A stretch of DNA of 64,000 bases from Candidatus Nitrosocosmicus oleophilus (lineage in GTDB: Archaea; Thermoproteota; Nitrososphaeria; Nitrososphaerales; Nitrososphaeraceae), in assembly GCF_000802205.1 (NCBI RefSeq), contig NZ_CP012850.1, positions 620,001-684,000 on the forward strand, written 5' to 3'. A program made the translations under genes and the position numbers. The stretch's first letter is position 1. The number at the start of each line of letters is the position of its first letter. This document shows, piece after piece, positions 1 through 64,000 of the stretch. Under the pieces are notes generated by a model. The model worked only from the letters and a program-made list of their open reading frames with translations, did no database searches and was not told the origin of the DNA.

Positions 1-2
1 AC

Positions 3-317
3 TTGACTATTTCTACCATCTTTAAAGGCATTAATGATGATAATTATCGATATATACAAAACGTTGGTGTTTGTGTAGGGTCTGAATTGATAGTAAGCAA
101 TAAAGAAATATCTGCTGTTCCTGCTTGTGCAAAACACTCTGAAAATGGTGTAAAATATACCGTCCAGGCACCAGGTAAAATATATGTATATTTATCCTAC
201 TTGCTTGAGAATTATGCCATGGATTTAGGCTCCTCATCATGTGAAAATAGGATATTTCCAGGAGAATCTCAGTCGTGTACTCTAACTGTCACACTCAAGC
301 CATTACCCTTTAAATAA
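3..317 (+). CDS. Hypothetical protein, probably 5'-truncated by window edge
   Basis: The reading frame is open to the left edge, so the TTG at its beginning may be internal and the gene may start outside the window. The visible 104 residues hold four cysteines (in VGVCVG, VPACAK, SSSCEN and SQSCTL) and many beta-prone hydroxylated segments, as in small exported domains held by disulfides. No family is recognised. No signal peptide is visible, which fits a missing N-terminus. It ends about 280 bases before the convergent thermonuclease gene. Confidence 0.5.
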   Translation: MTISTIFKGINDDNYRYIQNVGVCVGSELIVSNKEISAVPACAKHSENGVKYTVQAPGKIYVYLSYLLENYAMDLGSSSCENRIFPGESQSCTLTVTLKPLPFK

Positions 318-594
318 TCTCTCTTTTTTGGAGCCTAGAATCACTTCTATAAATAGTTCAGCGGACCAATGACAGAGTAAATGGAATGAGTGTTTCTTGA
401 TATGGACAATCATCATAAGGTTTGTGGGCCAACATATGGTACATGATTTTATGAAAAAATTACAGCAATATCAACATAGATGCACTAGTCATTAATAAAT
501 AAAAATTAAGAGATTTAGAAAATCGAATACGAGTCATAACATTTTTCAGGCTATCGTTAGCTATTGCACATAATCATTCACAGTTGGTGTACTA

Positions 595-1251
595 TTATCC
601 TTCGCAACCAACACCATCGCCATCAGCATCAAGGTTATTCGGGTCATTACCTCCAACCGGGATGTTTTTCTCACCAAAGTCTTTACAATCTAAATCCTTA
701 CCATTATTATCCAATTGATTATTATTGATACCACTAGACTCTACCTTGTCCTCATTATCTTTATTACTATTGTTTGATGAACAGCCATGCTCTTGTGCCC
801 AATTTGAATCTGCAAATTCAGATACATCACAGAAATCTTGATAAACATCAGCAAAACCATTATCAAGTATCGCTTCATTAACGTTAACACCGTCACAATA
901 TACAACTGCAACTGTTCGACCATAGGTAAGTCCTTGATTATTATCTGGATCTACCTCTGAATTCTTATCCAAACATTGTTCTGTCATGAAATTTTTTGCT
1001 TCATCAAATCCAGATTCATCTGTTTCTGGTGCATCTATTAATGCTAGTCTTACTGTTATTGTTTCTCCCTCTATTGTCGTTACATCAAGAGTGTCTCCAT
1101 CTATGACTTTTGTTACTGTTCCACTAAAGTTTGATGAAGTGGTAACTAAATCAGAATTTAAGGAAGTCGCCCAGACTTGATTTGAAAAGATAGTTGTTCC
1201 CAAAAAAACTAGAAATATAAATATTGTCTCATAAAATAAAAAATGACGCAA
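595..1251 (-). CDS. Secreted thermonuclease (SNase-like) with excalibur-type C-terminal domain
   Basis: A 218-residue protein starting at TTG. Residues 1-28 form a signal peptide ending near QVWA, so the enzyme should be exported. Residues about 43-150 match the staphylococcal-nuclease fold: VIDGDTLDV, then VRLALIDAPET with the first catalytic Arg, an acidic DEA, and YGRTVAVVYC with the second Arg. The last 35 residues (DLDCKDFGE ... DADGDGVGCEG) are a Cys-paired excalibur-like calcium-binding domain, which often follows SNase domains in secreted bacterial proteins. It likely degrades extracellular DNA or RNA with calcium. An Asn/Ser/Asp-rich linker separates the domains. The gene stands alone. 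Confidence 0.88.
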   Translation of the reverse strand: MRHFLFYETIFIFLVFLGTTIFSNQVWATSLNSDLVTTSSNFSGTVTKVIDGDTLDVTTIEGETITVRLALIDAPETDESGFDEAKNFMTEQCLDKNSEVDPDNNQGLTYGRTVAVVYCDGVNVNEAILDNGFADVYQDFCDVSEFADSNWAQEHGCSSNNSNKDNEDKVESSGINNNQLDNNGKDLDCKDFGEKNIPVGGNDPNNLDADGDGVGCEG

Positions 1252-1462
1252 TACTGATTATTATTATATTCGATATATAAATATACAAAAAATAGGTAGG
1301 ATTATTATACAACATCTACTTGTATAGTTTAGTTTACTTTTATATCGATGGTTTTTGTCACGGAGAATTATTGATAAATAATCATAAATCATTAAACTAT
1401 TCGTTATAAGTCTCCTATAATGAAAATGTGGTAGCCCGGATTAAGTAATCTCTAAAGAATTA

Positions 1463-1942
1463 ATGAAATATAAAAAGGATGATTTTTCATTCTTAGTGAT
1501 GTATTTAGAACAAATTTCTGCGTTCGCTCCTTTGCCTGTAAGAATAATAGCTGGAATTGCTTTTATACTCCATGGATTACCAAAATTTGAAAATTTACAA
1601 GGCACACAAGGCTTCTTTGCTTCCGTTGGCATTCCTGCAGATTTAGCTCTCTTAATAGGACTACTAGAAGTAATAGGAGGAGTATTATTGATTGTCGGAT
1701 TACTTACAAGAATAACCTCGATTCTTTTTACTATAGAAATGATTTGTGCTGTCCTTATAGTGAAAGCAGACAATAGTTTTATGGGACAAGGTGGTTTCGA
1801 AGTCGATTTGTTATTGATGTTTATTTCAATTAGTTTGTTATTATCGGGACCTGGCAGAGTATCTATCGAAAGAGATTTACTAAAACGAGAGATTTTCCCA
1901 AAAATTTCGTACAAAAAAAATGACAGTTCAGACAAAAGGTGA
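1463..1942 (+). CDS. DoxX family membrane protein
   Basis: A 159-residue integral membrane protein with about four hydrophobic helices. The DoxX hallmark is clear near residues 24-45: PVRIIAGIAFILHGLPKFEN. It is followed by GIPADLALLIGLLEVIGGVLL-type helices and a GQGGFEVDLLL loop. DoxX proteins are small inner-membrane proteins linked to thiol redox or terminal oxidases; the substrate is not known here. The C-terminal 25 residues are basic and probably cytoplasmic. It has no operon partner. Confidence 0.88.
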   Translation: MKYKKDDFSFLVMYLEQISAFAPLPVRIIAGIAFILHGLPKFENLQGTQGFFASVGIPADLALLIGLLEVIGGVLLIVGLLTRITSILFTIEMICAVLIVKADNSFMGQGGFEVDLLLMFISISLLLSGPGRVSIERDLLKREIFPKISYKKNDSSDKR

Positions 1943-2244
1943 AGTAGTTACTTTGGATAATACTCTGATTTCCTAAAGAGTAGGTGGCATATATGAGAAA
2001 TAGCTAGATATGGAAACTTCTGTTTCCATAAAAAGGTTGGTGTTCTATTATCTTTTTTTCTTGGAAGATTAAGAACTTGAAAATTCTATAGAAATAAGAA
2101 TCTATTTGGACCAAATGTAGAAATAGTGTTCATTTATGGATTACAGCGTAAAAGTTCCGTCATTTTCAAAAATATATATCTATTAATCCTCTTGAGTTCT
2201 ACAGACTATAAAATTTTCTGAACCTAACTGTAAGATTTTGAAAT
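1943..2244. other. Intergenic stretch, no gene seen
   Basis: About 300 A+T-rich bases between the DoxX gene and the cupin promoter. I see no coding frame, RNA gene or clear repeat. Confidence 0.5.
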
Positions 2245-2254
2245 TATTTAAATA
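2245..2254 (+). promoter_or_regulatory. Archaeal TATA box of the cupin gene
   Basis: TATTTAAATA lies about 30 bases before the TTG/ATG start pair of the cupin gene. That spacing suits an archaeal promoter giving a nearly leaderless transcript. Confidence 0.5.
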
Positions 2255-2285
2255 TTCATGTTCTCAAATAAGTAAATGATGGTTG

Positions 2286-2771
2286 ATGTGCGATAAAAAG
2301 GATATCGAAGTCTTTTCCCAAGACTATGATAAATTAAATAGGCAATACAACCTTGATGGAATAATCTACAAAATTCTTGTTTTTGGTGATCAAACTGAGA
2401 ATAAATACTCCATAGTAGAAATTACTTTTCCTCAAGGTGAAGAGTCAGAAATACCATTACACAAACACGGAAATGAAGCATTGATAATACATGTGATTGA
2501 AGGCAATTTTCTCTTCAAATACGGAAAAGAAACCTTAAAAGGAAACAAAGATACGGTATTAAGGTTTGAAAAAGATAAAAGTCATTCTTATAGAAAAATT
2601 GGAAAAGATCAGGGCAAACTACTTGTAACATATACTCCAGGAGGATTTGAAAACTTTTTTAGAGAATTGGGACTTTCTAAGATGGATGATATTAGAAAGT
2701 CTATAGAGTTTGATCCAATCATAGTTAACTTATTAGAAAGCAATTACAACTGGAGATTTATTTTTGATTAA
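2286..2771 (+). CDS. Cupin-domain protein
   Basis: A 161-residue single-domain cupin. Motif 1 is PLHKHGNEALIIHVIEG (two His and a Glu as metal ligands) and motif 2 is the FEKDKSHSYRKI stretch with a His. The C-terminal TYTPGGFENFFRELG is typical of quercetinase/RmlC-like cupins, whose members bind metal and small molecules. The substrate cannot be told. ATG 2286 is chosen, but a TTG sits directly before it at 2283. Confidence 0.8.
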   Translation: MCDKKDIEVFSQDYDKLNRQYNLDGIIYKILVFGDQTENKYSIVEITFPQGEESEIPLHKHGNEALIIHVIEGNFLFKYGKETLKGNKDTVLRFEKDKSHSYRKIGKDQGKLLVTYTPGGFENFFRELGLSKMDDIRKSIEFDPIIVNLLESNYNWRFIFD

Positions 2772-2809
2772 GTTTCTCTATTTACAAAAAGGAAAATAGA
2801 TAGGGCTAA

Positions 2810-2844
2810 GACTCGAATCTGCGTCTTTCGGACATGGATTCCAT
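2810..2844. repeat. Dispersed tRNA-like repeat, type B (copy 1)
   Basis: GACTCGAATCT followed by a hairpin-forming CGTCTTTCGGAC and a GGATTCC end. The first block is the complement of a tRNA T-loop (GATTCGAGTC). Better copies lie at 27841, 40982 and 44048. Confidence 0.55.
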
Positions 2845-3008
2845 TAATGTTGTCTATTGAAATCTGTTACATTTTGAAAATGAAAATTTGTGTATGGAAA
2901 TATTATGAATCTCAACTAACGAGTAATCTTATAAAATGCGAGTATCTTTATCTAATAGCAAATCCCTTTTCCATAAATTTAAATAATACCTTTCATTATT
3001 ATACTATA

Positions 3009-3152
3009 ATGAGATTGGTAAACAATCCCAAAAACCATCCAAAAGAACTATTAGAAACAATCGAGTTACTGAAGATTCATTACCAACGCTCTACTAAGAT
3101 ATTCTGTATGGTATTCGAATATATACGTAATAATTCCGTTGGAAGCTTTTGA
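3009..3152 (+). CDS. Small hypothetical protein (47 aa) upstream of M28 peptidase
   Basis: ATG 3009 lies about 25 bases after an AATTTAAATA box (2976-2985), as for a leaderless archaeal gene. The product MRLVNNPKNHPKELLETIEL... is amphipathic and charged and ends in SVGSF. The TGA at 3150-3152 comes one base before the ATG of the peptidase gene, which suggests coupled translation. No family is recognised. It may instead be a leader ORF or a chance frame. Confidence 0.4.
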   Translation: MRLVNNPKNHPKELLETIELLKIHYQRSTKIFCMVFEYIRNNSVGSF

Positions 3153-3153
3153 A

Positions 3154-4140
3154 ATGAATAAATATTCAAGTATTGATTCTCTTTCAGTAGAAAGCAATCG
3201 AATGTCTGCTAAGAGGTCATTTAGTGATGATCAAAAAATAACCACTGATAGGGTCGAAACACATACCCGTTCAGTATTAGATCAAGTGAATACAGATAAG
3301 TTAAGACAAAACCTGACCAGCTTATCTAAATTTCATACTAGACATTCAAAATCACCTCTCTTGAATGATGTTGGTGATCGGATAATGAACCAACTTAGAG
3401 GGTTAGGTTACAAGAATTGTTTTTATCATTTCTTTAATTCGACCATTGATGATAAAGAGTATATTCTTAGAAACATAATATGCAATAAGGAGGGTTTTAA
3501 TAAAAAATTGATTATCATTTGCGCTCATTATGATTGTATCATGGAGAATAAGGGGGATTCAAATAGTCGTGCTCCGGGAGCAAATGATAATGCTAGTGGT
3601 GTAAGTGCCATCATCGAAATAGCAAGAGTGTTATCAAATGAGAACCTTCAACATTCGATCCAATTTGTTCTTTTCTCTGGAGAAGAACAAGGACTATTAG
3701 GATCCAAAAGTTATGCGAAATACATAGAGGATAACAAGATGGATTTGTATAGGCTAATTAACCTTGACATGATTGGGTATCCATTTTTTGCAGATAATAC
3801 TATAATCATTGAAAGGGATAATAATATGGATCTGAATCACAACCAGGTTAGAGAAAACGATCTTCAATCTATAGTGTTTGGAGAAGTTATGAAAGATTTA
3901 GCCTCAGAGGTTAATCTTAAATTCCATTTGGATTCCATTTATGATAGTGACTATGAACCTTTCGAAGCCAATGGACATGTAGTAATAGGTGCTTATGACG
4001 GATCTGCAGATCCGAAAAAAAATTTACACTATCATTCATCCTCAGACCTGCCGGAATTTATAAATTGGAACTATTTGACTGCAGTTACTAAGTTGGTAAT
4101 AGCAACGGTCCTAAAGATAGATTCTATCAATAGTCACTAA
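3154..4140 (+). CDS. M28 family zinc aminopeptidase-like protein
   Basis: A 328-residue protein with the di-zinc peptidase signature of family M28: IICAHYDC (first His and Asp), PGANDNASGVSA (bridging Asp), FSGEEQGLLGS (catalytic Glu plus Glu ligand), NLDMIGYP (Asp ligand), and the final YHSSSDLPEFINW (His ligand). All five metal-ligand positions and the catalytic Glu are present, so it should be active. No signal peptide is seen, so it is probably cytoplasmic. ATG 3154 is preferred to the in-frame TTG 3139 because it abuts the upstream small ORF. Confidence 0.85.
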   Translation: MNKYSSIDSLSVESNRMSAKRSFSDDQKITTDRVETHTRSVLDQVNTDKLRQNLTSLSKFHTRHSKSPLLNDVGDRIMNQLRGLGYKNCFYHFFNSTIDDKEYILRNIICNKEGFNKKLIIICAHYDCIMENKGDSNSRAPGANDNASGVSAIIEIARVLSNENLQHSIQFVLFSGEEQGLLGSKSYAKYIEDNKMDLYRLINLDMIGYPFFADNTIIIERDNNMDLNHNQVRENDLQSIVFGEVMKDLASEVNLKFHLDSIYDSDYEPFEANGHVVIGAYDGSADPKKNLHYHSSSDLPEFINWNYLTAVTKLVIATVLKIDSINSH

Positions 4141-4605
4141 TACAAATGTCAACAATAGTTTCAAATTTCTATGATAAATGGACCCGATGACGTTAGGACT
4201 CAAATCTCCATACTTCAGGTGTAGGTTACAATAAAAAAGATCATTTAACTTCTGAATTTAGGAAATAGATATGATGGTCAAGGCAACTTACAGTCACTAT
4301 AATATCAATTTTCCTTAGAGACTCAAAGATCTAGCCATAGAATATACAGCTCTTGAAAGGTTGGAAGCCGTTCTGAACCATCGTATATTAAGTTAATAAA
4401 AATTTATACATAGTTCAATCATAGTTAGACAATGATCTTTCCTTTAGATTTTTTCGACCTTTACCATCAAAACTTTCACCCGTATATCGGTAATTTTCAA
4501 CCCCGAAATACAATAGCACCGAAGTTAAAAATGATTTTGTATTAAATTTAACGTTATTGGCATTTATTAGAAATATATATTAATGACTTTCATATAAGTT
4601 TTAAC
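4141..4605. other. Intergenic region with a weak type B repeat
   Basis: At 4193-4236 there is a diverged copy of the tRNA-like type B repeat (GGACTCAAATCT ... GTGTAGGTTACAA). The rest is A+T-rich, with no gene seen. Confidence 0.4.
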
Positions 4606-4773
4606 ATGGTATCAATATTGCCACTTCAGGTTAAACTTATGTTGGCTTTAAGAGAACATATAATGCATCATTTGATATGGCATAGTGTGAGAGATAACTG
4701 GGAAAGAATTGATGATGAATCCTTGAGAGATGGAATTAGAGCCATGGGTTGGAAGCCTCGTCAGGGTGAATAG
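4606..4773 (+). CDS. Small hypothetical protein (55 aa)
   Basis: ATG 4606 to TAG 4771-4773 encodes 55 residues. The C-terminal half (DNWERIDDESLRDGIRAMGW, then KPRQGE) looks strongly coding, with charged amphipathic helix spacing. The N-terminal half is a hydrophobic helix with several His (EHIMHHLIWHS). The family is not recognised. It is probably a short helical cytoplasmic protein. Confidence 0.55.
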   Translation: MVSILPLQVKLMLALREHIMHHLIWHSVRDNWERIDDESLRDGIRAMGWKPRQGE

Positions 4774-4947
4774 CTAACTGACTCGGGTTGTGTATTCTTA
4801 TACTAGGGTATTGTATATTGATGTTACTAAGATATAGATATATTCCATCTACCATAAAATAAGCAATGCAATAAAGGGCTAATGATATCCATATTCAATT
4901 AAATAGAATAACAGTTTATTAGCATCAGGTGCTATTGTTATGGATGT

Positions 4948-5184
4948 ATGAAATGTCGCATTTGTAATCATCCAATTGTAGTTAGTAGACTTAAAAGACA
5001 GAGGCTTGATAACAAGAAGGACATTTTCTATGACATAGTATTTGATATTTGCGATTATTGTAATGGACCTATCATAGCCGTCAGAAGATATGATAGACAA
5101 GATCCCACCGCATTTTATGATGAAAATCCAAACGAGATATCAGAAGATAAAATGGAGTTTTATACAAAGAACAATAAAACATAG
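4948..5184 (+). CDS. Small zinc-ribbon-like protein
   Basis: 78 residues with two CxxC knuckles, CRIC at 3-6 and CDYC near 35-38, spaced like a zinc ribbon. Basic residues fill the first loop (SRLKRQRLDNKKD) and an acidic tail follows. It is likely a small metal-binding protein that binds nucleic acid or a partner; no named family can be assigned. The start is the ATG directly before CRIC. Confidence 0.65.
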   Translation: MKCRICNHPIVVSRLKRQRLDNKKDIFYDIVFDICDYCNGPIIAVRRYDRQDPTAFYDENPNEISEDKMEFYTKNNKT

Positions 5185-5374
5185 AACTCTTAATCCTCAA
5201 CTTAAAAAAACTAATTTATTAAAAGACATATATTAAATATCAGTGTTTTCCGTTCACTACTCTTATTTCTTGCCTCTTTTTTCCTTTGATGCATTACATA
5301 GGACACGGAATTTGAATAAAAGTTGAATGAACAGGCTAGTTAATCAATGTCAAAATACATGAAAATAAAAAAAG

Positions 5375-5692
5375 TTATGGGGGGCCACTAGTTTTTTCAT
5401 TACATGCAAAATAGCTCCCTCCTCCTGATGATATGCAACCTTGAATAAAGCCCTGGTAGTATGCATGAGCGTAATGTTCTCCACTTATACCGCAATCACT
5501 TTGTTGAGTTTGATTGTACGAACCACCTTGTCCAGCTTCAAAGCCAGCATGATAACATTTCTGATTCTCACTATCATTGCTGTCATCATCATCATCATCA
5601 CTACTACTATATGCCAAATAGCTTCCGATTGACATAGGTACCATGAGGGCACTTAGAAGGATCATTGCTAATATGTACGATTGTAATTTCAT
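5375..5692 (-). CDS. Small secreted Cys-containing protein
   Basis: A 105-residue protein with an N-terminal signal segment (KLQSYILAMILLSALMVP), then a run of Asp (SSSDDDDDDSN), then a mature domain with four cysteines in Gly/Tyr/Gln-rich sequence (KCYHAGFEAGQGGSYNQ). It resembles the many small exported proteins of Nitrososphaeria. The function is unknown. Confidence 0.6.
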   Translation of the reverse strand: MKLQSYILAMILLSALMVPMSIGSYLAYSSSDDDDDDSNDSENQKCYHAGFEAGQGGSYNQTQQSDCGISGEHYAHAYYQGFIQGCISSGGGSYFACNEKTSGPP

Positions 5693-6670
5693 CGTATTTT
5701 AGCAGTAACCGAACTAGTATTTAAATTAGTAGCTGTTTCATTGACTCTGTTCCTTTAGAAGGCTTTTAATTCCTTGAAGTGAAATCTTATAAACAGTTAG
5801 TCAATAATGCATGCTCTAGTACATGTGAGAATTTACAAGGCTTGGAATTTCCGGTTCAAAATTACCACTCACTTTATCATAAGCCTTTGGATTACCACAT
5901 AATTACAAAGTTATACTAATAGATAAAGCGTCATAGTCGTTTTCCGGAGTTTAAGGATGTTCTGGAAGGTGAACTTTGGATTTGAACCCGTTTCTTGAAT
6001 TCACGGGTTTATACCGTGATAGATGGAGATATGTTTATACTTCAATTTTGAGGCGCCGGGAGTGGGACTCGAATCCATACCGTATAATCGTGGAGTCATA
6101 CATAAAAGATTATATCATAATCTCAATTTTGCCAATAATCTGTAGTACTGAAAGTGGGGATTTAAATAGAAGTTTTTTGGACGTGGGTTCCCACTAAAAT
6201 AGCGATTCTCTAACACTACGTTCGAGTCTGAGTCACACAAATTTCCATTGTTAATAGTTGCAATAATATATACTATGATAAAAAAAGAAACTCATTGGTT
6301 TGCGCCGGGTCGGGTTTATATTGTTAACGGTACGATTTTTGGGTTCTGAAATTAACTACTACTGAGTGATTAAATAGTGAATTTAATTAAGAATTTGATA
6401 TTATTTCGATGACCTAATTAGATTTGCAACTTTCTAAGTAATTCACATGAACTAGCCTTGCTAGTGACTACTATCTATATTCAACTATCTGAATTCGGTA
6501 CATCCTAGAAACATAAATTACTGTTGGTGGTGGTACTGTATTGGTTTTTCAGCATCAAGTCCCAAAGAAATAGCCACCTCTAGGGGGTTCTTTCCTTGAG
6601 GGTAAAGTTTAAAGACCCTAGCGCAACCGCTGACAGATAATAAATCATTTTATCAGTGCTAACTTCCTCC
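5693..6670. other. Long intergenic region with tRNA-like repeats
   Basis: About 980 bases with no convincing gene. It carries a type A repeat that begins with the 3' end of the tRNA-Ser found at 50 kb (6050-6099) and a partial type B repeat (6155-6195, GGACGTGGGTTCCCAC). Open frames here are short and run through the repeats. Confidence 0.5.
6050..6099. repeat. Type A repeat containing the 3' end of tRNA-Ser
   Basis: The first 25 bases (GAGGCGCCGGGAGTGGGACT and on) equal the last 22 bases plus three flanking bases of the tRNA-Ser gene at 50008-50146. The rest diverges into ATACCGTATAATCGTGGAGT, shared with 10537, 39426 and 47443. It is a tRNA fragment and cannot fold as a whole tRNA. Confidence 0.75.
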
Positions 6671-6802
6671 CTATACGACTAGTAACATTGCCTTAACACT
6701 ATAAGCTGCTTGTATTAAATCACCGTTTGTACCGTGTTTCTTTACATTGGTAATAAATAAATCAAGCTGCAAGATTGCATCTTGAATATCTTGTGATATC
6801 AT
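6671..6802 (-). CDS. Small protein (43 aa) translationally coupled to patatin
   Basis: The patatin stop and this ATG share bases (TAATG), so translation is very likely coupled. The 43-residue product (MISQDIQDAILQLDLFITNV, then a KKHGTNGDLIQ loop and a second helix AAYSVKAMLLVV) looks like two helices joined by a polar turn. The family is unknown. The position suggests a partner or regulator of the phospholipase, which is inference only. Confidence 0.55.
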   Translation of the reverse strand: MISQDIQDAILQLDLFITNVKKHGTNGDLIQAAYSVKAMLLVV

Positions 6803-8283
6803 TACTTATTTTGCAAAGTCCTTCTTGCGTCGTTCTTTCCCTGTTCAAACAAATTTGATACAGTTCCTAAAGAAAAGTCACACCATTTATTTGCAATATC
6901 ATTTTCATCAGCACTACGCTCGATCCTTATTATTTTAGTTATATCAAATCTATCCTCAAGTAAACTCCTGTATGGTCTAGATTTTCCATCACGATGTAGA
7001 CTTTTTCCATTATCATTCAAAATTTCGTCTATTTTTTCTTGGGGTATGTTGTTATCTTTTGCTAGTTTTAACAGTCTATTGGTCAAGTTATAGTAGTCTG
7101 ATACCATAGTGGCAACTTTTTCATCATATGGTGTCTTGTCCTGATACGTCAACTCATTTTTTAAATCTCTTATGCCATCTAAATCCGAAGGAACTGGATA
7201 ATCCGCAACTGACGGCCATACGTCGATGATATAAACCTCTAAATCTGGAATATTGTTGTCCGTATCTGTTCCTGTTTTTTTTTCTACAGGTTTCTTCCAG
7301 TAATCTTGATGCGATGTTATTAGTTCTCTTAAAGGGGTGTTACTTAATATACCACCATCCCAAAATCTACTGTAATTTTTAGGATTGTAGTTTAGTATAT
7401 CCGCTAATTTTTCTTCTTCGGTCTTTGTATAATCGTACTCCTTTGGAACTAAGGTGTAATCATAATGTTCTGGTACAGATGCACTTGCCAGTATATGTTC
7501 TACCATGATGCCTTTGTCATATTTTATTGTTCGTTCATATGTACCCTCATTTCCGTCAGGTCCGGGTGAGTCACCATACTCTGACTTTCTAGTACTTTTA
7601 CCTTTATCTTTTCCGTAGCTATCAAAGGTTACAGTTTCACCCTCCTCAACGTCTACACTTATTACAAGAAGCCTTGGCTCCTCATCATCAAAGCTTGTTC
7701 CTATTGGAAATCTTATGGCTTCATTTAGAGACCCTCTTAACCTGCTATTATCATAGCGATACCAAATATTTGGTACGATAAAATTATCAAAGAATTTTGA
7801 ATCAATTGTCGGTGTTAGATTAAGCGCAAATACATTTGGTGCTCCTCTTATTATAGATTCTTTTGCAGAATAATATCTCCTTGCAGCCTCCGCTGTAGCA
7901 ATAGAAGAATTAGTTCTATATAGCGTTTCCCATCCTAAAGTCCAAGATTTTTCATCCCACGAAAAGGGCCACCATTTATTTAAATTAACATTTGAAGCCA
8001 ATCCAGACTTCCAAAATTCTTCGAGTGCTTCAGCAGAACCCTCCCAACTCTCACTAATGGTCTTGTTCTCTTCCCTCCTCCTCCTTTTTATTACATAGCT
8101 TACCAAAAATGCAGCATTTATTGCACCTATAGAGGTACCTGCTACTATATCAAACACATTCTGGTCATCAGGAATATCTTTTTTGATCCAATTATACAAA
8201 ACTCTAAAAACTCCTGCCTCATAAGCACCTAATGCTCCTCCCCCTTGAAGAACCAAGGCTCTTTGAGTATCTTTTTTTACCAT
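6802..8283 (-). CDS. Patatin-like phospholipase
   Basis: A patatin-family serine hydrolase with a Ser-Asp dyad. The oxyanion loop is LQGGGALGAYEAGV, the nucleophile elbow GTSIG follows about 30 residues later, and the Asp box is WDGGILSNTPL. The about 490 residues are longer than minimal patatins. Insertions between the elbow and DGG include an acidic Gly/Asp loop (SPGPDGNEGTYE), and a long C-terminal helical region ends near ARRTLQNK. The M at 8283 (MVKKDTQRALVLQGGG) is chosen because the 20 residues before it are poorly conserved in style; an upstream ATG at 8343 is possible. No signal peptide is seen. It probably acts on membrane lipids from the cytoplasm. Confidence 0.88.
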   Translation of the reverse strand: MVKKDTQRALVLQGGGALGAYEAGVFRVLYNWIKKDIPDDQNVFDIVAGTSIGAINAAFLVSYVIKRRRREENKTISESWEGSAEALEEFWKSGLASNVNLNKWWPFSWDEKSWTLGWETLYRTNSSIATAEAARRYYSAKESIIRGAPNVFALNLTPTIDSKFFDNFIVPNIWYRYDNSRLRGSLNEAIRFPIGTSFDDEEPRLLVISVDVEEGETVTFDSYGKDKGKSTRKSEYGDSPGPDGNEGTYERTIKYDKGIMVEHILASASVPEHYDYTLVPKEYDYTKTEEEKLADILNYNPKNYSRFWDGGILSNTPLRELITSHQDYWKKPVEKKTGTDTDNNIPDLEVYIIDVWPSVADYPVPSDLDGIRDLKNELTYQDKTPYDEKVATMVSDYYNLTNRLLKLAKDNNIPQEKIDEILNDNGKSLHRDGKSRPYRSLLEDRFDITKIIRIERSADENDIANKWCDFSLGTVSNLFEQGKNDARRTLQNK

Positions 8284-8507
8284 TGTAATAGTATTAAACA
8301 TTGTCTTATTTTTAAGAGTTTTGGCAAAGAATAGCATAATCATAACTGATTCCTGATCTCCTTGAACATCTTCTCACCCAAATAAGCCAGTTATTGTCTC
8401 ATGATATTTCAACGAAATATTTTACGACCCGGAGCATATCTGAGATTGGTGTAGATTTGATCGTTAGTTGTCTGGGGTTTATACTTTACGAGTCAGAACG
8501 TGCATAG

Positions 8508-8542
8508 AGGGACTGGAGGCCTTGCTATAAAAACAGGGAATT
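8508..8542. repeat. Dispersed repeat, type C (copy 1)
   Basis: GGGACTGGAGGCCTTGCTAT then AAAAACAGGGAATTTA. The same block recurs at 12770-12806 and, fused to a GGGACTCGAA head, at 25612-25652. Confidence 0.6.
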
Positions 8543-8648
8543 TATTTCTTTTATACAACCCCTATCAAAAGGAGGGAAAGGGATTTGGAACTCCGTAGGA
8601 ATACTTGAAGAGATAAAATAACTACACACATTTAATCGTGACTACTAT

Positions 8649-8759
8649 ATGGTAATCTTAATAAAAAGCCTTGAATTTTTTCCTAAGGCATGTCAATTAA
8701 TCAATACTTGGCTCGAATCGAATGGATATGCAGCAAAAAACAACATGGAACTATTATAG
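8649..8759 (+). CDS. Possible small protein (36 aa)
   Basis: ATG 8649 opens a 36-codon frame (MVILIKSLEFFPKACQLINT, then WLESNGYAAKNNMELL) in an otherwise gene-free stretch of about 770 bases. The composition looks like an amphipathic helix, but there is no clear promoter or Shine-Dalgarno. It may be a gene relic. The remainder of 8344-9111 shows nothing else but the type C repeat. Confidence 0.28.
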   Translation: MVILIKSLEFFPKACQLINTWLESNGYAAKNNMELL

Positions 8760-9111
8760 TATATTAATTGTTCAGGACAGGTTCAGTGGCCAGTCTCTTT
8801 GAGTGTCGAGAAGTATGCGAAACAAAAATGAATAAATGAAAAAGGGAATACATTCTATGAAAGTGGGCTTTTTGAAATGTTGGGCTACTCAATAGAGAAA
8901 TAATACAAATCCGCCAAATGTCTCAAGTATCCAACTGTAGCTTTATCTAAGCCATAACCATAATAGATATCTTCCCCCTATTTCACAGAGACCGCCAGAA
9001 AGAAGAAAAATAATGAGTATACAACTTCTTTATACTTTACCAATAAAATGGAAAATCCCAATAGTGTTAATATTGATTGTTAAATATCATATATTAACTA
9101 CCAAACTTTTT

Positions 9112-9627
9112 TTATGATTTTACTTTATCGTTAGAGTCATCCTTATCAACAATACAACTACCGGTGATTTTCTTGTTGATTGCATATAAAGCGTATATCA
9201 TTATACCAATGGAGAGTACTCGTAATGGTATTTGATAATTTGTAAGAAACGCTGTAGCCACCATACCTGCTCCACCGAAGGTTGAAATGATTATAAATCC
9301 AATAGATGAGCAACTAGCACAAGCGCTAGTTACTATTCCTAAAAATGAACCTGAAATCAATGATTTACCGATTTTCAGTTTTAAATTTTTTATCAAATAG
9401 ATATTCATAGATACTACTATTCCCAAGAGAAGAGCTATGATGTTTGTAAATACAAATCCAACTATTGCATCATCAGGAAGATAAAAATAAAGTATGGGTG
9501 AAAAAAACAACAATTCATCAAAAATATTAAAAAAAATCCAAAATGAAATGAATACTAGGATAGTTATCGCGATATATAAAATCGGATTCGAACTGTATAC
9601 TATTTTGAAGGCAAGAAGTCCTGTCAT
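9112..9627 (-). CDS. Multi-pass membrane protein with ACASCSS motif, partner of DsbA-like protein
   Basis: 171 residues with about five hydrophobic helices. A CxxC-like ACASCSSIGF lies at the start of a helix near residue 105, and a basic/acidic tail holds another Cys. It begins at an ATG directly abutting the stop of the DsbA-like gene (TAAATG), so the two are co-translated. The motif in a membrane helix next to an exported thioredoxin-fold protein suggests a role in moving electrons or disulfides across the membrane. It does not resemble DsbB, DsbD or VKOR closely enough to name. Confidence 0.6.
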   Translation of the reverse strand: MTGLLAFKIVYSSNPILYIAITILVFISFWIFFNIFDELLFFSPILYFYLPDDAIVGFVFTNIIALLLGIVVSMNIYLIKNLKLKIGKSLISGSFLGIVTSACASCSSIGFIIISTFGGAGMVATAFLTNYQIPLRVLSIGIMIYALYAINKKITGSCIVDKDDSNDKVKS

Positions 9628-10407
9628 TTAGTTCTTTGTAGTATTTTGTTTTTCCAAGGTATCGATGACTGTCTTAAAAATAGGAAAAGGCTTTGGACCT
9701 TGTATTTTTTCAATAATTGAACCGTCACTACTCATTATTATAAATGATGGAGTTTCTGTAAATCCTAACGAATTTGCCAAGGCAATATCTTTGTCTATGA
9801 ATGATTCGTACATTTTAGTATCAAAACATGAGTTAAACTCAGTAATATTGATATTTGGTAACTGTGAAACAAATTTCTTTAAGTTTTCAGTGTTGACCCA
9901 GCCAGAATCTATTGGACCTTGATTTGCATACAAAATCTTATGAAACTCCCAGAATTTTCCTTGATCATTGGTACATTGTGCTGCTAACGAAGCGTTTTTT
10001 GAATCGAATCCTCTGTTTGGAAGATGCTTGAATACATAGACTGCTTTATCCGGTTGAATATATGAAGAGTTAATTTGTTGTTCTGTATTATCTACATATC
10101 TTTTGCATAAGTGGCATTGAAAATCGCTAAAATCTACAACCACCAATGGAGCGCTAAGATTTCCATAATATGGTGAACCTTGCTTAATTAGAGCAGATAG
10201 TGTAAGGTTGTCTAGAGTTTGTGCAAAAACTATATTTTTCACTAAATGTTGGTTTGATTCTGTATAAATGAAATTTAATACCAAGAATATGAAAAAAAAT
10301 ACAAATACAAAAGATGAAAAATTAATGACACTATTTTGAGTAAATATCATTGCTCTAAAAGTTATTATCATTTCCTGTATATATTCTCCTTTTATATCTA
10401 GACTCAT
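9628..10407 (-). CDS. DsbA-like thioredoxin-fold oxidoreductase, membrane-anchored
   Basis: A 259-residue protein with an N-terminal transmembrane anchor (residues about 27-48, SFVFVFFFIFLVLNFIY) and a DsbA/Thioredoxin_4 domain: LVVVDFSDFQCHLCKRYVDN with the active-site CHLC, then VFKHLPNRGF, the helical insert around AAQCTNDQGKFWEFHKILYA, and the cis-Pro loop FTETPSFIIM. It should catalyse disulfide formation or exchange outside the membrane. It is the first gene of a two-gene unit with the membrane protein downstream. The alternative of a disulfide isomerase cannot be excluded. Confidence 0.85.
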   Translation of the reverse strand: MSLDIKGEYIQEMIITFRAMIFTQNSVINFSSFVFVFFFIFLVLNFIYTESNQHLVKNIVFAQTLDNLTLSALIKQGSPYYGNLSAPLVVVDFSDFQCHLCKRYVDNTEQQINSSYIQPDKAVYVFKHLPNRGFDSKNASLAAQCTNDQGKFWEFHKILYANQGPIDSGWVNTENLKKFVSQLPNINITEFNSCFDTKMYESFIDKDIALANSLGFTETPSFIIMSSDGSIIEKIQGPKPFPIFKTVIDTLEKQNTTKN

Positions 10408-10536
10408 TTTAAAATTGCCTACAACCTAAACATGAGTCATGTAGTAGACTGGTGTATTGAATTTCAATAACCATTCATTTTACAACGCTACAATAGGACC
10501 TTATTGCAAAAGAATATACCTGAATCAGACGATGTT

Positions 10537-10573
10537 TGGGACCCGAATTCATACCGTATAATCGCGGATTCAT
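10537..10573. repeat. Type A repeat (copy 2), diverged
   Basis: GGGACCCGAATTCATACCGT then ATAATCGCGGATTCAT matches the type A repeat at 6050, 39426 and 47443 with a few changes but lacks the tRNA acceptor part. It lies in the 320-base gap between the DsbA-like and pro-domain-like genes, which holds nothing else I can name. Confidence 0.6.
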
Positions 10574-10728
10574 CTATTAAATTTTTAAATGTGATTTGAT
10601 TATCGTCTCTGGGATTTGTACAAACGTAAGCACGGAGGTTATATTGGAAAACAATGATATATTGTAATATATTGGGAATAATTGGATTTAACAGAAATAT
10701 CTTTATAGATCCATTGAGTTATTAATAT

Positions 10729-11052
10729 ATGGACAAATTTTTCAGAATTAGGATAGATTCTGATAATATTGAAAATTTGACAAATTTTATAAAAGAGAAT
10801 CCATTGGATATTGGTTGCACGGGGGGCATTACTGAGTATAAAGATGGACATTTCTCTATCGAAGCTTATGGTAATGAAAACGAAACCAAAAAATTACAAG
10901 AAGAAGCTCTTAAGAAATCTGACAAGATAACAATAGATTTAGTCGATATTACACAATATCTTTCAGATCGCCAAAAGGAGGTAGGAACTGGGGATAGATA
11001 CAAAGACAAAAAAGAATCACTGCAGGGCTATGGGACAAAGGTGAAACAATAA
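10729..11052 (+). CDS. Stand-alone M14 pro-domain-like protein
   Basis: 107 residues whose stop overlaps the ATG of the carboxypeptidase (TAATG). The order of secondary structure and key positions fits the carboxypeptidase activation domain (Propep_M14): FFRIRIDSDNIENLTNFIKE, LDIGC, HFSIEAYGNE, and an ITIDLVDITQYLSDRQKE end that parallels the usual IEDVQ..L..Q segment. In known M14A enzymes this domain is the N-terminal part of the zymogen, folding and inhibiting the enzyme. Here it would be a separate polypeptide acting in trans as chaperone or inhibitor. The match is by eye only. Confidence 0.55.
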   Translation: MDKFFRIRIDSDNIENLTNFIKENPLDIGCTGGITEYKDGHFSIEAYGNENETKKLQEEALKKSDKITIDLVDITQYLSDRQKEVGTGDRYKDKKESLQGYGTKVKQ

Positions 11053-12596
11053 TGAGTTATTTGAATGTTCAAGAGGTTGAATCTGCACTGTTAAATCTAC
11101 AAGCAAATTATGCTAATTTATCCAATTTGATTACTCTTCCCATAAAAACTCATGAAGGTAGAACATGTCATGCCATAAGAATTGGAAGGAAACCAAGTAA
11201 CGATTGCGACAACATATTATTCATTGGGGGTGTTCATGCTCGGGAATGGGGCAGTTGCGAGATTTGTATTTCATTTGCAGCAGATCTTCTTGAAACATAT
11301 GTTACAAGTTCCGGATTACAGTATGGTGGAAAGATATTTACTCAAAATCAAATCAAGACTATTGTTGAGAGTCTGAATATCATAATATTTCCTGATGTTA
11401 ACCCGGATGGAAGAAATTTTAGTCAAACTCAATATCCTTTATGGAGAAAAAATCGCAATCCTAACACAGGTGTAGACATAAATCGTAATTATGATTTTTT
11501 ATGGGATTTTCCCAATTTATTTTCACCTTCATCACTTGTTCATTCTTATACTTCAACAACTCCTAGTAGCGATGTTTATCACGGTCCTTCTCCATTTTCA
11601 GAGCCAGAGACTAGGAATGTCCAATGGTTATTGAATCAGTTCCCACGAATCCGATGGTTTATAGACATTCATTCCTACAGTGAATTGTTACTACATGCCT
11701 GGGGTGATGACCAAAATCAGAGTAACAATACATCAATGAATTTTAAGAATAATTCATTTAATTCTGTTAGAGGAATCAAAAATGATCAAACATATAGAGA
11801 ATATATAACAAGTTGTGATTCAGTTAAAATTATATCTCAAGCAAATCAAATGAAGAACTCAATTAATTCTGTTAGAGGAAAAAACTATACAGTACAGCAA
11901 GCATTTGATATATATCCCACATCTGGCACTTCGCAGGACTATGCTTATAATAGATATTATGCCAATCCTACTAAGGGAAAAATTTTTGCCTTTACGATTG
12001 AATGGGGAACACAATTTCAACCACCATGGAGTGAAATGGAAAACATTATTCGTGATGTTTCTTCAGCGTTGGTTACTTTTTGTGTAGAAGCTGAAGATTT
12101 AAGATTTATTGATCAAAGATGGACGTTTGGTACTTCAATAGAAGTAGAAAATCCAACAGTGGGAATTCTAAAGCATTTAACTTTATATTCAAGTATTCAA
12201 TTGCCTGCATCACAGCCAGTAATGTCTAATTGGATATTAGCTTCGGTTCCCACTCCAAATGTGACAGAAGGATGGAGGATTTCGGCGGTGATGCTAAGAT
12301 GTAGAATAGCTCAAGGATTAATTGATAAAATTGGCATTAGGGATGGGAATGATACAATTCATGGATTTGAGGAGCTAACCATAGGCAATACTACAAATTG
12401 GGAAACTATTAGACTCGAACTACCGTGTCCAAGAAATTTCAGATTTGGTTTGGGTGTATCCATTCATGTGAATGGTCCCTTTGATACGGGTGGACCATCT
12501 AGTCCACCTGGTAAATTTGATTTTGCAAGCATAGGAATTGAGTTTACCAGAGATAATAATACTAAATCTGGACCGGTAGTTACTCCTAACCCGTGA
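11052..12596 (+). CDS. M14 family zinc carboxypeptidase
   Basis: A 514-residue protein. Zinc ligands are His62 and Glu65 in GGVHAREWGS and the His in FIDIHSYSELLLHAWG. The substrate-binding segment is DVNPDGRNF ... DINRNYDFLW, and the catalytic Glu is in FTIEWGTQF. The catalytic domain fills about residues 1-340. The remaining 170 residues form a beta-rich tail (WILASVPTPNVTEGWRIS) of unknown family, perhaps a binding domain. No signal peptide or fused pro-domain is present; the pro-domain-like gene lies just upstream with overlapping stop and start. It likely removes C-terminal residues from peptides. Confidence 0.88.
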   Translation: MSYLNVQEVESALLNLQANYANLSNLITLPIKTHEGRTCHAIRIGRKPSNDCDNILFIGGVHAREWGSCEICISFAADLLETYVTSSGLQYGGKIFTQNQIKTIVESLNIIIFPDVNPDGRNFSQTQYPLWRKNRNPNTGVDINRNYDFLWDFPNLFSPSSLVHSYTSTTPSSDVYHGPSPFSEPETRNVQWLLNQFPRIRWFIDIHSYSELLLHAWGDDQNQSNNTSMNFKNNSFNSVRGIKNDQTYREYITSCDSVKIISQANQMKNSINSVRGKNYTVQQAFDIYPTSGTSQDYAYNRYYANPTKGKIFAFTIEWGTQFQPPWSEMENIIRDVSSALVTFCVEAEDLRFIDQRWTFGTSIEVENPTVGILKHLTLYSSIQLPASQPVMSNWILASVPTPNVTEGWRISAVMLRCRIAQGLIDKIGIRDGNDTIHGFEELTIGNTTNWETIRLELPCPRNFRFGLGVSIHVNGPFDTGGPSSPPGKFDFASIGIEFTRDNNTKSGPVVTPNP

Positions 12597-12769
12597 GGAT
12601 TATGTATATACAATAAATACGAAAGGAGAACATTGACTTTTGAATAGGCCTTCCCTTAGAAGTCCATACTCATTCTACTTGCGACATAGACAAACCCGTT
12701 TGTCGCATTCACCGTTAAGCTTTGATATATAAAGGTAAGATTCGCCATTCAATCTTGAAGGCCTATAAT

Positions 12770-12873
12770 GAGACTGGAGGCCTTGCTATAAAAACAAGGA
12801 ATCTAACATTCTAGCATTATTGTTAAAAGCGGATGAGTCGGGATTTGTTTATATGTCAAGTAGTAATGGGTTT
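12770..12873. repeat. Type C repeat followed by type E motif
   Basis: Type C (GAGACTGGAGGCCTTGCTAT and on) at 12770-12806, then at 12839-12873 the type E motif (GGGATTTGTTTATATGTCAA then GTAGTAATGGGTTT). The same order, a tRNA-like or type C block then E about 40-60 bases later, occurs at 25612, 39426 and 47443. Confidence 0.65.
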
Positions 12874-12998
12874 TTACTACATGACTGGTATTGTATGTCC
12901 TCTCATATATCGTGTAGTTTAAGTTTCATAATTTATGGAAGGTGATATTGTCACTCATCAACAAAAAGCCTTATATCATTTTTACCATAAATCGTGTT

Positions 12999-13232
12999 AT
13001 GAATTACCGCACAGACACTGAACCTGGTTCTTCTGGGTCAAAGGTGCTAAATAACGAAGTAGAAAATAAAAAAGCTATAAAGGAAATATAAGATAAACTG
13101 AATGAACTAGCTCCGTCATTGCATAATTCGGTTAACCTAACTACCATTAAGGACCTTGAATTACGTGTATCCGAATTAGAGGGGAAAGTAGAAAAAATTC
13201 TTAGTATTCTAGAATCAAAAAAAAGATTGTAA
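12999..13232 (+). pseudogene. Pseudogene of small coiled-coil protein (in-frame stop)
   Basis: 78 codons closely matching the intact gene at 39666-39902, with about 90% identity that also covers the 150 bases upstream. Codon 31 is TAA (13089-13091) where the intact copy has CAA, a single C-to-T change. The reading frame is otherwise preserved, which means recent inactivation. Residues after the stop still spell DKLNELAPSLHNSVNLTTIK. Confidence 0.8.
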
Positions 13233-13721
13233 TTGACCATATAAATTCATGTATTAAAAATTTGACAAAAATTACTCTAACATTAACAAGAATCATGGTA
13301 TTGAGGAGATGGCATTAGTTTACATGTCAGGTAGTCATGGGTTTCGATCAAAGTTCAGGATCTCAAATCTGAAACCTTAAGAAAGTTCCGCTAATTTACT
13401 TGCTATCAACAAATTAAGTAGAATACCCGAGATAAGGTGTTGAGCGGACCTCCAGCTTACTTCTATATTATTTTTTTGGTAAAGAATTAGATCACCATAA
13501 TATTTTTAATTTAGTTATTTATGACAAGTACCTTTTGCTCCAAAAATCAATTAAGACGCATTTAATATTTTCAAAACGATATACTTTGAGTAACAATTAT
13601 TTAGAATATCATTAGACAATGAATACTCGTATACATTATATGACTTGAAATACCTTGTTTATTTTTCAAATAAGTTCCTTAATTTTTATCTCGAGCTTGT
13701 TTATAGAAATAGTATTGAAGT
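13233..13721. other. Intergenic region with a type E motif
   Basis: At 13316-13349 there is another type E motif (AGTTTACATGTCAGGTAGTC then ATGGGTTT). The remaining bases before the receiver-like gene are A+T-rich, with no gene seen. Confidence 0.45.
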
Positions 13722-14105
13722 ATGAGTATGAACAATAACATAAAGCAAAAGACAGTTTTAATAATCTATAATAATTATGATGTTAAAGACTATGTAGATA
13801 CTTTAAGAAATAACAATATTCTAGTCTTGTTATACTCCGATCCTATTTTAGCTCTTAAGGAGTATAAACCCAGATTCTATGATTTGATCCTCTTGGAAAC
13901 CAGATTAACAACTATGTCCGGTTTTGAATTTTATTCTTTAGTAAGTAAGATAGAAAATATCCCTGTTTGTTTTCTAACTAATTTATCTACGTATTATAAT
14001 AGTCTAGGTAATTTTTATCATGATATTGATATAGGTTGCTTTATCAGTTTAACACATTCAACTGATACATTTCTTAAACTAATTCAAGTGAAATTGAACA
14101 ATTAA
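13722..14105 (+). CDS. Degenerate response-regulator receiver (pseudo-receiver)
   Basis: 127 residues with a receiver-domain outline: KTVLIIYNNYDVKDYVDTLR, SDPILALKEYKPRFYDLILL, ETRLTTMSGFEFYSLV, then IPVCFLTN. The acidic pair that binds magnesium is replaced by NNYD, the phospho-acceptor Asp is Glu (LLETRL), and the invariant Lys near the end is absent (FISLTHST). It cannot be phosphorylated in the usual way and may be locked or serve in protein contact. It lies 120 bases before the ParB-like gene on the same strand. Confidence 0.72.
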   Translation: MSMNNNIKQKTVLIIYNNYDVKDYVDTLRNNNILVLLYSDPILALKEYKPRFYDLILLETRLTTMSGFEFYSLVSKIENIPVCFLTNLSTYYNSLGNFYHDIDIGCFISLTHSTDTFLKLIQVKLNN

Positions 14106-14228
14106 ATTTTATTTCTCCAATTCAAAATTACACTATTCATAACTTAATTTGTCATATAGTAATTTGTTAGTTATGACACTAATTTACAAAAACGTTAAAT
14201 ATCATTTTACTAACCGGTAAATAAGTGA

Positions 14229-15083
14229 ATGTCAAAACTATTTTCAAACTCATTATTAATTCTAGGGATTATAGAGGATGTAGACATTAAGAGAATCCAA
14301 AAGGCAGAATATTTCCATCGTTCTTATCCAATAGATGATCTTGTTCAATCAATCAGAGAAAAGAGTTTGCTTCAGCCAATTATTGTTAGACCTGTAAAAG
14401 AGAACTTTGAGATCGTAGCTGGCAATAGAAGATTTGATGCTTGCAAAAATTTGGGTTGGAAAAAGATCATATGTCATATAGTGGAACTAAACGACAAGGA
14501 GTCTTTTGAGATTTCCCTTACAGAAAATATACAGCGTAAAAATTTAGATCCAATTGAGGAAGCACGATTATACGAAATATATGTATCAAAACTTGGGTGG
14601 GGAGGGATATCTGAACTTGCATCTAAAATAGGAAAAAGTGTTTCTTATGTCGATAGACGACTTAGGCTGCTTGATCTACCCAGCGATGTAGTTGAATCTA
14701 TTTCTCATTCATTGTTAACGCCATCAAGCGCTGAGGAATTAATTACAGTTAAAAGTAAAGAAATTCAATCATATTTAGCCAAACTTATAGTTGAAAAGAA
14801 ATTGTCCTCAAGACAAACAAAGGACATGGTAAATCAGATGGAGTCAGCAAATGATTATGAAAGTTTTGAATTCTTAAATGGAACCAAAATTATTGACATT
14901 GATAATTTTACTTCAAAAATATTTGACAAGTCAATTACTATACTAAAGATTGCTTCAAATAAGTTAGGGACCTTAATACCTGAGATAGAAGAGAATTGGA
15001 TAATATACGAATTGTTGATGCAACATAAAACTGTAATAGATAATAGAATTGATATATTGATAAAACAAAAGAGAAAATTATAG
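14229..15083 (+). CDS. ParB/Spo0J-like protein
   Basis: 284 residues. The N-terminal half is a ParB CTPase-type domain: LVQSIREKSLLQPIIVRPV, EIVAGNRRFDACKNLGW at about 61-77 (box II is GNRR where most ParBs have GERR), and TENIQRKNLDPIEEARLY at 98-115. A KorB/ParB helix-turn-helix follows (ELASKIGKSVSYVDRRLRLL). A helical C-terminus of about 90 residues has no clear dimer motif. ParB proteins bind palindromic parS sites and slide on DNA; a perfect palindrome lies 12 bases past the stop. No ParA ATPase is adjacent, so regulation of the downstream genes rather than partition is plausible. Confidence 0.82.
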   Translation: MSKLFSNSLLILGIIEDVDIKRIQKAEYFHRSYPIDDLVQSIREKSLLQPIIVRPVKENFEIVAGNRRFDACKNLGWKKIICHIVELNDKESFEISLTENIQRKNLDPIEEARLYEIYVSKLGWGGISELASKIGKSVSYVDRRLRLLDLPSDVVESISHSLLTPSSAEELITVKSKEIQSYLAKLIVEKKLSSRQTKDMVNQMESANDYESFEFLNGTKIIDIDNFTSKIFDKSITILKIASNKLGTLIPEIEENWIIYELLMQHKTVIDNRIDILIKQKRKL

Positions 15084-15094
15084 CATTTTTAGAA

Positions 15095-15112
15095 TTTTGC
15101 CGCGCGGCAAAA
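15095..15112. promoter_or_regulatory. Perfect 18-bp palindrome, candidate ParB site or operator
   Basis: TTTTGCCGCGCGGCAAAA is a perfect palindrome and strikingly G+C-rich in its core amid about 30% G+C sequence. It sits between the ParB-like gene and the 987-aa gene. It could be the binding site of this ParB, an operator, or a transcription terminator hairpin. I saw no second copy in the window. Confidence 0.5.
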
Positions 15113-15217
15113 ATTATCTTACCATTGTATGATTCTTAGCATTCGATGAAAAGGTATAACTAATGGTTAGTAAATGTTGTCAAAAAAACTAAAATACTAT
15201 AATATGAAACATTTGCT

Positions 15218-18181
15218 ATGTCAATATCAGAATCTGATAAATTCAGATCCTCATATGAAGAAGAACAGGAAGAGTATATCTCTAACCCGGAAATGGATTA
15301 TGAATCATTTGCTCTTCAAGCCGAATCTGAAAACTTTAATTCAAATGAAACGATGTTACCAGAGCAAGAATCAATGATCAATCAGACTGAGCAATTTGAA
15401 AATGAACAATTAGAGGAATCCGAGACCGAATATCAATTATTTGCTAACGAATTAAGAGATTCTGATTTCGAAGGTATGGCCTTTGAATTCGTACAACAAT
15501 TAGGATCAAATTTTCAAGGATATACACAACAAATCGGGATAACTGGTGAATCTGAACAAATCATGGCCAGTCCTGAATCTGATAATCTTGTTAATGGTTA
15601 CTTTGAAAATTCAGTAGCCAATATGGTTCCTAGTCTCGAAAGCGAAATGGATTCATTTTCGAACTATATACAAACTCAATTTCCAAATGGTGGAGAATAT
15701 GAAACCTTTTCCTTGTTGGTAGATAGATATCAACCAATTCAATCTGAAGATTTTGTGAAAAGATTTGCTAGAAGGATTGCAAAAGCATCAAAAGGGTTTG
15801 TCAAAAGGGGATTAAAAAAAATCGGAGGTGCTGTAAAAGCAGTCGCAAAGGCTGGAAAATGGTTAGTAAATAAAGGCATCATACTTGGATTAAGAAAATT
15901 TATTAATTTTGTCAAGGGTAATATCAGAAAAATATTAAGAATTTTTGTAAGACGAGCTATAAGGGGATTGCCCCCAATATCAAGACCCTTCTTTACAAAG
16001 GCTGCAAGAAGGATAGGGTTGGCAGAGCAAATGTCTCCTGAAATGGAGCTTCAAAATGAGATGGTATTTGAAAATGAACAATTTAATACCTTCATAACTA
16101 GTGAATTAGAATTTGAGACTGAAAGTATGGTCTATGATGCTGAATCTGAAAATGAATCAGAAGAGGAATTTAATGCATTACAAGAAAATGAAAACCAGAT
16201 TGCAGAGATGATGGAGGAATTTGACCGTCAGCTCTTTGCATTTGGAGAAAATGAACTCAACAATATTGTAAATTCTGAAGCCTCAAACCCATACAACCCT
16301 GAATCATACACACCTGAAGCCTCAAACCCATACAACCCTGAATCATACACACCTGAAGCCTCAAACCCATACAACCCTGAATCATACACACCTGAAGCCT
16401 CAAACCCATACAACCCTGAATCATACACACCTGAAGCCTCAAACCCATACAACCCTGAATCATACACACCTGAAGCCTCAAACCCATACAACCCTGAATC
16501 ATACACACCTGAAGCCTCAAACCCATACAACCCTGAATCATACACACCTGAAGCCTCAAACCCATACAACCCTGAATCATACACACCTGAAGCCTCAAAC
16601 CCATACAACCCTGAATCATACACACCTGAAGCCTCAAACCCATACAACCCTGAATCATACACACCTGAAGCCTCAAACCCATACAACCCTGAATCATACA
16701 CACCTGAAGCCTCAAACCCATACAACCCTGAATCATACACACCTGAAGCCTCAAACCCATACAACCCTGAAGCTGAAATGGAAACGGAAAATAATCATGA
16801 GAATATGACTTTGGCTTATGATAACTTTGTAACTAACCTGAGGAATGATTTATCATCTTTCAACCTACAGTATGAACAATTCGCCCCAGCAATAATAACA
16901 GGTGCTAGAATTGCATTCAAAACGATACCACCTCTTAGGCGTAAGGTAATAAATTTAATTGCACAAGGTTTGCATAAATTATTAGGTAAATGGATACCAA
17001 AAAATATTGGCGATGTTGCTTACAAACCTCTGGCTAATATTCTCCTAAAACTAATGGGACTTGAAAGCTCTCATCCTAATCAATATACTGAACAGAGAGT
17101 ATTTGCAGAAGCATTAGCCAATACCACGTTAGAATCATTAGTTAATACATTTAATTTGCCACAATCTATATTAGAAGGCGACAATTATACACTCGAGGCT
17201 GAAGTTGAGGGAATAGTTCAGCAAGCTGCCCTTAATAATTTTCCAGCCAGCGTTGTTCCAAGAATGGGACCAATTTCACAGTCCAGAACTTCATTACAAT
17301 TTGTTTCTAGAGGTAAATATCAGATCTTAAATAGACCTATAAGAATAGTACTAACACCGTCTCAAGTAAATAGTATTAGGCTAAGAAATTCTTTGACACT
17401 CAATAGATTCCTTAGACAAAATTATAATTGGGATGGGAAATCTATCGTAACTATAGACGTAAGCGTATTCAGAAACCTTGCGGGCATGGCCAGACCATTT
17501 AAGATACTTCAAGACCATTTTGGAAAGGGTAGAAGAATTAGAATAACAATAGCACATTTAAGACGACTTTACAGATTAACTAGAAGAATCTCTAGACTTT
17601 TTAGACTATCTAGATTTTGGTCGTCATCATTTCCTGTATACTTTATCATAAACAAAGTTTCTATTTCTGGTAATCTAGGAAGACTGTCCATGGAGTCTGT
17701 AGCTCCAAGATCCTCACGGACTAGAGGAAATGATGTAAGGGCAAAATTAGATACGCTGGGTCGCCTTAATCTGTCATTTTATATTGATCAGCCAACCATA
17801 AACAAAATCAAATCTCTAGGCGGTACAAACATCTTGACAGGACTTAGAACGATGATGACAAAAATGTCATCTTCAAGTCAAACGTGGTTGCTAAATCTGC
17901 TAACTAAACTAAGGATCCCTAGATTCATTTCTCGTGGTATAGTAAGGTTATTGATGAGAGTAGCAAGACACTATATCAACAGATATAGCTCTTCAATACT
18001 AAGAAGGGTAAATGCTCTAATAAATACTTCAAATGGTTTAACTATAAAACTTCGCGTTCAATTGCCGACTAATTTTGTCCAGTCAATACGCAGAATAAAT
18101 CCATTGAGGATACCGTCATTACTGAAATCACTAAGAAGGCTGTCGATCTCTATCTTGGTATTGCGTGGATATTCTTTGTGA
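15218..18181 (+). CDS. Large repeat protein with alternating acidic and basic blocks, unknown family
   Basis: 987 residues, not assigned to a family. Residues 1-175 are acidic and Glu/Gln/Ser-rich. Residues about 178-270 are strongly basic and amphipathic (VKRFARRIAKASKGFVKRGL, KKIGGAVKAVAKAGKWL). Residues 270-353 are acidic again. Residues 354-518 are twelve perfect 13-residue repeats EASNPYNPESYTP plus a partial thirteenth. The last 300 residues are Arg-rich with many short helices (RRLYRLTRRISRLFRLSRF). No signal peptide is seen. The basic amphipathic parts resemble membrane-active or nucleic-acid-binding segments, and the acidic parts could neutralise them. It heads a run of co-directional genes ending at about 22 kb. 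Confidence 0.75.
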   Translation: MSISESDKFRSSYEEEQEEYISNPEMDYESFALQAESENFNSNETMLPEQESMINQTEQFENEQLEESETEYQLFANELRDSDFEGMAFEFVQQLGSNFQGYTQQIGITGESEQIMASPESDNLVNGYFENSVANMVPSLESEMDSFSNYIQTQFPNGGEYETFSLLVDRYQPIQSEDFVKRFARRIAKASKGFVKRGLKKIGGAVKAVAKAGKWLVNKGIILGLRKFINFVKGNIRKILRIFVRRAIRGLPPISRPFFTKAARRIGLAEQMSPEMELQNEMVFENEQFNTFITSELEFETESMVYDAESENESEEEFNALQENENQIAEMMEEFDRQLFAFGENELNNIVNSEASNPYNPESYTPEASNPYNPESYTPEASNPYNPESYTPEASNPYNPESYTPEASNPYNPESYTPEASNPYNPESYTPEASNPYNPESYTPEASNPYNPESYTPEASNPYNPESYTPEASNPYNPESYTPEASNPYNPESYTPEASNPYNPESYTPEASNPYNPEAEMETENNHENMTLAYDNFVTNLRNDLSSFNLQYEQFAPAIITGARIAFKTIPPLRRKVINLIAQGLHKLLGKWIPKNIGDVAYKPLANILLKLMGLESSHPNQYTEQRVFAEALANTTLESLVNTFNLPQSILEGDNYTLEAEVEGIVQQAALNNFPASVVPRMGPISQSRTSLQFVSRGKYQILNRPIRIVLTPSQVNSIRLRNSLTLNRFLRQNYNWDGKSIVTIDVSVFRNLAGMARPFKILQDHFGKGRRIRITIAHLRRLYRLTRRISRLFRLSRFWSSSFPVYFIINKVSISGNLGRLSMESVAPRSSRTRGNDVRAKLDTLGRLNLSFYIDQPTINKIKSLGGTNILTGLRTMMTKMSSSSQTWLLNLLTKLRIPRFISRGIVRLLMRVARHYINRYSSSILRRVNALINTSNGLTIKLRVQLPTNFVQSIRRINPLRIPSLLKSLRRLSISILVLRGYSL
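16277..16771 (+). repeat. In-frame tandem array, 12 units of 39 bp plus a partial unit
   Basis: Each unit encodes EASNPYNPESYTP. The units look identical at the nucleotide level, including wobble positions, which implies recent expansion or constant homogenisation. The array lies wholly inside the 987-aa gene and causes a long open frame on the opposite strand. Confidence 0.95.
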
Positions 18182-18219
18182 TTCCAAGCAGTAAGTCCAA
18201 ATCAAGTAGTTGATTTAAC

Positions 18220-19551
18220 ATGTATCAAACCATTGCTGCTATATATGGTAAAGGTTTGCATAGAGATCAATCTAATGCTATTTTTCTTTTAAAGAACTCT
18301 CTGAATAGCTTAGACCATGCAATTCACAATTTGACAAACCCAGTATCAAAAATATCTGAACAAGCAAGAATGCATCTAAGATTTAATCAGAGGATCGCTG
18401 TTGAAAATTCCTTCTCACTAAGGACAGTATATCTGAGAAGATTACTCGCAGATCTAAAGCATGAATTATCACAACCTGATCTAAGAATCCTAAATAATCT
18501 CAATCTTATACGACTAAAACTCGAAACTGTTAGGAATGAATATCTCAGAAGTGAGATGGTTTTTGGATATTATATTGATCTCCTTCACACCAGGGCCATA
18601 AGTGGAGTGGAAAGAATTCTAAAAGGATATGATGTACTTGCTACAGAAACACTAAGGGTCTTTCTTTCTCCATTAGGATATGAAATACCTACAGTTATTG
18701 TTTATTTGGAGCAAATTGGCGATGGTGCAGCCATAATGCGAGCGGATGTATCACTATGGGATAGATACAGAAATCCATGTGCTGTAATCAAAATGCCTCA
18801 AAGTAACATTTGTACTCCTAGATCATCAATATTTCATGAAGCAGGACATCAAATCGGAAGTATTACGGGTCTAAATAAAGAGGGGGCTGAATTATTGTTT
18901 AACACGGTAAGAAGTTCAGGAGGTAGTGTCGCACTTGCAAATTATTGGAAATTTTGTGCTACTGAGATCATTGCCGATCAAATTGCAACTCAGCTTACTA
19001 ATTGGATAGGTGCGCTAACCATGTTCAACATATATTCAGGATCATCGGGTAGCACTATTGGTATTGCAGGTAGAATGTTTTTTGTAATACCTAGAGATCC
19101 ACACTTGATGGGTTATCTAAGAATTCTATCCAATCTCGAATCTTGTAAACAAGCATTCGGTGTGGGTCCATGGATTGATTTTGAAGAATCATTTAAGATT
19201 CTTTATCCTACCTATTTAGCATCTCCAAATTCCTTAAAGATCATAGAAGAGTCTCAGGCTTTACTACCTTCCATATGTAGAGCTCTATCCCTAACCAAAT
19301 TAAAGTCTCTTGGTGGAAAAAGCTTGGAAGAAATGTTTCCAATGAAAAAATCGTCACCAAATATGATAAAAAAACTTTTAAACTTGGATCTCTCTAACTT
19401 TTCCATAGATATGGTAACAAGAATAAGATATCCTTTTCAGACATTAGTTGCATTTGGAATTATGCAGATGATGGGAGGCAAATCCACTTACTGGGTAACA
19501 TCTGAAATGGGAAAATGGTTAAATTTTTTGGGCGAACAGGAGATGAAATAA
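18220..19551 (+). CDS. HEXXH putative metalloprotease-like protein, unknown family
   Basis: 443 residues, starting 38 bases after the repeat-protein gene. Residues 1-150 are helical. A zinc-protease motif follows, SIFHEAGHQIGS with HEAGH at 206-210, and a likely third ligand Glu249 in CATEIIADQIATQL. The Glu-x-x-x-Asp after about 40 residues is the gluzincin arrangement. The rest is helical and has no recognised domain. No signal peptide is seen. It may process a product of this locus, for example the neighbouring repeat protein, but that is inference. Confidence 0.68.
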   Translation: MYQTIAAIYGKGLHRDQSNAIFLLKNSLNSLDHAIHNLTNPVSKISEQARMHLRFNQRIAVENSFSLRTVYLRRLLADLKHELSQPDLRILNNLNLIRLKLETVRNEYLRSEMVFGYYIDLLHTRAISGVERILKGYDVLATETLRVFLSPLGYEIPTVIVYLEQIGDGAAIMRADVSLWDRYRNPCAVIKMPQSNICTPRSSIFHEAGHQIGSITGLNKEGAELLFNTVRSSGGSVALANYWKFCATEIIADQIATQLTNWIGALTMFNIYSGSSGSTIGIAGRMFFVIPRDPHLMGYLRILSNLESCKQAFGVGPWIDFEESFKILYPTYLASPNSLKIIEESQALLPSICRALSLTKLKSLGGKSLEEMFPMKKSSPNMIKKLLNLDLSNFSIDMVTRIRYPFQTLVAFGIMQMMGGKSTYWVTSEMGKWLNFLGEQEMK

Positions 19552-19556
19552 TTACA

Positions 19557-21131
19557 ATGAGTGCTCAGGGCATAATATCAAATTTGAATATCGGAGATGT
19601 AGATCCTATTCAAAGACTAGGAAGAAAGGCGTTATTACAATTTGTGGCTTTGGACTATTGCATACATATTCAATCTAAAGTGCTGGCCGCAGCAATAGTA
19701 GATGGTTTACTGCCTAATGTTGCGGACCCACTATTCGATAGTGCTAACGATTTCTTAAAGAATCCATACAAGTTAGATTCAAATATGATAATTGAGCTAA
19801 CCAACTATGTTAGTTTTCCCCGTAGTATCAATACATATCCTGATGAGATTATGCGGGTATTCAGAGACTATTATATATCCATCTCAATGCAACAGATCCT
19901 TTCACACGTACTTGTCAATACCCAAAGAATAGTTGATCTACAGTATGTAGAATTGGAAAACATTTCTGGAACATCAGAATCCTATGGGACTACTGATCAA
20001 ATTGATAGTGATATACTCGATTATTATAGAGATATTAGGAATAGTCATGTTAAAGAGGAACTCGAGACATCAAATTCTGGAACTCCATTGAAGGGCGAAT
20101 ATGAAGAAATAATAATAAAATTTATTGAATCTATAGCTGATTTATCTAACCTAGATCTGGAAAACCTTTTACAAAATAATATGAACTATGTCGTTGACGA
20201 GCTAGAAAGAGAACGGATATTATTGACAAACGTTTTTCCCTTTCCTACCATTCCAGCAGTATCCCTCCTCCAACCCGACGTGTTAAATTCCAACACTAAT
20301 GAGATAGTTAAAAATAACTTAGATAACCATATGACTACATATACAGAAATTTTCAGATTGGCTGGATTAACAGAAGTGATCAATATTTTTGACGCTTATT
20401 TACCTAATGATATTGTAGGAATTGTTAATTCCGACATTTTTTCTTCTATATTGGATTATTGGGGTCACTTATTTACCGAAAGTCGACCTGTGATTATTAA
20501 TACCTTAACAACCACCTTGCCTAAAATTTCCGAAAAATTCGTGACTACTGTTACACCGTCAATATCCCAACAAGATCTTCGTTATAATTGTTTGAGATTA
20601 ATGATTGATTATTTGCAAAAAACCATAAGATCAATAAGATTAGATGAGATGCAAAATATTTCTGAAAAGCCTACTGCTGCAAATTCGGTGGTTTTGTTTA
20701 GAAGTTTAAGAGCGATGACTGACGGCCTAATCAAACCTGTACCTGCGACTAAATTATTGGATCCAACATGGACTCCAGATGGTGATCTAACTGGAAGGCT
20801 GGGGTACATGTTTAACTGTTTATGGGTTTTATCCGCAGAAAGAGAGTTAAATACACTATTTAAGTTTGCATATGATGTTATATATGCATCTAATCCAGCC
20901 GTGGATCCTTACGGCTTGGGCAGCCAATCTCTAGGTGGATTAAAGGTAATTCCCGCGGCGGTCTTTCCTGGTAGCTTGGATTCAAGCAGTGCTTTGGAAA
21001 ACTCCAAGAGTCTCATTGATCTGGATTTTGAGAACGATAAAAGGAGGATCAAAATCAAGGAAGAAAAGATGAAACGGTCTGGTGAACTAGAAAAAGTTAT
21101 GATGAATGAAGGAGGGAGGTGGCTGATTTGA
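19557..21131 (+). CDS. Large hypothetical protein in deaminase/ParB locus
   Basis: 524 residues, unknown family. The start is taken at ATG 19557, 5 bases after the previous stop, with a GGAGA at 19538-19542. A farther in-frame ATG lies inside the previous gene. The protein is mostly helical with segments such as RKALLQFVALDYCIHIQSKV and MFNCLWVLSAERELNTLFKF and ends in a charged tail (RRIKIKEEKMKRSGELEKV). There are no catalytic motifs or membrane segments. The tight packing on both sides makes an operon with the neighbours likely. Confidence 0.65.
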   Translation: MSAQGIISNLNIGDVDPIQRLGRKALLQFVALDYCIHIQSKVLAAAIVDGLLPNVADPLFDSANDFLKNPYKLDSNMIIELTNYVSFPRSINTYPDEIMRVFRDYYISISMQQILSHVLVNTQRIVDLQYVELENISGTSESYGTTDQIDSDILDYYRDIRNSHVKEELETSNSGTPLKGEYEEIIIKFIESIADLSNLDLENLLQNNMNYVVDELERERILLTNVFPFPTIPAVSLLQPDVLNSNTNEIVKNNLDNHMTTYTEIFRLAGLTEVINIFDAYLPNDIVGIVNSDIFSSILDYWGHLFTESRPVIINTLTTTLPKISEKFVTTVTPSISQQDLRYNCLRLMIDYLQKTIRSIRLDEMQNISEKPTAANSVVLFRSLRAMTDGLIKPVPATKLLDPTWTPDGDLTGRLGYMFNCLWVLSAERELNTLFKFAYDVIYASNPAVDPYGLGSQSLGGLKVIPAAVFPGSLDSSSALENSKSLIDLDFENDKRRIKIKEEKMKRSGELEKVMMNEGGRWLI

Positions 21132-22009
21132 ACAAATCTTCTTACACCTCCAGTCTGAAAATAGGGGTTCCGCAGGGTACCGTCCACCCCATATGGACTT
21201 ACTATGTTTACTCTACCAACATTTACAACGTGATGAGAAGAGTATTGCGTACCTTCCTAATTACTAATAACCAATTTAGCTTAACTCCAGTAGAAGATCA
21301 AGAGGAAATCCAATTACTATTGGAAACCCTGAAATACGGTTATTCATCCCCTAAAACAACAATCGTCAGTGAATTTGGCTACGAACAATTACTTATTAAT
21401 ACTTTTCACAGAACATTTGGATTTTTTAACAACCCCAATCTGAAATATCCTCGATCTACTACCACGAATTCTAGATTCAAGAGCTTATTGGAGGATTCGG
21501 TCTTGCTAAATATAGCACAGGCTATTTGGAGTAAGAAAAGTACATTTCAATTGTTAGACGATCCAGCATCATTATATGAGCAAATTATCGACTTAAAAAG
21601 TATGTTACTGGCTTCTAAAACAAATACGATAGAATGGTTAAATAGATATTGGGTTAATATTTTTCATAGATTCTTTACCATATTGAACAATAGAAAACTC
21701 ATTAGAGAAAAAATGGGTATAGTGGAAGTGGGTCCAGATAAGATACTCATAGCGCTTGGGGCTAAGTTTGGTGTCAACGTTCCAGTTGATACTCTCTATA
21801 GGTTCGAATTAGCTAACTATCTGAATACATTCTTGTTGAAGATAGAAAGAACAGATTGGAATGTAGATTCCACCGAAGCCTTGTATTCTAGTGACAACTT
21901 TTTTAAGCTTTTGTTCAGTGCTTATAAGGTAATAGAAAAAAGAGACTTTAAACGGGAAGTACAGTTTATAGCACCCTCTAATAGACAAACCGCATTTACT
22001 AGAGTATAG
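21119..22009 (+). CDS. Hypothetical protein in deaminase/ParB locus
   Basis: 296 residues starting at GTG 21119 inside the end of the previous gene (13-base overlap, with a GGAGG at 21114-21118 as ribosome site). The family is unknown and the protein is helix-rich, with aromatic segments such as TNTIEWLNRYWVNIFHRFF. There are no cysteines and no catalytic motif. Translational coupling to the 524-aa protein suggests the two form a complex. It closes the first transcription block; a gap of 577 bases follows. Confidence 0.65.
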   Translation: MADLNKSSYTSSLKIGVPQGTVHPIWTYYVYSTNIYNVMRRVLRTFLITNNQFSLTPVEDQEEIQLLLETLKYGYSSPKTTIVSEFGYEQLLINTFHRTFGFFNNPNLKYPRSTTTNSRFKSLLEDSVLLNIAQAIWSKKSTFQLLDDPASLYEQIIDLKSMLLASKTNTIEWLNRYWVNIFHRFFTILNNRKLIREKMGIVEVGPDKILIALGAKFGVNVPVDTLYRFELANYLNTFLLKIERTDWNVDSTEALYSSDNFFKLLFSAYKVIEKRDFKREVQFIAPSNRQTAFTRV

Positions 22010-22554
22010 TAAATAATCCTTTTCGTGATGAGCTGTATTTCAAAAATAGTGCATCAATTTTTTTATTCTTAAAGTATGGAAAATAGACGCTTTTCTATTA
22101 GATGATTTTGTTAAAAGTCATATTGATTCTACTTCTTTGCTGCAAAAGACTGCCTAGCGCATCCAATACTCAGACAATAGTAGTATTTCTGAAAAAATAC
22201 AAGAAAGTACCTTATACAAATACGACTTACATATGATTGTTTTCTATTTCTTTCAAAAAAGATATAGAATACAGAACATTTTGGTGCCATAGCTTTATAG
22301 AGACGTTAATAGAGTTTATTATGATAATTCAAAGATTTGAATATTAAGACATAACTAATATGTGATTATTTTTATGAAAATTTAGTTACCTTTTTCGATG
22401 GTTTTTCTAAAATGATTCAATTTCAATTTGAGAAAGTTACTATTATTTATATGAAGTATAAGTTTGAATTAATGTATTATTGAAGTACTCCTCTAAAATA
22501 TTACAAGACCTATAAATATGTATTAGAATAATGGGTGTAATTCAAATGCCTGGC
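22010..22554. other. Intergenic region before the deaminase gene
   Basis: About 545 very A+T-rich bases. One stretch near 22060-22168 reads as an open frame with no start codon (WKIDAFLLDDFVKSHIDSTS) and may be a gene relic. Otherwise nothing is seen. Confidence 0.35.
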
Positions 22555-22564
22555 TATTTAAATA
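22555..22564 (+). promoter_or_regulatory. TATA box of the deaminase-motif gene
   Basis: TATTTAAATA centred about 27 bases before ATG 22587, the spacing of a leaderless archaeal promoter. It implies that this gene is transcribed independently of the upstream block. Confidence 0.55.
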
Positions 22565-22586
22565 CTTGTTACTAGATTAATAAACT

Positions 22587-23486
22587 ATGTCCATTCATAG
22601 ATTTCCCTTAATTAGAAATACTGATCCTGCAATTTTCTCTAATGAACGCTATCTAGATAATTTTGTTGAAATTGATTATGATAAAAATTATAAATCGAAC
22701 CGAACAAATAATCCAAAAATTCTGAAACTGAAATATAGAGATAACGTTACAATCGAAATCTTGCAAGATCACATTCGACATGATTTTCTTAATCATGATT
22801 ATGCTATTCGAAGTTTCAAATTTTATATGGGATTTCAGAATCGATTATATCCATCCAGTTTAAATCCATACACTGTTCCTAGGTTGTGTTACATAAAATC
22901 AAAAATCATAGAAATTACCTCGATTACAGATATGGATAGAATGGTCCTAATTCCTTCGCGGAGATTTCCCTTAAGTAATTCAGAAAATGAAAATTATGAG
23001 TTAGGATCAATCAAAAATGAGGAAAATTTGTTCGGAATTTTTCGGAATAGAATGAGCCTTGAAAAGAGGTACCTCAAAGCCAGATCATTAGTAGGAAAAA
23101 AAGGGATTTACGTAGTTCTTGTATATAATATTTATTTCTATGACGGAAGAATTTATGAAGGAGCATCTATTAATACGGGGGATCCTAGATCCCTGTTCAA
23201 TGGACAATCACATGCAGAAGGACAATTCGATATACAATTTCGTAAATTGATAACAATAGGTGGCTACAATTCAAAAAATATTAGAGAAGTGATTATTAAA
23301 ATTTCTCATAGCCCGTGCCAGAAGTGCGGACGTACTCTACATAATCTTCAGCAAAGTCATCCAAAAATTAAATGGACCTTAATTTATGAACAATATTGGG
23401 AAGGAGAAAGTAAAAATGCTCCTATGATAGCAAGGCGACTATTGCGTGTTTTCTTACCTGGTTGGAATATTTATCCACCACCGTAA
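22587..23486 (+). CDS. Protein with C-terminal zinc deaminase motif (APOBEC/toxin-deaminase type)
   Basis: 299 residues. The last 115 carry the cytidine-deaminase-like zinc signature: His209-Ala-Glu211 in QSHAEGQFDIQF, then after a beta strand (REVIIKIS) Pro243-Cys244-x-x-Cys247 in HSPCQKCGRTLHNL, then IKWTLIYEQYWEGE. The strand-helix order and the HAE/SPCxxC pair are those of nucleic-acid and polymorphic-toxin deaminases more than of free cytidine deaminases. The N-terminal 170 residues are of unknown fold and could be a delivery or regulatory part. The substrate (DNA, RNA or nucleotide) cannot be told, and no immunity gene is obvious. Confidence 0.72.
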   Translation: MSIHRFPLIRNTDPAIFSNERYLDNFVEIDYDKNYKSNRTNNPKILKLKYRDNVTIEILQDHIRHDFLNHDYAIRSFKFYMGFQNRLYPSSLNPYTVPRLCYIKSKIIEITSITDMDRMVLIPSRRFPLSNSENENYELGSIKNEENLFGIFRNRMSLEKRYLKARSLVGKKGIYVVLVYNIYFYDGRIYEGASINTGDPRSLFNGQSHAEGQFDIQFRKLITIGGYNSKNIREVIIKISHSPCQKCGRTLHNLQQSHPKIKWTLIYEQYWEGESKNAPMIARRLLRVFLPGWNIYPPP

Positions 23487-23655
23487 TCTCCATTTTACGA
23501 TTTTCTCTTATCGTTACAATTTATAAACTGAAAAATAGAGACTTTCTACAAACTTATTATGCAAAAAAATTGGATACATGTTAGAAGGGAAAACCCGTTA
23601 AATGGATGACGAATATATTATTATCATATCAGGTTATATATAGAATGATTAGACT

Positions 23656-24444
23656 TTGAGTAATAAAACCAAATTGTCCATCTTATTTACATGTCCACAC
23701 CACGGGATAATGAGGCTGGATAGACAGAGTATACGAGTCAAAGATCATCTACCTGATTCATGCAAGAAAGATCTGGGTCAAAAATTTAGCGATGATAATG
23801 ATTTATTTACTCGACAGCTAACTGCAAGTATCGTAGATAATATACAAAGAAAAAGTGGAAAAAAACCGTATGATCAGGTAGCGGAATTTCACAGAAAGTA
23901 TGTTGATTACAATAGATGTGAGGAATGTGCGTTTGAATTATCAAGCTTTTTAGCTAATCGAGCATACTTAGAATATCACAATGAGATATTACAAATAATT
24001 GAAGAAATGGTTCCAGAAAATGGGAATAGCTTGGCATTTTTATTCGATATTCATGGTACAGATCGAAAATCTATACAAGTTGAAGGTCAAAATTTTCCTT
24101 TTCAAGTGCTAATTGGAACTGATGAACAAAGGTCTATTCAAGCACTAACACAGATTGATTCGCAAGCTTGGTGGCATGATGGTAAGGGTCTAATACCACG
24201 GCTGCAGGGGAAAAACATAACAGTATTTCCTCCAAATAAAGATCTAGAAATCCAGAATCATATACTTGATGGTGGTTACACTATACAAAAGTATGGTAGT
24301 TCTCAATTCAAAAAAAGATTAGCAGCAATTCAAATCGAAGTCATTTATGAGATACGAACAGATAGGGATAAACGTCAAAAACTTGCTGAAGATTTAGCTG
24401 ATTGCATTTATGAGTTTACTCTTCCATTTATACCCCATACTTAA
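23656..24444 (+). CDS. N-formylglutamate amidohydrolase-like protein
   Basis: 262 residues from TTG 23656. FGase-family features appear in order: TCPHHGIMR near residue 13 (metal His), DDNDLFTRQL, an RKYVDYNRCEE segment (the Arg-x-Val-x-Asp-x-Asn-Arg box), RAYLEYHNEIL, and FLFDIHGTD (second metal site). The family hydrolyses N-formyl or related amide bonds with zinc. As no histidine-degradation genes are near, the substrate is probably not formylglutamate; a peptide or cell-wall amide is possible. It follows the deaminase-motif gene on the same strand after 170 bases. Confidence 0.72.
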   Translation: MSNKTKLSILFTCPHHGIMRLDRQSIRVKDHLPDSCKKDLGQKFSDDNDLFTRQLTASIVDNIQRKSGKKPYDQVAEFHRKYVDYNRCEECAFELSSFLANRAYLEYHNEILQIIEEMVPENGNSLAFLFDIHGTDRKSIQVEGQNFPFQVLIGTDEQRSIQALTQIDSQAWWHDGKGLIPRLQGKNITVFPPNKDLEIQNHILDGGYTIQKYGSSQFKKRLAAIQIEVIYEIRTDRDKRQKLAEDLADCIYEFTLPFIPHT

Positions 24445-24625
24445 ATATTGAGACTTGACAATTAGAATCTAATCAAAATGTGATATTGGTTTCTCATCAT
24501 GAACACATCTGCTTGTATGAGCATAAGATTTAATACAAATTTAATTATACTAGATCAGCTAATACATGACCCTCTTATTGAATACTCAAGGTTTTTGGAT
24601 CATGTTCAACAGACGATGTGCATAT

Positions 24626-25621
24626 ATATTGAAAGTATTAGAGTATGTTTTAGTCATTCAATAAACAGTCTGAGACAAACAAAAAAAACTATCTATTATA
24701 AATACTATAAAAAATACATAGGTGAAATGAAGATTTACGAAAAATTGATGTTACTTTTAACTATTGCCTTTATATTTACTATACCTCTTGATATTAATAC
24801 TATAATACATCAACAATCTTTTGCTCAAATTAGCCCTTCTCCTGAACGATTGCCACCTACTTCTACACCACCATTTGAAGAACTACCTCAACAACAAAAA
24901 GCCACATCGACAAACAAAACATGTATTATAACTCCTTCATTAATCGAAGTGGAAGGTACACCTCAACAGATTGAAGGTCCATATTTTGTTGATAGCATGC
25001 CCAACCGTTCTGACCTCCGAGTGGAACCATCCGATGGCTCAATTCAAGAAGGAATTCCTTTGAACATAACTATCAATGTCTATAGAGTTGATGACAGCGA
25101 TGGAAATGGAAAAGAAACTTGTGTTCCTTTTAGTGGTGCCATAGTGGATATCTGGGAAGCAAATTCTCAAGGACTATATTCTGGAGTTAGAGAAGATGGT
25201 ACTCAAGGACTGGATTACCTTCGGGGAAACCAAATTACTAATGAAAATGGAACAGTGAAATTTCAAACAATTTATCCAGGATGGTATGAAAACAGAGCTA
25301 TACATATTCACTTGAAAGTTAGAGATTTTGAAGGTCCAGAGAAAATCTTTGAATGGACTTCTCAATTGTATCTTCCTAATTCAATAAATGAACAAGTACA
25401 TTTACAACCTCCGTACAATGACCATGGACCTGTCCCCATGACAAATGAACAAGATTTTATTTATACTGGGCCTTCTACTGATGGTTTGATAAAAAATAAT
25501 ACAGGAAATCACTTAATCCTTAACATATCCAAGTCCGATGGCGGATATAGTGGTACATTTAATGTGGAATTGAACGCTACTATGGATACATAACAAACAT
25601 AGACGAAGTTTGGGACTCGAA
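24626..25621. repeat. Long duplication, copy 1 (partner at 40004-40995)
   Basis: About 995 bases almost identical to 40004-40995, covering the dioxygenase-like gene and about 100 bases of upstream DNA. The only difference I see is a 4-base indel in an A-run upstream. Identity stops on the right exactly inside the tRNA-like head GGGACTCGAA, after which the two copies continue with different repeat types (C here, B there). Confidence 0.92.
24727..25593 (+). CDS. Secreted intradiol ring-cleavage dioxygenase-like protein, copy 1
   Basis: 288 residues. A signal peptide covers residues about 5-33 (LMLLLTIAFIFTIPLDIN to SFAQ). The dioxygenase-like domain shows EGPYFVDSMPNRSDLR, VDIWEANSQGLYSGV (first Tyr ligand), IYPGWYENRAIHIHLKV (second Tyr and the His-x-His pair) and a final LYLPNSIN. 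All four iron ligands are present. Intradiol enzymes open catechol rings; extracellular members may act on humic or lignin phenolics. A longer frame from 24499 exists, but the homologous start in the second copy and the signal peptide favour ATG 24727. The product is identical to that of the copy at 40101. Confidence 0.85.
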   Translation: MKIYEKLMLLLTIAFIFTIPLDINTIIHQQSFAQISPSPERLPPTSTPPFEELPQQQKATSTNKTCIITPSLIEVEGTPQQIEGPYFVDSMPNRSDLRVEPSDGSIQEGIPLNITINVYRVDDSDGNGKETCVPFSGAIVDIWEANSQGLYSGVREDGTQGLDYLRGNQITNENGTVKFQTIYPGWYENRAIHIHLKVRDFEGPEKIFEWTSQLYLPNSINEQVHLQPPYNDHGPVPMTNEQDFIYTGPSTDGLIKNNTGNHLILNISKSDGGYSGTFNVELNATMDT

Positions 25622-25710
25622 GCCCTGTCATAAAAACAGGGAATCTAACAAATTGAGTTTATTATGATGTAGGAGATGGGTTTGTTTACATGCTAGATGG
25701 TTACAGGTTA
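25612..25710. repeat. Composite repeat: tRNA-like head, type C body, then type E
   Basis: GGGACTCGAAGCCCTGTCAT, AAAAACAGGGAATCTAACA, and about 30 bases later TTTGTTTACATGCTAGATGG. It combines the head of types A/B with the type C body, so the types appear to be modular parts of one family. It fills the 300-base gap between the dioxygenase-like and beta-propeller genes. Confidence 0.6.
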
Positions 25711-25892
25711 ATATAGTATTTACTAATGATAAAGTCAATATATCTAAGGCACCAGAAGAGGGATTTGAACTCCGTAGTTATACTCTAAGAGACAAATAAA
25801 ATGAAAAATATCTCCAATTAAAAGATTGAAGAAAATGAATTATCAATGTATCTCTATTAGCCACTGGATAGGACAATGATCCTTTATTATAT

Positions 25893-27323
25893 TTACTGAC
25901 CTTCGATTGCATAATTCAGTTTAGCGTTTTCAGACGGTGGCCCACTACACTTTAGCCAAAAGTACTCAGAATCAACTATTGATGATAAACCGCAGGTAAC
26001 AAGGTTCGTAGGCACTAAAGAATTAGTCAAACCATCTATTATTGACACAAAGTTCATCCAGTGATTGTCATCAATATTCGTATATGTGGCGTATATTTTA
26101 TTCATGTCGCTAATCAACAGTTCTTTGACAAATTTAAGAGGAATGGTCTTAATCATGTTGAAAGAGGTAGCATTAACTACTGAAATCCCGTCATCATCTA
26201 CCGCATAAAGAGTATTAGTATCTTGATTTAGTTCCATATAATAAGGCGTGTGTTGACTCAACTTGATAGTTGTTATCACTTCATTAGAAGTACCATTAAT
26301 TACCGAGATGGTTCCTTCCTGATTGAGTACATAAACTAGGTTTGTATGACCATCAGGAGATATGGACTGGATTATTCTAATAGGGCCAATTCCAACCTTC
26401 ACTGTATCTATGACTTTTTCAGCTTCGGTATCTACTATGGAGACGGTTCCATTCGGTTTGAAAGCGTATGGGCTTCCTTCGTTGGCTACATATATTCTGT
26501 GATTACTGTTGTCCACTATCATGTCAGAAGGTGTATTACCGATCATTATTTGATTCTTATCCCAATAAGCGGTATCATTAATTACAGTGATAGTTCCGTT
26601 AGTCCCGGACTCATAGTAACTATTAAGTACGTATAATGTATGCGGATATTCGTATCCAACTTCTATTGGTCTGTACCCGGTAAAGATTGTTTCACTTATT
26701 GTATTTGAAGTAATGTTTAATTCCTTAATCCCGGATGTAGTCCAGTCAGTAAAATAGAACATATTAGAGTATGGTCCATACAATTGGTTGAAATCATTAT
26801 GACCAATGTAAATTTTGTCAGTAATTGTTAGTGTTGGAAGGTTTATTACAAGAATATTTGAATTCTCACAACATAGGAGGACGTTTAGACTATCTAATTT
26901 GGTTACTGTTGGACGATAATCCGAGTCAACAGTCATGTTAATTGGAGATAATGTATTAGACAATTCATCGAGTATAGATATTGATGATTGGGACCATCCA
27001 TATGGAATAATAAACAATTCACCCTTTGAAGCTTCAGCCAATGAAACATCAGATCCTAGTCCCAATTTTAATCCAGAGAAAGGTACCGTATTTACAACGC
27101 TAGTTAGAACAGAGTCATTTTTTATATTTTGATCAGTGATGGCGAATTGTGAAATTTTCCCATCAGGATTCCATCCCTTTAAATGTCCAGTTTCGTTGTC
27201 CTGTAGTGTTACAAAACTTCTATTGATTTCTGAGGAGTTGTATGTCGTAGCTAAAGACGAATAAGAGTAATTATCAAAAGGATAAAAGTAGATAGCACTA
27301 ATAAACAGAATGATTCCCAACAC
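25893..27323 (-). CDS. Secreted YVTN/YncE-like beta-propeller protein
   Basis: 476 residues from GTG 27323, with an N-terminal signal or anchor (MLGIILFISAIYFYPF). Repeated blades of about 45 residues carry the YVTN pattern, e.g. PSDMIVDNSNHRIYVANEGS, GTVSIVDTEAEKVIDTVKVG, NTLYAVDDDGISVVNATSFN. Such seven-bladed propellers are common surface proteins of archaea and are thought to bind ligands or partners; enzymatic activity is not expected. An upstream stop codon in frame and the lack of ATG make GTG the best start. Several Asn-x-Ser/Thr sites fit extracellular glycosylation. Confidence 0.82.
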   Translation of the reverse strand: MLGIILFISAIYFYPFDNYSYSSLATTYNSSEINRSFVTLQDNETGHLKGWNPDGKISQFAITDQNIKNDSVLTSVVNTVPFSGLKLGLGSDVSLAEASKGELFIIPYGWSQSSISILDELSNTLSPINMTVDSDYRPTVTKLDSLNVLLCCENSNILVINLPTLTITDKIYIGHNDFNQLYGPYSNMFYFTDWTTSGIKELNITSNTISETIFTGYRPIEVGYEYPHTLYVLNSYYESGTNGTITVINDTAYWDKNQIMIGNTPSDMIVDNSNHRIYVANEGSPYAFKPNGTVSIVDTEAEKVIDTVKVGIGPIRIIQSISPDGHTNLVYVLNQEGTISVINGTSNEVITTIKLSQHTPYYMELNQDTNTLYAVDDDGISVVNATSFNMIKTIPLKFVKELLISDMNKIYATYTNIDDNHWMNFVSIIDGLTNSLVPTNLVTCGLSSIVDSEYFWLKCSGPPSENAKLNYAIEGQ

Positions 27324-28031
27324 AGGAATTAAAGGGTTTATATTATTTGTCGTACCATGGCTTTGAACCCCTATCTAATAAACCTTGTGTTAATATTCTA
27401 AGTATTATAAAATATTGTTTGAAAGTTTGAATTTTTCCTGATCCTTGTGATGTTATTAATAAAAAAATTTGTTTTGTATTAAGAAACATTGGGCATATTT
27501 AATGGAGTTAGATATGTCATGCTTGAATTCATTTTACTGATTCCTCGTTCCCAATACTCTCGTCTGCTATTGCATCAAGTAATGAATTAATGGATAATGT
27601 TTATCTAGATGATTTCAGTTTCGAGATAGGTAGTGACTGTATAGCCGAGGGACTTTAAAATGGGACGGATTGCACCATTTCAGAAGTAATATGACCATGA
27701 AGTGAAGAAAGAGCTTTCGAGGCGTTTCCATCTTTATAATGAATGTCTATTCCTAATTGATAGAGTATTTGGTACTATTTTTCTAGTCTTCATTGAAGAT
27801 CATCATAGGAATTGATAAGTAATCCAAATAGACAAAGGAGGTTTGGGACTCGAATCTACGTCTTTCGGACGTGGGTTCCAACAAAAAAGGGCCTCCTACT
27901 CTTTAAACCACTTGACTAATCAAGGTCCGGGCCCGGTGGGCTTCAGGACGATATCAGTCCTATAATGTGGGTTCTATTGATTATTGACTGTATCGACTAT
28001 CCATCCATTTGAATTCAAAAGAAGTTTGTAG
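27324..28031. other. Intergenic region with a long tRNA-like repeat
   Basis: About 700 bases without a gene. The only structured element is the type B repeat at 27841-27934. Confidence 0.5.
27841..27934. repeat. tRNA-like repeat, type B long form (copy 2)
   Basis: GGGACTCGAATCTACGTCTT, then TCGGACGTGGGTTCCAAC, a run of A, and AAGGTCCGGGCCC at the far end. Read on the minus strand it runs like a tRNA, with a GGGCCCGGACCTTG start, a D-loop-like GTCAAGTGGTTTAAAG, and a T-loop-like GATTCGAGTCCC. The T stem and acceptor do not pair, so it is a pseudo-tRNA. Nearly the same sequence is at 44048-44142. Confidence 0.6.
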
Positions 28032-28451
28032 TTATTCTAAAGTCCTCTCATTGCTATTTGGCAAATCCATAACACTGCCTTTAATTGGTTTATCTGGTTG
28101 TTCGAGAACTCCATCATCTTGTATTGGTGCCGCAGGACCAGATGGTGAGGATGGTGGAGGATTTGGTGGTGTATCAAGCATTTGAAGCTCCTTTTGGGTG
28201 CAATTGACATAACCTTCGCCTTCTACCCACGCACACTTTTGACAAAATGATTCTCCCAAGATACTGCCTTTAATTTTTTCTCTCCAACAACAAGTTTGAT
28301 ATTTATCATTAGGTCCAGACCATGAGCAATTACCACTATTAGAATATCCTGGGGCTGGTCTTTCAGCAAATACAAAAGTTGTACTAGAAACTAACCCTGC
28401 CATCAAAAGAGTCATAATAGCTGCTATCACAACATTACTTTTGATCATCAT
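28032..28451 (-). CDS. Secreted Cys-rich small protein
   Basis: 139 residues with a signal peptide (residues 1-29, ending FVFAE). The mature part has six cysteines, including the pair in YQTCCWREK, FCQKCAWVEG and NCTQKE, then a Pro-rich stretch (PPNPPPSSPSGPAAPI) and an acidic tail. It is probably an exported disulfide-bonded or metal-binding protein. No family is recognised. Confidence 0.62.
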   Translation of the reverse strand: MMIKSNVVIAAIMTLLMAGLVSSTTFVFAERPAPGYSNSGNCSWSGPNDKYQTCCWREKIKGSILGESFCQKCAWVEGEGYVNCTQKELQMLDTPPNPPPSSPSGPAAPIQDDGVLEQPDKPIKGSVMDLPNSNERTLE

Positions 28452-28799
28452 TCCTTATTCAACTTCTTTTTGTTTCCACTATCAATATTATTTGCATAAA
28501 AAATAGATATTTCGTACTTTTGGATATGATTTATAAAATACATGAACTTCATGTTCACAAAAAGTATTTTAGAATAACTAACAAATTCTAAGAATTTTAG
28601 ACTAACAATAACATTAATCAAACTTAGGACGAATAGTTCAGTTAAAGACAATAGGCCTGGTGGGTTTAGTAATAGATATATTACGAATCCAAATTGCAAG
28701 TAATAACTATCATTGGTATAGATGTTACGATTTTGCAGATGAAAGCAGGATTAAGATCATCTTTCTAAATATCTTACATATTTCATTTCAATCGAAATA
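28452..28799. other. Intergenic, divergent promoter region
   Basis: About 350 A+T-rich bases between two divergently transcribed secreted-protein genes. An 83-codon frame on the minus strand is Phe/Ile/Leu-rich and looks like a chance frame. No repeat seen. Confidence 0.4.
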
Positions 28800-29696
28800 A
28801 TGTTCAAAAATAACAAGATTATTAAACATAGTCATCTTAATCCTTTATTGAAGATTATGATACCCAAATTAATGGTCATGAGTTTATTGTTGGTGTCTAC
28901 TGCGATTATCTTTTTCTCTCTTTGTGACGACTACGCATTAGGGCAATTTCAAGAAACTTCAAATGGTTCTGCGCCTACAGGTATGAATTTTTATTTTAAT
29001 CCCATTTATAATGCATCAATTAATTATCCATCTAACTGGTCTGTGAATGAAACCGATCCGGACGCTACGGACAGGGTTGACCTTATTGCTACGTTTGTAT
29101 CGCCCTATGAAACTTATAATGATAATTATACTGAATATGTAGAGGTGTATAGGGACGATGGAATTTTTTATGAAGCCGATTTAAATGAATATTTGCAAGA
29201 AGGGATTGATACTTATCAAAATATTTCCAATAACTTTACTATAATCGATTCTTCAACTTCAGGTACTCTTTCTAATCTCCCTGCTTATACTCTTAGTTAT
29301 TCTCAAGTCATTGAGGGCCAAGATGGTCAAGAACCTATTAAACTTAAAAACTATGAGACAGGCACTTTGGTAAACAATACTGGATACTATATTACTTTTG
29401 TTGGAGAAGACAAACAATTTGATAAATACTTACCTATTGCAAAGCAAATGATCGACTCTTTCGAGTTGCTGTTGCCTTCATCTGTGAATTTAACCTATCC
29501 ATCAGATGAATTAGAGGAATTAGATACTGGAACCAACGAGACCATTCCAACAAACAACGCGACTAATTCTAATCTTACTACAATAAATGATTCAAATGAA
29601 GATAAAATTATTAAGAACTCTACTGGCACGTCCAAGAGTGAAACTTTCTCTAAATTAGTTCAAGCCCTACGTGACATTCTTCAGCGTAACAACTAG
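28800..29696 (+). CDS. Secreted PsbP-like domain protein
   Basis: 298 residues with an N-terminal hydrophobic export segment (residues about 20-45, IPKLMVMSLLLVSTAIIFFS). The central domain resembles the PsbP/Mog1 fold of archaeal exported proteins: NFYFNPIYNASINYPSNWSV, then TYNDNYTEYVEVYRDD, and FDKYLPIAKQMIDSFELL near residue 215. An Asn/Thr/Ser-rich tail with glycosylation-type sites follows, ending in a short basic helix. The function is unknown; relatives are abundant surface proteins in ammonia-oxidising archaea. Confidence 0.65.
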   Translation: MFKNNKIIKHSHLNPLLKIMIPKLMVMSLLLVSTAIIFFSLCDDYALGQFQETSNGSAPTGMNFYFNPIYNASINYPSNWSVNETDPDATDRVDLIATFVSPYETYNDNYTEYVEVYRDDGIFYEADLNEYLQEGIDTYQNISNNFTIIDSSTSGTLSNLPAYTLSYSQVIEGQDGQEPIKLKNYETGTLVNNTGYYITFVGEDKQFDKYLPIAKQMIDSFELLLPSSVNLTYPSDELEELDTGTNETIPTNNATNSNLTTINDSNEDKIIKNSTGTSKSETFSKLVQALRDILQRNN

Positions 29697-30169
29697 TATA
29701 GTATGAATGGCATTTGAACATTTGTTGTATTCAAACATTCATGAATGGTGAAAGAAATAAAAGGATAGAACTCATAAACCACTACTCACGAGAATTTAGT
29801 CAAAATATGTAACCGATAAAAAGATTAATGTATCATAAAAGACTTAACCATTGACTTCTTCAGGTTAGAGGAACTATTTTTAACGTTTGATATACTTTCT
29901 TATGGTTTTGCTCACTTTAATGTATCCTTTGTAATAATTAGTCTAGATACCTTTTATAAATAGAATCAAAACAAGGATTTCTTATCACAATCCACCTGAG
30001 TAAGGACACGGTGGAAATATGTGGGCTAAAAACTATAAGGATTGGAAAGGTTCAACATTTTCCTTTAATCTTCTATTACTCTTATAAAAAAATATACAAT
30101 AAAAAAAATGTTCTATATCTTCTAGTATAGTTATACATAATCAATAACTTTGAAATTACTACTAGTAAA
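29697..30169. other. Intergenic stretch, nothing recognised
   Basis: About 470 A+T-rich bases. Only a 22-codon frame near 30019 and poly-A/T runs are seen. No repeat of the tRNA-like family was found here. Confidence 0.4.
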
Positions 30170-31909
30170 TTGGTGTACCAAAGTCACAATATACAAGCAT
30201 TTCCCGTATTTAGCTTTTTTGTGTTTTTGTTAATTTCATCCTCTTTTTGCTCAACAATTCAACTCTCTTATGGTGCCTACGCCAAAGCTCCTCGATCACC
30301 ATATGGACCTACAGTGAATGACGATACTCTCACAGTTGAAAAAGTTACAGATAATTTAGATATTCCTACGAGCATGGCATTTCTAGGTCCTAATGACATC
30401 CTGGTTACAGAAAAAACTACAGGTAAGGTAATGAGGATCTTGGATGGACTGGTGATGCCGCAGCCAGTTTTGGATGTCCCCGTAGCATCACTAATTGAGC
30501 GAGGATTACTCGGTATAGCTGTTTCCAAGAATATAGCAGAAGGAAAAACATATGTTTTCCTCTATTATACCGAATCTGGAGATGGAATAGATGAAAGTGA
30601 CGCAAATAATCTTGTCGATCCATTGGGAAATAGGCTTTATCGTTACGAATTTGTTGATAGCAGATTAATAAATCCAGTTTTGTTATTGGACTTGACCGCA
30701 ATTCCTCCAAACACTAGAGGTGAACATAATGGAGGCAAAATCCGAATTGGTCCAGATGATAATGTATACTTGATAGTTGGAGAAGTGGGTGGTCACAGAA
30801 CTCAGGCACAAAATGTGTTCGATGGTCCAGCTCCAAATGGACTTGGAGGCGTACTTAGAATTAGTCAAGATGGTGGAATAGTAGATCCAGATAATCCTAT
30901 TTTTGGTGATGGATTACCGCTAAATGTTTACTATGCAATGGGCATTCGAAATAGTTTTGGTATGGATTTTGATCCTCTAACAGGCAATCTTTGGGATACT
31001 GAAAACGGACCTGACACCGGTGATGAAATAAATTTAGTATTTCCGGGATTTAACAGCGGCTGGGTTCAAATTCAAGGTTATGAAGATGATGATTTACTAG
31101 AGAATGAAGCATCTGAAGCTAATTTGACAGAGTTTGGAAATAGTGAATATGCAGATCCAAAATTTGTTTGGGATACGACGATAGGCATAACTGCACTAAA
31201 GTTCCTGAATTCAGACAAACTGGGTAAAGAATATCAAAACAATATGTTCGTCGGAGACATTAATAATGGTCTCCTATACCGATTTACCCTTAATGAAGAT
31301 CGAGATAATATTTTCATCAATGATACTTTTGTTGGTGATATCGATTCATTAGATGATAATGAAATAAATGACCCTAAAGAGAACCAGCCAATAATCTTTG
31401 GACAGGGTTTTGGAGGAATAACTGATATTCAGGTCGGTCCAGATGGCTACCTATACGTTTCAAGTTATTCAGGCTCTTTATATAAAATACTACCAGTATC
31501 TGAAAGCACTACTCCAAAGAATCAACCTAACTTGACCCCACAAAACACTACCTTGACAAATCAAACCGTTTCTGCAGTTATTTTAGGAATAGACGGAGAT
31601 GATTCATATTCACCAGAACCAATTGAAATAAGGGCAGGTCAGACTGTTACTTGGCATAACGGAGATACCATATCACATACTGTTACTTCAGGACAAGATG
31701 GAGATCTAGATGAAGGAATCCTTTTTGATTCTGATGCTATAATACCTAACCAAGACTATAGCCTGACATTTGATACTCCTGGAGAATTCGATTACTATTG
31801 TATTTATCATCCCACTATGGTTGGTGAAGTAACAGTGAGTGGACCAGATGCATCTACATCTACATCAGAAGATTCTACAGATGAAGAATCAGATGAAGAA
31901 GACGGCTAG
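30170..31909 (+). CDS. Secreted PQQ-type sugar dehydrogenase fused to a cupredoxin domain
   Basis: 579 residues with an export signal (FPVFSFFVFLLISSSFCSTI). Residues about 50-445 are a GSDH/PQQ six-bladed propeller: LDIPTSMAFLGPNDILVTEK, ERGLLGIAVSK, GEHNGGKIRIGPDDNVYLIVG, and GIRNSFGMDFDPLTGNLWDTEN with GPDTGDEIN. After a Thr/Asn linker, residues about 470-560 are a plastocyanin-like domain with all four blue-copper ligands: ISHTVTS (His), YYCIYHPTM (Cys, His, Met). The fusion suggests that electrons from an oxidised sugar or aldehyde pass to copper in the same chain. Whether PQQ is made by this organism is not shown here. Start TTG 30170 or GTG 30173. Confidence 0.85.
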   Translation: MVYQSHNIQAFPVFSFFVFLLISSSFCSTIQLSYGAYAKAPRSPYGPTVNDDTLTVEKVTDNLDIPTSMAFLGPNDILVTEKTTGKVMRILDGLVMPQPVLDVPVASLIERGLLGIAVSKNIAEGKTYVFLYYTESGDGIDESDANNLVDPLGNRLYRYEFVDSRLINPVLLLDLTAIPPNTRGEHNGGKIRIGPDDNVYLIVGEVGGHRTQAQNVFDGPAPNGLGGVLRISQDGGIVDPDNPIFGDGLPLNVYYAMGIRNSFGMDFDPLTGNLWDTENGPDTGDEINLVFPGFNSGWVQIQGYEDDDLLENEASEANLTEFGNSEYADPKFVWDTTIGITALKFLNSDKLGKEYQNNMFVGDINNGLLYRFTLNEDRDNIFINDTFVGDIDSLDDNEINDPKENQPIIFGQGFGGITDIQVGPDGYLYVSSYSGSLYKILPVSESTTPKNQPNLTPQNTTLTNQTVSAVILGIDGDDSYSPEPIEIRAGQTVTWHNGDTISHTVTSGQDGDLDEGILFDSDAIIPNQDYSLTFDTPGEFDYYCIYHPTMVGEVTVSGPDASTSTSEDSTDEESDEEDG

Positions 31910-32021
31910 ATGAGTATTGCATGTTTGCCTTGACAAATTAAAGGGCAAATATCTAGTGGTAAATAGAACGTGTATCCGCATACAGCTGCAGTCCATCTCT
32001 TTTCAAATTAGTAAATAAGAA

Positions 32022-32073
32022 TAGTAACAGTTCTTATCCGTGGGGAAAGTTCCTAGTGGTAGTAGGGTTCTAA
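32022..32073. repeat. Dispersed repeat, type D (copy 1)
   Basis: AGTTCTTATCCGTGGGGAAA then GTTCCTAGTGGTAGTAGGGT. The CCTAGTGGTAG part resembles a tRNA D-loop (box A). Copies at 36582, 48412 and 48970; the 48970 copy also shares the preceding TTCTTATCC. Confidence 0.6.
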
Positions 32074-32170
32074 TACAACTGTATGTCAACAGGTTCTTTT
32101 CAAGACAATTATTTTTTAAAATTAGTGTGATAATTGAAAGAAATAAATTCTCAAAGTTCCAATTGCTTTC

Positions 32171-32599
32171 GTGAAGGATAAACCATTTGATTTTCATGGT
32201 TCAAAGTTTACAATCAAGGTCCTTAGCTCCGAAACAGACTATAAATATACAGTTCTAGATATATTTCACCCACCCAATTTAGGTCCGGCGTTACATACAC
32301 ATCCAAAAGGTTCAGAAACTTTTTGCATAATTGATGGAGATTATCGCTTCATTTTAGATGGAAAATCGATCTTAGGTAGGCCCGGAGACACTATCTTTGT
32401 TCCGAAGGAAACTCCTCATCGATTTGAAGTAGGTCCAAAAGGTGGACATGCGATTGTAATTAGTCCCCCGGAACTTGAGTTTTATTTTTTCAAAGTCGGT
32501 GAATTGCTAGTTAAAGGACAGGTTTCTTATGAAGAAGAGTCAAGTATAGGAAAAAAGTATGGTCAGGTTTTTCTTGACAATACAAAACATTGGAGCTAA
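32171..32599 (+). CDS. Cupin-domain protein
   Basis: 142 residues from GTG 32171. Cupin motif 1 is PALHTHPKGSETFCIIDG (two His and Glu as metal ligands) and motif 2 is GRPGDTIFVPKETPHRFEVG (His). It resembles the short RmlC-like single-domain cupins with a C-terminal helix (EFYFFKVGELLVKGQ). It likely binds a metal ion; the substrate is unknown. It is similar in length and layout to the cupin at 2286 but clearly diverged. Confidence 0.82.
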   Translation: MKDKPFDFHGSKFTIKVLSSETDYKYTVLDIFHPPNLGPALHTHPKGSETFCIIDGDYRFILDGKSILGRPGDTIFVPKETPHRFEVGPKGGHAIVISPPELEFYFFKVGELLVKGQVSYEEESSIGKKYGQVFLDNTKHWS

Positions 32600-32774
32600 T
32601 GTGATTATTTGTTATACATTAGAGACTATGAAGTCTAAATAAAATTTATAAACTATGATGATGAGGATATGTAATTAAAAATCACATTAGTTTGCAAAAA
32701 TATCGGGAAAAGGTTTTTTTAGAAATAACTAGAAATGACAATAAGGTTTTCTTAATTATCGTATTATTACCGCA

Positions 32775-33140
32775 TTGTATTTTATGGGTAACTATACATC
32801 TTTTGTTGCAGTTAGTGGTCATGCAATTCCTATTGCCTTTAAACCTCGACCTGATCAAATTGTAAATTCAACTACATCGATACCTGACAAGATATCAATT
32901 ACTTTTAATGAACGGCCTGTATTGGATGCTAGTACTATTCGAGTCACGGATTCTAATGGGACTAGGATCGACAATAATGATCTCAAATTAGGAGATTCTG
33001 AAAAAGAACTTACAGTATCTTTGAATGCATCCAAAGTAGTATCAGGTGATTATTTTGTAGAATGGTTCGTCTTTTCTAAGGATGATGGTTTGATTACTAA
33101 AGGCTCATATTCTTTTTCATATGCTTCTGACAGGAGCTAA
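32775..33140 (+). CDS. CopC-like copper-binding domain protein
   Basis: 121 residues. The domain begins with SGHAIPIAFKPRPDQIVN, where CopC proteins have their mature N-terminal His, and continues DKISITFNERPVLDASTIRV, then SGDYFVEWFVFSKDDGLITKGSYSFSY, all typical of the CopC beta sandwich. Such proteins bind copper outside the membrane. Only about 13-16 residues precede the His, too short for a normal signal peptide, and no farther start is open (a stop lies 11 codons upstream of TTG 32775). So it may be N-terminally truncated. CopD is not adjacent. Confidence 0.75.
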   Translation: MYFMGNYTSFVAVSGHAIPIAFKPRPDQIVNSTTSIPDKISITFNERPVLDASTIRVTDSNGTRIDNNDLKLGDSEKELTVSLNASKVVSGDYFVEWFVFSKDDGLITKGSYSFSYASDRS

Positions 33141-33665
33141 AACTTTCTTATCACATTTTTGCTTAAAATTTCAATATTGTATCTAAATTCCTTATTATTA
33201 TCTTTTATGGAACCAAAAATGACCGATGCTGGAAACATTGTATTGATTACTTCAATACTCATGTTATATATCATAAATAATACATATATTTATCACTATT
33301 GTCAATAAATAACAAAATTACGATTTCTGCAATGATAAACTGTATATTAAATGAGTCGTAATTGATTCTTTACTATTACACATCATTGTTGATCAGGAAA
33401 AATGCGGAATTCTCTTATTGATATTTATTCAAATTTTGCTAAGAAACTAGAAAATAATTTTAAATCTTGAATCTCTTTTGAATAATATGATCATGTTACC
33501 ATAAATTAAAATTAGTTTACAAACATCTAATGATGCTTGTTTAAAAAGACTCTGGTTATGTGACTTAGTTTTTAATATTAGTAAAGTGTTGATTCACGAA
33601 ATAATTCGGTAAGTTGTAGATATATTATAGACATGTTAATATACCATGATCAATAATGGGGATTA
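33141..33665. other. Intergenic stretch, little seen
   Basis: About 525 very A+T-rich bases. One 33-codon frame at 33207-33308 (MEPKMTDAGNIVLITSILML) would encode a single membrane helix, but nothing else supports it. Confidence 0.3.
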
Positions 33666-34709
33666 ATGCCAATATCAAATTATAGTATGTTAAAAGCTAA
33701 AGTTGTAGACTCCCGTTTTGCTTCAGGTACCAATCCTCATTATCAAATTAAGGTAGTAGATGATGAGAAGGAATACAGAATTGCTGTTAATGTTAGATCA
33801 CAAGACGGATCAGACCTCCAGTATGTCCTTAATTCTCAATGGAATCATCCAATACAAGACGATTTAGAACAATTAGAACTTGGATTACACGGTATTCTAA
33901 GTAAGCCTGGAGGACTAGCTTTGGATTATATTCGTGGCAACGTAGTTGATCCACGACTCTTTATCACAATTCCTATGAATCTTCCTGGTCCAGATAACGA
34001 CTTGAATGAAAAACTCAACCATTACATACAACGTGCAATGGCCGACGAAAGCGCCATTTTATACTCTTTTGGTGAACCCTGGGGTCCAGAAAATAAGAGA
34101 GACAAGATTTTTGGATTTCTTCCAGGTGCTGGAATTCACAATATTCATAAGAATCAAGGTAACAATTCCAACTGGGCTAATGATGACGGAGTTTGGCAAG
34201 ATGGCGGTCTTCTTTTTCATTTCCCAGAACACAATCAATGGATAGCAATATTTCTAAGGTTTCAGAATCAATCCTGGCATACTGATGATGTTACTGGTCA
34301 TAAAATTAAGGTCCCTACAAGTGGACCTCCTTCTGATTCGATCGCTGTTGAACCATTAAATAGAGACTCACTTCCCACTTCAGATCGTCCTGATGGGCTC
34401 ATTAGGATTGTTGCTGCATTGGTTAACGATACAAATAGCCCAGAGAAAGAGACTGTTACATTATTAAATACTTCAAACGGCGAAGTATCATTAGATGGCT
34501 GGATGATAGCAGACAAACATAAAAATAAGATGCCTTTAAATGGAAAACTGACTAGGGGTAGCACCATTACTTTTCCCATTTCGCCGCCTGTAGTGTTTTC
34601 AAATAAGGGAGGAATTATAACGTTACTTGATGACCAAGGTCTCAAAGTTGATGGGGTATCATATACTAAGTCTCAGGCACGTCATCCAGGTTGGACCATA
34701 AAGTTCTGA
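33666..34709 (+). CDS. DUF2278 (YukJ-like) protein with C-terminal lamin-tail domain
   Basis: 347 residues. The N-terminal 225 residues match DUF2278: MPISNYSMLKAKVVDSRFAS, HYQIKVVDDEKEYRIAVNV, and the conserved GIHNIHKNQGN ... DGVWQDGGLLFHFP. Residues about 245-347 form an LTD immunoglobulin-like domain (RIVAALVNDTNSPEKETVTL, then SLDGWMIADKHKNKMPL). LTD domains often accompany extracellular nucleases, and a nuclease-fold gene follows 24 bases later, so the two probably form an operon. There is no signal peptide. The function of DUF2278 is unknown. Confidence 0.82.
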   Translation: MPISNYSMLKAKVVDSRFASGTNPHYQIKVVDDEKEYRIAVNVRSQDGSDLQYVLNSQWNHPIQDDLEQLELGLHGILSKPGGLALDYIRGNVVDPRLFITIPMNLPGPDNDLNEKLNHYIQRAMADESAILYSFGEPWGPENKRDKIFGFLPGAGIHNIHKNQGNNSNWANDDGVWQDGGLLFHFPEHNQWIAIFLRFQNQSWHTDDVTGHKIKVPTSGPPSDSIAVEPLNRDSLPTSDRPDGLIRIVAALVNDTNSPEKETVTLLNTSNGEVSLDGWMIADKHKNKMPLNGKLTRGSTITFPISPPVVFSNKGGIITLLDDQGLKVDGVSYTKSQARHPGWTIKF

Positions 34710-34733
34710 ATAATTGAAAAATAAAATGAGGAA

Positions 34734-35918
34734 ATGCAAATGAACATAAGATTGGGTACTTTTAATCTGGAAAACTTGTTTTTAAGATATAGAATTCTAG
34801 ACGGTGATAGAACTGGAACTTTTAATCCAAAACCTATCCCTTTTACAGATATATCTAAATTCATATCTACTTATACAGAATATCTAGAAAAATTTGGTGG
34901 ACCAGAAAAACTCGAGAGTGATCCTAAGGCAAGAGAAAAATTGTACAAAGAACTGGCCTCAACCAGCAAAGGAAACAAAATTTTAGCTAAATTTCTTTTA
35001 GAAGGTGTATCGATAAACAATCTTCAAATCGATCAGTTGTACGCTGTTAATGAAACTCAAAGAAAAAGTACTGCAAAGGCCATGCGAGGAGAAGATAATG
35101 AAATGAATTTTCCAGATATTATGGCATTGCAGGAAGTCGAAAATATGCAAGCTCTAGGAGATTTTAATTCTACTAATTTCGATAAACACTATAAATATAG
35201 ATACCTTATTGACGGTAATGACGATAGGCAAATTGATGTAGGGTTTTATAGTAATTTTCCTGCAACCCGAATTCGAACTCATCAATTTGCTAAGGACATA
35301 GATGGAACACATCTCTTTTCGAGAGACTGTCTTGAAATAGACTTTGCATTAACTGATGATGAAGAGAAGATCGATGATAGTACACCTATTCTAACAGTTT
35401 TTAATAACCACTTAAAATCTAAATTTATTGATTTTCGTGTGAAAGAAAGTGATAGAGAAAAAGCCAAACAAAATGCAGAGTCAAAAAGGAAAAGACAGGC
35501 TGATGAAATCGTACGTATTCTTAAGGAAAGATTCGAAGGTAATGATTTTGAAAAAAGAGATTTCATAGTATGTGGAGATTTTAATGATTCACCTTCATCT
35601 CCGTCTTTAACCAAATTATTAAACTCGGGAATAGAAAATGTAGTAAATAGAATTGGTAACGGAGACATAAAAAAAGAATGGACATACTATTATTCACAAG
35701 AAAATACCTTAGAACAGATGGATTACATACTCTTGTCACCGTCTTTATCCAAAAAGAACAAGAATAACAAACCAGAAATTGAAAGAAGAGGAATGGCCAA
35801 TTACAGGAAACTAAAGACTGATCATAATTTTGACCTAAAGCGATTTGAAGGGGTAACAAAAAGAGGTACAGAAGCTTCAGATCATTGTCCGGTGTTCATG
35901 GAGTTAAATATAGAATAA
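34734..35918 (+). CDS. Endonuclease/exonuclease/phosphatase family protein
   Basis: 394 residues with EEP-fold signatures: LGTFNLENLFLRYR (Asn), PDIMALQEVENMQAL (metal Glu), FIVCGDFNDSPSSPSL (Asp and Asn), and the final EASDHCPVFMEL (Asp-His pair). It has the layout of DNase I/endonuclease-like members with an added helical insert at about 40-100. It could act on DNA, RNA or a phosphoester. No signal peptide is seen. ATG 34734 or the second ATG 34740; a GAGG at 34728-34731 fits the second slightly better. It is coupled to the DUF2278-LTD gene. Confidence 0.85.
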   Translation: MQMNIRLGTFNLENLFLRYRILDGDRTGTFNPKPIPFTDISKFISTYTEYLEKFGGPEKLESDPKAREKLYKELASTSKGNKILAKFLLEGVSINNLQIDQLYAVNETQRKSTAKAMRGEDNEMNFPDIMALQEVENMQALGDFNSTNFDKHYKYRYLIDGNDDRQIDVGFYSNFPATRIRTHQFAKDIDGTHLFSRDCLEIDFALTDDEEKIDDSTPILTVFNNHLKSKFIDFRVKESDREKAKQNAESKRKRQADEIVRILKERFEGNDFEKRDFIVCGDFNDSPSSPSLTKLLNSGIENVVNRIGNGDIKKEWTYYYSQENTLEQMDYILLSPSLSKKNKNNKPEIERRGMANYRKLKTDHNFDLKRFEGVTKRGTEASDHCPVFMELNIE

Positions 35919-35993
35919 CAAATGAATCAAACTTACTTATGAATATCTGTCTAGTTTAATTACTAGCCTCATTTCTGTTTGCATACATCCGTC

Positions 35994-36018
35994 GGAATAC
36001 GATTCAAGGTTGAATATG
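35994..36018. repeat. Short repeat shared with 44142
   Basis: GAATACGATTCAAGGTTGAA then TATGA. The same block (GGATACGATTCAAGGTTGAA) directly follows the type B repeat at 44048-44142, where it belongs to a longer composite. Confidence 0.5.
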
Positions 36019-36131
36019 ATCCGACAATTAATAAAATATTGAAATCCATTACAATCGAAGGTTCCTTACTACCAACGAGCCACAATCTTATACCCATTAT
36101 ATAATATTATGAACATTACAATTTGAAATAA

Positions 36132-36389
36132 ATGAAGAAAATTTTTGTTTTTACAAGTTTTGTGCTGTCATTTGTGTTGACAGCCTCGTTAACAAGCATT
36201 TCATTGGGCCAGATGGCATTAGCCCAAGACCTGTCCAGTCTTAAAGATCATGCAACAAAGTTACTCACGGGAAATGACAATAGTCAGAGAACAGATAATA
36301 TGTCAGAATCAGCATCCGATAATTCTACCTCATCTGACTCCTCATTAACACAGAGAGCAACCGATGCATTAGGTGCATTCTTAAAATAG
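36132..36389 (+). CDS. Small secreted protein
   Basis: 85 residues. A typical signal peptide (MKKIFVFTSFVLSFVLTASL to MALAQ) precedes a mature part of about 52 residues that is Ser/Asp/Asn-rich with two short amphipathic segments (DLSSLKDHATKLLTG and SLTQRATDALGAFLK). It is probably exported and perhaps surface-associated. The family is unknown. Confidence 0.62.
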   Translation: MKKIFVFTSFVLSFVLTASLTSISLGQMALAQDLSSLKDHATKLLTGNDNSQRTDNMSESASDNSTSSDSSLTQRATDALGAFLK

Positions 36390-37031
36390 AATACTTGGAT
36401 CAAAATCTATAAAGGATTTTATTTATCTTTAACTATTATTTTGATGCCTCTCAAATTCTAGAAGTATAATAGTTTTTTATTGATTGTCATATTCTTTCTG
36501 AGCAGTAGATGATAACAAGCCTATACAAAATACGATCTGAATTGATAATCATTACCAGATAAAAGAACAGTGAGTTTGGACGCGTGGGGATTAGGGTCCC
36601 AGTGGTAGTAGGATTCTAATGTAATCTGCATGTGGCATTTTATTTCCGGTAATCGATAAAGAAATAATGCTTCTTTAAGTTATAATATTATCTTCAATGG
36701 GGAGACTGTTACAATCCTTGTTTTTTTAACTTAAAAATTTTATATTCTTTAACTAGATTTCATATATATACAACTAATTTATAGTTAATATTATGATTCC
36801 CAAAAAGGTCTACTCTACGAATTTGTTAAAACATAAAAAAATGTAAGAAGGGGTACAAGAAATCAGGCTTAAATTTCATTCGGTCTTTTTGTTAATTTTG
36901 ATCAATAAATGGAAACAAACATCAACAACATGACGGTAACTATGAAAAGCAAATCCAGAACAGAAATAGAAATACTCTTGATAGTAATAATGAAAGTTTT
37001 AAGATAATTCAAATTTCAGTATATCAGTAAA
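36390..37031. other. Intergenic region with a type D repeat
   Basis: About 640 A+T-rich bases. The only structured part is the type D repeat at 36582-36622 (GCGTGGGGATTAGGGTCCCA then GTGGTAGTAGGATTCTAAT). No gene is seen. Confidence 0.45.
36582..36622. repeat. Dispersed repeat, type D (copy 2)
   Basis: GTGGGGATTAGGGTCCCAGT then GGTAGTAGGATTCTAAT; a close variant of 32022, 48412 and 48970. Confidence 0.6.
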
Positions 37032-37145
37032 TCAATAAGAATAAATAATTACAGGCTTTTCCTCAACAACGTTGACCTGTGCATTAATCTTAAGTTCAAC
37101 TAAATTTACCTGTATGCGAGTATTAGTTGCACCTAACGCTGTCAA
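37032..37145 (-). CDS. Possible small protein (37 aa)
   Basis: A TTG-started frame (MTALGATNTRIQVNLVELKI then NAQVNVVEEKPVIIYSY) with alternating beta-strand character and coding-like composition. It has no ATG and ends in TGA 37032-37034. It may be a true short gene or the end of a decayed longer one. Confidence 0.33.
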   Translation of the reverse strand: MTALGATNTRIQVNLVELKINAQVNVVEEKPVIIYSY

Positions 37146-37313
37146 ATGAACAAGTTAAAACACTACAAAGGTATGGACAGGAATTCAATCAATGGCTTGA
37201 GACACTGCACTTCATATGAGAGTTAGACATTTCTGCGTAGAGCTCTATAATGTATATATGAATACCACCCATGGGTATGATGTTGCATTTTCAAAAAAAG
37301 AAGGGGAGCTGGA

Positions 37314-37889
37314 ATGAGGTTTCACATAGAGAAAAAAGGTTTACGTGTTTTAGGGATAGCCGAAAGCTTCACAAAAACTAGTACTTGTTCCACACTTACA
37401 GGAATAGTAATGCGCCGTGATCTGGTAATTGACGGCATGGTTTTTGGAAATGTTACGATAGAAGGAAATGATTCGACACAAAATATCTTGTCTATGTATA
37501 GGTCATTGAGGAGAAACGACATCAATTGCATAATGCTTGATGGTCTTGTAATAAGCATGTACAATATTATAGACGGTGAAGAACTTGAAAAGAGCACTAG
37601 TGTTCCAGTTATAGCAATAACTTTCAAAGACTCTGAAGGACTAGAAGGTGCAATAAATCATCATTTTTCCAGTGACTCTGAGATGAAGATGAAATTAGAA
37701 CAATATCGTAAACTAGGTAAGCGAGACGCAATTCTGTTAAGGACTGGTAAGATCTTGTTCGTACGATACTGGGGAATCAGTTCTGAAGAAGCATCCAAGA
37801 TCGTTAATTTCTTTACGCTCCAAGGTTCAATTCCTGAGCCGATTAGAATAGCAAAACTTGCCGCACGTGCATGTATGCGAAACAAATAA
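37314..37889 (+). CDS. DUF99 family protein
   Basis: 191 residues matching the archaeal DUF99 family, which is related in fold to endonuclease V and RNase H. Conserved stretches are LRVLGIAESF, RRDLVIDGMVFGNVTIEGND, NCIMLDGLVISMYNIIDGEE and LLRTGKILFVRYWGISSEEA. It begins at ATG 37314 after a GGGGAG at 37304-37309. The molecular role is not established; a nucleic-acid repair or processing role is inferred from the fold. The gene stands alone. Confidence 0.82.
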   Translation: MRFHIEKKGLRVLGIAESFTKTSTCSTLTGIVMRRDLVIDGMVFGNVTIEGNDSTQNILSMYRSLRRNDINCIMLDGLVISMYNIIDGEELEKSTSVPVIAITFKDSEGLEGAINHHFSSDSEMKMKLEQYRKLGKRDAILLRTGKILFVRYWGISSEEASKIVNFFTLQGSIPEPIRIAKLAARACMRNK

Positions 37890-38141
37890 TCTGAACTCGG
37901 CTGATGTATGGCTTAGAGGAGGTAACCACATACTCTTCTAATTAGGTTGCTCGTTAGAATTATTTTCAAATGGAATATGAATACGCAAAGCGATTTTTAA
38001 ATAATCTAAACTGATATGGGTAGGGTGTAACCTTAACTGTTCCTTACTACCACACAACATAAACCAAACGAAAGAAATCAAGAGAATCAAAGGAATCAGA
38101 TCTTTTTATTTGTAAATTTAATTATATATTATCTGTTTGTC

Positions 38142-38723
38142 ATGACGTTGTTATTAAGCAGAAAGGAAAAGGAAGAACTAGTTATCAAACTCGCTCGGGA
38201 AGGAAAGACAACAAGAGAGATCGCAAAAATTGTACACATATCTTTGAAAGATATAGGTGAAATAATAAAAAAATTTACTGGCGAAAGTAATTCTGAAAGT
38301 AACGAAGCGGAGAAAGAAAAGGAGAGATTAAGCAAATTATCTATTTATGCTCAAGCTTTTCAACTTTTTAGAGAAAAGAAATCATTAACTGAAGTCGTAA
38401 TTACACTTGATTTAGAAGCAGACACTGTCTTGTATTACTATAAGGACTATCTTAGACTAAATCATCTGCATAAACTGGTTAATTTATATCACAGTTTAGT
38501 AAAAGATCTTCCCTTGTTTCTTCATTTGTTTAATAGAATAAAAGAAGAAGGATTAAGCAGGGAAGAAATCGCATATATGATAGAGATCCAAAGCAATATA
38601 GCAGATAAGCAAGAAACTGTTGTCTGGCTCAATAAACATATTTCAGAACTTGGGAAAGAAAAGCAGGAACTTGAGAAAGATATAATTAGGCTTAGAGAAA
38701 TCAAGATGGATTTGGAACAATAG
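38142..38723 (+). CDS. Helix-turn-helix protein with C-terminal coiled coil
   Basis: 193 residues. Residues 5-45 form an HTH (RKEKEELVIKLAREGKTTRE, IAKIVHISLKDIGEIIKKF). A second, HTH-like segment lies at about 75-105 (LFREKKSLTEVVITLDLEAD). The C-terminus is a coiled coil (HISELGKEKQELEKDIIRLR). This layout is a multi-copy family in Nitrososphaera-type archaea, thought to be DNA-binding regulators. It begins at ATG 38142. The target is unknown and no neighbour is co-transcribed. Confidence 0.7.
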   Translation: MTLLLSRKEKEELVIKLAREGKTTREIAKIVHISLKDIGEIIKKFTGESNSESNEAEKEKERLSKLSIYAQAFQLFREKKSLTEVVITLDLEADTVLYYYKDYLRLNHLHKLVNLYHSLVKDLPLFLHLFNRIKEEGLSREEIAYMIEIQSNIADKQETVVWLNKHISELGKEKQELEKDIIRLREIKMDLEQ

Positions 38724-38943
38724 GCACCTTTTAGGGAAGAAGTAAATCAAAATTCAAGTATTTCTAAATCCAATGCCTGATCAATAATGCTTGCTTGACT
38801 AATTTGAGAAAATGGTGATATAGATTGAATACCCCCATTTTATCTATGATAGATTAAAACAACAGTAAAAGATTCTCAAGCAAATGACTTATCGTTATGT
38901 TATAAGCAACAACTTTATTAGAATAACCATGTCCTCCTGTATA

Positions 38944-39138
38944 CTAATCACCAGGTTTGATCTCCCAACTCCAACCAGATGTTTTCCCAGTATCGAGATT
39001 AACAAAGCCGTCCAAAATTATTTCTAGATTAGGTGTAGATACACGGTTATTGGAAGCCATATCCCTGCGTAGAGGAACGAATGGCAAAATAACCTTACAT
39101 GACATCTCCTTATTTTTAGGCTCTTTATTTCCCCCCAT
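38944..39138 (-). CDS. Small hypothetical protein, possibly element remnant
   Basis: 64 residues (MGGNKEPKNKEMSCKVILPF ... GKTSGWSWEIKPGD). The sequence looks coding, with beta-strand-like VSTPNLEIILDGFVNLDTG. Its ATG lies inside the last codons of the upstream frame-broken ORF, like overlapping genes of an operon. The family is unknown. It sits beside the copied tRNA-Ser end at 39383-39453, so it may be left from an integrated element. Confidence 0.42.
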   Translation of the reverse strand: MGGNKEPKNKEMSCKVILPFVPLRRDMASNNRVSTPNLEIILDGFVNLDTGKTSGWSWEIKPGD

Positions 39139-39372
39139 CTTTCAGAGCTTTATCCTTTAATTTGTCAGCAGGGACGAGTTGAGTTGATTCTCTTATGACC
39201 TGTTCCAGTTCCTCTATCTTGATATTCTTTAGGTCAATTAATTCTTCTTTAATATTTTATTAAAATAAGGTCTTGAAAGAGTCTTGGTAATCGAATCAAT
39301 TTTTCTTTCCAGATCGGAGAGTGATTCTCTTGGATTCTCGTATAATTGATCGGTGTTACCGGAATGATTCAA
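39125..39372 (-). pseudogene. Frame-broken small gene (two ORFs in different frames)
   Basis: One frame runs from TTG 39372 to TAA 39238-39240 (LNHSGNTDQLYENPRESLSD, LERKIDSITKTLSRPYFN). The other continues at about 39255 to TAA 39125-39127 (EELIDLKNIKIEELEQVIRE, STQLVPADKLKDKALKDGGK). Both are Lys/Glu-rich helical and look like halves of one coiled-coil protein of about 85 residues broken by a one-base shift in an A/T run. A sequencing error or programmed shift is also possible. Confidence 0.42.
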
Positions 39373-39382
39373 CTAATAAAAA

Positions 39383-39541
39383 TTTGCTCTTTTGATATAT
39401 AACAATATAGGAGGAACCCACATTTGAGGCGCCGGGAGTGGGACTCGAATCCATACCGTATAATCGTGGAGTCATCAAATAAAACTTTTTGATCCATAGA
39501 AGGGTTTGGGATTTGTTTACATGTCAGGTAGTCATGGGTTT
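39383..39541. repeat. Copied tRNA-Ser 3' end and flank, continuing as type A and type E repeat
   Basis: 39383-39453 matches 49961-50031 at 66 of 71 positions by my count: the last 24 bases of the tRNA-Ser plus its 3' flank (TTTGCTCTTTT ... AACCCAC). Then the type A body (ATACCGTATAATCGTGGAGT) and the type E motif (GGGATTTGTTTACATGTCAG at 39508) follow. 39440-39541 is almost identical to 47443-47544. Confidence 0.8.
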
Positions 39542-39665
39542 TTACCATACGACTAGTATTGTATATCCTCTGATACATCGTGTAGTTTAAGTTCATAATT
39601 TATGGAAGGTAATATTGTCACTCATCCACAAAAATCCTTATATCATTTTTACTATAAATCATGTT

Positions 39666-39902
39666 ATGAATTACCACACAGACACCGAATCTGGTTCTTC
39701 TGGGTCATCGGTGCTTAATGATGAGGTAGAAAATAAAAAAGCTATAAAGGAGATACAAGATAAACTAAATGAACTAGCACCTTCATTGCATAATTCGGTT
39801 AACCTAACTACCATTAAGGACCTTGAATTACGTGTATCCGATGTAGAGGGGAAAGTAGAAAAAATTCTTAGTATTCTAGAATCAAAAAAGGATATCAGAT
39901 AG
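39666..39902 (+). CDS. Small coiled-coil protein carried next to repeats
   Basis: 78 residues. A polar Ser/Gly N-terminus (MNYHTDTESGSSGSS) is followed by a Glu/Lys-rich coiled coil (NDEVENKKAIKEIQDKLNEL, then DLELRVSDVEGKVEKILSIL). There is no signal peptide. A second copy at 12999 has an in-frame stop. In both places the gene follows a type E motif by about 125 bases, and the identity covers that upstream DNA too. It may thus be cargo of a small mobile or duplicated unit. An upstream TTG (39615) is an alternative start, but ATG 39666 matches the other copy. Confidence 0.6.
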   Translation: MNYHTDTESGSSGSSVLNDEVENKKAIKEIQDKLNELAPSLHNSVNLTTIKDLELRVSDVEGKVEKILSILESKKDIR

Positions 39903-40003
39903 TCATGAATTACATGTGATTGATAAGTAAGTATATACCTAGAATAATGACTGAATTAAGCTGATTTGAAGCCATACTCTAATTATAAATTGATTGTTTA
40001 ACA

Positions 40004-40995
40004 ATATTGAAAGTATTAGAGTATGTTTTAGTCATTCAATAAACAGTCTGAGACAAAAAAAACTATCTATTATAAATACTATAAAAAATACATAGGTGAA
40101 ATGAAGATTTACGAAAAATTGATGTTACTTTTAACTATTGCCTTTATATTTACTATACCTCTTGATATTAATACTATAATACATCAACAATCTTTTGCTC
40201 AAATTAGCCCTTCTCCTGAACGATTGCCACCTACTTCTACACCACCATTTGAAGAACTACCTCAACAACAAAAAGCCACATCGACAAACAAAACATGTAT
40301 TATAACTCCTTCATTAATCGAAGTGGAAGGTACACCTCAACAGATTGAAGGTCCATATTTTGTTGATAGCATGCCCAACCGTTCTGACCTCCGAGTGGAA
40401 CCATCCGATGGCTCAATTCAAGAAGGAATTCCTTTGAACATAACTATCAATGTCTATAGAGTTGATGACAGCGATGGAAATGGAAAAGAAACTTGTGTTC
40501 CTTTTAGTGGTGCCATAGTGGATATCTGGGAAGCAAATTCTCAAGGACTATATTCTGGAGTTAGAGAAGATGGTACTCAAGGACTGGATTACCTTCGGGG
40601 AAACCAAATTACTAATGAAAATGGAACAGTGAAATTTCAAACAATTTATCCAGGATGGTATGAAAACAGAGCTATACATATTCACTTGAAAGTTAGAGAT
40701 TTTGAAGGTCCAGAGAAAATCTTTGAATGGACTTCTCAATTGTATCTTCCTAATTCAATAAATGAACAAGTACATTTACAACCTCCGTACAATGACCATG
40801 GACCTGTCCCCATGACAAATGAACAAGATTTTATTTATACTGGGCCTTCTACTGATGGTTTGATAAAAAATAATACAGGAAATCACTTAATCCTTAACAT
40901 ATCCAAGTCCGATGGCGGATATAGTGGTACATTTAATGTGGAATTGAACGCTACTATGGATACATAACAAACATAGACGAAGTTTGGGACTCGAA
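40004..40995. repeat. Long duplication, copy 2 (partner at 24626-25621)
   Basis: Almost identical to 24626-25621. The left break lies in ATATTGAAAG and the right break in the tRNA-like head GGGACTCGAA. Confidence 0.92.
40101..40967 (+). CDS. Secreted intradiol ring-cleavage dioxygenase-like protein, copy 2
   Basis: 288 residues, identical in sequence to the product of the gene at 24727. Signal peptide, Tyr ligands (GLYSGV and YPGWYENR) and His-x-His pair (IHIHLKV) are all kept, so both copies should be functional. The lack of any silent difference that I can see shows a very recent duplication or gene conversion. The 100 bases of shared upstream DNA suggest the promoter was copied too, so both may be expressed. 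The family acts on catechol-like rings; the natural substrate is unknown. Confidence 0.85.
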   Translation: MKIYEKLMLLLTIAFIFTIPLDINTIIHQQSFAQISPSPERLPPTSTPPFEELPQQQKATSTNKTCIITPSLIEVEGTPQQIEGPYFVDSMPNRSDLRVEPSDGSIQEGIPLNITINVYRVDDSDGNGKETCVPFSGAIVDIWEANSQGLYSGVREDGTQGLDYLRGNQITNENGTVKFQTIYPGWYENRAIHIHLKVRDFEGPEKIFEWTSQLYLPNSINEQVHLQPPYNDHGPVPMTNEQDFIYTGPSTDGLIKNNTGNHLILNISKSDGGYSGTFNVELNATMDT

Positions 40996-41025
40996 TCTAC
41001 GTCTTTCAGACGTGGGTTCCAACAA
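40982..41025. repeat. tRNA-like repeat, type B (copy 3)
   Basis: TTTGGGACTCGAATCTACGT then CTTTCAGACGTGGGTTCCAAC. Its head is shared with the end of the dioxygenase duplication. Confidence 0.65.
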
Positions 41026-41234
41026 CAAAAAGCATTAACTTTCATAAAAAATAAAATTTTCAGTTATAGAGTCTAAATCATAAGACGAGATGAATTTTAG
41101 TATCACATATTGATGCAGAATAGGATATACGAAAAGAAAAAGAAAACAATTTTTAGATTTGTTATTGTTAAATATTGCCAAAGCATAACAATATATAGCT
41201 GTAGTACACCATTAATATTAGGATATGTAGTCAA

Positions 41235-42398
41235 GTGCAAGTTTTAGATTTTAACCATGATGAATGTGATGAAAATGGCTCTAATTATGTTGTCTCTAGA
41301 CCCGATAATCCTATCGATAATAAGGGTCAAATGAAATTCATTAATTATACGCAGCAATATTGTATTGGAATAATTGATATTGTTAATTCTACTAACGAAA
41401 CATCAAAAATATCTAGTCCAAATAAATTGAGAAAATATTATTCGCTATTTCTTAATACAATGTCATCTGTAATCAATAGTTGCAATGGGAAGGTTATCAA
41501 AACTATTGGGGATAGTCTGTTTTTCTATTTTCCAAAAACTTGTAATGAGACCAATGAATCTGCTTTTCATGACGTATTTGAATGTGGGATGAGAATGCTT
41601 TCATCCAGTAGTAAATTGGATAGTCAATTACGTGAGAACGATTTACAACCTATCAATTACAGAATCTGTATGGATTACGGAGAGGTAGAGGTAGCGATGT
41701 CAGATAATTCTAATGAAGTCGACCTATTTGGATCGGTTGTTAACGAATGTTCAAAATTGAATAATTTTGTATCATCAAGAGAGTGGTGTATTGGAAAAAA
41801 ACTGTATAATAGATCTAGTAAATCTCAATTCATCAACAACTACACCGTAAATAAGGTAAATATACAAAATAACTCCTATAATAATGTAAAATTCGATGTA
41901 AATTTTAATTATTTTTATTCTGTGAATATACTTGATAAAATTCAAAGAAAAAAGTCTATACTTGATTACAGAGAAACACAAAATACAATAAATAAGAACA
42001 ATTTGGCAAAAGTTACCGACAAAACATCTATTAATATTCTCTTAATAGACGATGACAAAGATATTCTTTACACGTTTCATACTATTTTAAATAGTCAAGG
42101 TTATATCGTCAAGGCTTTTTCAGATGCAACTGAAGCTCTGGAACATGTTATCCGAAAAGGACCTTACTTTTATGACATGATCGTAATGGATATTCGAATG
42201 CCTGGAATAAATGGTATTCAGCTATATTATAGATTTAAAGCCATAGATCCCCATGCGAAAATTCTGCTAGTATCAGCACTGGACATTGTACCTGAATTAG
42301 TAGGTTCAATGCCTGGTATAGATATGAAAGAGATAGTAAGAAAGCCTATCGAAGCAGAAGATTTCATATTAAAAATAAAATCAACAATAAAAGTTTAA
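41235..42398 (+). CDS. Class III nucleotide cyclase domain fused to C-terminal receiver
   Basis: 387 residues from GTG 41235. Residues about 35-200 form a class III cyclase homology domain: CIGIIDIVNSTNETSKI (first metal Asp), GKVIKTIGDSLFFYFPK (second metal Asp), INYRICMDYGEVEVA, and DLFGSVVNECSKLNNF, where the usual N-x-x-x-R is N-x-x-x-K. Residues about 265-387 are an intact receiver: ILLIDDDKDILYTFH, MIVMDIRMPGINGIQLYYRF (phospho-Asp), VSALD, VRKPIEAEDF (Lys). All key receiver residues are present. The order cyclase-then-receiver is unusual. Phosphorylation probably controls cAMP or cGMP synthesis. The divergent neighbour is a sensor-like protein. Confidence 0.8.
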   Translation: MQVLDFNHDECDENGSNYVVSRPDNPIDNKGQMKFINYTQQYCIGIIDIVNSTNETSKISSPNKLRKYYSLFLNTMSSVINSCNGKVIKTIGDSLFFYFPKTCNETNESAFHDVFECGMRMLSSSSKLDSQLRENDLQPINYRICMDYGEVEVAMSDNSNEVDLFGSVVNECSKLNNFVSSREWCIGKKLYNRSSKSQFINNYTVNKVNIQNNSYNNVKFDVNFNYFYSVNILDKIQRKKSILDYRETQNTINKNNLAKVTDKTSINILLIDDDKDILYTFHTILNSQGYIVKAFSDATEALEHVIRKGPYFYDMIVMDIRMPGINGIQLYYRFKAIDPHAKILLVSALDIVPELVGSMPGIDMKEIVRKPIEAEDFILKIKSTIKV

Positions 42399-42624
42399 CC
42401 TATGGGATTTATTGCCGCTAGTTACGAATAAGAAAAGTTCATTGCAAAACAATTATACAGTTTAATTTACAGTATCAGTCAAATTTACGCTCTTGTCTAT
42501 AGGATCATAGAGGTGATAAGTACTTGTAAATTATACATTCTTTTACTTATAATTTAGACTTTTATTTCTATTTATGTATAGTACTTTATTTTCTCGATAT
42601 ATCCAGTTCAAAAGGTTATGATCA

Positions 42625-43608
42625 TTATCTATTTGTAATCTCGAGGCTTTTAATTTCATTCCAATATTTTTCAAATAGGATTTCTTGAACATAAATCATG
42701 TGTTCTGAATTTGAGAATGATGCCACCAGCCTGTTTTCTAGATCATATTTTACCTGTAACATATATTTACTATCATTTGTTATAACCAACTCATGAAAGT
42801 TACCTAGTTTGTTGGTATAACCTAATTGTATCGGGTAGTAGTTTCTATTCATCCCATTAATCAATTCAAATTGTTTTACGAAATATTTGTCAATACCATC
42901 AGTTAAAATTTTAATATTGACTTCTTTTTTTAGTAATGGTTCAATTTTATTAATAAAGTTATTTCTATTCAGTATAGAGCTAAGGATTTTGATTGATGAA
43001 AATATTAATAGATCTTTCTTGCATTGCTCGATGATAAAAACTATTTCGGACTGAACATCTTCGAAATTAGTGATTGTTTTTTGGTAATCTGATTTTTCTT
43101 CATATTCTATCTCTTTGACTCTCAAAGCTAATGGGATGGCAATATCCCATAATTTCTCAAATAATTTCTCTTGCTTAGCCACCAATTCTTTTACGTTACT
43201 AAACAATGCTTGATCGGGTTGTTCTTTTTCATCATGAAAAATTTGAACCATATATGCTCTATTATCAAAAATTGCAAAGTTGCCTCGTAGATTTTCAATA
43301 TGCCTTATATCATAGTATTTAATTGAATTTATTAAGTCAACATTTTCTTTCGTAATTTCTACAATTAATCTAAACTTAATTCCTTTATCTCTAGCTTGAT
43401 TTTCAGCAAGCATTATACCATCTTTAAAGTATTTCCATACAAAAGTAAACATTAACCTATCCCATACTATATCAAATCCACGAACAATACTTTTAAGCGC
43501 GATTGATCCCATTTCTAACATTTTATCAGAATCATAAATTACTTCCGTAACCTCAGGAAAATAATGGTTCGACTCCTTCAATTGTTTAAATGTTGAATCA
43601 TCCACCAT
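42625..43608 (-). CDS. Sensor-like protein with two similar domains, no kinase
   Basis: 327 residues in two halves of like layout. Half one (about 40-170) has FDIVWDRLMFTFVWKYFKDG, IKFRLIVEITKENVDLINSI, YDIRHIENLRGNFAIFDNRA and a closing LFSNVKELVAKQEKLFEKLW. Half two (about 185-322) has VQSEIVFIIEQCKKDLLIFS, VNIKILTDGIDKYFVKQFEL, NFHELVITNDSKYMLQV and EHMIYVQEILFEKYWNEI. This resembles, from memory, the N-terminal sensing part of many histidine kinases of Nitrososphaera-type archaea, but no kinase domain follows. It may sense or relay to another protein. It faces the cyclase-receiver gene tail to tail. Confidence 0.55.
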   Translation of the reverse strand: MVDDSTFKQLKESNHYFPEVTEVIYDSDKMLEMGSIALKSIVRGFDIVWDRLMFTFVWKYFKDGIMLAENQARDKGIKFRLIVEITKENVDLINSIKYYDIRHIENLRGNFAIFDNRAYMVQIFHDEKEQPDQALFSNVKELVAKQEKLFEKLWDIAIPLALRVKEIEYEEKSDYQKTITNFEDVQSEIVFIIEQCKKDLLIFSSIKILSSILNRNNFINKIEPLLKKEVNIKILTDGIDKYFVKQFELINGMNRNYYPIQLGYTNKLGNFHELVITNDSKYMLQVKYDLENRLVASFSNSEHMIYVQEILFEKYWNEIKSLEITNR

Positions 43609-43736
43609 TGTGGATTAACATCCCATTTGATAAAAACTTCGTGTTTTAAGGCAATTATGTACTCCCTATAACAAATCCTTGATAATTAATGTTAAGAAAC
43701 CAAAATAAATGATTTACTATTCGGACAATACCTGTT
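43609..43736. other. Intergenic, A+T-rich
   Basis: Upstream region of the sensor-like gene; nothing named. Confidence 0.3.
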
Positions 43737-43856
43737 TTAACACCGAGAAGCATTATCAATTCCTTCGCTTGCAGCGGGTGTACCAGCAATAGCATTCAAC
43801 GTTACAAAGTCATGAATGGTACCAGGATATCGAGAGGCAGCCGTTGGAACTTCGGC
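43737..43856 (-). pseudogene. Relic of an alpha/beta hydrolase (HSL/Aes family) C-terminus
   Basis: On the minus strand one frame reads AEVPTAASRYPGTIHDFVTL, NAIAGTPAASEGIDNASRC and stops at 43737-43739. The PGTIHDFV segment carries the catalytic His of hormone-sensitive-lipase-type esterases, and the distance to the C-terminus is right. Upstream the frame meets a TGA, and more coding-like sequence (TAADNALVEFSAKFPGKSPP, about 43915-43980) is in another frame. It is therefore a decayed gene. Confidence 0.5.
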
Positions 43857-44047
43857 TCATAGGATATCCATGTCTGTATTGGTATTTGGTGGGATATTTA
43901 CCCGGCACTAGGTGGAGATTTTCCAGGAAACTTTGCACTAAATTCTACCAAAGCGTTATCCGCAGCCGTGATGGTATTACAGTCTTCTTTTCAGGATTTT
44001 GAATTCCAGAAGAACGGCCAGTGTTAAACTTTTTCTCATATTAAATG

Positions 44048-44163
44048 AGTGGGACTCGAATCTACGTCTTTCGGAGGTGGGTTCCAACAAAAAAGCCTCC
44101 TACTCTTTCAATCACGACTAATCAAGGTCCGAGCCCGTGGGGATACGATTCAAGGTTGAATAT
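44048..44163. repeat. tRNA-like repeat, type B long form (copy 4) plus short tail repeat
   Basis: GTGGGACTCGAATCTACGTC, TTTCGGAGGTGGGTTCCAAC, an A-run, GCCTCCTACTCTTTCAATCA, AAGGTCCGAGCCC, then GGGGATACGATTCAAGGTTG. Same order as 27841-27934, with the tail also found alone at 35994. Confidence 0.65.
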
Positions 44164-44386
44164 AACCCAAACCCGAAAATAATTGAAAAGGAACAGAGAA
44201 GTTTGGTAATATAATTTGGTTAAATGACGAACAAGATTGGGTTATAGTACAAGTTCAAGTTTTATTTCCTTATATAGTTCAAGATATTGATTATATATCA
44301 TTCACAGATGATAGTGTTATAGGACATTAGAGCAAATTAATTTTAAAAAAAGAAATGGAAAAAGATTCGCTGTAGGTTTAGTTAAT

Positions 44387-44492
44387 TTATGAAAGACCTA
44401 AGGTGCTTGGAGCAATACCACTACCAAAATCAATATTACACGTTACTGTGCTATTTGAAATAGTTGCGGTTGCATTCAGCAAATCATCCAGA
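44387..44492 (-). pseudogene. Short coding-like relic
   Basis: A 34-codon open stretch on the minus strand (LDDLLNATATISNSTVTCNI then DFGSGIAPSTLGLS) with surface-protein composition and an NxT/NxS site but no ATG. It is probably the end of a lost secreted-protein gene. Confidence 0.28.
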
Positions 44493-44533
44493 TATTATGG
44501 TCCCCTCGAGTTAGGTTACTAATGGATTTGTGT

Positions 44534-45763
44534 CTATTTGTGTTTCCTTTTGCTTTTCAGATTTTTTAAATAATCAATAAAAAATGTCGCAAAGACTCCA
44601 GCTGTCCCACTGCCGAGAATCACTATTGCAGTCCCGTATGTATTCCAAAAGGCCATAAATTCCTCATTAACAGTTAGTGGCGGTAGTACCTCTATTGTTA
44701 AATTACCTTTACCTATTATATCGCCGGTAGTTGGATATTTTTTGGACACTTGAAACTCTGGGTCCACAATTTCAGTTACTGTGTCATTAAACATAGGCGA
44801 TGTCGACGATGTTGTTTGCACTAGCATTGAGGCCTCAAACGGTACAGTATACACACCTACTGGTGATTGTGGAGAAACCTCTACCTCAAATAGTGGGGGC
44901 TGGATTCTTTGGGCAGATACACTTAAGCCATTAGAGCTGAAATTAGTGCCATATTCAAAAGCTATACTAGTAACATTACTAGAGAGGGGCGTCTCTATCT
45001 CAGTCGGTACTATTTTCTTTTCTCCTTGTCTTATGACTATACTCTCGGGATGTGTTAATATGTCTATGACAGGTGGAGGAACAGCAACCCAGCTTGTGAA
45101 ATCCCTTACTTCGCTTGACTTGAAGGACTCTGCTGTATAAAAAGATAAGCCGTAATTGCTTGGGGAATTTATGGAATCCAGGTTCAATCGCAGTTTGACA
45201 TACCCTGGCCCTATTTTGGGATTACTGAAAAGATCAGTATAGTTTGTCTTGGATGCTATAAGTGCAGAAGTACCTGTTGATGATAACTGGTAAAGATATT
45301 CACTCCATTTTCCATTAGCTGCTTCAACATAATAGTTGAAATTGGCTCCGTTATATCCTGAATTTTGAGGCAAGGAAACAATGGCAATAAGCACACCATA
45401 CCTGATCTTTTTGAAAGGTTGATCGTATGCAGAAGCATTTTCCGAATTTGATTTCACCCAAAATGTAATATCTAGGGTTTTTCCATCACTAAAATAATCC
45501 ACTGCCAGTAGGTCTGCATGGTCGGACCTTAAATTAGCACTATCATTACCATAAGTTTGAACCCAGTCGTTTTTCTGATTGCTGATATTTTTATCATAAA
45601 TTAAGACTTGATCAAACGCAGGCGGTGCAGCAAAAGCCTCATGAAAGGGCGAACAGGGGTTTAATATCGATAACAACACAAAAATAATACTAACTGAAGC
45701 AAAAGTTATGAATGAGTATTTTTGTAATTGCAAGTCCGTATTGAGTAACCCTTTATACACCAA
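44534..45763 (-). CDS. Membrane-anchored surface protein, thaumarchaeal type
   Basis: 409 residues. An N-terminal export signal (residues about 17-45, FITFASVSIIFVLLSILNPC to EAFAAPP) is followed by a large beta-rich extracellular part with many Asn-x-Ser/Thr sites (NSENAS, NYTDLF, NVTSIAF). A single C-terminal membrane helix (TAIVILGSGTAGVFATFFID) and a basic tail (LKNLKSKRKHK) follow. This is type I topology with a stop-transfer anchor, as for archaeal surface proteins. One region at about 245-330 resembles an alpha-galactosidase NEW3-like or adhesin beta domain, but I cannot assign it firmly. It stands alone. Confidence 0.6.
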   Translation of the reverse strand: MVYKGLLNTDLQLQKYSFITFASVSIIFVLLSILNPCSPFHEAFAAPPAFDQVLIYDKNISNQKNDWVQTYGNDSANLRSDHADLLAVDYFSDGKTLDITFWVKSNSENASAYDQPFKKIRYGVLIAIVSLPQNSGYNGANFNYYVEAANGKWSEYLYQLSSTGTSALIASKTNYTDLFSNPKIGPGYVKLRLNLDSINSPSNYGLSFYTAESFKSSEVRDFTSWVAVPPPVIDILTHPESIVIRQGEKKIVPTEIETPLSSNVTSIAFEYGTNFSSNGLSVSAQRIQPPLFEVEVSPQSPVGVYTVPFEASMLVQTTSSTSPMFNDTVTEIVDPEFQVSKKYPTTGDIIGKGNLTIEVLPPLTVNEEFMAFWNTYGTAIVILGSGTAGVFATFFIDYLKNLKSKRKHK

Positions 45764-46317
45764 ATAAAATCATACATAGATAAGGTTTTTGTCAACAATT
45801 CGCATGTTTTAAGCACATTAATTATCCGAACTTCGGGATCTGAATCCACTATGCTCCTGCTTGAAACCTAACTAGCCTGACTAACTTGTTTCAATTTATG
45901 GAAGATCATAAAAAGAACAGCAACCAATGCGGCGCCCAATTGTTATATTTGGTTTAAGGTGTTGCCTTTATGCGGATTTGCGTATTATTTGGGAAAACTT
46001 CGTAACCAAGAGAGGAATTCGAAACCCTAATATTAAAAAAGATAAGATAATCAATATATTTATGTCATCGTATTTTGAAGATATTAAAATCAAAATGTTT
46101 GCGATATAAACCCAATAAATGAGGACCGTACTTTAGGATTGCTAACAAATTCTAAAACTCGTGTTATAACATTATTACGTATTAAACTTTAGGATTAATA
46201 GTTCATGAAAATGTAACTGCTATATTGTCTTCAAATAATTAGATCTTTGTTTGTTACTAATTCCTTAAATCATTTATATATCATTATATGTATTACTATA
46301 TTAGGAGAGTATTTCAA
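45764..46317. other. Intergenic stretch
   Basis: About 550 A+T-rich bases. A 60-codon frame at 45927 has no coding character. TTCGGGATCTGAATCCACTA near 45832 is a faint tRNA-like T-loop trace. Confidence 0.3.
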
Positions 46318-46572
46318 ATGCATAATAATAAAATATTACCATATTATCGGTTTAACAGTTTTTTTAATCAGGTTCCTAGGAAAGAACTCTATGATAGATA
46401 CGAAGTATTCAGAGACTTTGATGATAGTTATAGAGGAATAGATAGCAAGATCAGTATGTTAAATCGCAATTCAGTGAATGATCCAAAGGAGATAGTAAGA
46501 GTAAGAGAATATGAAACACAAGAAGTGCCAATGTACTGGAATAAAAAAATAAAGGCCACACCAATAAACTAA
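46318..46572 (+). CDS. Small hypothetical protein (84 aa)
   Basis: ATG 46318 follows a GGAGAG at 46303-46308. The product is charged and aromatic (NKILPYYRFNSFFNQVPRKE, then DFDDSYRGIDSKISMLNR and EIVRVREYETQEVPMYWNKK) and cytoplasmic. No family is recognised. A longer frame from 46288 is possible but less well supported by the ribosome site. Confidence 0.5.
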   Translation: MHNNKILPYYRFNSFFNQVPRKELYDRYEVFRDFDDSYRGIDSKISMLNRNSVNDPKEIVRVREYETQEVPMYWNKKIKATPIN

Positions 46573-46756
46573 TAACCTGTGTTGGTGTAAGCGCTAATCC
46601 AATTTACTAAACTCCTTTGTAGAAAAGCAGGATACAGAATTTTATGTGAGGAGGATTAGGCAACTAATCTAGCATATTTATTAGACTTTAAGATAGATAT
46701 GTTAATCTATAAAGCATACAATCTCATTTTTTTATGAAATGATAGAGTCATCAAGT

Positions 46757-47203
46757 CTAATTGATGTTTATTTCTGGTGGTGCTGGCGGCATCATTAAGA
46801 AAAAACCTTTGGAAGGTAACTGAGGATCATTTAACTTGTACTGGCAATTTACAATATTTTGTTCATAGCATATCAAAGTAGTATCATTCACTGAAGGAAC
46901 TTTATAATATTTTATAACTTGGATATTTGAAAGAATTATTGCACCTTGATTTTCTAAAGTTCCATTTATTTTGTAAAATCCAGAAGAATTCTTAAAACTC
47001 TTTACGATTTCTACCAGAGTATTATCTATTGGTTCCTGGGGGGTAGACATTCTATCTGCATAGTAGTGTATTTCGGGTTTTTCATGATCGTTGTAAGCAA
47101 AGGAATTAACCTTGGATAACAGATCTGATATCGATAAACTGTATATAGCCAAGAGACCAAATAGTATCAAAGCAACAGCCAATACAGTTGATCCAAGTCT
47201 CAT
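46757..47203 (-). CDS. Membrane-anchored hypothetical protein
   Basis: 148 residues with an N-terminal signal-anchor (residues 5-30, STVLAVALILFGLLAIYSLS). The outer domain is beta-rich (GFYKINGTLENQGAIILSNI, a FxxxG-type segment) with two cysteines that probably pair (TLICYEQNIVNCQYKL). It ends in a Pro-rich FLMMPPAPPEININ. The middle segment recalls FxLYD-type domains of archaeal exported proteins, a weak resemblance. Function unknown. Confidence 0.58.
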   Translation of the reverse strand: MRLGSTVLAVALILFGLLAIYSLSISDLLSKVNSFAYNDHEKPEIHYYADRMSTPQEPIDNTLVEIVKSFKNSSGFYKINGTLENQGAIILSNIQVIKYYKVPSVNDTTLICYEQNIVNCQYKLNDPQLPSKGFFLMMPPAPPEININ

Positions 47204-47914
47204 ATGTTAGAAAATAGTATATACCAAACTATTTCATCAGTTGCAAGTTTTCTAGCAGAAAAAAGATCTTCTTTTTTACTATCTATCTTATATCTATACA
47301 ATAATCTACAGGGTTCATGATTCTTAGATATATAAGTCCGATCCAATGTAAAAAGTGGGATAATAACATTCGACCTGTTATACCTAAATAGAGTAATATT
47401 TTTTTCTTAAGGGACAAGAACGATACAAAACCAGATGAAGTTGGGGACTCGAATCCATACCGTATAATCGTGGAGTCATCAAATAAAACTTTTTGATCCA
47501 TAGAAGGGTTTGGGATTTGTTCACATGTCAGGTAGTCATGGATTCAAATCAATATATTATAGACCTGTGAAAATGGCATGTGGTTAATTTATCTGATATC
47601 AATATACCTCTTTTATCTAGTATACTAAAGAATTTTTGAATCCATATAAGACCTATTCTTATCTATCATTTCGTCCTAAGCAATTAAAGGTAAAAAGAAA
47701 ATTTTTGAATGTAGGTTAAATATAAAAAATTGATCTGAAAAATTAATAATATTAAATGACTGTACACTGGTAAAATAATACAATTTGACATTCGACATCA
47801 TAGATTTTTATAACAACGAGATATTGTATAGTAAAATTTAACTATGTAAGAAAAACCCAATTATTTGAAATAATTAAATACCTCTGTAGATAGCATTATT
47901 TATGTGGATACATA
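47204..47914. other. Long intergenic region with a composite repeat
   Basis: About 710 bases with no gene; contains the type A plus E composite repeat at 47443-47544. Confidence 0.5.
47443..47544. repeat. Composite repeat, type A then type E (copy 3)
   Basis: GGGACTCGAATCCATACCGT, ATAATCGTGGAGTCATCAAA, a 35-base middle and GGGATTTGTTCACATGTCAG. Nearly identical to 39440-39541 over about 100 bases but without the tRNA acceptor part in front. Confidence 0.8.
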
Positions 47915-48133
47915 ATGCACAATAAATTGGTTCTTTCAGGATCTTCGCCCCTAATTCTTCTTCTATTGCTTACATCTGTAGGATGGATATCAAGTGTATA
48001 TGCTCAAGGCAATCTGAATATAAGCGAGTCACAAATAGTAAATCTTGAAGGAAGTTTAGCTCAAGTTTCTAATACCACTACAAAGGAAATTATTTCCTCC
48101 ATTATAACTCCTTGGAACACAGGAAATAAATGA
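47915..48133 (+). CDS. Small secreted protein (72 aa)
   Basis: A clear signal peptide (residues about 7-31, LSGSSPLILLLLLTSVGWIS to VYAQ) leaves a mature peptide of about 41 residues (GNLNISESQIVNLEGSLAQV ...) with two NxS/NxT sites. The family is unknown. A short amphipathic exported peptide is the most that can be said. Confidence 0.5.
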   Translation: MHNKLVLSGSSPLILLLLLTSVGWISSVYAQGNLNISESQIVNLEGSLAQVSNTTTKEIISSIITPWNTGNK

Positions 48134-48559
48134 TGAAGGTGATGATGACACTCGTGATTTATCAAACATCCACTACATCTTAAACTAACAACTTAATCGA
48201 CCAACTAATTTCGATATGAGTTTTCTTATCGTGGTAACAACATAAGAAAGCAAATCAAACATTCAAATCCAAGGCGGCTGATCTATGAACGAAACAGGGT
48301 TGGGCTATACTTAAAATGATATGTTTGATTTTGAATTAGCAGAGACTCAGATAGACAAGTAAAATATTTCTTATTTAAACTGAAATAACCTACTATGCCT
48401 AACTAGTAAGGGTTTTTAGCTGTGGGGATTAAGTTCCTAGTGGAGTGGGGTCCTAACGTTAATAGAAAATTTGAATGCAATCTACAATTATGCAAATCTA
48501 ATTATCATTTATTTAGTTACATCTTTGTAATATCTTCGCATGGATCTTTAAATTGAGTT
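48134..48559. other. Intergenic region with a type D repeat
   Basis: Contains the type D copy at 48412-48458. No gene seen. Confidence 0.4.
48412..48458. repeat. Dispersed repeat, type D (copy 3)
   Basis: TTTTTAGCTGTGGGGATTAA then GTTCCTAGTGGAGTGGGGTC. See also 32022, 36582 and 48970. Confidence 0.6.
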
Positions 48560-48835
48560 TTATCTTACGTAAGTTTCTTGCCATACTGCGAATAATAATA
48601 CGATAAGGAGTATAAAACCAGCAGCAGTAAGAATTTTGGCAATCTTTACGCGTCCAGCCAATGCGAATACTGCTGAAATTGCAAATGGTAAAATCATCTC
48701 CCATGTTATAGCAAACGCTTCAGAAATTCTTAGTTGTTCAGATATGGTAGGATTAATAGTGGTCAAACCCGCCAAAATCAATATACCTGCAATTACTGTT
48801 GCATCAATTCCAGCGATATCCCTATCTTCAAACAC
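48560..48835 (-). CDS. Small membrane protein (91 aa)
   Basis: Starts at GTG 48835. A short polar N-terminus (MFEDRDIAGID) is followed by three predicted membrane helices (ATVIAGILILAGLTTINPTI, TWEMILPFAISAVFALAGRV, ILTAAGFILLIVLLFAVWQE). The family is not recognised. Coding potential is good because the hydrophobic pattern is regular and the loops are polar. Confidence 0.55.
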   Translation of the reverse strand: MFEDRDIAGIDATVIAGILILAGLTTINPTISEQLRISEAFAITWEMILPFAISAVFALAGRVKIAKILTAAGFILLIVLLFAVWQETYVR

Positions 48836-48969
48836 TTTGAAGTAGACACAAGACTAAAAATAAAGATTTTGATTAATAGTTATTTAGGAATATGATATTC
48901 AATAATCTATGTATGAAAATGCATCTTCTGGAATAACTTTAACTAGTTTAATCAAATGGATATTCTTAT

Positions 48970-49022
48970 ACAGTAATAGTTCTTATCCGTGGGATTTAAG
49001 TTCCTTGCGGTAGTGGGGTTCT
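48970..49022. repeat. Dispersed repeat, type D (copy 4)
   Basis: ACAGTAATAGTTCTTATCCG then TGGGATTTAAGTTCCTTGCG and GTAGTGGGGTTCTA; closest to the copy at 32022. Confidence 0.6.
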
Positions 49023-49098
49023 ATGAGATAATTAAATTTACTTAGATTAATCTTAAATTAAACTGAAACTATAAATTCAAAAAATGAGTAGAGATGGT

Positions 49099-49560
49099 TT
49101 AGCTCTGTGCTGCTGCGTTGCTGCCAGAGTTCTCTTGACTTTGGACGTTGATGTTGTTACCAGAACCTATTGTATCTCCACCAGATACTACTTGGCTGTT
49201 TTGGCTAGAGGATTGAGATTGACTGATGCTTTGGTCTGCAGAGTTTCCACCGTTGTCGTCATCATCGTCTTGTGCTAATGCATTGTTACCACTGTTCTTT
49301 TGGTGTTGGAAGCTAACATTGTTACATGAGAGGAAGGTAGTTCCACCAGAAGCACACAATGCGTTCTGTACTGAGGCTTGTGACTGAGATATTGATTGCT
49401 CAGCATGATTTCCTTTTTTCTTTTTGGTTGCGAAGGCATCATCCATAGCCACGATGGGACTTGCGAAAAGAGCTAATGCGACCACCATTGCGATTGATGC
49501 TACTAGGAGTTTTTTGTTTTGGTTTTTGTTGTGAATATTTGTTTTATTCATACAAGTCAT
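49099..49560 (-). CDS. Secreted repeat protein rich in Gln, Ser and Asn (curlin-like pattern)
   Basis: 153 residues with a signal peptide (residues about 17-45, KKLLVASIAMVVALALFASP to DAFA). The mature part holds two copies of an about 42-residue unit: QSISQSQASVQNALCASGGT then SCNNVSFQHQKNSGNNALAQ, and QSISQSQSSSQNSQVVSGGD then SGNNINVQSQENSGSNAAAQ. An Asp-rich linker (DDDDDNGG) joins them. The regular spacing of Gln, Asn, Ser and Gly recalls curlin repeats of amyloid fibres and of archaeal surface proteins, so self-assembly outside the cell is possible. Codon use is somewhat richer in G+C than in its neighbours. Confidence 0.62.
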   Translation of the reverse strand: MTCMNKTNIHNKNQNKKLLVASIAMVVALALFASPIVAMDDAFATKKKKGNHAEQSISQSQASVQNALCASGGTTFLSCNNVSFQHQKNSGNNALAQDDDDDNGGNSADQSISQSQSSSQNSQVVSGGDTIGSGNNINVQSQENSGSNAAAQS

Positions 49561-49720
49561 ACAATAGAAAAAATATATGGAGATTGCTAACTAGGTGCAA
49601 TACTCTAATATTCTAGCAGTTTTAGAATTAAGTTATAAAATCCTAAACTAGTAGGGTTCTATAGCATGATGCTATGTATTATCGTATAATACTACATCAA
49701 AATAAAAAAATTTCAAAAAT

Positions 49721-49843
49721 TTAGGCAGCTATTGGGTTTACTTCTACCTTTCTAAATTCTGATTGTTGTTGAATTATTTTCTTATCTTTTTCTATAGTTT
49801 TCTCCTGTTCCTCTTCTATTGGCATTTCATAATCACAGCACAT
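49721..49843 (-). CDS. Small acidic/basic protein (40 aa)
   Basis: ATG 49843 to TAA 49721-49723 encodes MCCDYEMPIEEEQEKTIEKD then KKIIQQQSEFRKVEVNPIAA. The composition is clearly coding-like, with a Cys-Cys start and a charged helix. A TATATAA on the same strand (49866-49872) lies about 25 bases upstream, as in a leaderless archaeal promoter. No family is recognised. Confidence 0.5.
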   Translation of the reverse strand: MCCDYEMPIEEEQEKTIEKDKKIIQQQSEFRKVEVNPIAA

Positions 49844-50007
49844 AACATAATTTAGAAAACATTGTTTATATAATTATAAGAACAAATATGCAGAGTATCA
49901 TGGTGACCATAAAGCATATCTTTCTGGTGACACATCCAAAAAACATGAAAACAATCAAATTTTGCTCTTTTAATATATAACGATATAGGCGGAACCCACG
50001 TTTGAGG

Positions 50008-50146
50008 CGCCGGGAGTGGGACTCGAACCCACGAGTCCGGAAGGACATCAGCTATCTATCCTTTAGTTCCTCATTTATTAGATCTCGAGGCTGACCCCTT
50101 TTAGGGCTGGATTTTTTGATTGCTTACCTAGCTTGGGTACCCCGGC
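50008..50146 (-). tRNA. tRNA-Ser(CGA) with two predicted introns
   Basis: Acceptor GCCGGGG at the 5' end pairs with TCCCGGC, with discriminator G and no encoded CCA. The T arm is GTGGG-TTCGAGT-CCCAC. The variable arm GTCC-TTCC-GGAC makes it class II. The anticodon stem TCAGC/GCTGA encloses loop bases CTCGAG...A, giving anticodon CGA. A 30-base insert (50054-50083) lies at the canonical 37/38 position. A further 23 or so bases sit in the D loop between AAGCTAGGT and AAGGGG, best explained as a non-canonical intron. Removing both leaves about 86 bases, normal for tRNA-Ser. The exact splice points are estimated. Confidence 0.82.
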
Positions 50147-50247
50147 TTTTTACCTTACATCACTTTGCAAGTGTTATATTTTTAAACTTATGTTAATAAT
50201 TATTATTTCTCCATAAATAATTAATACCCTACATTATTACTAAAGAT

Positions 50248-50679
50248 ATGCTTTCATTAAATATTCAAGGGCCTACTCTAGATACTGTAAAAGCATTGTC
50301 TCTTACTGATCTCGCACTCATGTCTTATTCATCACACCTTTTAAGAAAAAGATTGACTAGTTATTTCAATATCGATTGTTTTACAGTCCCTGATCCATTT
50401 TCTGAAGAGAATGAATTTAATTATTTCGTAGTTGTGGACAAAGCAAATACTAACAGGATCATTTCTTTCATTGCATTAAAAGAAGTTCTTGATATTGATT
50501 TATGGGATTTACTCTTTGGTAAAGATATGTTAAGATTGGATATATCAAAAGAAGATGCACTATCTTTAAAACAGGAATTAATGCCTAAATATACTGACAA
50601 TTTTTTCCCTATTCGAAAGGATAGCTCAATAATAGGGTATATTGCTTTTAGTTTCGAAGTCTGTGGTACGAAAAATTAA
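50248..50679 (+). CDS. Hypothetical protein (143 aa)
   Basis: A mixed alpha/beta cytoplasmic protein (MLSLNIQGPTLDTVKALSLT ... FNYFVVVDKANTNRIISFIA, then LWDLLFGKDMLRLDISKEDA). No catalytic motif or membrane helix is seen. It lies between the tRNA-Ser gene and the convergent flavin-binding gene and begins at ATG 50248. The family is not recognised, though regular codon structure makes it a real gene. Confidence 0.6.
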   Translation: MLSLNIQGPTLDTVKALSLTDLALMSYSSHLLRKRLTSYFNIDCFTVPDPFSEENEFNYFVVVDKANTNRIISFIALKEVLDIDLWDLLFGKDMLRLDISKEDALSLKQELMPKYTDNFFPIRKDSSIIGYIAFSFEVCGTKN

Positions 50680-50732
50680 CTACCTGTTTATTATTAATGA
50701 CGAATTCTATACATATTTTAGGGATATATCTA

Positions 50733-51512
50733 TTATAGCTGCAGATTTACTGAAATTGGTAATTCCAATTCACCATTTTTTTGTATGATTATTTTCATAT
50801 CCTTTAGAATTTCTCTTGCTCTGGTAATTCCCTCTCTCTGAATAATCTTGTTTGCGATATCTTTCCTAAAGGAATCCGACCATTCTTGTCCGATTTTATA
50901 TTTACCGTCAATTGTATCAACATTAATTTTTATTACTGTTAGATGTATGATGGATTTTGTATCTTGATTTAATTCAGCATACTTACCTTCCGATTGATAT
51001 TTTTGCATCATTTTGTTCATTGCAAATGCTTTTTCTTGATTATCAGACACAACAGATGCTTTTCCTTTTATTACTATACTTGTATACAATGTGTCCGCGA
51101 AAGAAGCATCGGTAGGATGAAAATAGTACGAGGGCAGAAAGCAAATTTCCTTATCGACTTCAAATCCTACTTTTTGATTTCGTAGGAAGTTCTCAATTTT
51201 CTCTCCTCTGTGATGGGAATGCATATAAATTACATGTTCATAAAGTGTTGTTTTTTTGGTGGAGACATTCTTTACTATCTTGAAATCATTGTCTATATTT
51301 TCTCTTTTGCCGTCTTTTCGATATGTTGGCTTCCCGTAATCAAGGCTAAAATTTTTAGTGTTTAGATCTGTAACTGTATGAACAAAATTCATTGGAATTA
51401 TTTGAGGATATCCGTTTACGTCAATTGTTGCTAATCTTCCAACATGTACATCGCTCAAAAATTCTATTATGTTGTTGATATTTTTTATTCTAAATCTGGA
51501 CGTTAGTTGCAT
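50733..51512 (-). CDS. Pyridoxamine 5'-phosphate oxidase-family (FMN split-barrel) protein
   Basis: 259 residues. The split-barrel start is typical: INNIIEFLSDVHVGRLATID then GYPQIIPMNFV, followed by the strand and loop LYEHVIYMHSHHRGEKIENF and KVGFEVDKEICFLPSYYFHP, then LYTSIVIKGKASVVSDNQEK. Relatives (NimA-like, PNPOx-like) bind FMN, F420 or haem; which one is not shown. An insert of about 50 residues after the second strand and a 60-residue C-terminal extension are unusual for the short forms. It ends the minus-strand block that starts with rpo3. Confidence 0.75.
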   Translation of the reverse strand: MQLTSRFRIKNINNIIEFLSDVHVGRLATIDVNGYPQIIPMNFVHTVTDLNTKNFSLDYGKPTYRKDGKRENIDNDFKIVKNVSTKKTTLYEHVIYMHSHHRGEKIENFLRNQKVGFEVDKEICFLPSYYFHPTDASFADTLYTSIVIKGKASVVSDNQEKAFAMNKMMQKYQSEGKYAELNQDTKSIIHLTVIKINVDTIDGKYKIGQEWSDSFRKDIANKIIQREGITRAREILKDMKIIIQKNGELELPISVNLQL

Positions 51513-51552
51513 TTTTCTGCTCTTGTAGAACTAAAAAACCGACAATTCTGAT

Positions 51553-51864
51553 TCATTCCTCTTTCATTCCTCTTTCATTCCCTTCTTCTGTAGTAGTAAC
51601 TGGGGAAATTCTTTCTTTCCTTGCTAAAAATATCAATAAAATCCCAAACAGTCCCAATATTATTGACAAACCCTGAGCTCCGCCATAGGGTATAAATATA
51701 TAATAACCAATCGAAAAGCAAAAACAGATTATGGCTTGTAAGGCATAAGTGATTGTCTTTCTTAAATCTATTTTTCTTGTGATGAAGCCTACTGCAAAAA
51801 ATGCTATACTGGGATATATAATCAGCAGAATATACTGATCTATATCTATGCCATTGTGTGACAT
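51553..51864 (-). CDS. Small membrane protein downstream of rps9
   Basis: 103 residues with three membrane helices (YILLIIYPSIAFFAVGFITR, TYALQAIICFCFSIGYYIFI, GLSIILGLFGILLIFLARKE) and an acidic tail (TTTEEGNERGMKEE), the last part from a short direct repeat (TCATTCCTCTT twice). It follows rps9 after 60 bases on the same strand, where many archaea have rpoN and rpoK; neither is in the window. The function is unknown. Confidence 0.6.
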   Translation of the reverse strand: MSHNGIDIDQYILLIIYPSIAFFAVGFITRKIDLRKTITYALQAIICFCFSIGYYIFIPYGGAQGLSIILGLFGILLIFLARKERISPVTTTEEGNERGMKEE

Positions 51865-51923
51865 ATTGTATTATATCTTTTTTGTATTAATTAAGATATC
51901 AAAAAATATGCCAAAAGTAAAAA

Positions 51924-52367
51924 TTAACGATATGATTTCTGTTTTCTTCGTCTTGCCCCTGAGCCGCCAAATTTCTTTGACTCTGTTTGTCTTGGATCCC
52001 CAACCAACAAATGTCTATCAAATTCTGTTATTTTTTTCTTGATTTCTTCTCTGATGTTTCTTGTAAATGGATGATCCCTTGGATCCTTTGCACCTTTTGT
52101 TTCTCCTGTTAATGCACGTGAAATTGCTACTGCGCTTGCAAACGCTTGCCCCATGAAGCCGCCTCCATTGACGTGCACATTAACATCTACTCTATCCCTT
52201 AGTTCACCAATTATGTTAGTAGGTGTTAAAATGAGTTCCTTTGCTACTTCTGGTTGAATTACCTCTACAGGGATATTGTTAATTCTAATTTTTCCATTTC
52301 CTTTTACTATTGTAGCTACGGCTCTACATGTCTTCCTTTGTCCGGGATAAAGATCTATTTTATTCAT
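51924..52367 (-). CDS. rps9: 30S ribosomal protein S9 (uS9)
   Basis: 147 residues with clear uS9 features: GQRKTCRAVATIVKGNGKIR, the VNVHVNGGGFMGQAFASAVA segment, ISRALTG, and the basic tail KKFGGSGARRRKQKSYR that reaches the ribosomal P site. The final RKQKSYR fits the archaeal/eukaryal form. Its ATG is one base from the end of the rpl13 gene, so the two are coupled in the rpo3-rpl18e-rpl13-rps9 operon. Confidence 0.96.
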   Translation of the reverse strand: MNKIDLYPGQRKTCRAVATIVKGNGKIRINNIPVEVIQPEVAKELILTPTNIIGELRDRVDVNVHVNGGGFMGQAFASAVAISRALTGETKGAKDPRDHPFTRNIREEIKKKITEFDRHLLVGDPRQTESKKFGGSGARRRKQKSYR

Positions 52368-52368
52368 A

Positions 52369-52863
52369 TTATTGAACTACTCCTTTCCAACCTATCTGTT
52401 TTGCCACGTCACTCATGGATATGTAAAATGATTCGGGTCTCGTAATTTTGGCGTCCTCAAATGATTGCATTGCTGAATTTTTTAACTCATCTGGTACGCC
52501 TATATATACCCTTAATCTTTTAAAAGATTGCATTCCACTGGACTTTCTTTTTGGGACCATACCTCTTATCATTTTTGTAATTATGGTGTCTGGTCTTCTT
52601 GGATGAAATGGACCGTGAATTGGGTTAACAATTGATCCAACTTCTAATCTTTTCTTGTAACTTTCGATGACTTCATACTTATTTCCGGATACCATCACTT
52701 TTTCAGCATTTACTACGGATACTCTATTACCTTGCAATAATAATTTTGATACCTTCGAACATAGCCTTCCTGAAATACAATTTGTTGCATCGACTACTAT
52801 GAGCTTATTTTGCTGTGGCTGACTTTCTTCTGGTTTTGTCTCCAACTTTGTTTCCTTAGCCAA
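52369..52863 (-). CDS. rpl13: 50S ribosomal protein L13 (uL13)
   Basis: 164 residues. The uL13 core begins with LIVVDATNCISGRLCSKVSK and continues NAEKVMVSGNKYEVIESYKK, GPFHPRRPDTIITKMIRGMV, PKRKSSGMQSFKRLRVYIGV, all archaeal signatures. A charged 18-residue N-terminal extension (MAKETKLETKPEESQPQQ) precedes the core. Its start overlaps the end of rpl18e by 8 bases. Confidence 0.96.
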   Translation of the reverse strand: MAKETKLETKPEESQPQQNKLIVVDATNCISGRLCSKVSKLLLQGNRVSVVNAEKVMVSGNKYEVIESYKKRLEVGSIVNPIHGPFHPRRPDTIITKMIRGMVPKRKSSGMQSFKRLRVYIGVPDELKNSAMQSFEDAKITRPESFYISMSDVAKQIGWKGVVQ

Positions 52864-53206
52864 TTATTTTTACACCTTTCCCATCAGGATATTTACTTAT
52901 TAATGATTGCAATGAAATAACTTCTGCCCCTGCAGAGTTCAATTTATTTATGGCAGTTTCTGAAAATGAATATGCATAAACTGTCAGTTTGTGCCCCAAC
53001 GTTCCATTGCCCAAAATCTTGCCTGGAACTACCACTATATCCCCGTTATTAGTAATTTTATCCAATCTTTGGATGTTAACTTGTCTCCTGTTTGATCTAG
53101 ATCTGGAAAATTCTTTCTCCAATGCTTTCCAAATTTGCGCCTTGTTACTTTTAAATGCTTTACGTAGAATCCAAACTGTATTATCTATTAAAGTATCGTT
53201 AAACAT
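52856..53206 (-). CDS. rpl18e: 50S ribosomal protein L18e (eL18)
   Basis: 116 residues with the eL18 pattern: IWKALEKEFSRSRSNRRQVN, VVVPGKILGNGTLGHKLTVY, and SAGAEVISLQSLISKYPDGK with the usual KGVKIIG end. It is the second gene of the operon, 48 bases after rpo3, overlapping rpl13. It is part of the large ribosomal subunit. Confidence 0.95.
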   Translation of the reverse strand: MFNDTLIDNTVWILRKAFKSNKAQIWKALEKEFSRSRSNRRQVNIQRLDKITNNGDIVVVPGKILGNGTLGHKLTVYAYSFSETAINKLNSAGAEVISLQSLISKYPDGKGVKIIG

Positions 53207-53253
53207 TACTTGCTATTCCAATTAAAAGAGTATAAAGTACCAAATAAATTTAC

Positions 53254-53910
53254 CTAGAGGTTGTTTGGTATTTGGAGTGCGTTAATTGTTTCGCCAAAGT
53301 CCTTTATACTTTTATTTAGCTGCTCGATTGCTGCTATGATTATTTCCTCTGCAGTTAATGCTCCATTAGATTCAACAGTTAAAAAAATTTCATTTTCATT
53401 TTCGCCATATTTTACTACTGCTATTGTAGCAGGCTGCCATTTTGCATGATCCCTACCAAATCCCAACCTCGCATATGCTTCAAACTTTAATTTTTGACCA
53501 GGAGCTAATACTATTATCGGAATATCTTGACTTACAGGTTTTACAAATTCATCTTCTGAAATTAACTCTGAAGTAGTAATTGTTTTAGTTTTTTCGTTAG
53601 CTTCTGCATCAAGTTGCAATAACACCCTACAATTCGTACATCCCAGTGTACTCTTACAACTACATTCTTCAGGTAATGAAAATTTCTTCAAGTCAGTCCT
53701 TAGTGGAATTAAACCAAGCCTGTGAGCAACTGCTTCATCATGCATTACTGATGAATTTTCTAGAATAACTACGTCATCAATAGCAAAAGTAGGCACCTCG
53801 CTAATTGATAGCCGTCTAATTGCATTTACGTACTGACGAGGTACATTATTAAATTTAATGGTTATTCTTTCATCATGTTTCTCAATAACCTTTAAATCTA
53901 TGGAGATCAA
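53254..53910 (-). CDS. rpo3: DNA-directed RNA polymerase subunit D (Rpo3)
   Basis: 218 residues, the archaeal alpha-like assembly subunit. Features: NNVPRQYVNAIRRLSISEVP (dimer motif), TFAIDDVVILENSSVMHDEA, HRLGLIPLRTD, the insert domain with CSCKSTLGCTNC, and LGFGRDHAKWQPAT. The four cysteines in the insert correspond to the region that holds an iron-sulfur cluster in some archaeal Rpo3; whether a cluster forms here is not certain. It is first in the operon with ribosomal proteins and divergent from sbds. Confidence 0.95.
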   Translation of the reverse strand: MISIDLKVIEKHDERITIKFNNVPRQYVNAIRRLSISEVPTFAIDDVVILENSSVMHDEAVAHRLGLIPLRTDLKKFSLPEECSCKSTLGCTNCRVLLQLDAEANEKTKTITTSELISEDEFVKPVSQDIPIIVLAPGQKLKFEAYARLGFGRDHAKWQPATIAVVKYGENENEIFLTVESNGALTAEEIIIAAIEQLNKSIKDFGETINALQIPNNL

Positions 53911-54021
53911 ATCAAATAAATTTAATCTTACGTATATTAAAAATGTAATGAATCTATTAGGAATATCGCAACCTACTAAACATATTATTATATTAATATA
54001 TCACAGTTAATTTTCTATTAT
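53911..54021. promoter_or_regulatory. Divergent promoter region between rpo3 and sbds
   Basis: 110 A+T-rich bases between two divergent housekeeping operons. TATTAATATA at 53991-54000 lies about 25 bases before the sbds ATG and suits a TATA box. The rpo3 TATA box is less clear. Confidence 0.4.
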
Positions 54022-54708
54022 ATGGCTGATTCAAAAGTTACTGTTGTAAAATTAACTATTGGAAATGATAGATTTGAAATTTTAGTAAAGCCAGATCCTG
54101 CATTAGAGTATAAATTAGGTAAACGAACCGATTTGTCTTCCGTATTAGTCTCAGACGAAATATATTCAGATGCAAATAAAGGATCTCGAGTAGCCGTTGA
54201 TAAATTAAATAAGCATTTCAAAACTAGTGACTCTAATGAAATACTTAAACAAATATTACTTAAAGGAGAACTAAATCTTACTACAGATCAAAGGCGCAAA
54301 ATGGTAGAGGACAAGCGAAAACAGATTGTTCAATACATAAATAAGAATTTTGTAGATCCCAAAACAAAACTTCCTCACCCTGTACAACGAATAGAAAATG
54401 CACTAGAAGATGTAAGAGTCACCATCGATCCTTTCAAGAAAGCCGAAGACCAGGTCAAATCTATTGTTGACTCGCTTAGAAAAATTCTTCCATTAAAATC
54501 TGAAATGTTACAGCTTGTTATTCTTATACCAAGCTCTTTTTCCTCCATAAGTTATAATTATATTAAAAGCTCTGGCGTTCTAACTTCTGAAGAATGGCTA
54601 TCAGATGGTTCTTTAAAAGTAAATATAGAAATAAATGCCGGTATGAAAGGGAACTTTCTCGATCGCATAGGTTCGTTGACTAAAGGGTCTGCACAAGTTA
54701 AGGAATAA
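54022..54708 (+). CDS. sbds: Ribosome maturation protein SBDS homologue
   Basis: 228 residues in the three-domain SBDS layout: domain 1 VVKLTIGNDRFEILVKPDPA and VLVSDEIYSDANKGSRVAVD; domain 2 from NLTTDQRRKMVEDKRKQIVQ to PHPVQRIENALEDVRVTIDP; domain 3 from EDQVKSIVDSLRKILPLKSE to the end. In eukaryotes SBDS helps release eIF6 from the 60S subunit. In archaea it commonly precedes the exosome genes, as here, linking ribosome maturation to RNA processing. Confidence 0.95.
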   Translation: MADSKVTVVKLTIGNDRFEILVKPDPALEYKLGKRTDLSSVLVSDEIYSDANKGSRVAVDKLNKHFKTSDSNEILKQILLKGELNLTTDQRRKMVEDKRKQIVQYINKNFVDPKTKLPHPVQRIENALEDVRVTIDPFKKAEDQVKSIVDSLRKILPLKSEMLQLVILIPSSFSSISYNYIKSSGVLTSEEWLSDGSLKVNIEINAGMKGNFLDRIGSLTKGSAQVKE

Positions 54709-54815
54709 CTACTTACAGATTATATTATAGAACAAATTCTACATAATTAGATATAGAAATATGAAAACATTTCATTTTACATCTATTTTGTTATTGGAGG
54801 TAGACAGTATCTAAA

Positions 54816-55952
54816 ATGCAAGAAATAAAGAGGAGATATGTTATACCTGGAGATAAAATTATTGAGGGTAATTATAAACCATTGATGAATGTTGTTAAAA
54901 GTGGTAATTATTTGGTATCTACCAGAGTTGGAATTGCTGAAGCTGGTAAAGATGGCGTTAAAGTTATACCTTTATCGGGTGTTTATATACCACGTGTTAA
55001 CGACTTAGTAATCGGAAAGATCATTGATCGATCTTCTTTGTCTTGGGATGTTGATATCAATGCATGCTTTTTTGCTCACCTGCCAGCACAAGATGTATTT
55101 GGCCGAGATTTTTCACCAGCCAAAGATGATATGGGTCGACAACTAAGCATCGGCGACTTAATTATTGCAAGGATTGTATCTTTTGATAGAACTAGGGACC
55201 CCATGCTTACAGTTCAAGATAAGGATTTAGGAAAGATCCCTTACGGCGAATTCATAAAGATTTCTCCTACTCGGGTTCCACGATTAATTGGAAAACGTGG
55301 TTCTATGATTCAAACTATAGAACAAGCTACACAAACAAGGGTGATAATAGGTCAAAATGGTATAGTAGTTGTTACAGGCAGAGACCCAGATGGTCTCAGT
55401 TTGGCTGCAAAGGCTATTAAAATGGTAGAGGAAGAGTCTCATACTACCAATCTTACTCAACGAGTCAAGACTTTACTAAATGTTCAAGACCCAGTTGATC
55501 CAGAACAACCAGAATCAATGAATGCTTCGCCCGGTACTGAATCATCAACACAACCACAACCACAACCAAACAATGAATCATCAACACAACCACAACCACA
55601 ACCAAACAATGAATCATCAACACAACCACAACCACAACCAAACAATGAATCATCAACACAACCACAACCACAACCAAACAATGAATCATCAACACAACCA
55701 CAACCACAACCAAACAATGAATCATCAACACAACCACAACCACAACCAAACAATGAATCATCAACACAACCACAACCACAACCAAACAATGAATCATCAA
55801 CACAACCACAACCACAACCAAACAATGAATCATCAACACCGAATACTAGTAAATCTGGCTCCAGTTCAAAGGAAAAGCATAGAAATGATAGTTCTGAAAA
55901 GTCATCCAACAACGATAGCGATATCGATCAAAAAGAAAAAAAACAAGAGTGA
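54816..55952 (+). CDS. rrp4: Exosome RNA-binding subunit Rrp4 with an unusual repeat tail
   Basis: 378 residues. The core (about 1-225) is a normal archaeal Rrp4: N-terminal strand KRRYVIPGDKIIEGN, S1 domain VNDLVIGKIIDRSSLSWDVD to GDLIIARIVSFDRTRDPMLT, and KH domain PRLIGKRGSMIQTIEQATQT with GKRG as the GxxG loop. It caps the phosphorolytic ring and guides RNA. After about residue 240 a tail of eight perfect 12-residue units (ESSTQPQPQPNN) and a Ser/Lys/Asp-rich end (SGSSSKEKHRNDSSEKSSNN) adds about 135 residues not found in typical Rrp4. The start is ATG 54816. Confidence 0.94.
   Translation: MQEIKRRYVIPGDKIIEGNYKPLMNVVKSGNYLVSTRVGIAEAGKDGVKVIPLSGVYIPRVNDLVIGKIIDRSSLSWDVDINACFFAHLPAQDVFGRDFSPAKDDMGRQLSIGDLIIARIVSFDRTRDPMLTVQDKDLGKIPYGEFIKISPTRVPRLIGKRGSMIQTIEQATQTRVIIGQNGIVVVTGRDPDGLSLAAKAIKMVEEESHTTNLTQRVKTLLNVQDPVDPEQPESMNASPGTESSTQPQPQPNNESSTQPQPQPNNESSTQPQPQPNNESSTQPQPQPNNESSTQPQPQPNNESSTQPQPQPNNESSTQPQPQPNNESSTQPQPQPNNESSTPNTSKSGSSSKEKHRNDSSEKSSNNDSDIDQKEKKQE
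55539..55839 (+). repeat. In-frame tandem array, 8 units of 36 bp, in rrp4
   Basis: Each unit encodes ESSTQPQPQPNN and the units look identical at the nucleotide level; a partial ninth (ESST) follows. The array opens long frames on other strands and frames, which are shadows. Confidence 0.95.
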
Positions 55953-55963
55953 TCAAATAGGAT

Positions 55964-56710
55964 GTGTATAATTTGAAAGAATTAGCTTTAATGGACGAAA
56001 ACGGAAAAAGATCCGATGGCCGAGGGATAGATGAATTACGGTCAATTAAAATTACCGTGGGCGTGGTGAAAAATGCAGACGGTTCAGCTTATATAGAATT
56101 TGGAAAGAATAAAATAATTGTCGCTGTTTACGGGCCACGTGAAGTTCATCCAAAACATATGGCTCTTCCAGACAGGTGTGTTCTTAGGTGTAGATACCAC
56201 ATGTCTCCATTTTCTACGGATACACGAAAGAACCCTGCTCCCTCTCGACGAGAAGTGGAGATATCTAAAGTAATGCGTGAATCTTTGGAACCATCATTAA
56301 TTTTAAGTGACTATCCGCGAGCAGTAATTGATGTTTTCGTTGAAGTATTGCAAGCCGATGGTGGCTCTAGGTGTGCTGGCATCAATGCAGCTTCTGTGGC
56401 ATTAGCTGATGCTGGAATTAATATGCGTGATTTGGTTTCTGCTTGTGCTGCTGGACGGTTATCAGACAATATTGTACTAGATATTAATGATCTTGAGGAT
56501 AAAGAAGGAGATGCAGATATGCCTGTAGCTTATTTGCCCAATTTGGAACAAGTAACTTTGCTGCAGTTGGATGGTAAGTTAACTACCACTCAATTTAGTG
56601 AATGTTTGGAAAAAGCAATAAGTGGATGCAAGTCAGTGTACGAAATACAAAAAGAAGCGCTAATGAAAAAGTATTTTGGCAATGAAATGGAGTTGAAAGA
56701 AGAAGCATGA
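55964..56710 (+). CDS. rrp41: Exosome RNase PH-like catalytic subunit Rrp41
   Basis: 248 residues from GTG 55964, 11 bases after rrp4. RNase PH signatures: [60 protein letters not shown] (phosphate- and RNA-binding Arg residues), [20 protein letters not shown], and [17 protein letters not shown] with the catalytic Asp. It carries the phosphorolytic active site, paired with Rrp42 in a hexameric ring. TTG 55973 is an alternative start. Its stop overlaps the rrp42 start. Confidence 0.95.
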
Positions 56711-57522
56711 GCTCCTCTAAACGTTCTACAGTAATAGTCGAACAACTACGAAAACAACAAATGCTAGAAGCTTTGTCAAGAGGGAAAAGATTGGATGGCC
56801 GCGATTTTGAGTCATACAGAAATTTTGAAATTGAGATAGGAATAATAGACAAAGCTTCCGGTTCTGCAAAGGTAAAGCTAGGTAATACCGAAGTTATAGC
56901 AGGTGTTAAAGTTGAAACAGGCGAACCATTTGAAGGATTAGAAAATAAAGGCGCATTGATCATGTCTGCAGAAGTTTTACCCACTGCCTCTCCTCACGTT
57001 GAACCTGGGCCTCCTGACGAGGACGCAATAGAATTATCACGGGTTGTTGATAGAGGGATACGCGAATCAGAAATGCTAGATTTAGATAAATTGGTTTTGA
57101 TTCCTGGAAAAATAGTTTATACTGTTTTTGTTGACTGTAGTATAATAAACAGTGATGGTAATTTGTTAGATGCTACCTCTTATGCAGTAGTGGCTGCTCT
57201 TTTAACAAGTAAATTTCCGATCTATGAAATTAAAGACGAACAAGTAGTTGATACCGGTAAAACTATGCCTCCACCCATTACTACAATGCCGGTATCTATT
57301 ACCGCAGTTAGAATTGGAGAATCGGTCTTGTTAGATCCAACAACAGAAGAGGAAGCATGCATGGATGCCCGCATAACTATGACAACCCAATCTGATGGAA
57401 ATATAGTCGCTGTACAAAAAGGCTTTACGGGCCCATTTTCTGTCAATCAGATTGTCCAGTTCTCTGAAATCGCAAGAATTAAAGGAGAGGAAATGCGCTC
57501 TAAAATAAAGGAGTTGAATTAA
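56707..57522 (+). CDS. rrp42: Exosome RNase PH-like subunit Rrp42
   Basis: 271 residues with ATG overlapping the rrp41 stop (ATGA). Family features: [40 protein letters not shown], the [20 protein letters not shown] segment, [20 protein letters not shown], and [20 protein letters not shown]. As in other archaea it lacks its own phosphorolytic site but builds the ring and binds RNA with Rrp41. It is translationally coupled in the exosome operon. Confidence 0.95.
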
Positions 57523-57758
57523 AGGTTAAAAGAAAAAAGGGTTCAACAGCACTAAAAGGTTTGGGTGTAAAGTTTGGTGCTACCGTACGAAAAAGATACG
57601 GTAAGGTCTATAGGACATTAAAACAAAAAAGACGATGTCCAAGCTGTACTTCATTAAAATTTAAAAGAGTAGCAATGGGTATATGGCGGTGCAATAAATG
57701 CGAATATAAAGTCGCAGCAGGAGCCTATGACGTAAATCTTGGAAAGCTTCAAGGCTAA
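57519..57758 (+). CDS. rpl37ae: 50S ribosomal protein L37Ae (eL43), start codon unclear
   Basis: The zinc ribbon is plain: RRCPSCTSLKFKRVAMGIWR then CNKCEYKVAAGAY, with two CxxC pairs. The first standard start in frame is TTG 57561, giving 65 residues that begin inside the conserved N-terminal region. The frame is open upstream and encodes the basic [19 protein letters not shown] that the family has, but no ATG, GTG or TTG precedes it. A Shine-Dalgarno-like AAAGGAG at 57507-57513 points to about 57519-57521 (TTA, overlapping the rrp42 stop TAA). I therefore give 57519 as the likely effective start. A non-canonical start is unproven. Confidence 0.85.
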   Translation, partial: LKVKRKKGSTALKGLGVKFGATVRKRYGKVYRTLKQKRRCPSCTSLKFKRVAMGIWRCNKCEYKVAAGAYDVNLGKLQG

Positions 57759-58047
57759 AATTCTTATTTATTTTGATGTAGAGCAAAAAAACCACAATAA
57801 GGGATTTTTCCCACCTAATAATGATGACGGTGATATTTTAAAAAAACCTTTGAATTCTATTTTTGTTGCATTAAAAGGCGATATTCAATCTACCCCTGAT
57901 TTTGATACCAATGTTACTGTTTCTACAGAAAATAACTATATTATACTATCAATATCTGGTAACAATGTGTCTAAATTTCGTGCGTCATTACTATCTTTTT
58001 TGAGACTAGTGGATTTAGCATATTCTATACTGTATATTGACAAATGA
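57739..58047 (+). CDS. pcc1: KEOPS complex subunit Pcc1-like protein
   Basis: 102 residues from TTG 57739, overlapping the eL43 end by 20 bases. The C-terminal half has the Pcc1 pattern: NYIILSISGNNVSKFRASLL then SFLRLVDLAYSILYID, the helix that forms the dimer and contacts Kae1. KEOPS makes t6A37 on tRNAs. The gene order eL43-Pcc1-prefoldin beta is common in archaea and supports the call. The N-terminal half is more divergent. Confidence 0.8.
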   Translation: MESFKAKILIYFDVEQKNHNKGFFPPNNDDGDILKKPLNSIFVALKGDIQSTPDFDTNVTVSTENNYIILSISGNNVSKFRASLLSFLRLVDLAYSILYIDK

Positions 58048-58101
58048 TATATGGTGTAATAATTTTTATCTTAGTGAATATTTAGTTACTTTGTATTAAT
58101 A

Positions 58102-58494
58102 ATGAGTGAACAAGAGCTTCCTCCATGGCTAAAAGAGCAACTTGCAAGATTGCAACAATTACAACAAAATCTTCAAGCAATAATGATGCAAAAACAACAG
58201 GTTGAACTAGAAATATCTGAAACAGAAAGAGCCTTGGAGGAGTTAAAGAAAACTACTCCCGATGATGTCGTATACAAGCTTGCAGGCCCTTTGATGGTTA
58301 AATCTGACAGGGATAATTTGATAAAAGAACTAGAAGAAAAGAAAGAGCTTTCAAATACCAGGACTGTAGTTTTGGGCAAACAAGAATCTAGGGTCAAGGA
58401 AAATCTAAAAGAAGTGGAAAATAAAATTAATCAAATGATGCATATGGCCCAAGGAGGATCACAATCCAATAAATTTAATCAACCTCCACAATAA
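58102..58494 (+). CDS. pfdB: Prefoldin subunit beta
   Basis: 130 residues in a coiled-coil/beta-hairpin/coiled-coil layout: LPPWLKEQLARLQQLQQNLQ to ELEISETERALEELKK, the hairpin VVYKLAGPLMVKSDRDNLIK, and a second helix ESRVKENLKEVENKINQM. It forms the hexamer with prefoldin alpha that hands unfolded proteins to the thermosome. The Gln/Asn-rich tail (QGGSQSNKFNQPPQ) is common. It is last in the exosome-eL43 gene string. Confidence 0.94.
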   Translation: MSEQELPPWLKEQLARLQQLQQNLQAIMMQKQQVELEISETERALEELKKTTPDDVVYKLAGPLMVKSDRDNLIKELEEKKELSNTRTVVLGKQESRVKENLKEVENKINQMMHMAQGGSQSNKFNQPPQ

Positions 58495-58545
58495 CAACTT
58501 TTTTCTTATGAATGTTAATTAAGAATATGCTTTTTTATTATTGCA

Positions 58546-59310
58546 TTGGCTATTCGAATTGTTGCAGATGAGCGAGAGAAAAATAGTCGAGTTCCTAATT
58601 TACTTAAACTTAGTGGGGTATTTGTCGATTATAAACAATTACCAGTTGGAGACTATATTGTTTCCTCTGAGACTGTTATTGAAAGAAAAACCATATATGA
58701 TTTGATAAATTCTGTCTATGACGGTCGCATATTTATTCAATGTTCGGATTTAATAAATCATTATACAAAGCCACTGATTATTATAGAAGGAAATTTAACA
58801 GACCTTGATACAAGGGAGCATTTTGAAAATGACTCTAAATTAATTATCGATAAGATACGGGTAGCATACGAAACTTTGATAAAAGTAGCACTTGATTTCC
58901 GAATCCCAATTTTATATACTAATTCTGTATTTTATACTGCTGAATTGTTAGTTTTACTAGCTTCTAATCAATTTAGGAGTAAAAACGATGGACCTTTGCT
59001 TAAAAAGATAAAAAAGTCAAATCCATTTCTTCTTCAACAATTATATGTTCTTACTTCTTTACCAGGAATAGGTTCTAAACTAGCTACAAGATTGTTGGAT
59101 AAATTTCATTCCCCTACAAATGTTTTGAATGCTTCGATAGCAGAGCTTGCCAGGGTACCTGGTCTTGGAAACATGCGTGCCGAAAAAATTCGAAAGATTT
59201 TGGATACTCCTGTACCCAAAGAAGTAAATGTCTACACACAAAAAAAATTGATGATAGATAATACAGACGAAAATACCGGTGATGGTTCGCATAAGGATAA
59301 TATGACTTAA
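58546..59310 (+). CDS. ERCC4/XPF-type nuclease with helix-hairpin-helix
   Basis: 254 residues from TTG 58546. The nuclease domain shows RIVADEREKNSRVPNLLKLS, QLPVGDYIVSSETVIERKTI (the ERKxxxD motif continues as YDLINSVYDGRIF). The C-terminal (HhH)2 is SLPGIGSKLATRLLDKFHSP then ELARVPGLGNMRAEKIRKIL. Archaeal XPF/Hef proteins cut branched or fork DNA as dimers. It lacks the Hef helicase part, as in the short crenarchaeal/thaumarchaeal form that works with PCNA; a clear PCNA-binding motif is not seen at the end. It converges with hisC. Confidence 0.9.
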   Translation: MAIRIVADEREKNSRVPNLLKLSGVFVDYKQLPVGDYIVSSETVIERKTIYDLINSVYDGRIFIQCSDLINHYTKPLIIIEGNLTDLDTREHFENDSKLIIDKIRVAYETLIKVALDFRIPILYTNSVFYTAELLVLLASNQFRSKNDGPLLKKIKKSNPFLLQQLYVLTSLPGIGSKLATRLLDKFHSPTNVLNASIAELARVPGLGNMRAEKIRKILDTPVPKEVNVYTQKKLMIDNTDENTGDGSHKDNMT

Positions 59311-59362
59311 CTGATATTGTCAGTGTAAAATTTTATTCATGACTTTTTAACCACAGACGACT

Positions 59363-60439
59363 CTAGGTCGCTAATGACTTTTCAATTACTGATATTACTT
59401 TGTCATTCATCTCAGTATTTCCTATCGTGATTCTCATTGCACCATTGTAGTTCCCAAGGTCTCCAAAATTCTTTATTAGTATTCTTTCATTTAATAATTG
59501 GTTTTTGATATTATTGTAGTGACTAAATGTTTGAAAGAAAAAGAAGTTGGAATCTGATTTGAATATTTTGATCTTGTCTAATTTATTTAGCCTATCAAAG
59601 ATTTTTGTTCTTTCTCTCTTTATTACTTCTATACTTCTATTTACAATCTGAATGTTATCAAGTGCTTCAATTGCCAATTGCATTGAGAAACTACTCAATG
59701 GGTATGGTAATTGAATATATTGGTTAAAGACATCAGATATTTCTTCATTAGCCAAGATATATCCTATTCTGGCTCCGGCCAGACCAAAAGCTTTTGAAAA
59801 TGTTCTCATTATTAAAACATTATGATATTTTGTTACTATATCAGATAAACTATATTCAGCAAATTCCACATAAGCTTCATCGATTATTATCATCTTATCT
59901 TTTAAAATATCGATTATACTTGAAATATCGTCAAGTTTAAATTGATTTCCAGTGGGGTTATTCGGTGAAGCTATGTATATAATATCATAATCTCTAGCTT
60001 TTTTGATAAAGAGTTCGAGGTCAAAAGAATTATCAATAGCGGAAAGATCTATTAATTTAGTTGGTATTTTATACAGATTACATCTGTCTGTAAAATAAGA
60101 AAATGTAGGGTTTACTGTTATGACTTTTTTTCCTTTACCTATTGTTGATAATAATAAATCCATTATTTGGTCAGACCCACTGCCTATTCCAATATTTCTT
60201 GTACTTAGTTTGGTATACTCTGCTAATTTCGTATACAGTTTTTCAAATTGTTCTATTGGATATTCTCTAAAATCGCTTTCATGAAGAGATTTTGATGCAA
60301 TTGATTTTATAAATCTCTGTTCTAAAACTAAATTTTCATTTGAATCTAATTTATAGAAATCATGAATTTTTTCTGGCCTTTTATAAGGTTTGTATGATTT
60401 AATGTGGGCAAGTTCTTTATCTAACCAATCCCCCACCAT
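59363..60439 (-). CDS. hisC: Histidinol-phosphate aminotransferase HisC
   Basis: 358 residues, PLP-dependent aminotransferase class I/II. Features: KLDSNENLVLEQ, the GIGSGSDQIMDLLL cofactor loop, IASPNNPTGNQF, IIDEAYVEFAEYS, and RTFSKAFGLAGARIGYI with the PLP Lys. It converts imidazole-acetol phosphate to histidinol phosphate. Its ATG overlaps the hisD stop (TAATG), so it is co-translated as the last gene of hisG-hisD-hisC. Confidence 0.95.
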   Translation of the reverse strand: MVGDWLDKELAHIKSYKPYKRPEKIHDFYKLDSNENLVLEQRFIKSIASKSLHESDFREYPIEQFEKLYTKLAEYTKLSTRNIGIGSGSDQIMDLLLSTIGKGKKVITVNPTFSYFTDRCNLYKIPTKLIDLSAIDNSFDLELFIKKARDYDIIYIASPNNPTGNQFKLDDISSIIDILKDKMIIIDEAYVEFAEYSLSDIVTKYHNVLIMRTFSKAFGLAGARIGYILANEEISDVFNQYIQLPYPLSSFSMQLAIEALDNIQIVNRSIEVIKRERTKIFDRLNKLDKIKIFKSDSNFFFFQTFSHYNNIKNQLLNERILIKNFGDLGNYNGAMRITIGNTEMNDKVISVIEKSLAT

Positions 60440-61731
60440 TATCTTATCCTTCCATTTACCGCTTCATAGTGATTAAATAACCCTTCTGTTGATGTTATTT
60501 CTTTTATGATTGGAGAGATTTTCTTTAAAGCATCCTTATTCATTTCTATCACATTTACTAGTTTAATAAAATCTAAAACAGATAGTGCTGACCTAGATTT
60601 TGCAAATCTATACGTTGGAAGTACATGGTTAGAGCCAAGACAATAATCACTCACAGACGATGGAGTGTATTCTCCAATTAATATCAATCCTGCATTATAA
60701 ATCTCCTTTAATATTTTTTTATCATCAATTGCAAATATTTCAAGATGTTCAGGCGCAAATTCATTAATGAATTCTATTATTTCTTCATTATTATTGCATA
60801 ATGCAATGAATCCATTATCATTTATACTTTTTTCAACAAATTCTTTTCTTGGTATTTCATCCTCTTTAATTATTCTATTTAATTCTTCAGAAATCTTTGT
60901 TGCTAACATTTTTGATTTCGTTACTACTCCGCATAATGTATCTTCACTGTGTTCTGCCTGAGAGATCAAATCCAATGCAATATATCTTGGATTTGACTTT
61001 TCGTCAGCATATACTAGTAATTCGGTCGGACCGGCTATCATGTCTATTGATACATCTTTTGATACCACTGACTTTGCAACAGATGCATATACACCACCTG
61101 GTCCAACTATTTTATCCACTCTTTTTATGGTCTTAGTACCATAAGCCAGTGCTGCTATTCCGTACGCGCCACCTACCTTATAAAACTCATCTACACCGCA
61201 GATGTCACCTGCAACAAGAGTCAAAGGGTCCACCTTTCCGTTTTTCATGGGTGGTGTAATAGCTACGATTTGCTTTACCCCTGCAACTTTTGCTGGTATG
61301 GCACACATTACTATCGTACTTGGATATCTAGCTTTCCCGCCTGGGATGTAACATCCTATTCTGAAAATAGGCATTATTGTTTTGTTTATCTTGATTCCAT
61401 CCGAATCAATTTTAATATTCTTAAGATTATCAATTACAGCCTTTTCACTTTTCTCCAATTTGGATTTCATGTATTTTATTATTCTTATTTGCATGGTTGA
61501 GACGTTTTCATAGGCTTCTTTAATTTCAGACTTACTAACAACAAATGAATCAATCTTGATGTTTTCATATTTCTCAATACATTTTAACAATCCTACATCC
61601 CCGTTCCTTTGTATGTCATCAATGATTTTTAGAACATTCTTTGTTGGAATTGAAAGATCCTTATTCCAAGATCTTTCTCTTAATTCATTAGCTTGTTCTC
61701 GTGGTTCTCTAATTCTTATAATCTTAATCAA
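60439..61731 (-). CDS. hisD: Histidinol dehydrogenase HisD
   Basis: 430 residues. HisD features: GCYIPGGKARYPSTIVMCAI, GICGVDEFYKVGGAYGIAAL with GTKTI, KIVGPGGVYASVAKSVVSKD, IAGPTELLVYADE, LISQAEHSEDTLCGVV (zinc-binding Gln and His), and FAPEHLEIF. It carries out the last two oxidations to histidine with NAD. Its start lies 8 bases inside the hisG end. Confidence 0.95.
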   Translation of the reverse strand: MIKIIRIREPREQANELRERSWNKDLSIPTKNVLKIIDDIQRNGDVGLLKCIEKYENIKIDSFVVSKSEIKEAYENVSTMQIRIIKYMKSKLEKSEKAVIDNLKNIKIDSDGIKINKTIMPIFRIGCYIPGGKARYPSTIVMCAIPAKVAGVKQIVAITPPMKNGKVDPLTLVAGDICGVDEFYKVGGAYGIAALAYGTKTIKRVDKIVGPGGVYASVAKSVVSKDVSIDMIAGPTELLVYADEKSNPRYIALDLISQAEHSEDTLCGVVTKSKMLATKISEELNRIIKEDEIPRKEFVEKSINDNGFIALCNNNEEIIEFINEFAPEHLEIFAIDDKKILKEIYNAGLILIGEYTPSSVSDYCLGSNHVLPTYRFAKSRSALSVLDFIKLVNVIEMNKDALKKISPIIKEITSTEGLFNHYEAVNGRIR

Positions 61732-62719
61732 ATTTTATTTCATCTTTATCATCTAGAATTATTTTATCCATCGATAATATTTGACTTGGTTCTAAAATTA
61801 CCAACCCTTGAGCAATTTTTCTGATAGTTGGTATAAGTCTAATAAACTCATTTTTGTCTATTATGGTATTTACTCCGTACCATCCTTCTTTACTTAAATT
61901 ACTAATGGTTGGACCTTTCAATGATGGGAGAATACGTAATAATTCTTCAAGATTATCTTTTTCTACATTAACGAAAATATGTAATTTTTTTCTTGCTTCT
62001 ACTACTCCTCTCAATAGGACAATCATGTCTATAATTTTTTCCTTTTTTATAGGATCCTTTAGAGCATCTTTATTTGCTATGAGTACTGCTGTAGATTCCA
62101 TTACTTGATCTATGATTTTTAAATTATTTTGAATAAGGGTGGTTCCTGTTTCTGTGATGTCAAAAACTGCATCGACATCTTCTGGAGGTTTTGCCTCTGT
62201 TGCTCCGAACGATAAGAAGATTTCTACCATTTTATTATTACCTGTCCTAGACCAAGGAGTTACTATTGTGGGTTCCAGATCACCAAAGTATTTTTTATAG
62301 CTCTCCTTTGATTTTATATACGAGGATGTTGATTTTAGATATTCCGTTGAAAATCTCAATGTCTTTTTGTTCTGAGCAAAATTATCTATCAACTCATCCA
62401 GACTATTGAACTCAAAAAATTCCGGAATAGCTATTACCTGCTTAACTTTGCCATATTCTAAATCTAACAATACTTTGACATCAGCATTAGTTTCTCTTAT
62501 CCAGTCTTTGCCTGTTATTCCAACATCATGAAATCCCTCTTGTACGTATGTTGGAATTTCCTGAGGTCTTAAAATTTTGACCTCTATATCTGGGTCTGCA
62601 ATCTTTACCCTGTATATTCTACCCCTTCCACTAACACTGCATTGCCATGCCTGTTCTATCATTTTAAAAGTAGCCTCTTCTATACTGCCTTTGGGCACCG
62701 CGAATTTAATAAGACCCAT
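61724..62719 (-). CDS. hisG: ATP phosphoribosyltransferase HisG (long form)
   Basis: 331 residues. The catalytic part has FAVPKGSIEEATFKMIEQAW, RPQEIPTYVQEGFHDVGITG, TEYLKSTSSYIKSKESYKK and the PRPP-binding segment DAVFDITETGTTLIQNNLKI. Residues after about 225 (ARKKLHIFVNVEKDNLEELL ... GWYGVNTIIDKNEF) are the C-terminal regulatory domain of the long form, so histidine feedback is likely. It is the first gene of the his unit here; the other his genes lie outside the window. Confidence 0.94.
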   Translation of the reverse strand: MGLIKFAVPKGSIEEATFKMIEQAWQCSVSGRGRIYRVKIADPDIEVKILRPQEIPTYVQEGFHDVGITGKDWIRETNADVKVLLDLEYGKVKQVIAIPEFFEFNSLDELIDNFAQNKKTLRFSTEYLKSTSSYIKSKESYKKYFGDLEPTIVTPWSRTGNNKMVEIFLSFGATEAKPPEDVDAVFDITETGTTLIQNNLKIIDQVMESTAVLIANKDALKDPIKKEKIIDMIVLLRGVVEARKKLHIFVNVEKDNLEELLRILPSLKGPTISNLSKEGWYGVNTIIDKNEFIRLIPTIRKIAQGLVILEPSQILSMDKIILDDKDEIKFD

Positions 62720-62797
62720 ATTTGATACCTATATCGCATATACTAATTATTACGTTGTTTATTTGTTTTATTAATTCGACTTTCTATTTTATCAAGC

Positions 62798-64000
62798 TTA
62801 ATTTTCTTTTAATGATTCTAGAATTTCCTTGGCTCTTGAAACTGATACATTTCTCTCTTCAACCATTTTTCTAGAGACCATTTCTATTTTGTCATTTGTA
62901 GCTCCTGCGATTATTGCAATATTTTTTGAGTGCAGTTTCATGTGTCCCTTCTGAATACCTTCGTTAGATAAAGCTCTAATTGCTGAGAAATTCTGTGCTA
63001 ATCCTGAAGCAGCAATAATGGTAGCTAATTCCTGCGAATTTGATATATTCATTAATTTCAAACACGCTTTAACGATAGGGTGTGTGTTTGTTATCCCTCC
63101 AATTATTCCCACCGCCATTGGAATTTCTATTTCTCCCACGAGATCTCCTTTAGAATTTTGATACCATTTAGTCAAAGATCTATACTGTCCATCTCTGCAC
63201 GCATATGCATGACATCCTGCCTCAATAGCTCTAAAATCCTGACCAGTGGCTATTGCTACGCTATCAATCCCATTCATAATTCCTTTATTATGAGTAACGG
63301 CTCTATGGACATCAGTGAACGCTAGCGAATAAGCAAATAAAATCCTTTTAAGAATTTCTTCACCACCAATTAATTCTGTCGGAAATATCCCTCTACATTT
63401 TACTAGGCGTTGGGTGGCATAATTAGATAAAATTTTTAGTACTACTTTACATCCTGTTAATGCTTCTATTTCGGGTGCAATGGCTTCACACATTGTATTA
63501 ACAACATTTGCACCCATTGCATCTTTGGTATCCACCATGATTTCTATTATTATCATCTGTCCGAGTTTGTTTATGCTTTCATCATTGACTTGTTTAATTT
63601 TAATGTCTAAACATTTCGCAAATTTGCTTTTAGTATTTGCTAGAGATATTATGTCAATCTTATTATTTGATATCAACTCGATTAGATTTTGAACTTTTGG
63701 TTGATCGTATGAGCTATTTGGGATTAATTGAATTTGCCCAATCATGATAGAATCATCTGCTTGAGCCATAAAACCTCCACCTTTACTTGCTATCTTTGCG
63801 GCGTTGCTTGCAGCAGCTATCACAGATGGTTCTTCTATTGCCATCGGAACCAAATATTCCTTATTGTTGATGACAAAATTGTTTGCTATTCCGATAGGGA
63901 GTGGAAAAATTCCGATAGCATTTTCTATCATCCCATCGATATTACTAAATTTAAATACCGATGTATTTCTAAACAAATCAATTTCGTTATCATCTAAGCT
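62798..64000 (-). CDS. hmgA: HMG-CoA reductase, class II, 5' end cut by window edge
   Basis: The frame is open to the right edge (SLDDNEIDLFRNTSVFKFSN precedes the first internal Met-like codon), so the start lies outside. Class II features: IENAIGIFPLPIGIANNFVI, AIEEPSVIAAASNAAK (catalytic Glu), VDTKDAMGANVVNTMCEA, HNKGIMNGIDSVAIATGQDF (Lys and Asp), AVGIIGGITNTHP, and QKGHMKLHSKNIA (His). Archaea use this enzyme to make mevalonate for isoprenoid lipids. Class II sequences are chiefly bacterial and occur in some archaea, which suggests transfer. It lies 78 bases upstream of hisG on the same strand. Confidence 0.92.
   Translation of the reverse strand, partial: SLDDNEIDLFRNTSVFKFSNIDGMIENAIGIFPLPIGIANNFVINNKEYLVPMAIEEPSVIAAASNAAKIASKGGGFMAQADDSIMIGQIQLIPNSSYDQPKVQNLIELISNNKIDIISLANTKSKFAKCLDIKIKQVNDESINKLGQMIIIEIMVDTKDAMGANVVNTMCEAIAPEIEALTGCKVVLKILSNYATQRLVKCRGIFPTELIGGEEILKRILFAYSLAFTDVHRAVTHNKGIMNGIDSVAIATGQDFRAIEAGCHAYACRDGQYRSLTKWYQNSKGDLVGEIEIPMAVGIIGGITNTHPIVKACLKLMNISNSQELATIIAASGLAQNFSAIRALSNEGIQKGHMKLHSKNIAIIAGATNDKIEMVSRKMVEERNVSVSRAKEILESLKEN

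Follow-up and report, generated by a model that had tools for sequence, protein, structure and literature searches.

An island of tandem integration behind a tRNA-Ser gene of Candidatus Nitrosocosmicus oleophilus, and its duplicated dioxygenase cassette

Described systems and the present locus

A flexible genomic island of the additive type, recognizable by repeats of the tRNA-Lys 3' end, has been described in Methylophilaceae (PMC10872708). Mobile elements integrated in tandem are known from Thaumarchaeota (PMC6563490), and integrons have been reported from archaeal MAGs (PMC9668308). The stretch analyzed here, called the window, is 64,000 nucleotides of the genome of Candidatus Nitrosocosmicus oleophilus (contig NZ_CP012850.1, positions 620,001 to 684,000). 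It carries a tandem-integration island at a tRNA gene, which behaves like a gene-cassette array.

As in the Methylophilaceae island (PMC10872708), variable insertions, mostly of small unknown genes, are stacked at one tRNA, with 3'-end repeats between them. The present island differs in being archaeal, in having the T-loop as core rather than the last 20 bases, in featuring three families of right arms which bear dyads and a second class of left arms which does not restore the tRNA, and in that the integrase family has been identified. The thaumarchaeal elements (PMC6563490) share with it a tyrosine integrase, a location at tRNA 3' ends (some of these genes having introns), short direct repeats and re-use of one site. 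In contrast to them, at least 14 att sites lie here in about 65 kb, cassettes lack an integrase, and arms are reassorted. In the main text of that study the terms Nitrosocosmicus and NitOle are not found, and MY3 is mentioned solely for its IS elements. A literature search, in which few subscription journals were covered, found no paper on such an island in Nitrosocosmicus.

Tycheposons, as far as they are summarized in PMC10872708, are tRNA-bordered cargo elements with a tyrosine recombinase. The likeness considered here is one of layout, and the single-gene cassettes found in the island, which lack a recombinase, differ from the elements of that summary. Both the tRNA border and the tyrosine recombinase it mentions are present in an element of G005, a genome of the same genus, described below.

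Archaeal integrons (PMC9668308) resemble the island in having small co-oriented cassettes, with a recombination site containing inverted repeats at the end of each; here, in contrast, the core is a T-loop, the anchor a tRNA, and no attC consensus is present. That the locus is a true archaeal integron, made of IntI and attC sites, is scarcely credible. Short co-oriented cassettes, a palindromic end site, the lack of an integrase alongside most cassettes, and the integrons on record from archaeal MAGs are in its favor, but none of the 73 sites has the signature RYYYAAC...GTTRRRY (found in 15 of 4000 random stretches), the array starts from a tRNA and not from an intI gene with its attI, and it is the 3' end of the tRNA that the linked integrase adjoins. 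The integron reading was dropped on the site consensus. New with respect to described systems are the two left-arm classes, the three right-arm families bearing dyads, the reassortment of arms, and single-gene cassettes common to islands of different tRNA-Ser genes.

Anchor tRNA, att sites and integrase family

An intact tRNA-Ser(CGA) gene, interrupted by two introns, lies at one end of the island, and co-oriented repeats of its 3' part mark the other joints. The gene was identified by ARAGORN after the two inferred introns had been removed; in the raw window ARAGORN made 0 tRNA calls and Rfam gave 0 matches, because the tRNA carries these introns. Orthologues align in G003, G005 and G010. The core sequence GGGACTCGAA is the complement of the T-loop and of the 3' side of the T-stem. 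The outer flank, from 50248 onwards to the ribosomal protein/RNA polymerase operon, is syntenic in G003, G005, G006, G010 and G012; the inner flank, downstream of the tRNA 3' end, varies among genomes. The tRNA and the two integrase remnants of the window are as follows.

50008..50146, minus strand: intact two-intron tRNA-Ser(CGA), anchor of the array, core at 50017
39244..39423, minus strand: integrase N-terminal remnant abutting the att site at 39439, 75% amino acid identity to residues 1-60 of the G005 integrase
about 49940..50001, minus strand: second integrase N-terminal remnant, beside the tRNA, start codon changed to ACG, translation TWVPPISLYIKRAKF

The tRNA-Ser(CGA) of G003 (G003:C2 about 87674) has a differing 3' acceptor strand, CCTCCGGC, which agrees with left arms of the GCGCCGGAGG type in other elements; it looks as though an element had taken the place of the original 3' end.

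Sequences matching TGGGACTCGAA with at most one mismatch occur 10 times in the window, all on the plus strand (0.47 expected), and 7 of the 9 exact copies in the genome fall within it. A covariance model of the core and the next 27 bases detects 17 sites in the genome, most at 605-668 kb and on the plus strand. About 14 att sites in the same orientation extend leftwards behind the tRNA-Ser(CGA) 3' end. All array sites of this genome (16/16) are on one strand, and each of the other arrays examined has a single orientation.

To the right of the core the sites feature a dyad of 9-9-9 bases. Complementary residues are found in 81% of the cells, against at most 44% when the dyad is slid, a control which is the yardstick here rather than raw pairing, since the dyad was partly used in selecting and aligning the sites. 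Compensatory changes are present. The spacers of the dyads sort the right arms into three families, A (TCTTTCRGA), B (CCGTATAAT) and C (mostly NNATAAAAA), and B and C are followed, at about 66-94 bp, by a further dyad, called D. Two main types of left arm occur: tRNA 3' ends (GCGCCGGGAG and variants, including the GCGCGGGGAG of tRNA-Ser(GCT)) and class-ii ends (CCAGACGAAGTTTGG). tRNA 3'-end left arms are found in the window at 6063 and 39439. Sites are listed below; element ends have been assigned from sequence comparison.

2807..2847, plus strand: att site, right arm A, decayed
4194..4234, plus strand: att site, decayed, A-like
6063..6103, plus strand: att site, tRNA 3'-end left arm and right arm B, left edge of a 6.7-kb segment missing in G013
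8508..8548, plus strand: att site, right arm C, core decayed
10537..10577, plus strand: att site, class-ii left arm and right arm B
12769..12809, plus strand: att site, right arm C, right edge of the segment missing in G013
25611..25651, plus strand: att site closing copy 1 of the duplication, class-ii left arm and right arm C
27844..27884, plus strand: att site, right arm A, opening a decayed element which runs to 39439
39439..39479, plus strand: att site, tRNA 3'-end left arm and right arm B, left end of the copy-2 cassette
39515..39541, plus strand: second (D) dyad of the right arm, 9-9-9
40985..41025, plus strand: att site closing copy 2, class-ii left arm and right arm A
44050..44090, plus strand: att site, right arm A
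47443..47483, plus strand: att site, class-ii left arm and right arm B

Several other genes of the window deserve mention. A 299-aa protein of the island (22587-23486) matches AID/APOBEC-like deaminases (Pfam PF08210, 27.9 bits, cut-off 25) and has no PADLOC match; such a deaminase is unusual for an archaeon. Large ORFs that fall in no clear Pfam family are clustered at 15218-21131, downstream of a ParB homologue. The 987-aa ORF at 15218-18181 contains perfect 78-bp tandem repeats made of EASNPYNPESYTP units at 16275-16771. A nucleotide-cyclase domain fused to a response-regulator domain is encoded inside one cassette (41235-42398). Perfect 72-bp tandem repeats at 55538-55839 encode the PQPQPNNESST tail of a 378-aa ORF (54816-55952), which, judging from its neighbours, looks like an exosome component.

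A tyrosine integrase is linked to the sites, as remnants in the window and as an intact gene at the orthologous tRNA of G005. The latter encodes 491 aa and starts directly at the tRNA 3' end (G005:C1:1526142-1527614). It belongs to a complete element of 14.8 kb, delimited by a type-A site and the tRNA, which also carries PrimPol/D5 helicase, IetAS, SIR2 and Fic genes. Relatives of this integrase were found in 15 of the 15 genus genomes searched. By Pfam class it belongs to the general Phage_integrase family, and in PDB it has no sequence match. In the window the two remnants match each other at the nucleotide level (39375-39453 and 49953-50031), and both adjoin a left arm derived from the tRNA. 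A box conserved in left arms, GAACCCAC, is the complement of the integrase start (ATGTGGGTTCC, Met-Trp-Val-Pro). The remnants are missed by the PF00589 profile alone, and recovered when a protein of the family is used as query. No intact integrase was found in the 204 kb examined around the array. An intact member of the family resides elsewhere in the genome, beside tRNA-Ser(GCT) (G000:C1:2445278-2446648), and could act in trans on the sites of the array. Both this gene and that of G005 begin at the tRNA 3' end and read in the direction of the tRNA. Expression of an integrated integrase gene may depend on read-through from the tRNA promoter, and in the circular form the dyads would lie upstream of the gene.

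The sequence data strongly support the view that the repeats are att sites of a tyrosine-integrase family inserting into the T-loop of tRNA-Ser genes. The original prediction regarded them as tRNA-like repeats acting as recombination or insertion points. The second part agrees with their tRNA-Ser 3'-end origin, with the adjoining integrase remnants and with the reassorted arms; the first has to be amended, as the repeats are not free-standing units, but att sites with separable left and right arms. They could alternatively be decayed tRNA genes or structured RNAs, fragile by chance and used by no integrase. The core is indeed a T-loop complement, and right arms can form hairpins, but the lack of any Rfam match or tRNA call in the raw window, the integrase starts found in left arms, and the occurrence of right arms as parts of integrase-bearing elements make this explanation very improbable.

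Evidence of recombination at the core

Left and right arms of the att sites occur in multiple combinations. tRNA 3'-end left arms are joined to right arms A in 2 instances, B in 10 and C in 3, and to the tRNA 5' half in 7. Class-ii left arms are joined to A in 4, B in 6, C in 3, and never to the tRNA 5' half. Within and between arrays, blocks of at least 90 bp shared by two sequences end at the core in both partners in 45 instances, many of which are not independent as they derive from the repeated right arms of about 100 bp; in 300 random shifts the mean was 0.05 and the maximum 2.

Occupied and unoccupied sites differing exactly at the core were also found. The 6.7 kb between 6063 and 12769 are present in this genome and absent, core to core, from the related species G013, where the DNA left of core 6063 runs straight on into the DNA right of core 12769, the joint lying within the core. 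Both the coincident block ends and this core-bounded presence or absence speak for the repeats as recombination points, as was first proposed.

Some shared blocks end off-core, as 44470-45981, shared with G010, and 30007-31888, shared with G013. Homologous recombination between att repeats could be an alternative source of breaks at the repeats. The second block contains a glucose/sorbosone dehydrogenase gene, which is 97.9% identical to its G013 counterpart, against about 90-92% in the flanking array, which suggests a recent transfer of the gene.

Very probably, the locus is an additive island, resulting from repeated site-specific integration at the tRNA-Ser(CGA) 3' end, to which cassettes moved in trans have been added. 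Integrases of the genus-wide family would exchange strands inside the T-loop sequence, and at each event the left arm of one site would be joined to a right arm (family A, B or C) of another. The left arm supplied would consist either of the tRNA 3' end and the integrase gene start, or of a class-ii end. Some inserts would be whole elements which have since lost the integrase, others short cassettes of one to few genes, devoid of integrase and moved in trans. According to this scheme, the two copies of the dioxygenase cassette would feature the same left arm joined to different right arms. A bolder proposal, which we hold to be rather unlikely, is that these features define a cassette-capture system distinct from integrons, in which cassettes with no integrase and with exchangeable half-sites are moved in trans by tRNA-Ser integrases, and class-ii ends permit insertion solely within the array, so that no insertion ever breaks the tRNA.

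The duplicated dioxygenase cassette

The dioxygenase gene is present in two copies in the window, as listed with a neighbouring arm.

24626..25621, plus strand: copy 1, made of promoter region, dioxygenase gene, class-ii left arm and core
40004..40995, plus strand: copy 2 of the duplicated segment
24608..24623, plus strand: orphan class-ii left arm with no core, 18 bp from the left break of copy 1 (suggestive)

Self-BLAST of the window aligns the copies in direct orientation over 996 columns, with 99.6% identity. The sole difference is a gap of 4 bases in an A-rich run (ACAAACAAAAAAAAC and ACAAAAAAAAC) upstream of the gene, and there are no substitutions. The predicted near-perfect duplication of 1 kb, in the same direction and with one 4-base indel, is thus borne out. 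The duplicated unit includes the gene and about 100 bases preceding it, as stated at the outset, and the product is a protein of the intradiol dioxygenase type (PF00775, 1.6e-12), the nearest named dioxygenase homologue being that of Candidatus Nitrosocosmicus sp. Dino_bin19. No other close copies of the segment are found in the 3.43-Mb genome, which is a single contig. It can hardly be believed that the second copy results from misassembly. The near-identity of the copies, which were judged from the assembly alone, would allow it, but the genome is not fragmented, all four flanks differ in sequence, the copies differ by the 4 bases mentioned, and every junction has the form of an ordinary att site of this family.

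The right break of both copies falls inside GGGACTCGAA, beyond which copy 1 reads GCCCTGTCATAAAAACAGGGAATC and copy 2 TCTACGTCTTTCAGACGTGGGTTC; the break had been correctly placed within a tRNA-like repeat followed by different continuations. That the duplication ends at repeats holds for this side only. No core was found at the left break (24626/40004), but a cassette-end sequence, AACAGACGATGT, is located at 24608, 18 bp from the left break of copy 1, one of 3 such sequences on the plus strand of the window. The proposal that duplications break at the repeats was not refuted by the other duplications of the window: each of its 7 non-tandem duplications that reach 60 bp is in contact with an att site. 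One of them is the region 39440-39540, which begins at the core and is repeated at att 47443 with 98% identity. Paralogues of ORF-95 precede both copies of the dioxygenase segment (12840-13222 and 39508-39889, 91.6% identity).

The copy-2 cassette spans 39439 to 40985. At its end, at 25611, copy 1 shares the class-ii arm of copy 2 but has another right arm. In a second species (G010) the dioxygenase gene, the product of which is 78% identical, resides in a stretch of 1.2 kb which runs core to core in the array of tRNA-Ser(GCT). The gene is therefore a cassette, found behind a different tRNA-Ser gene. In G012 the site upstream of the gene is decayed, and the class-ii end is of the same kind.

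The most economical account has the gene copied in cassette form, with later loss of the core at one joint, presumably the left end of copy 1. Site-specific recombination by the integrase itself likely produced the 1-kb duplication. It is possible that integrases built the array, and that the duplication arose instead when older related cassettes underwent homologous recombination or gene conversion, the right end at the core being merely where similarity stops; we regard this as a serious alternative, with chances somewhat below even. A left break away from any core, the ORF-95 paralogues, which indicate that older related cassettes existed, and the confinement of 100% identity to the dioxygenase segment, as conversion gives, are in agreement with it. 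Against it are the class-ii end of a cassette near the left break of copy 1, at a distance of 18 bp, and the position of the right break in the same 10 bp as the other exchanges of the array.

The locus illustrates a route by which a genus of soil ammonia oxidizers gains and copies small metabolic genes, through swaps at a 10-bp core behind serine tRNA genes. The island offers a concrete and testable att/integrase pair, and an archaeal counterpart to gene-cassette arrays which does not involve the integron machinery. As the related intact element carries anti-phage genes (IetAS, SIR2), defence systems could spread by the same route.
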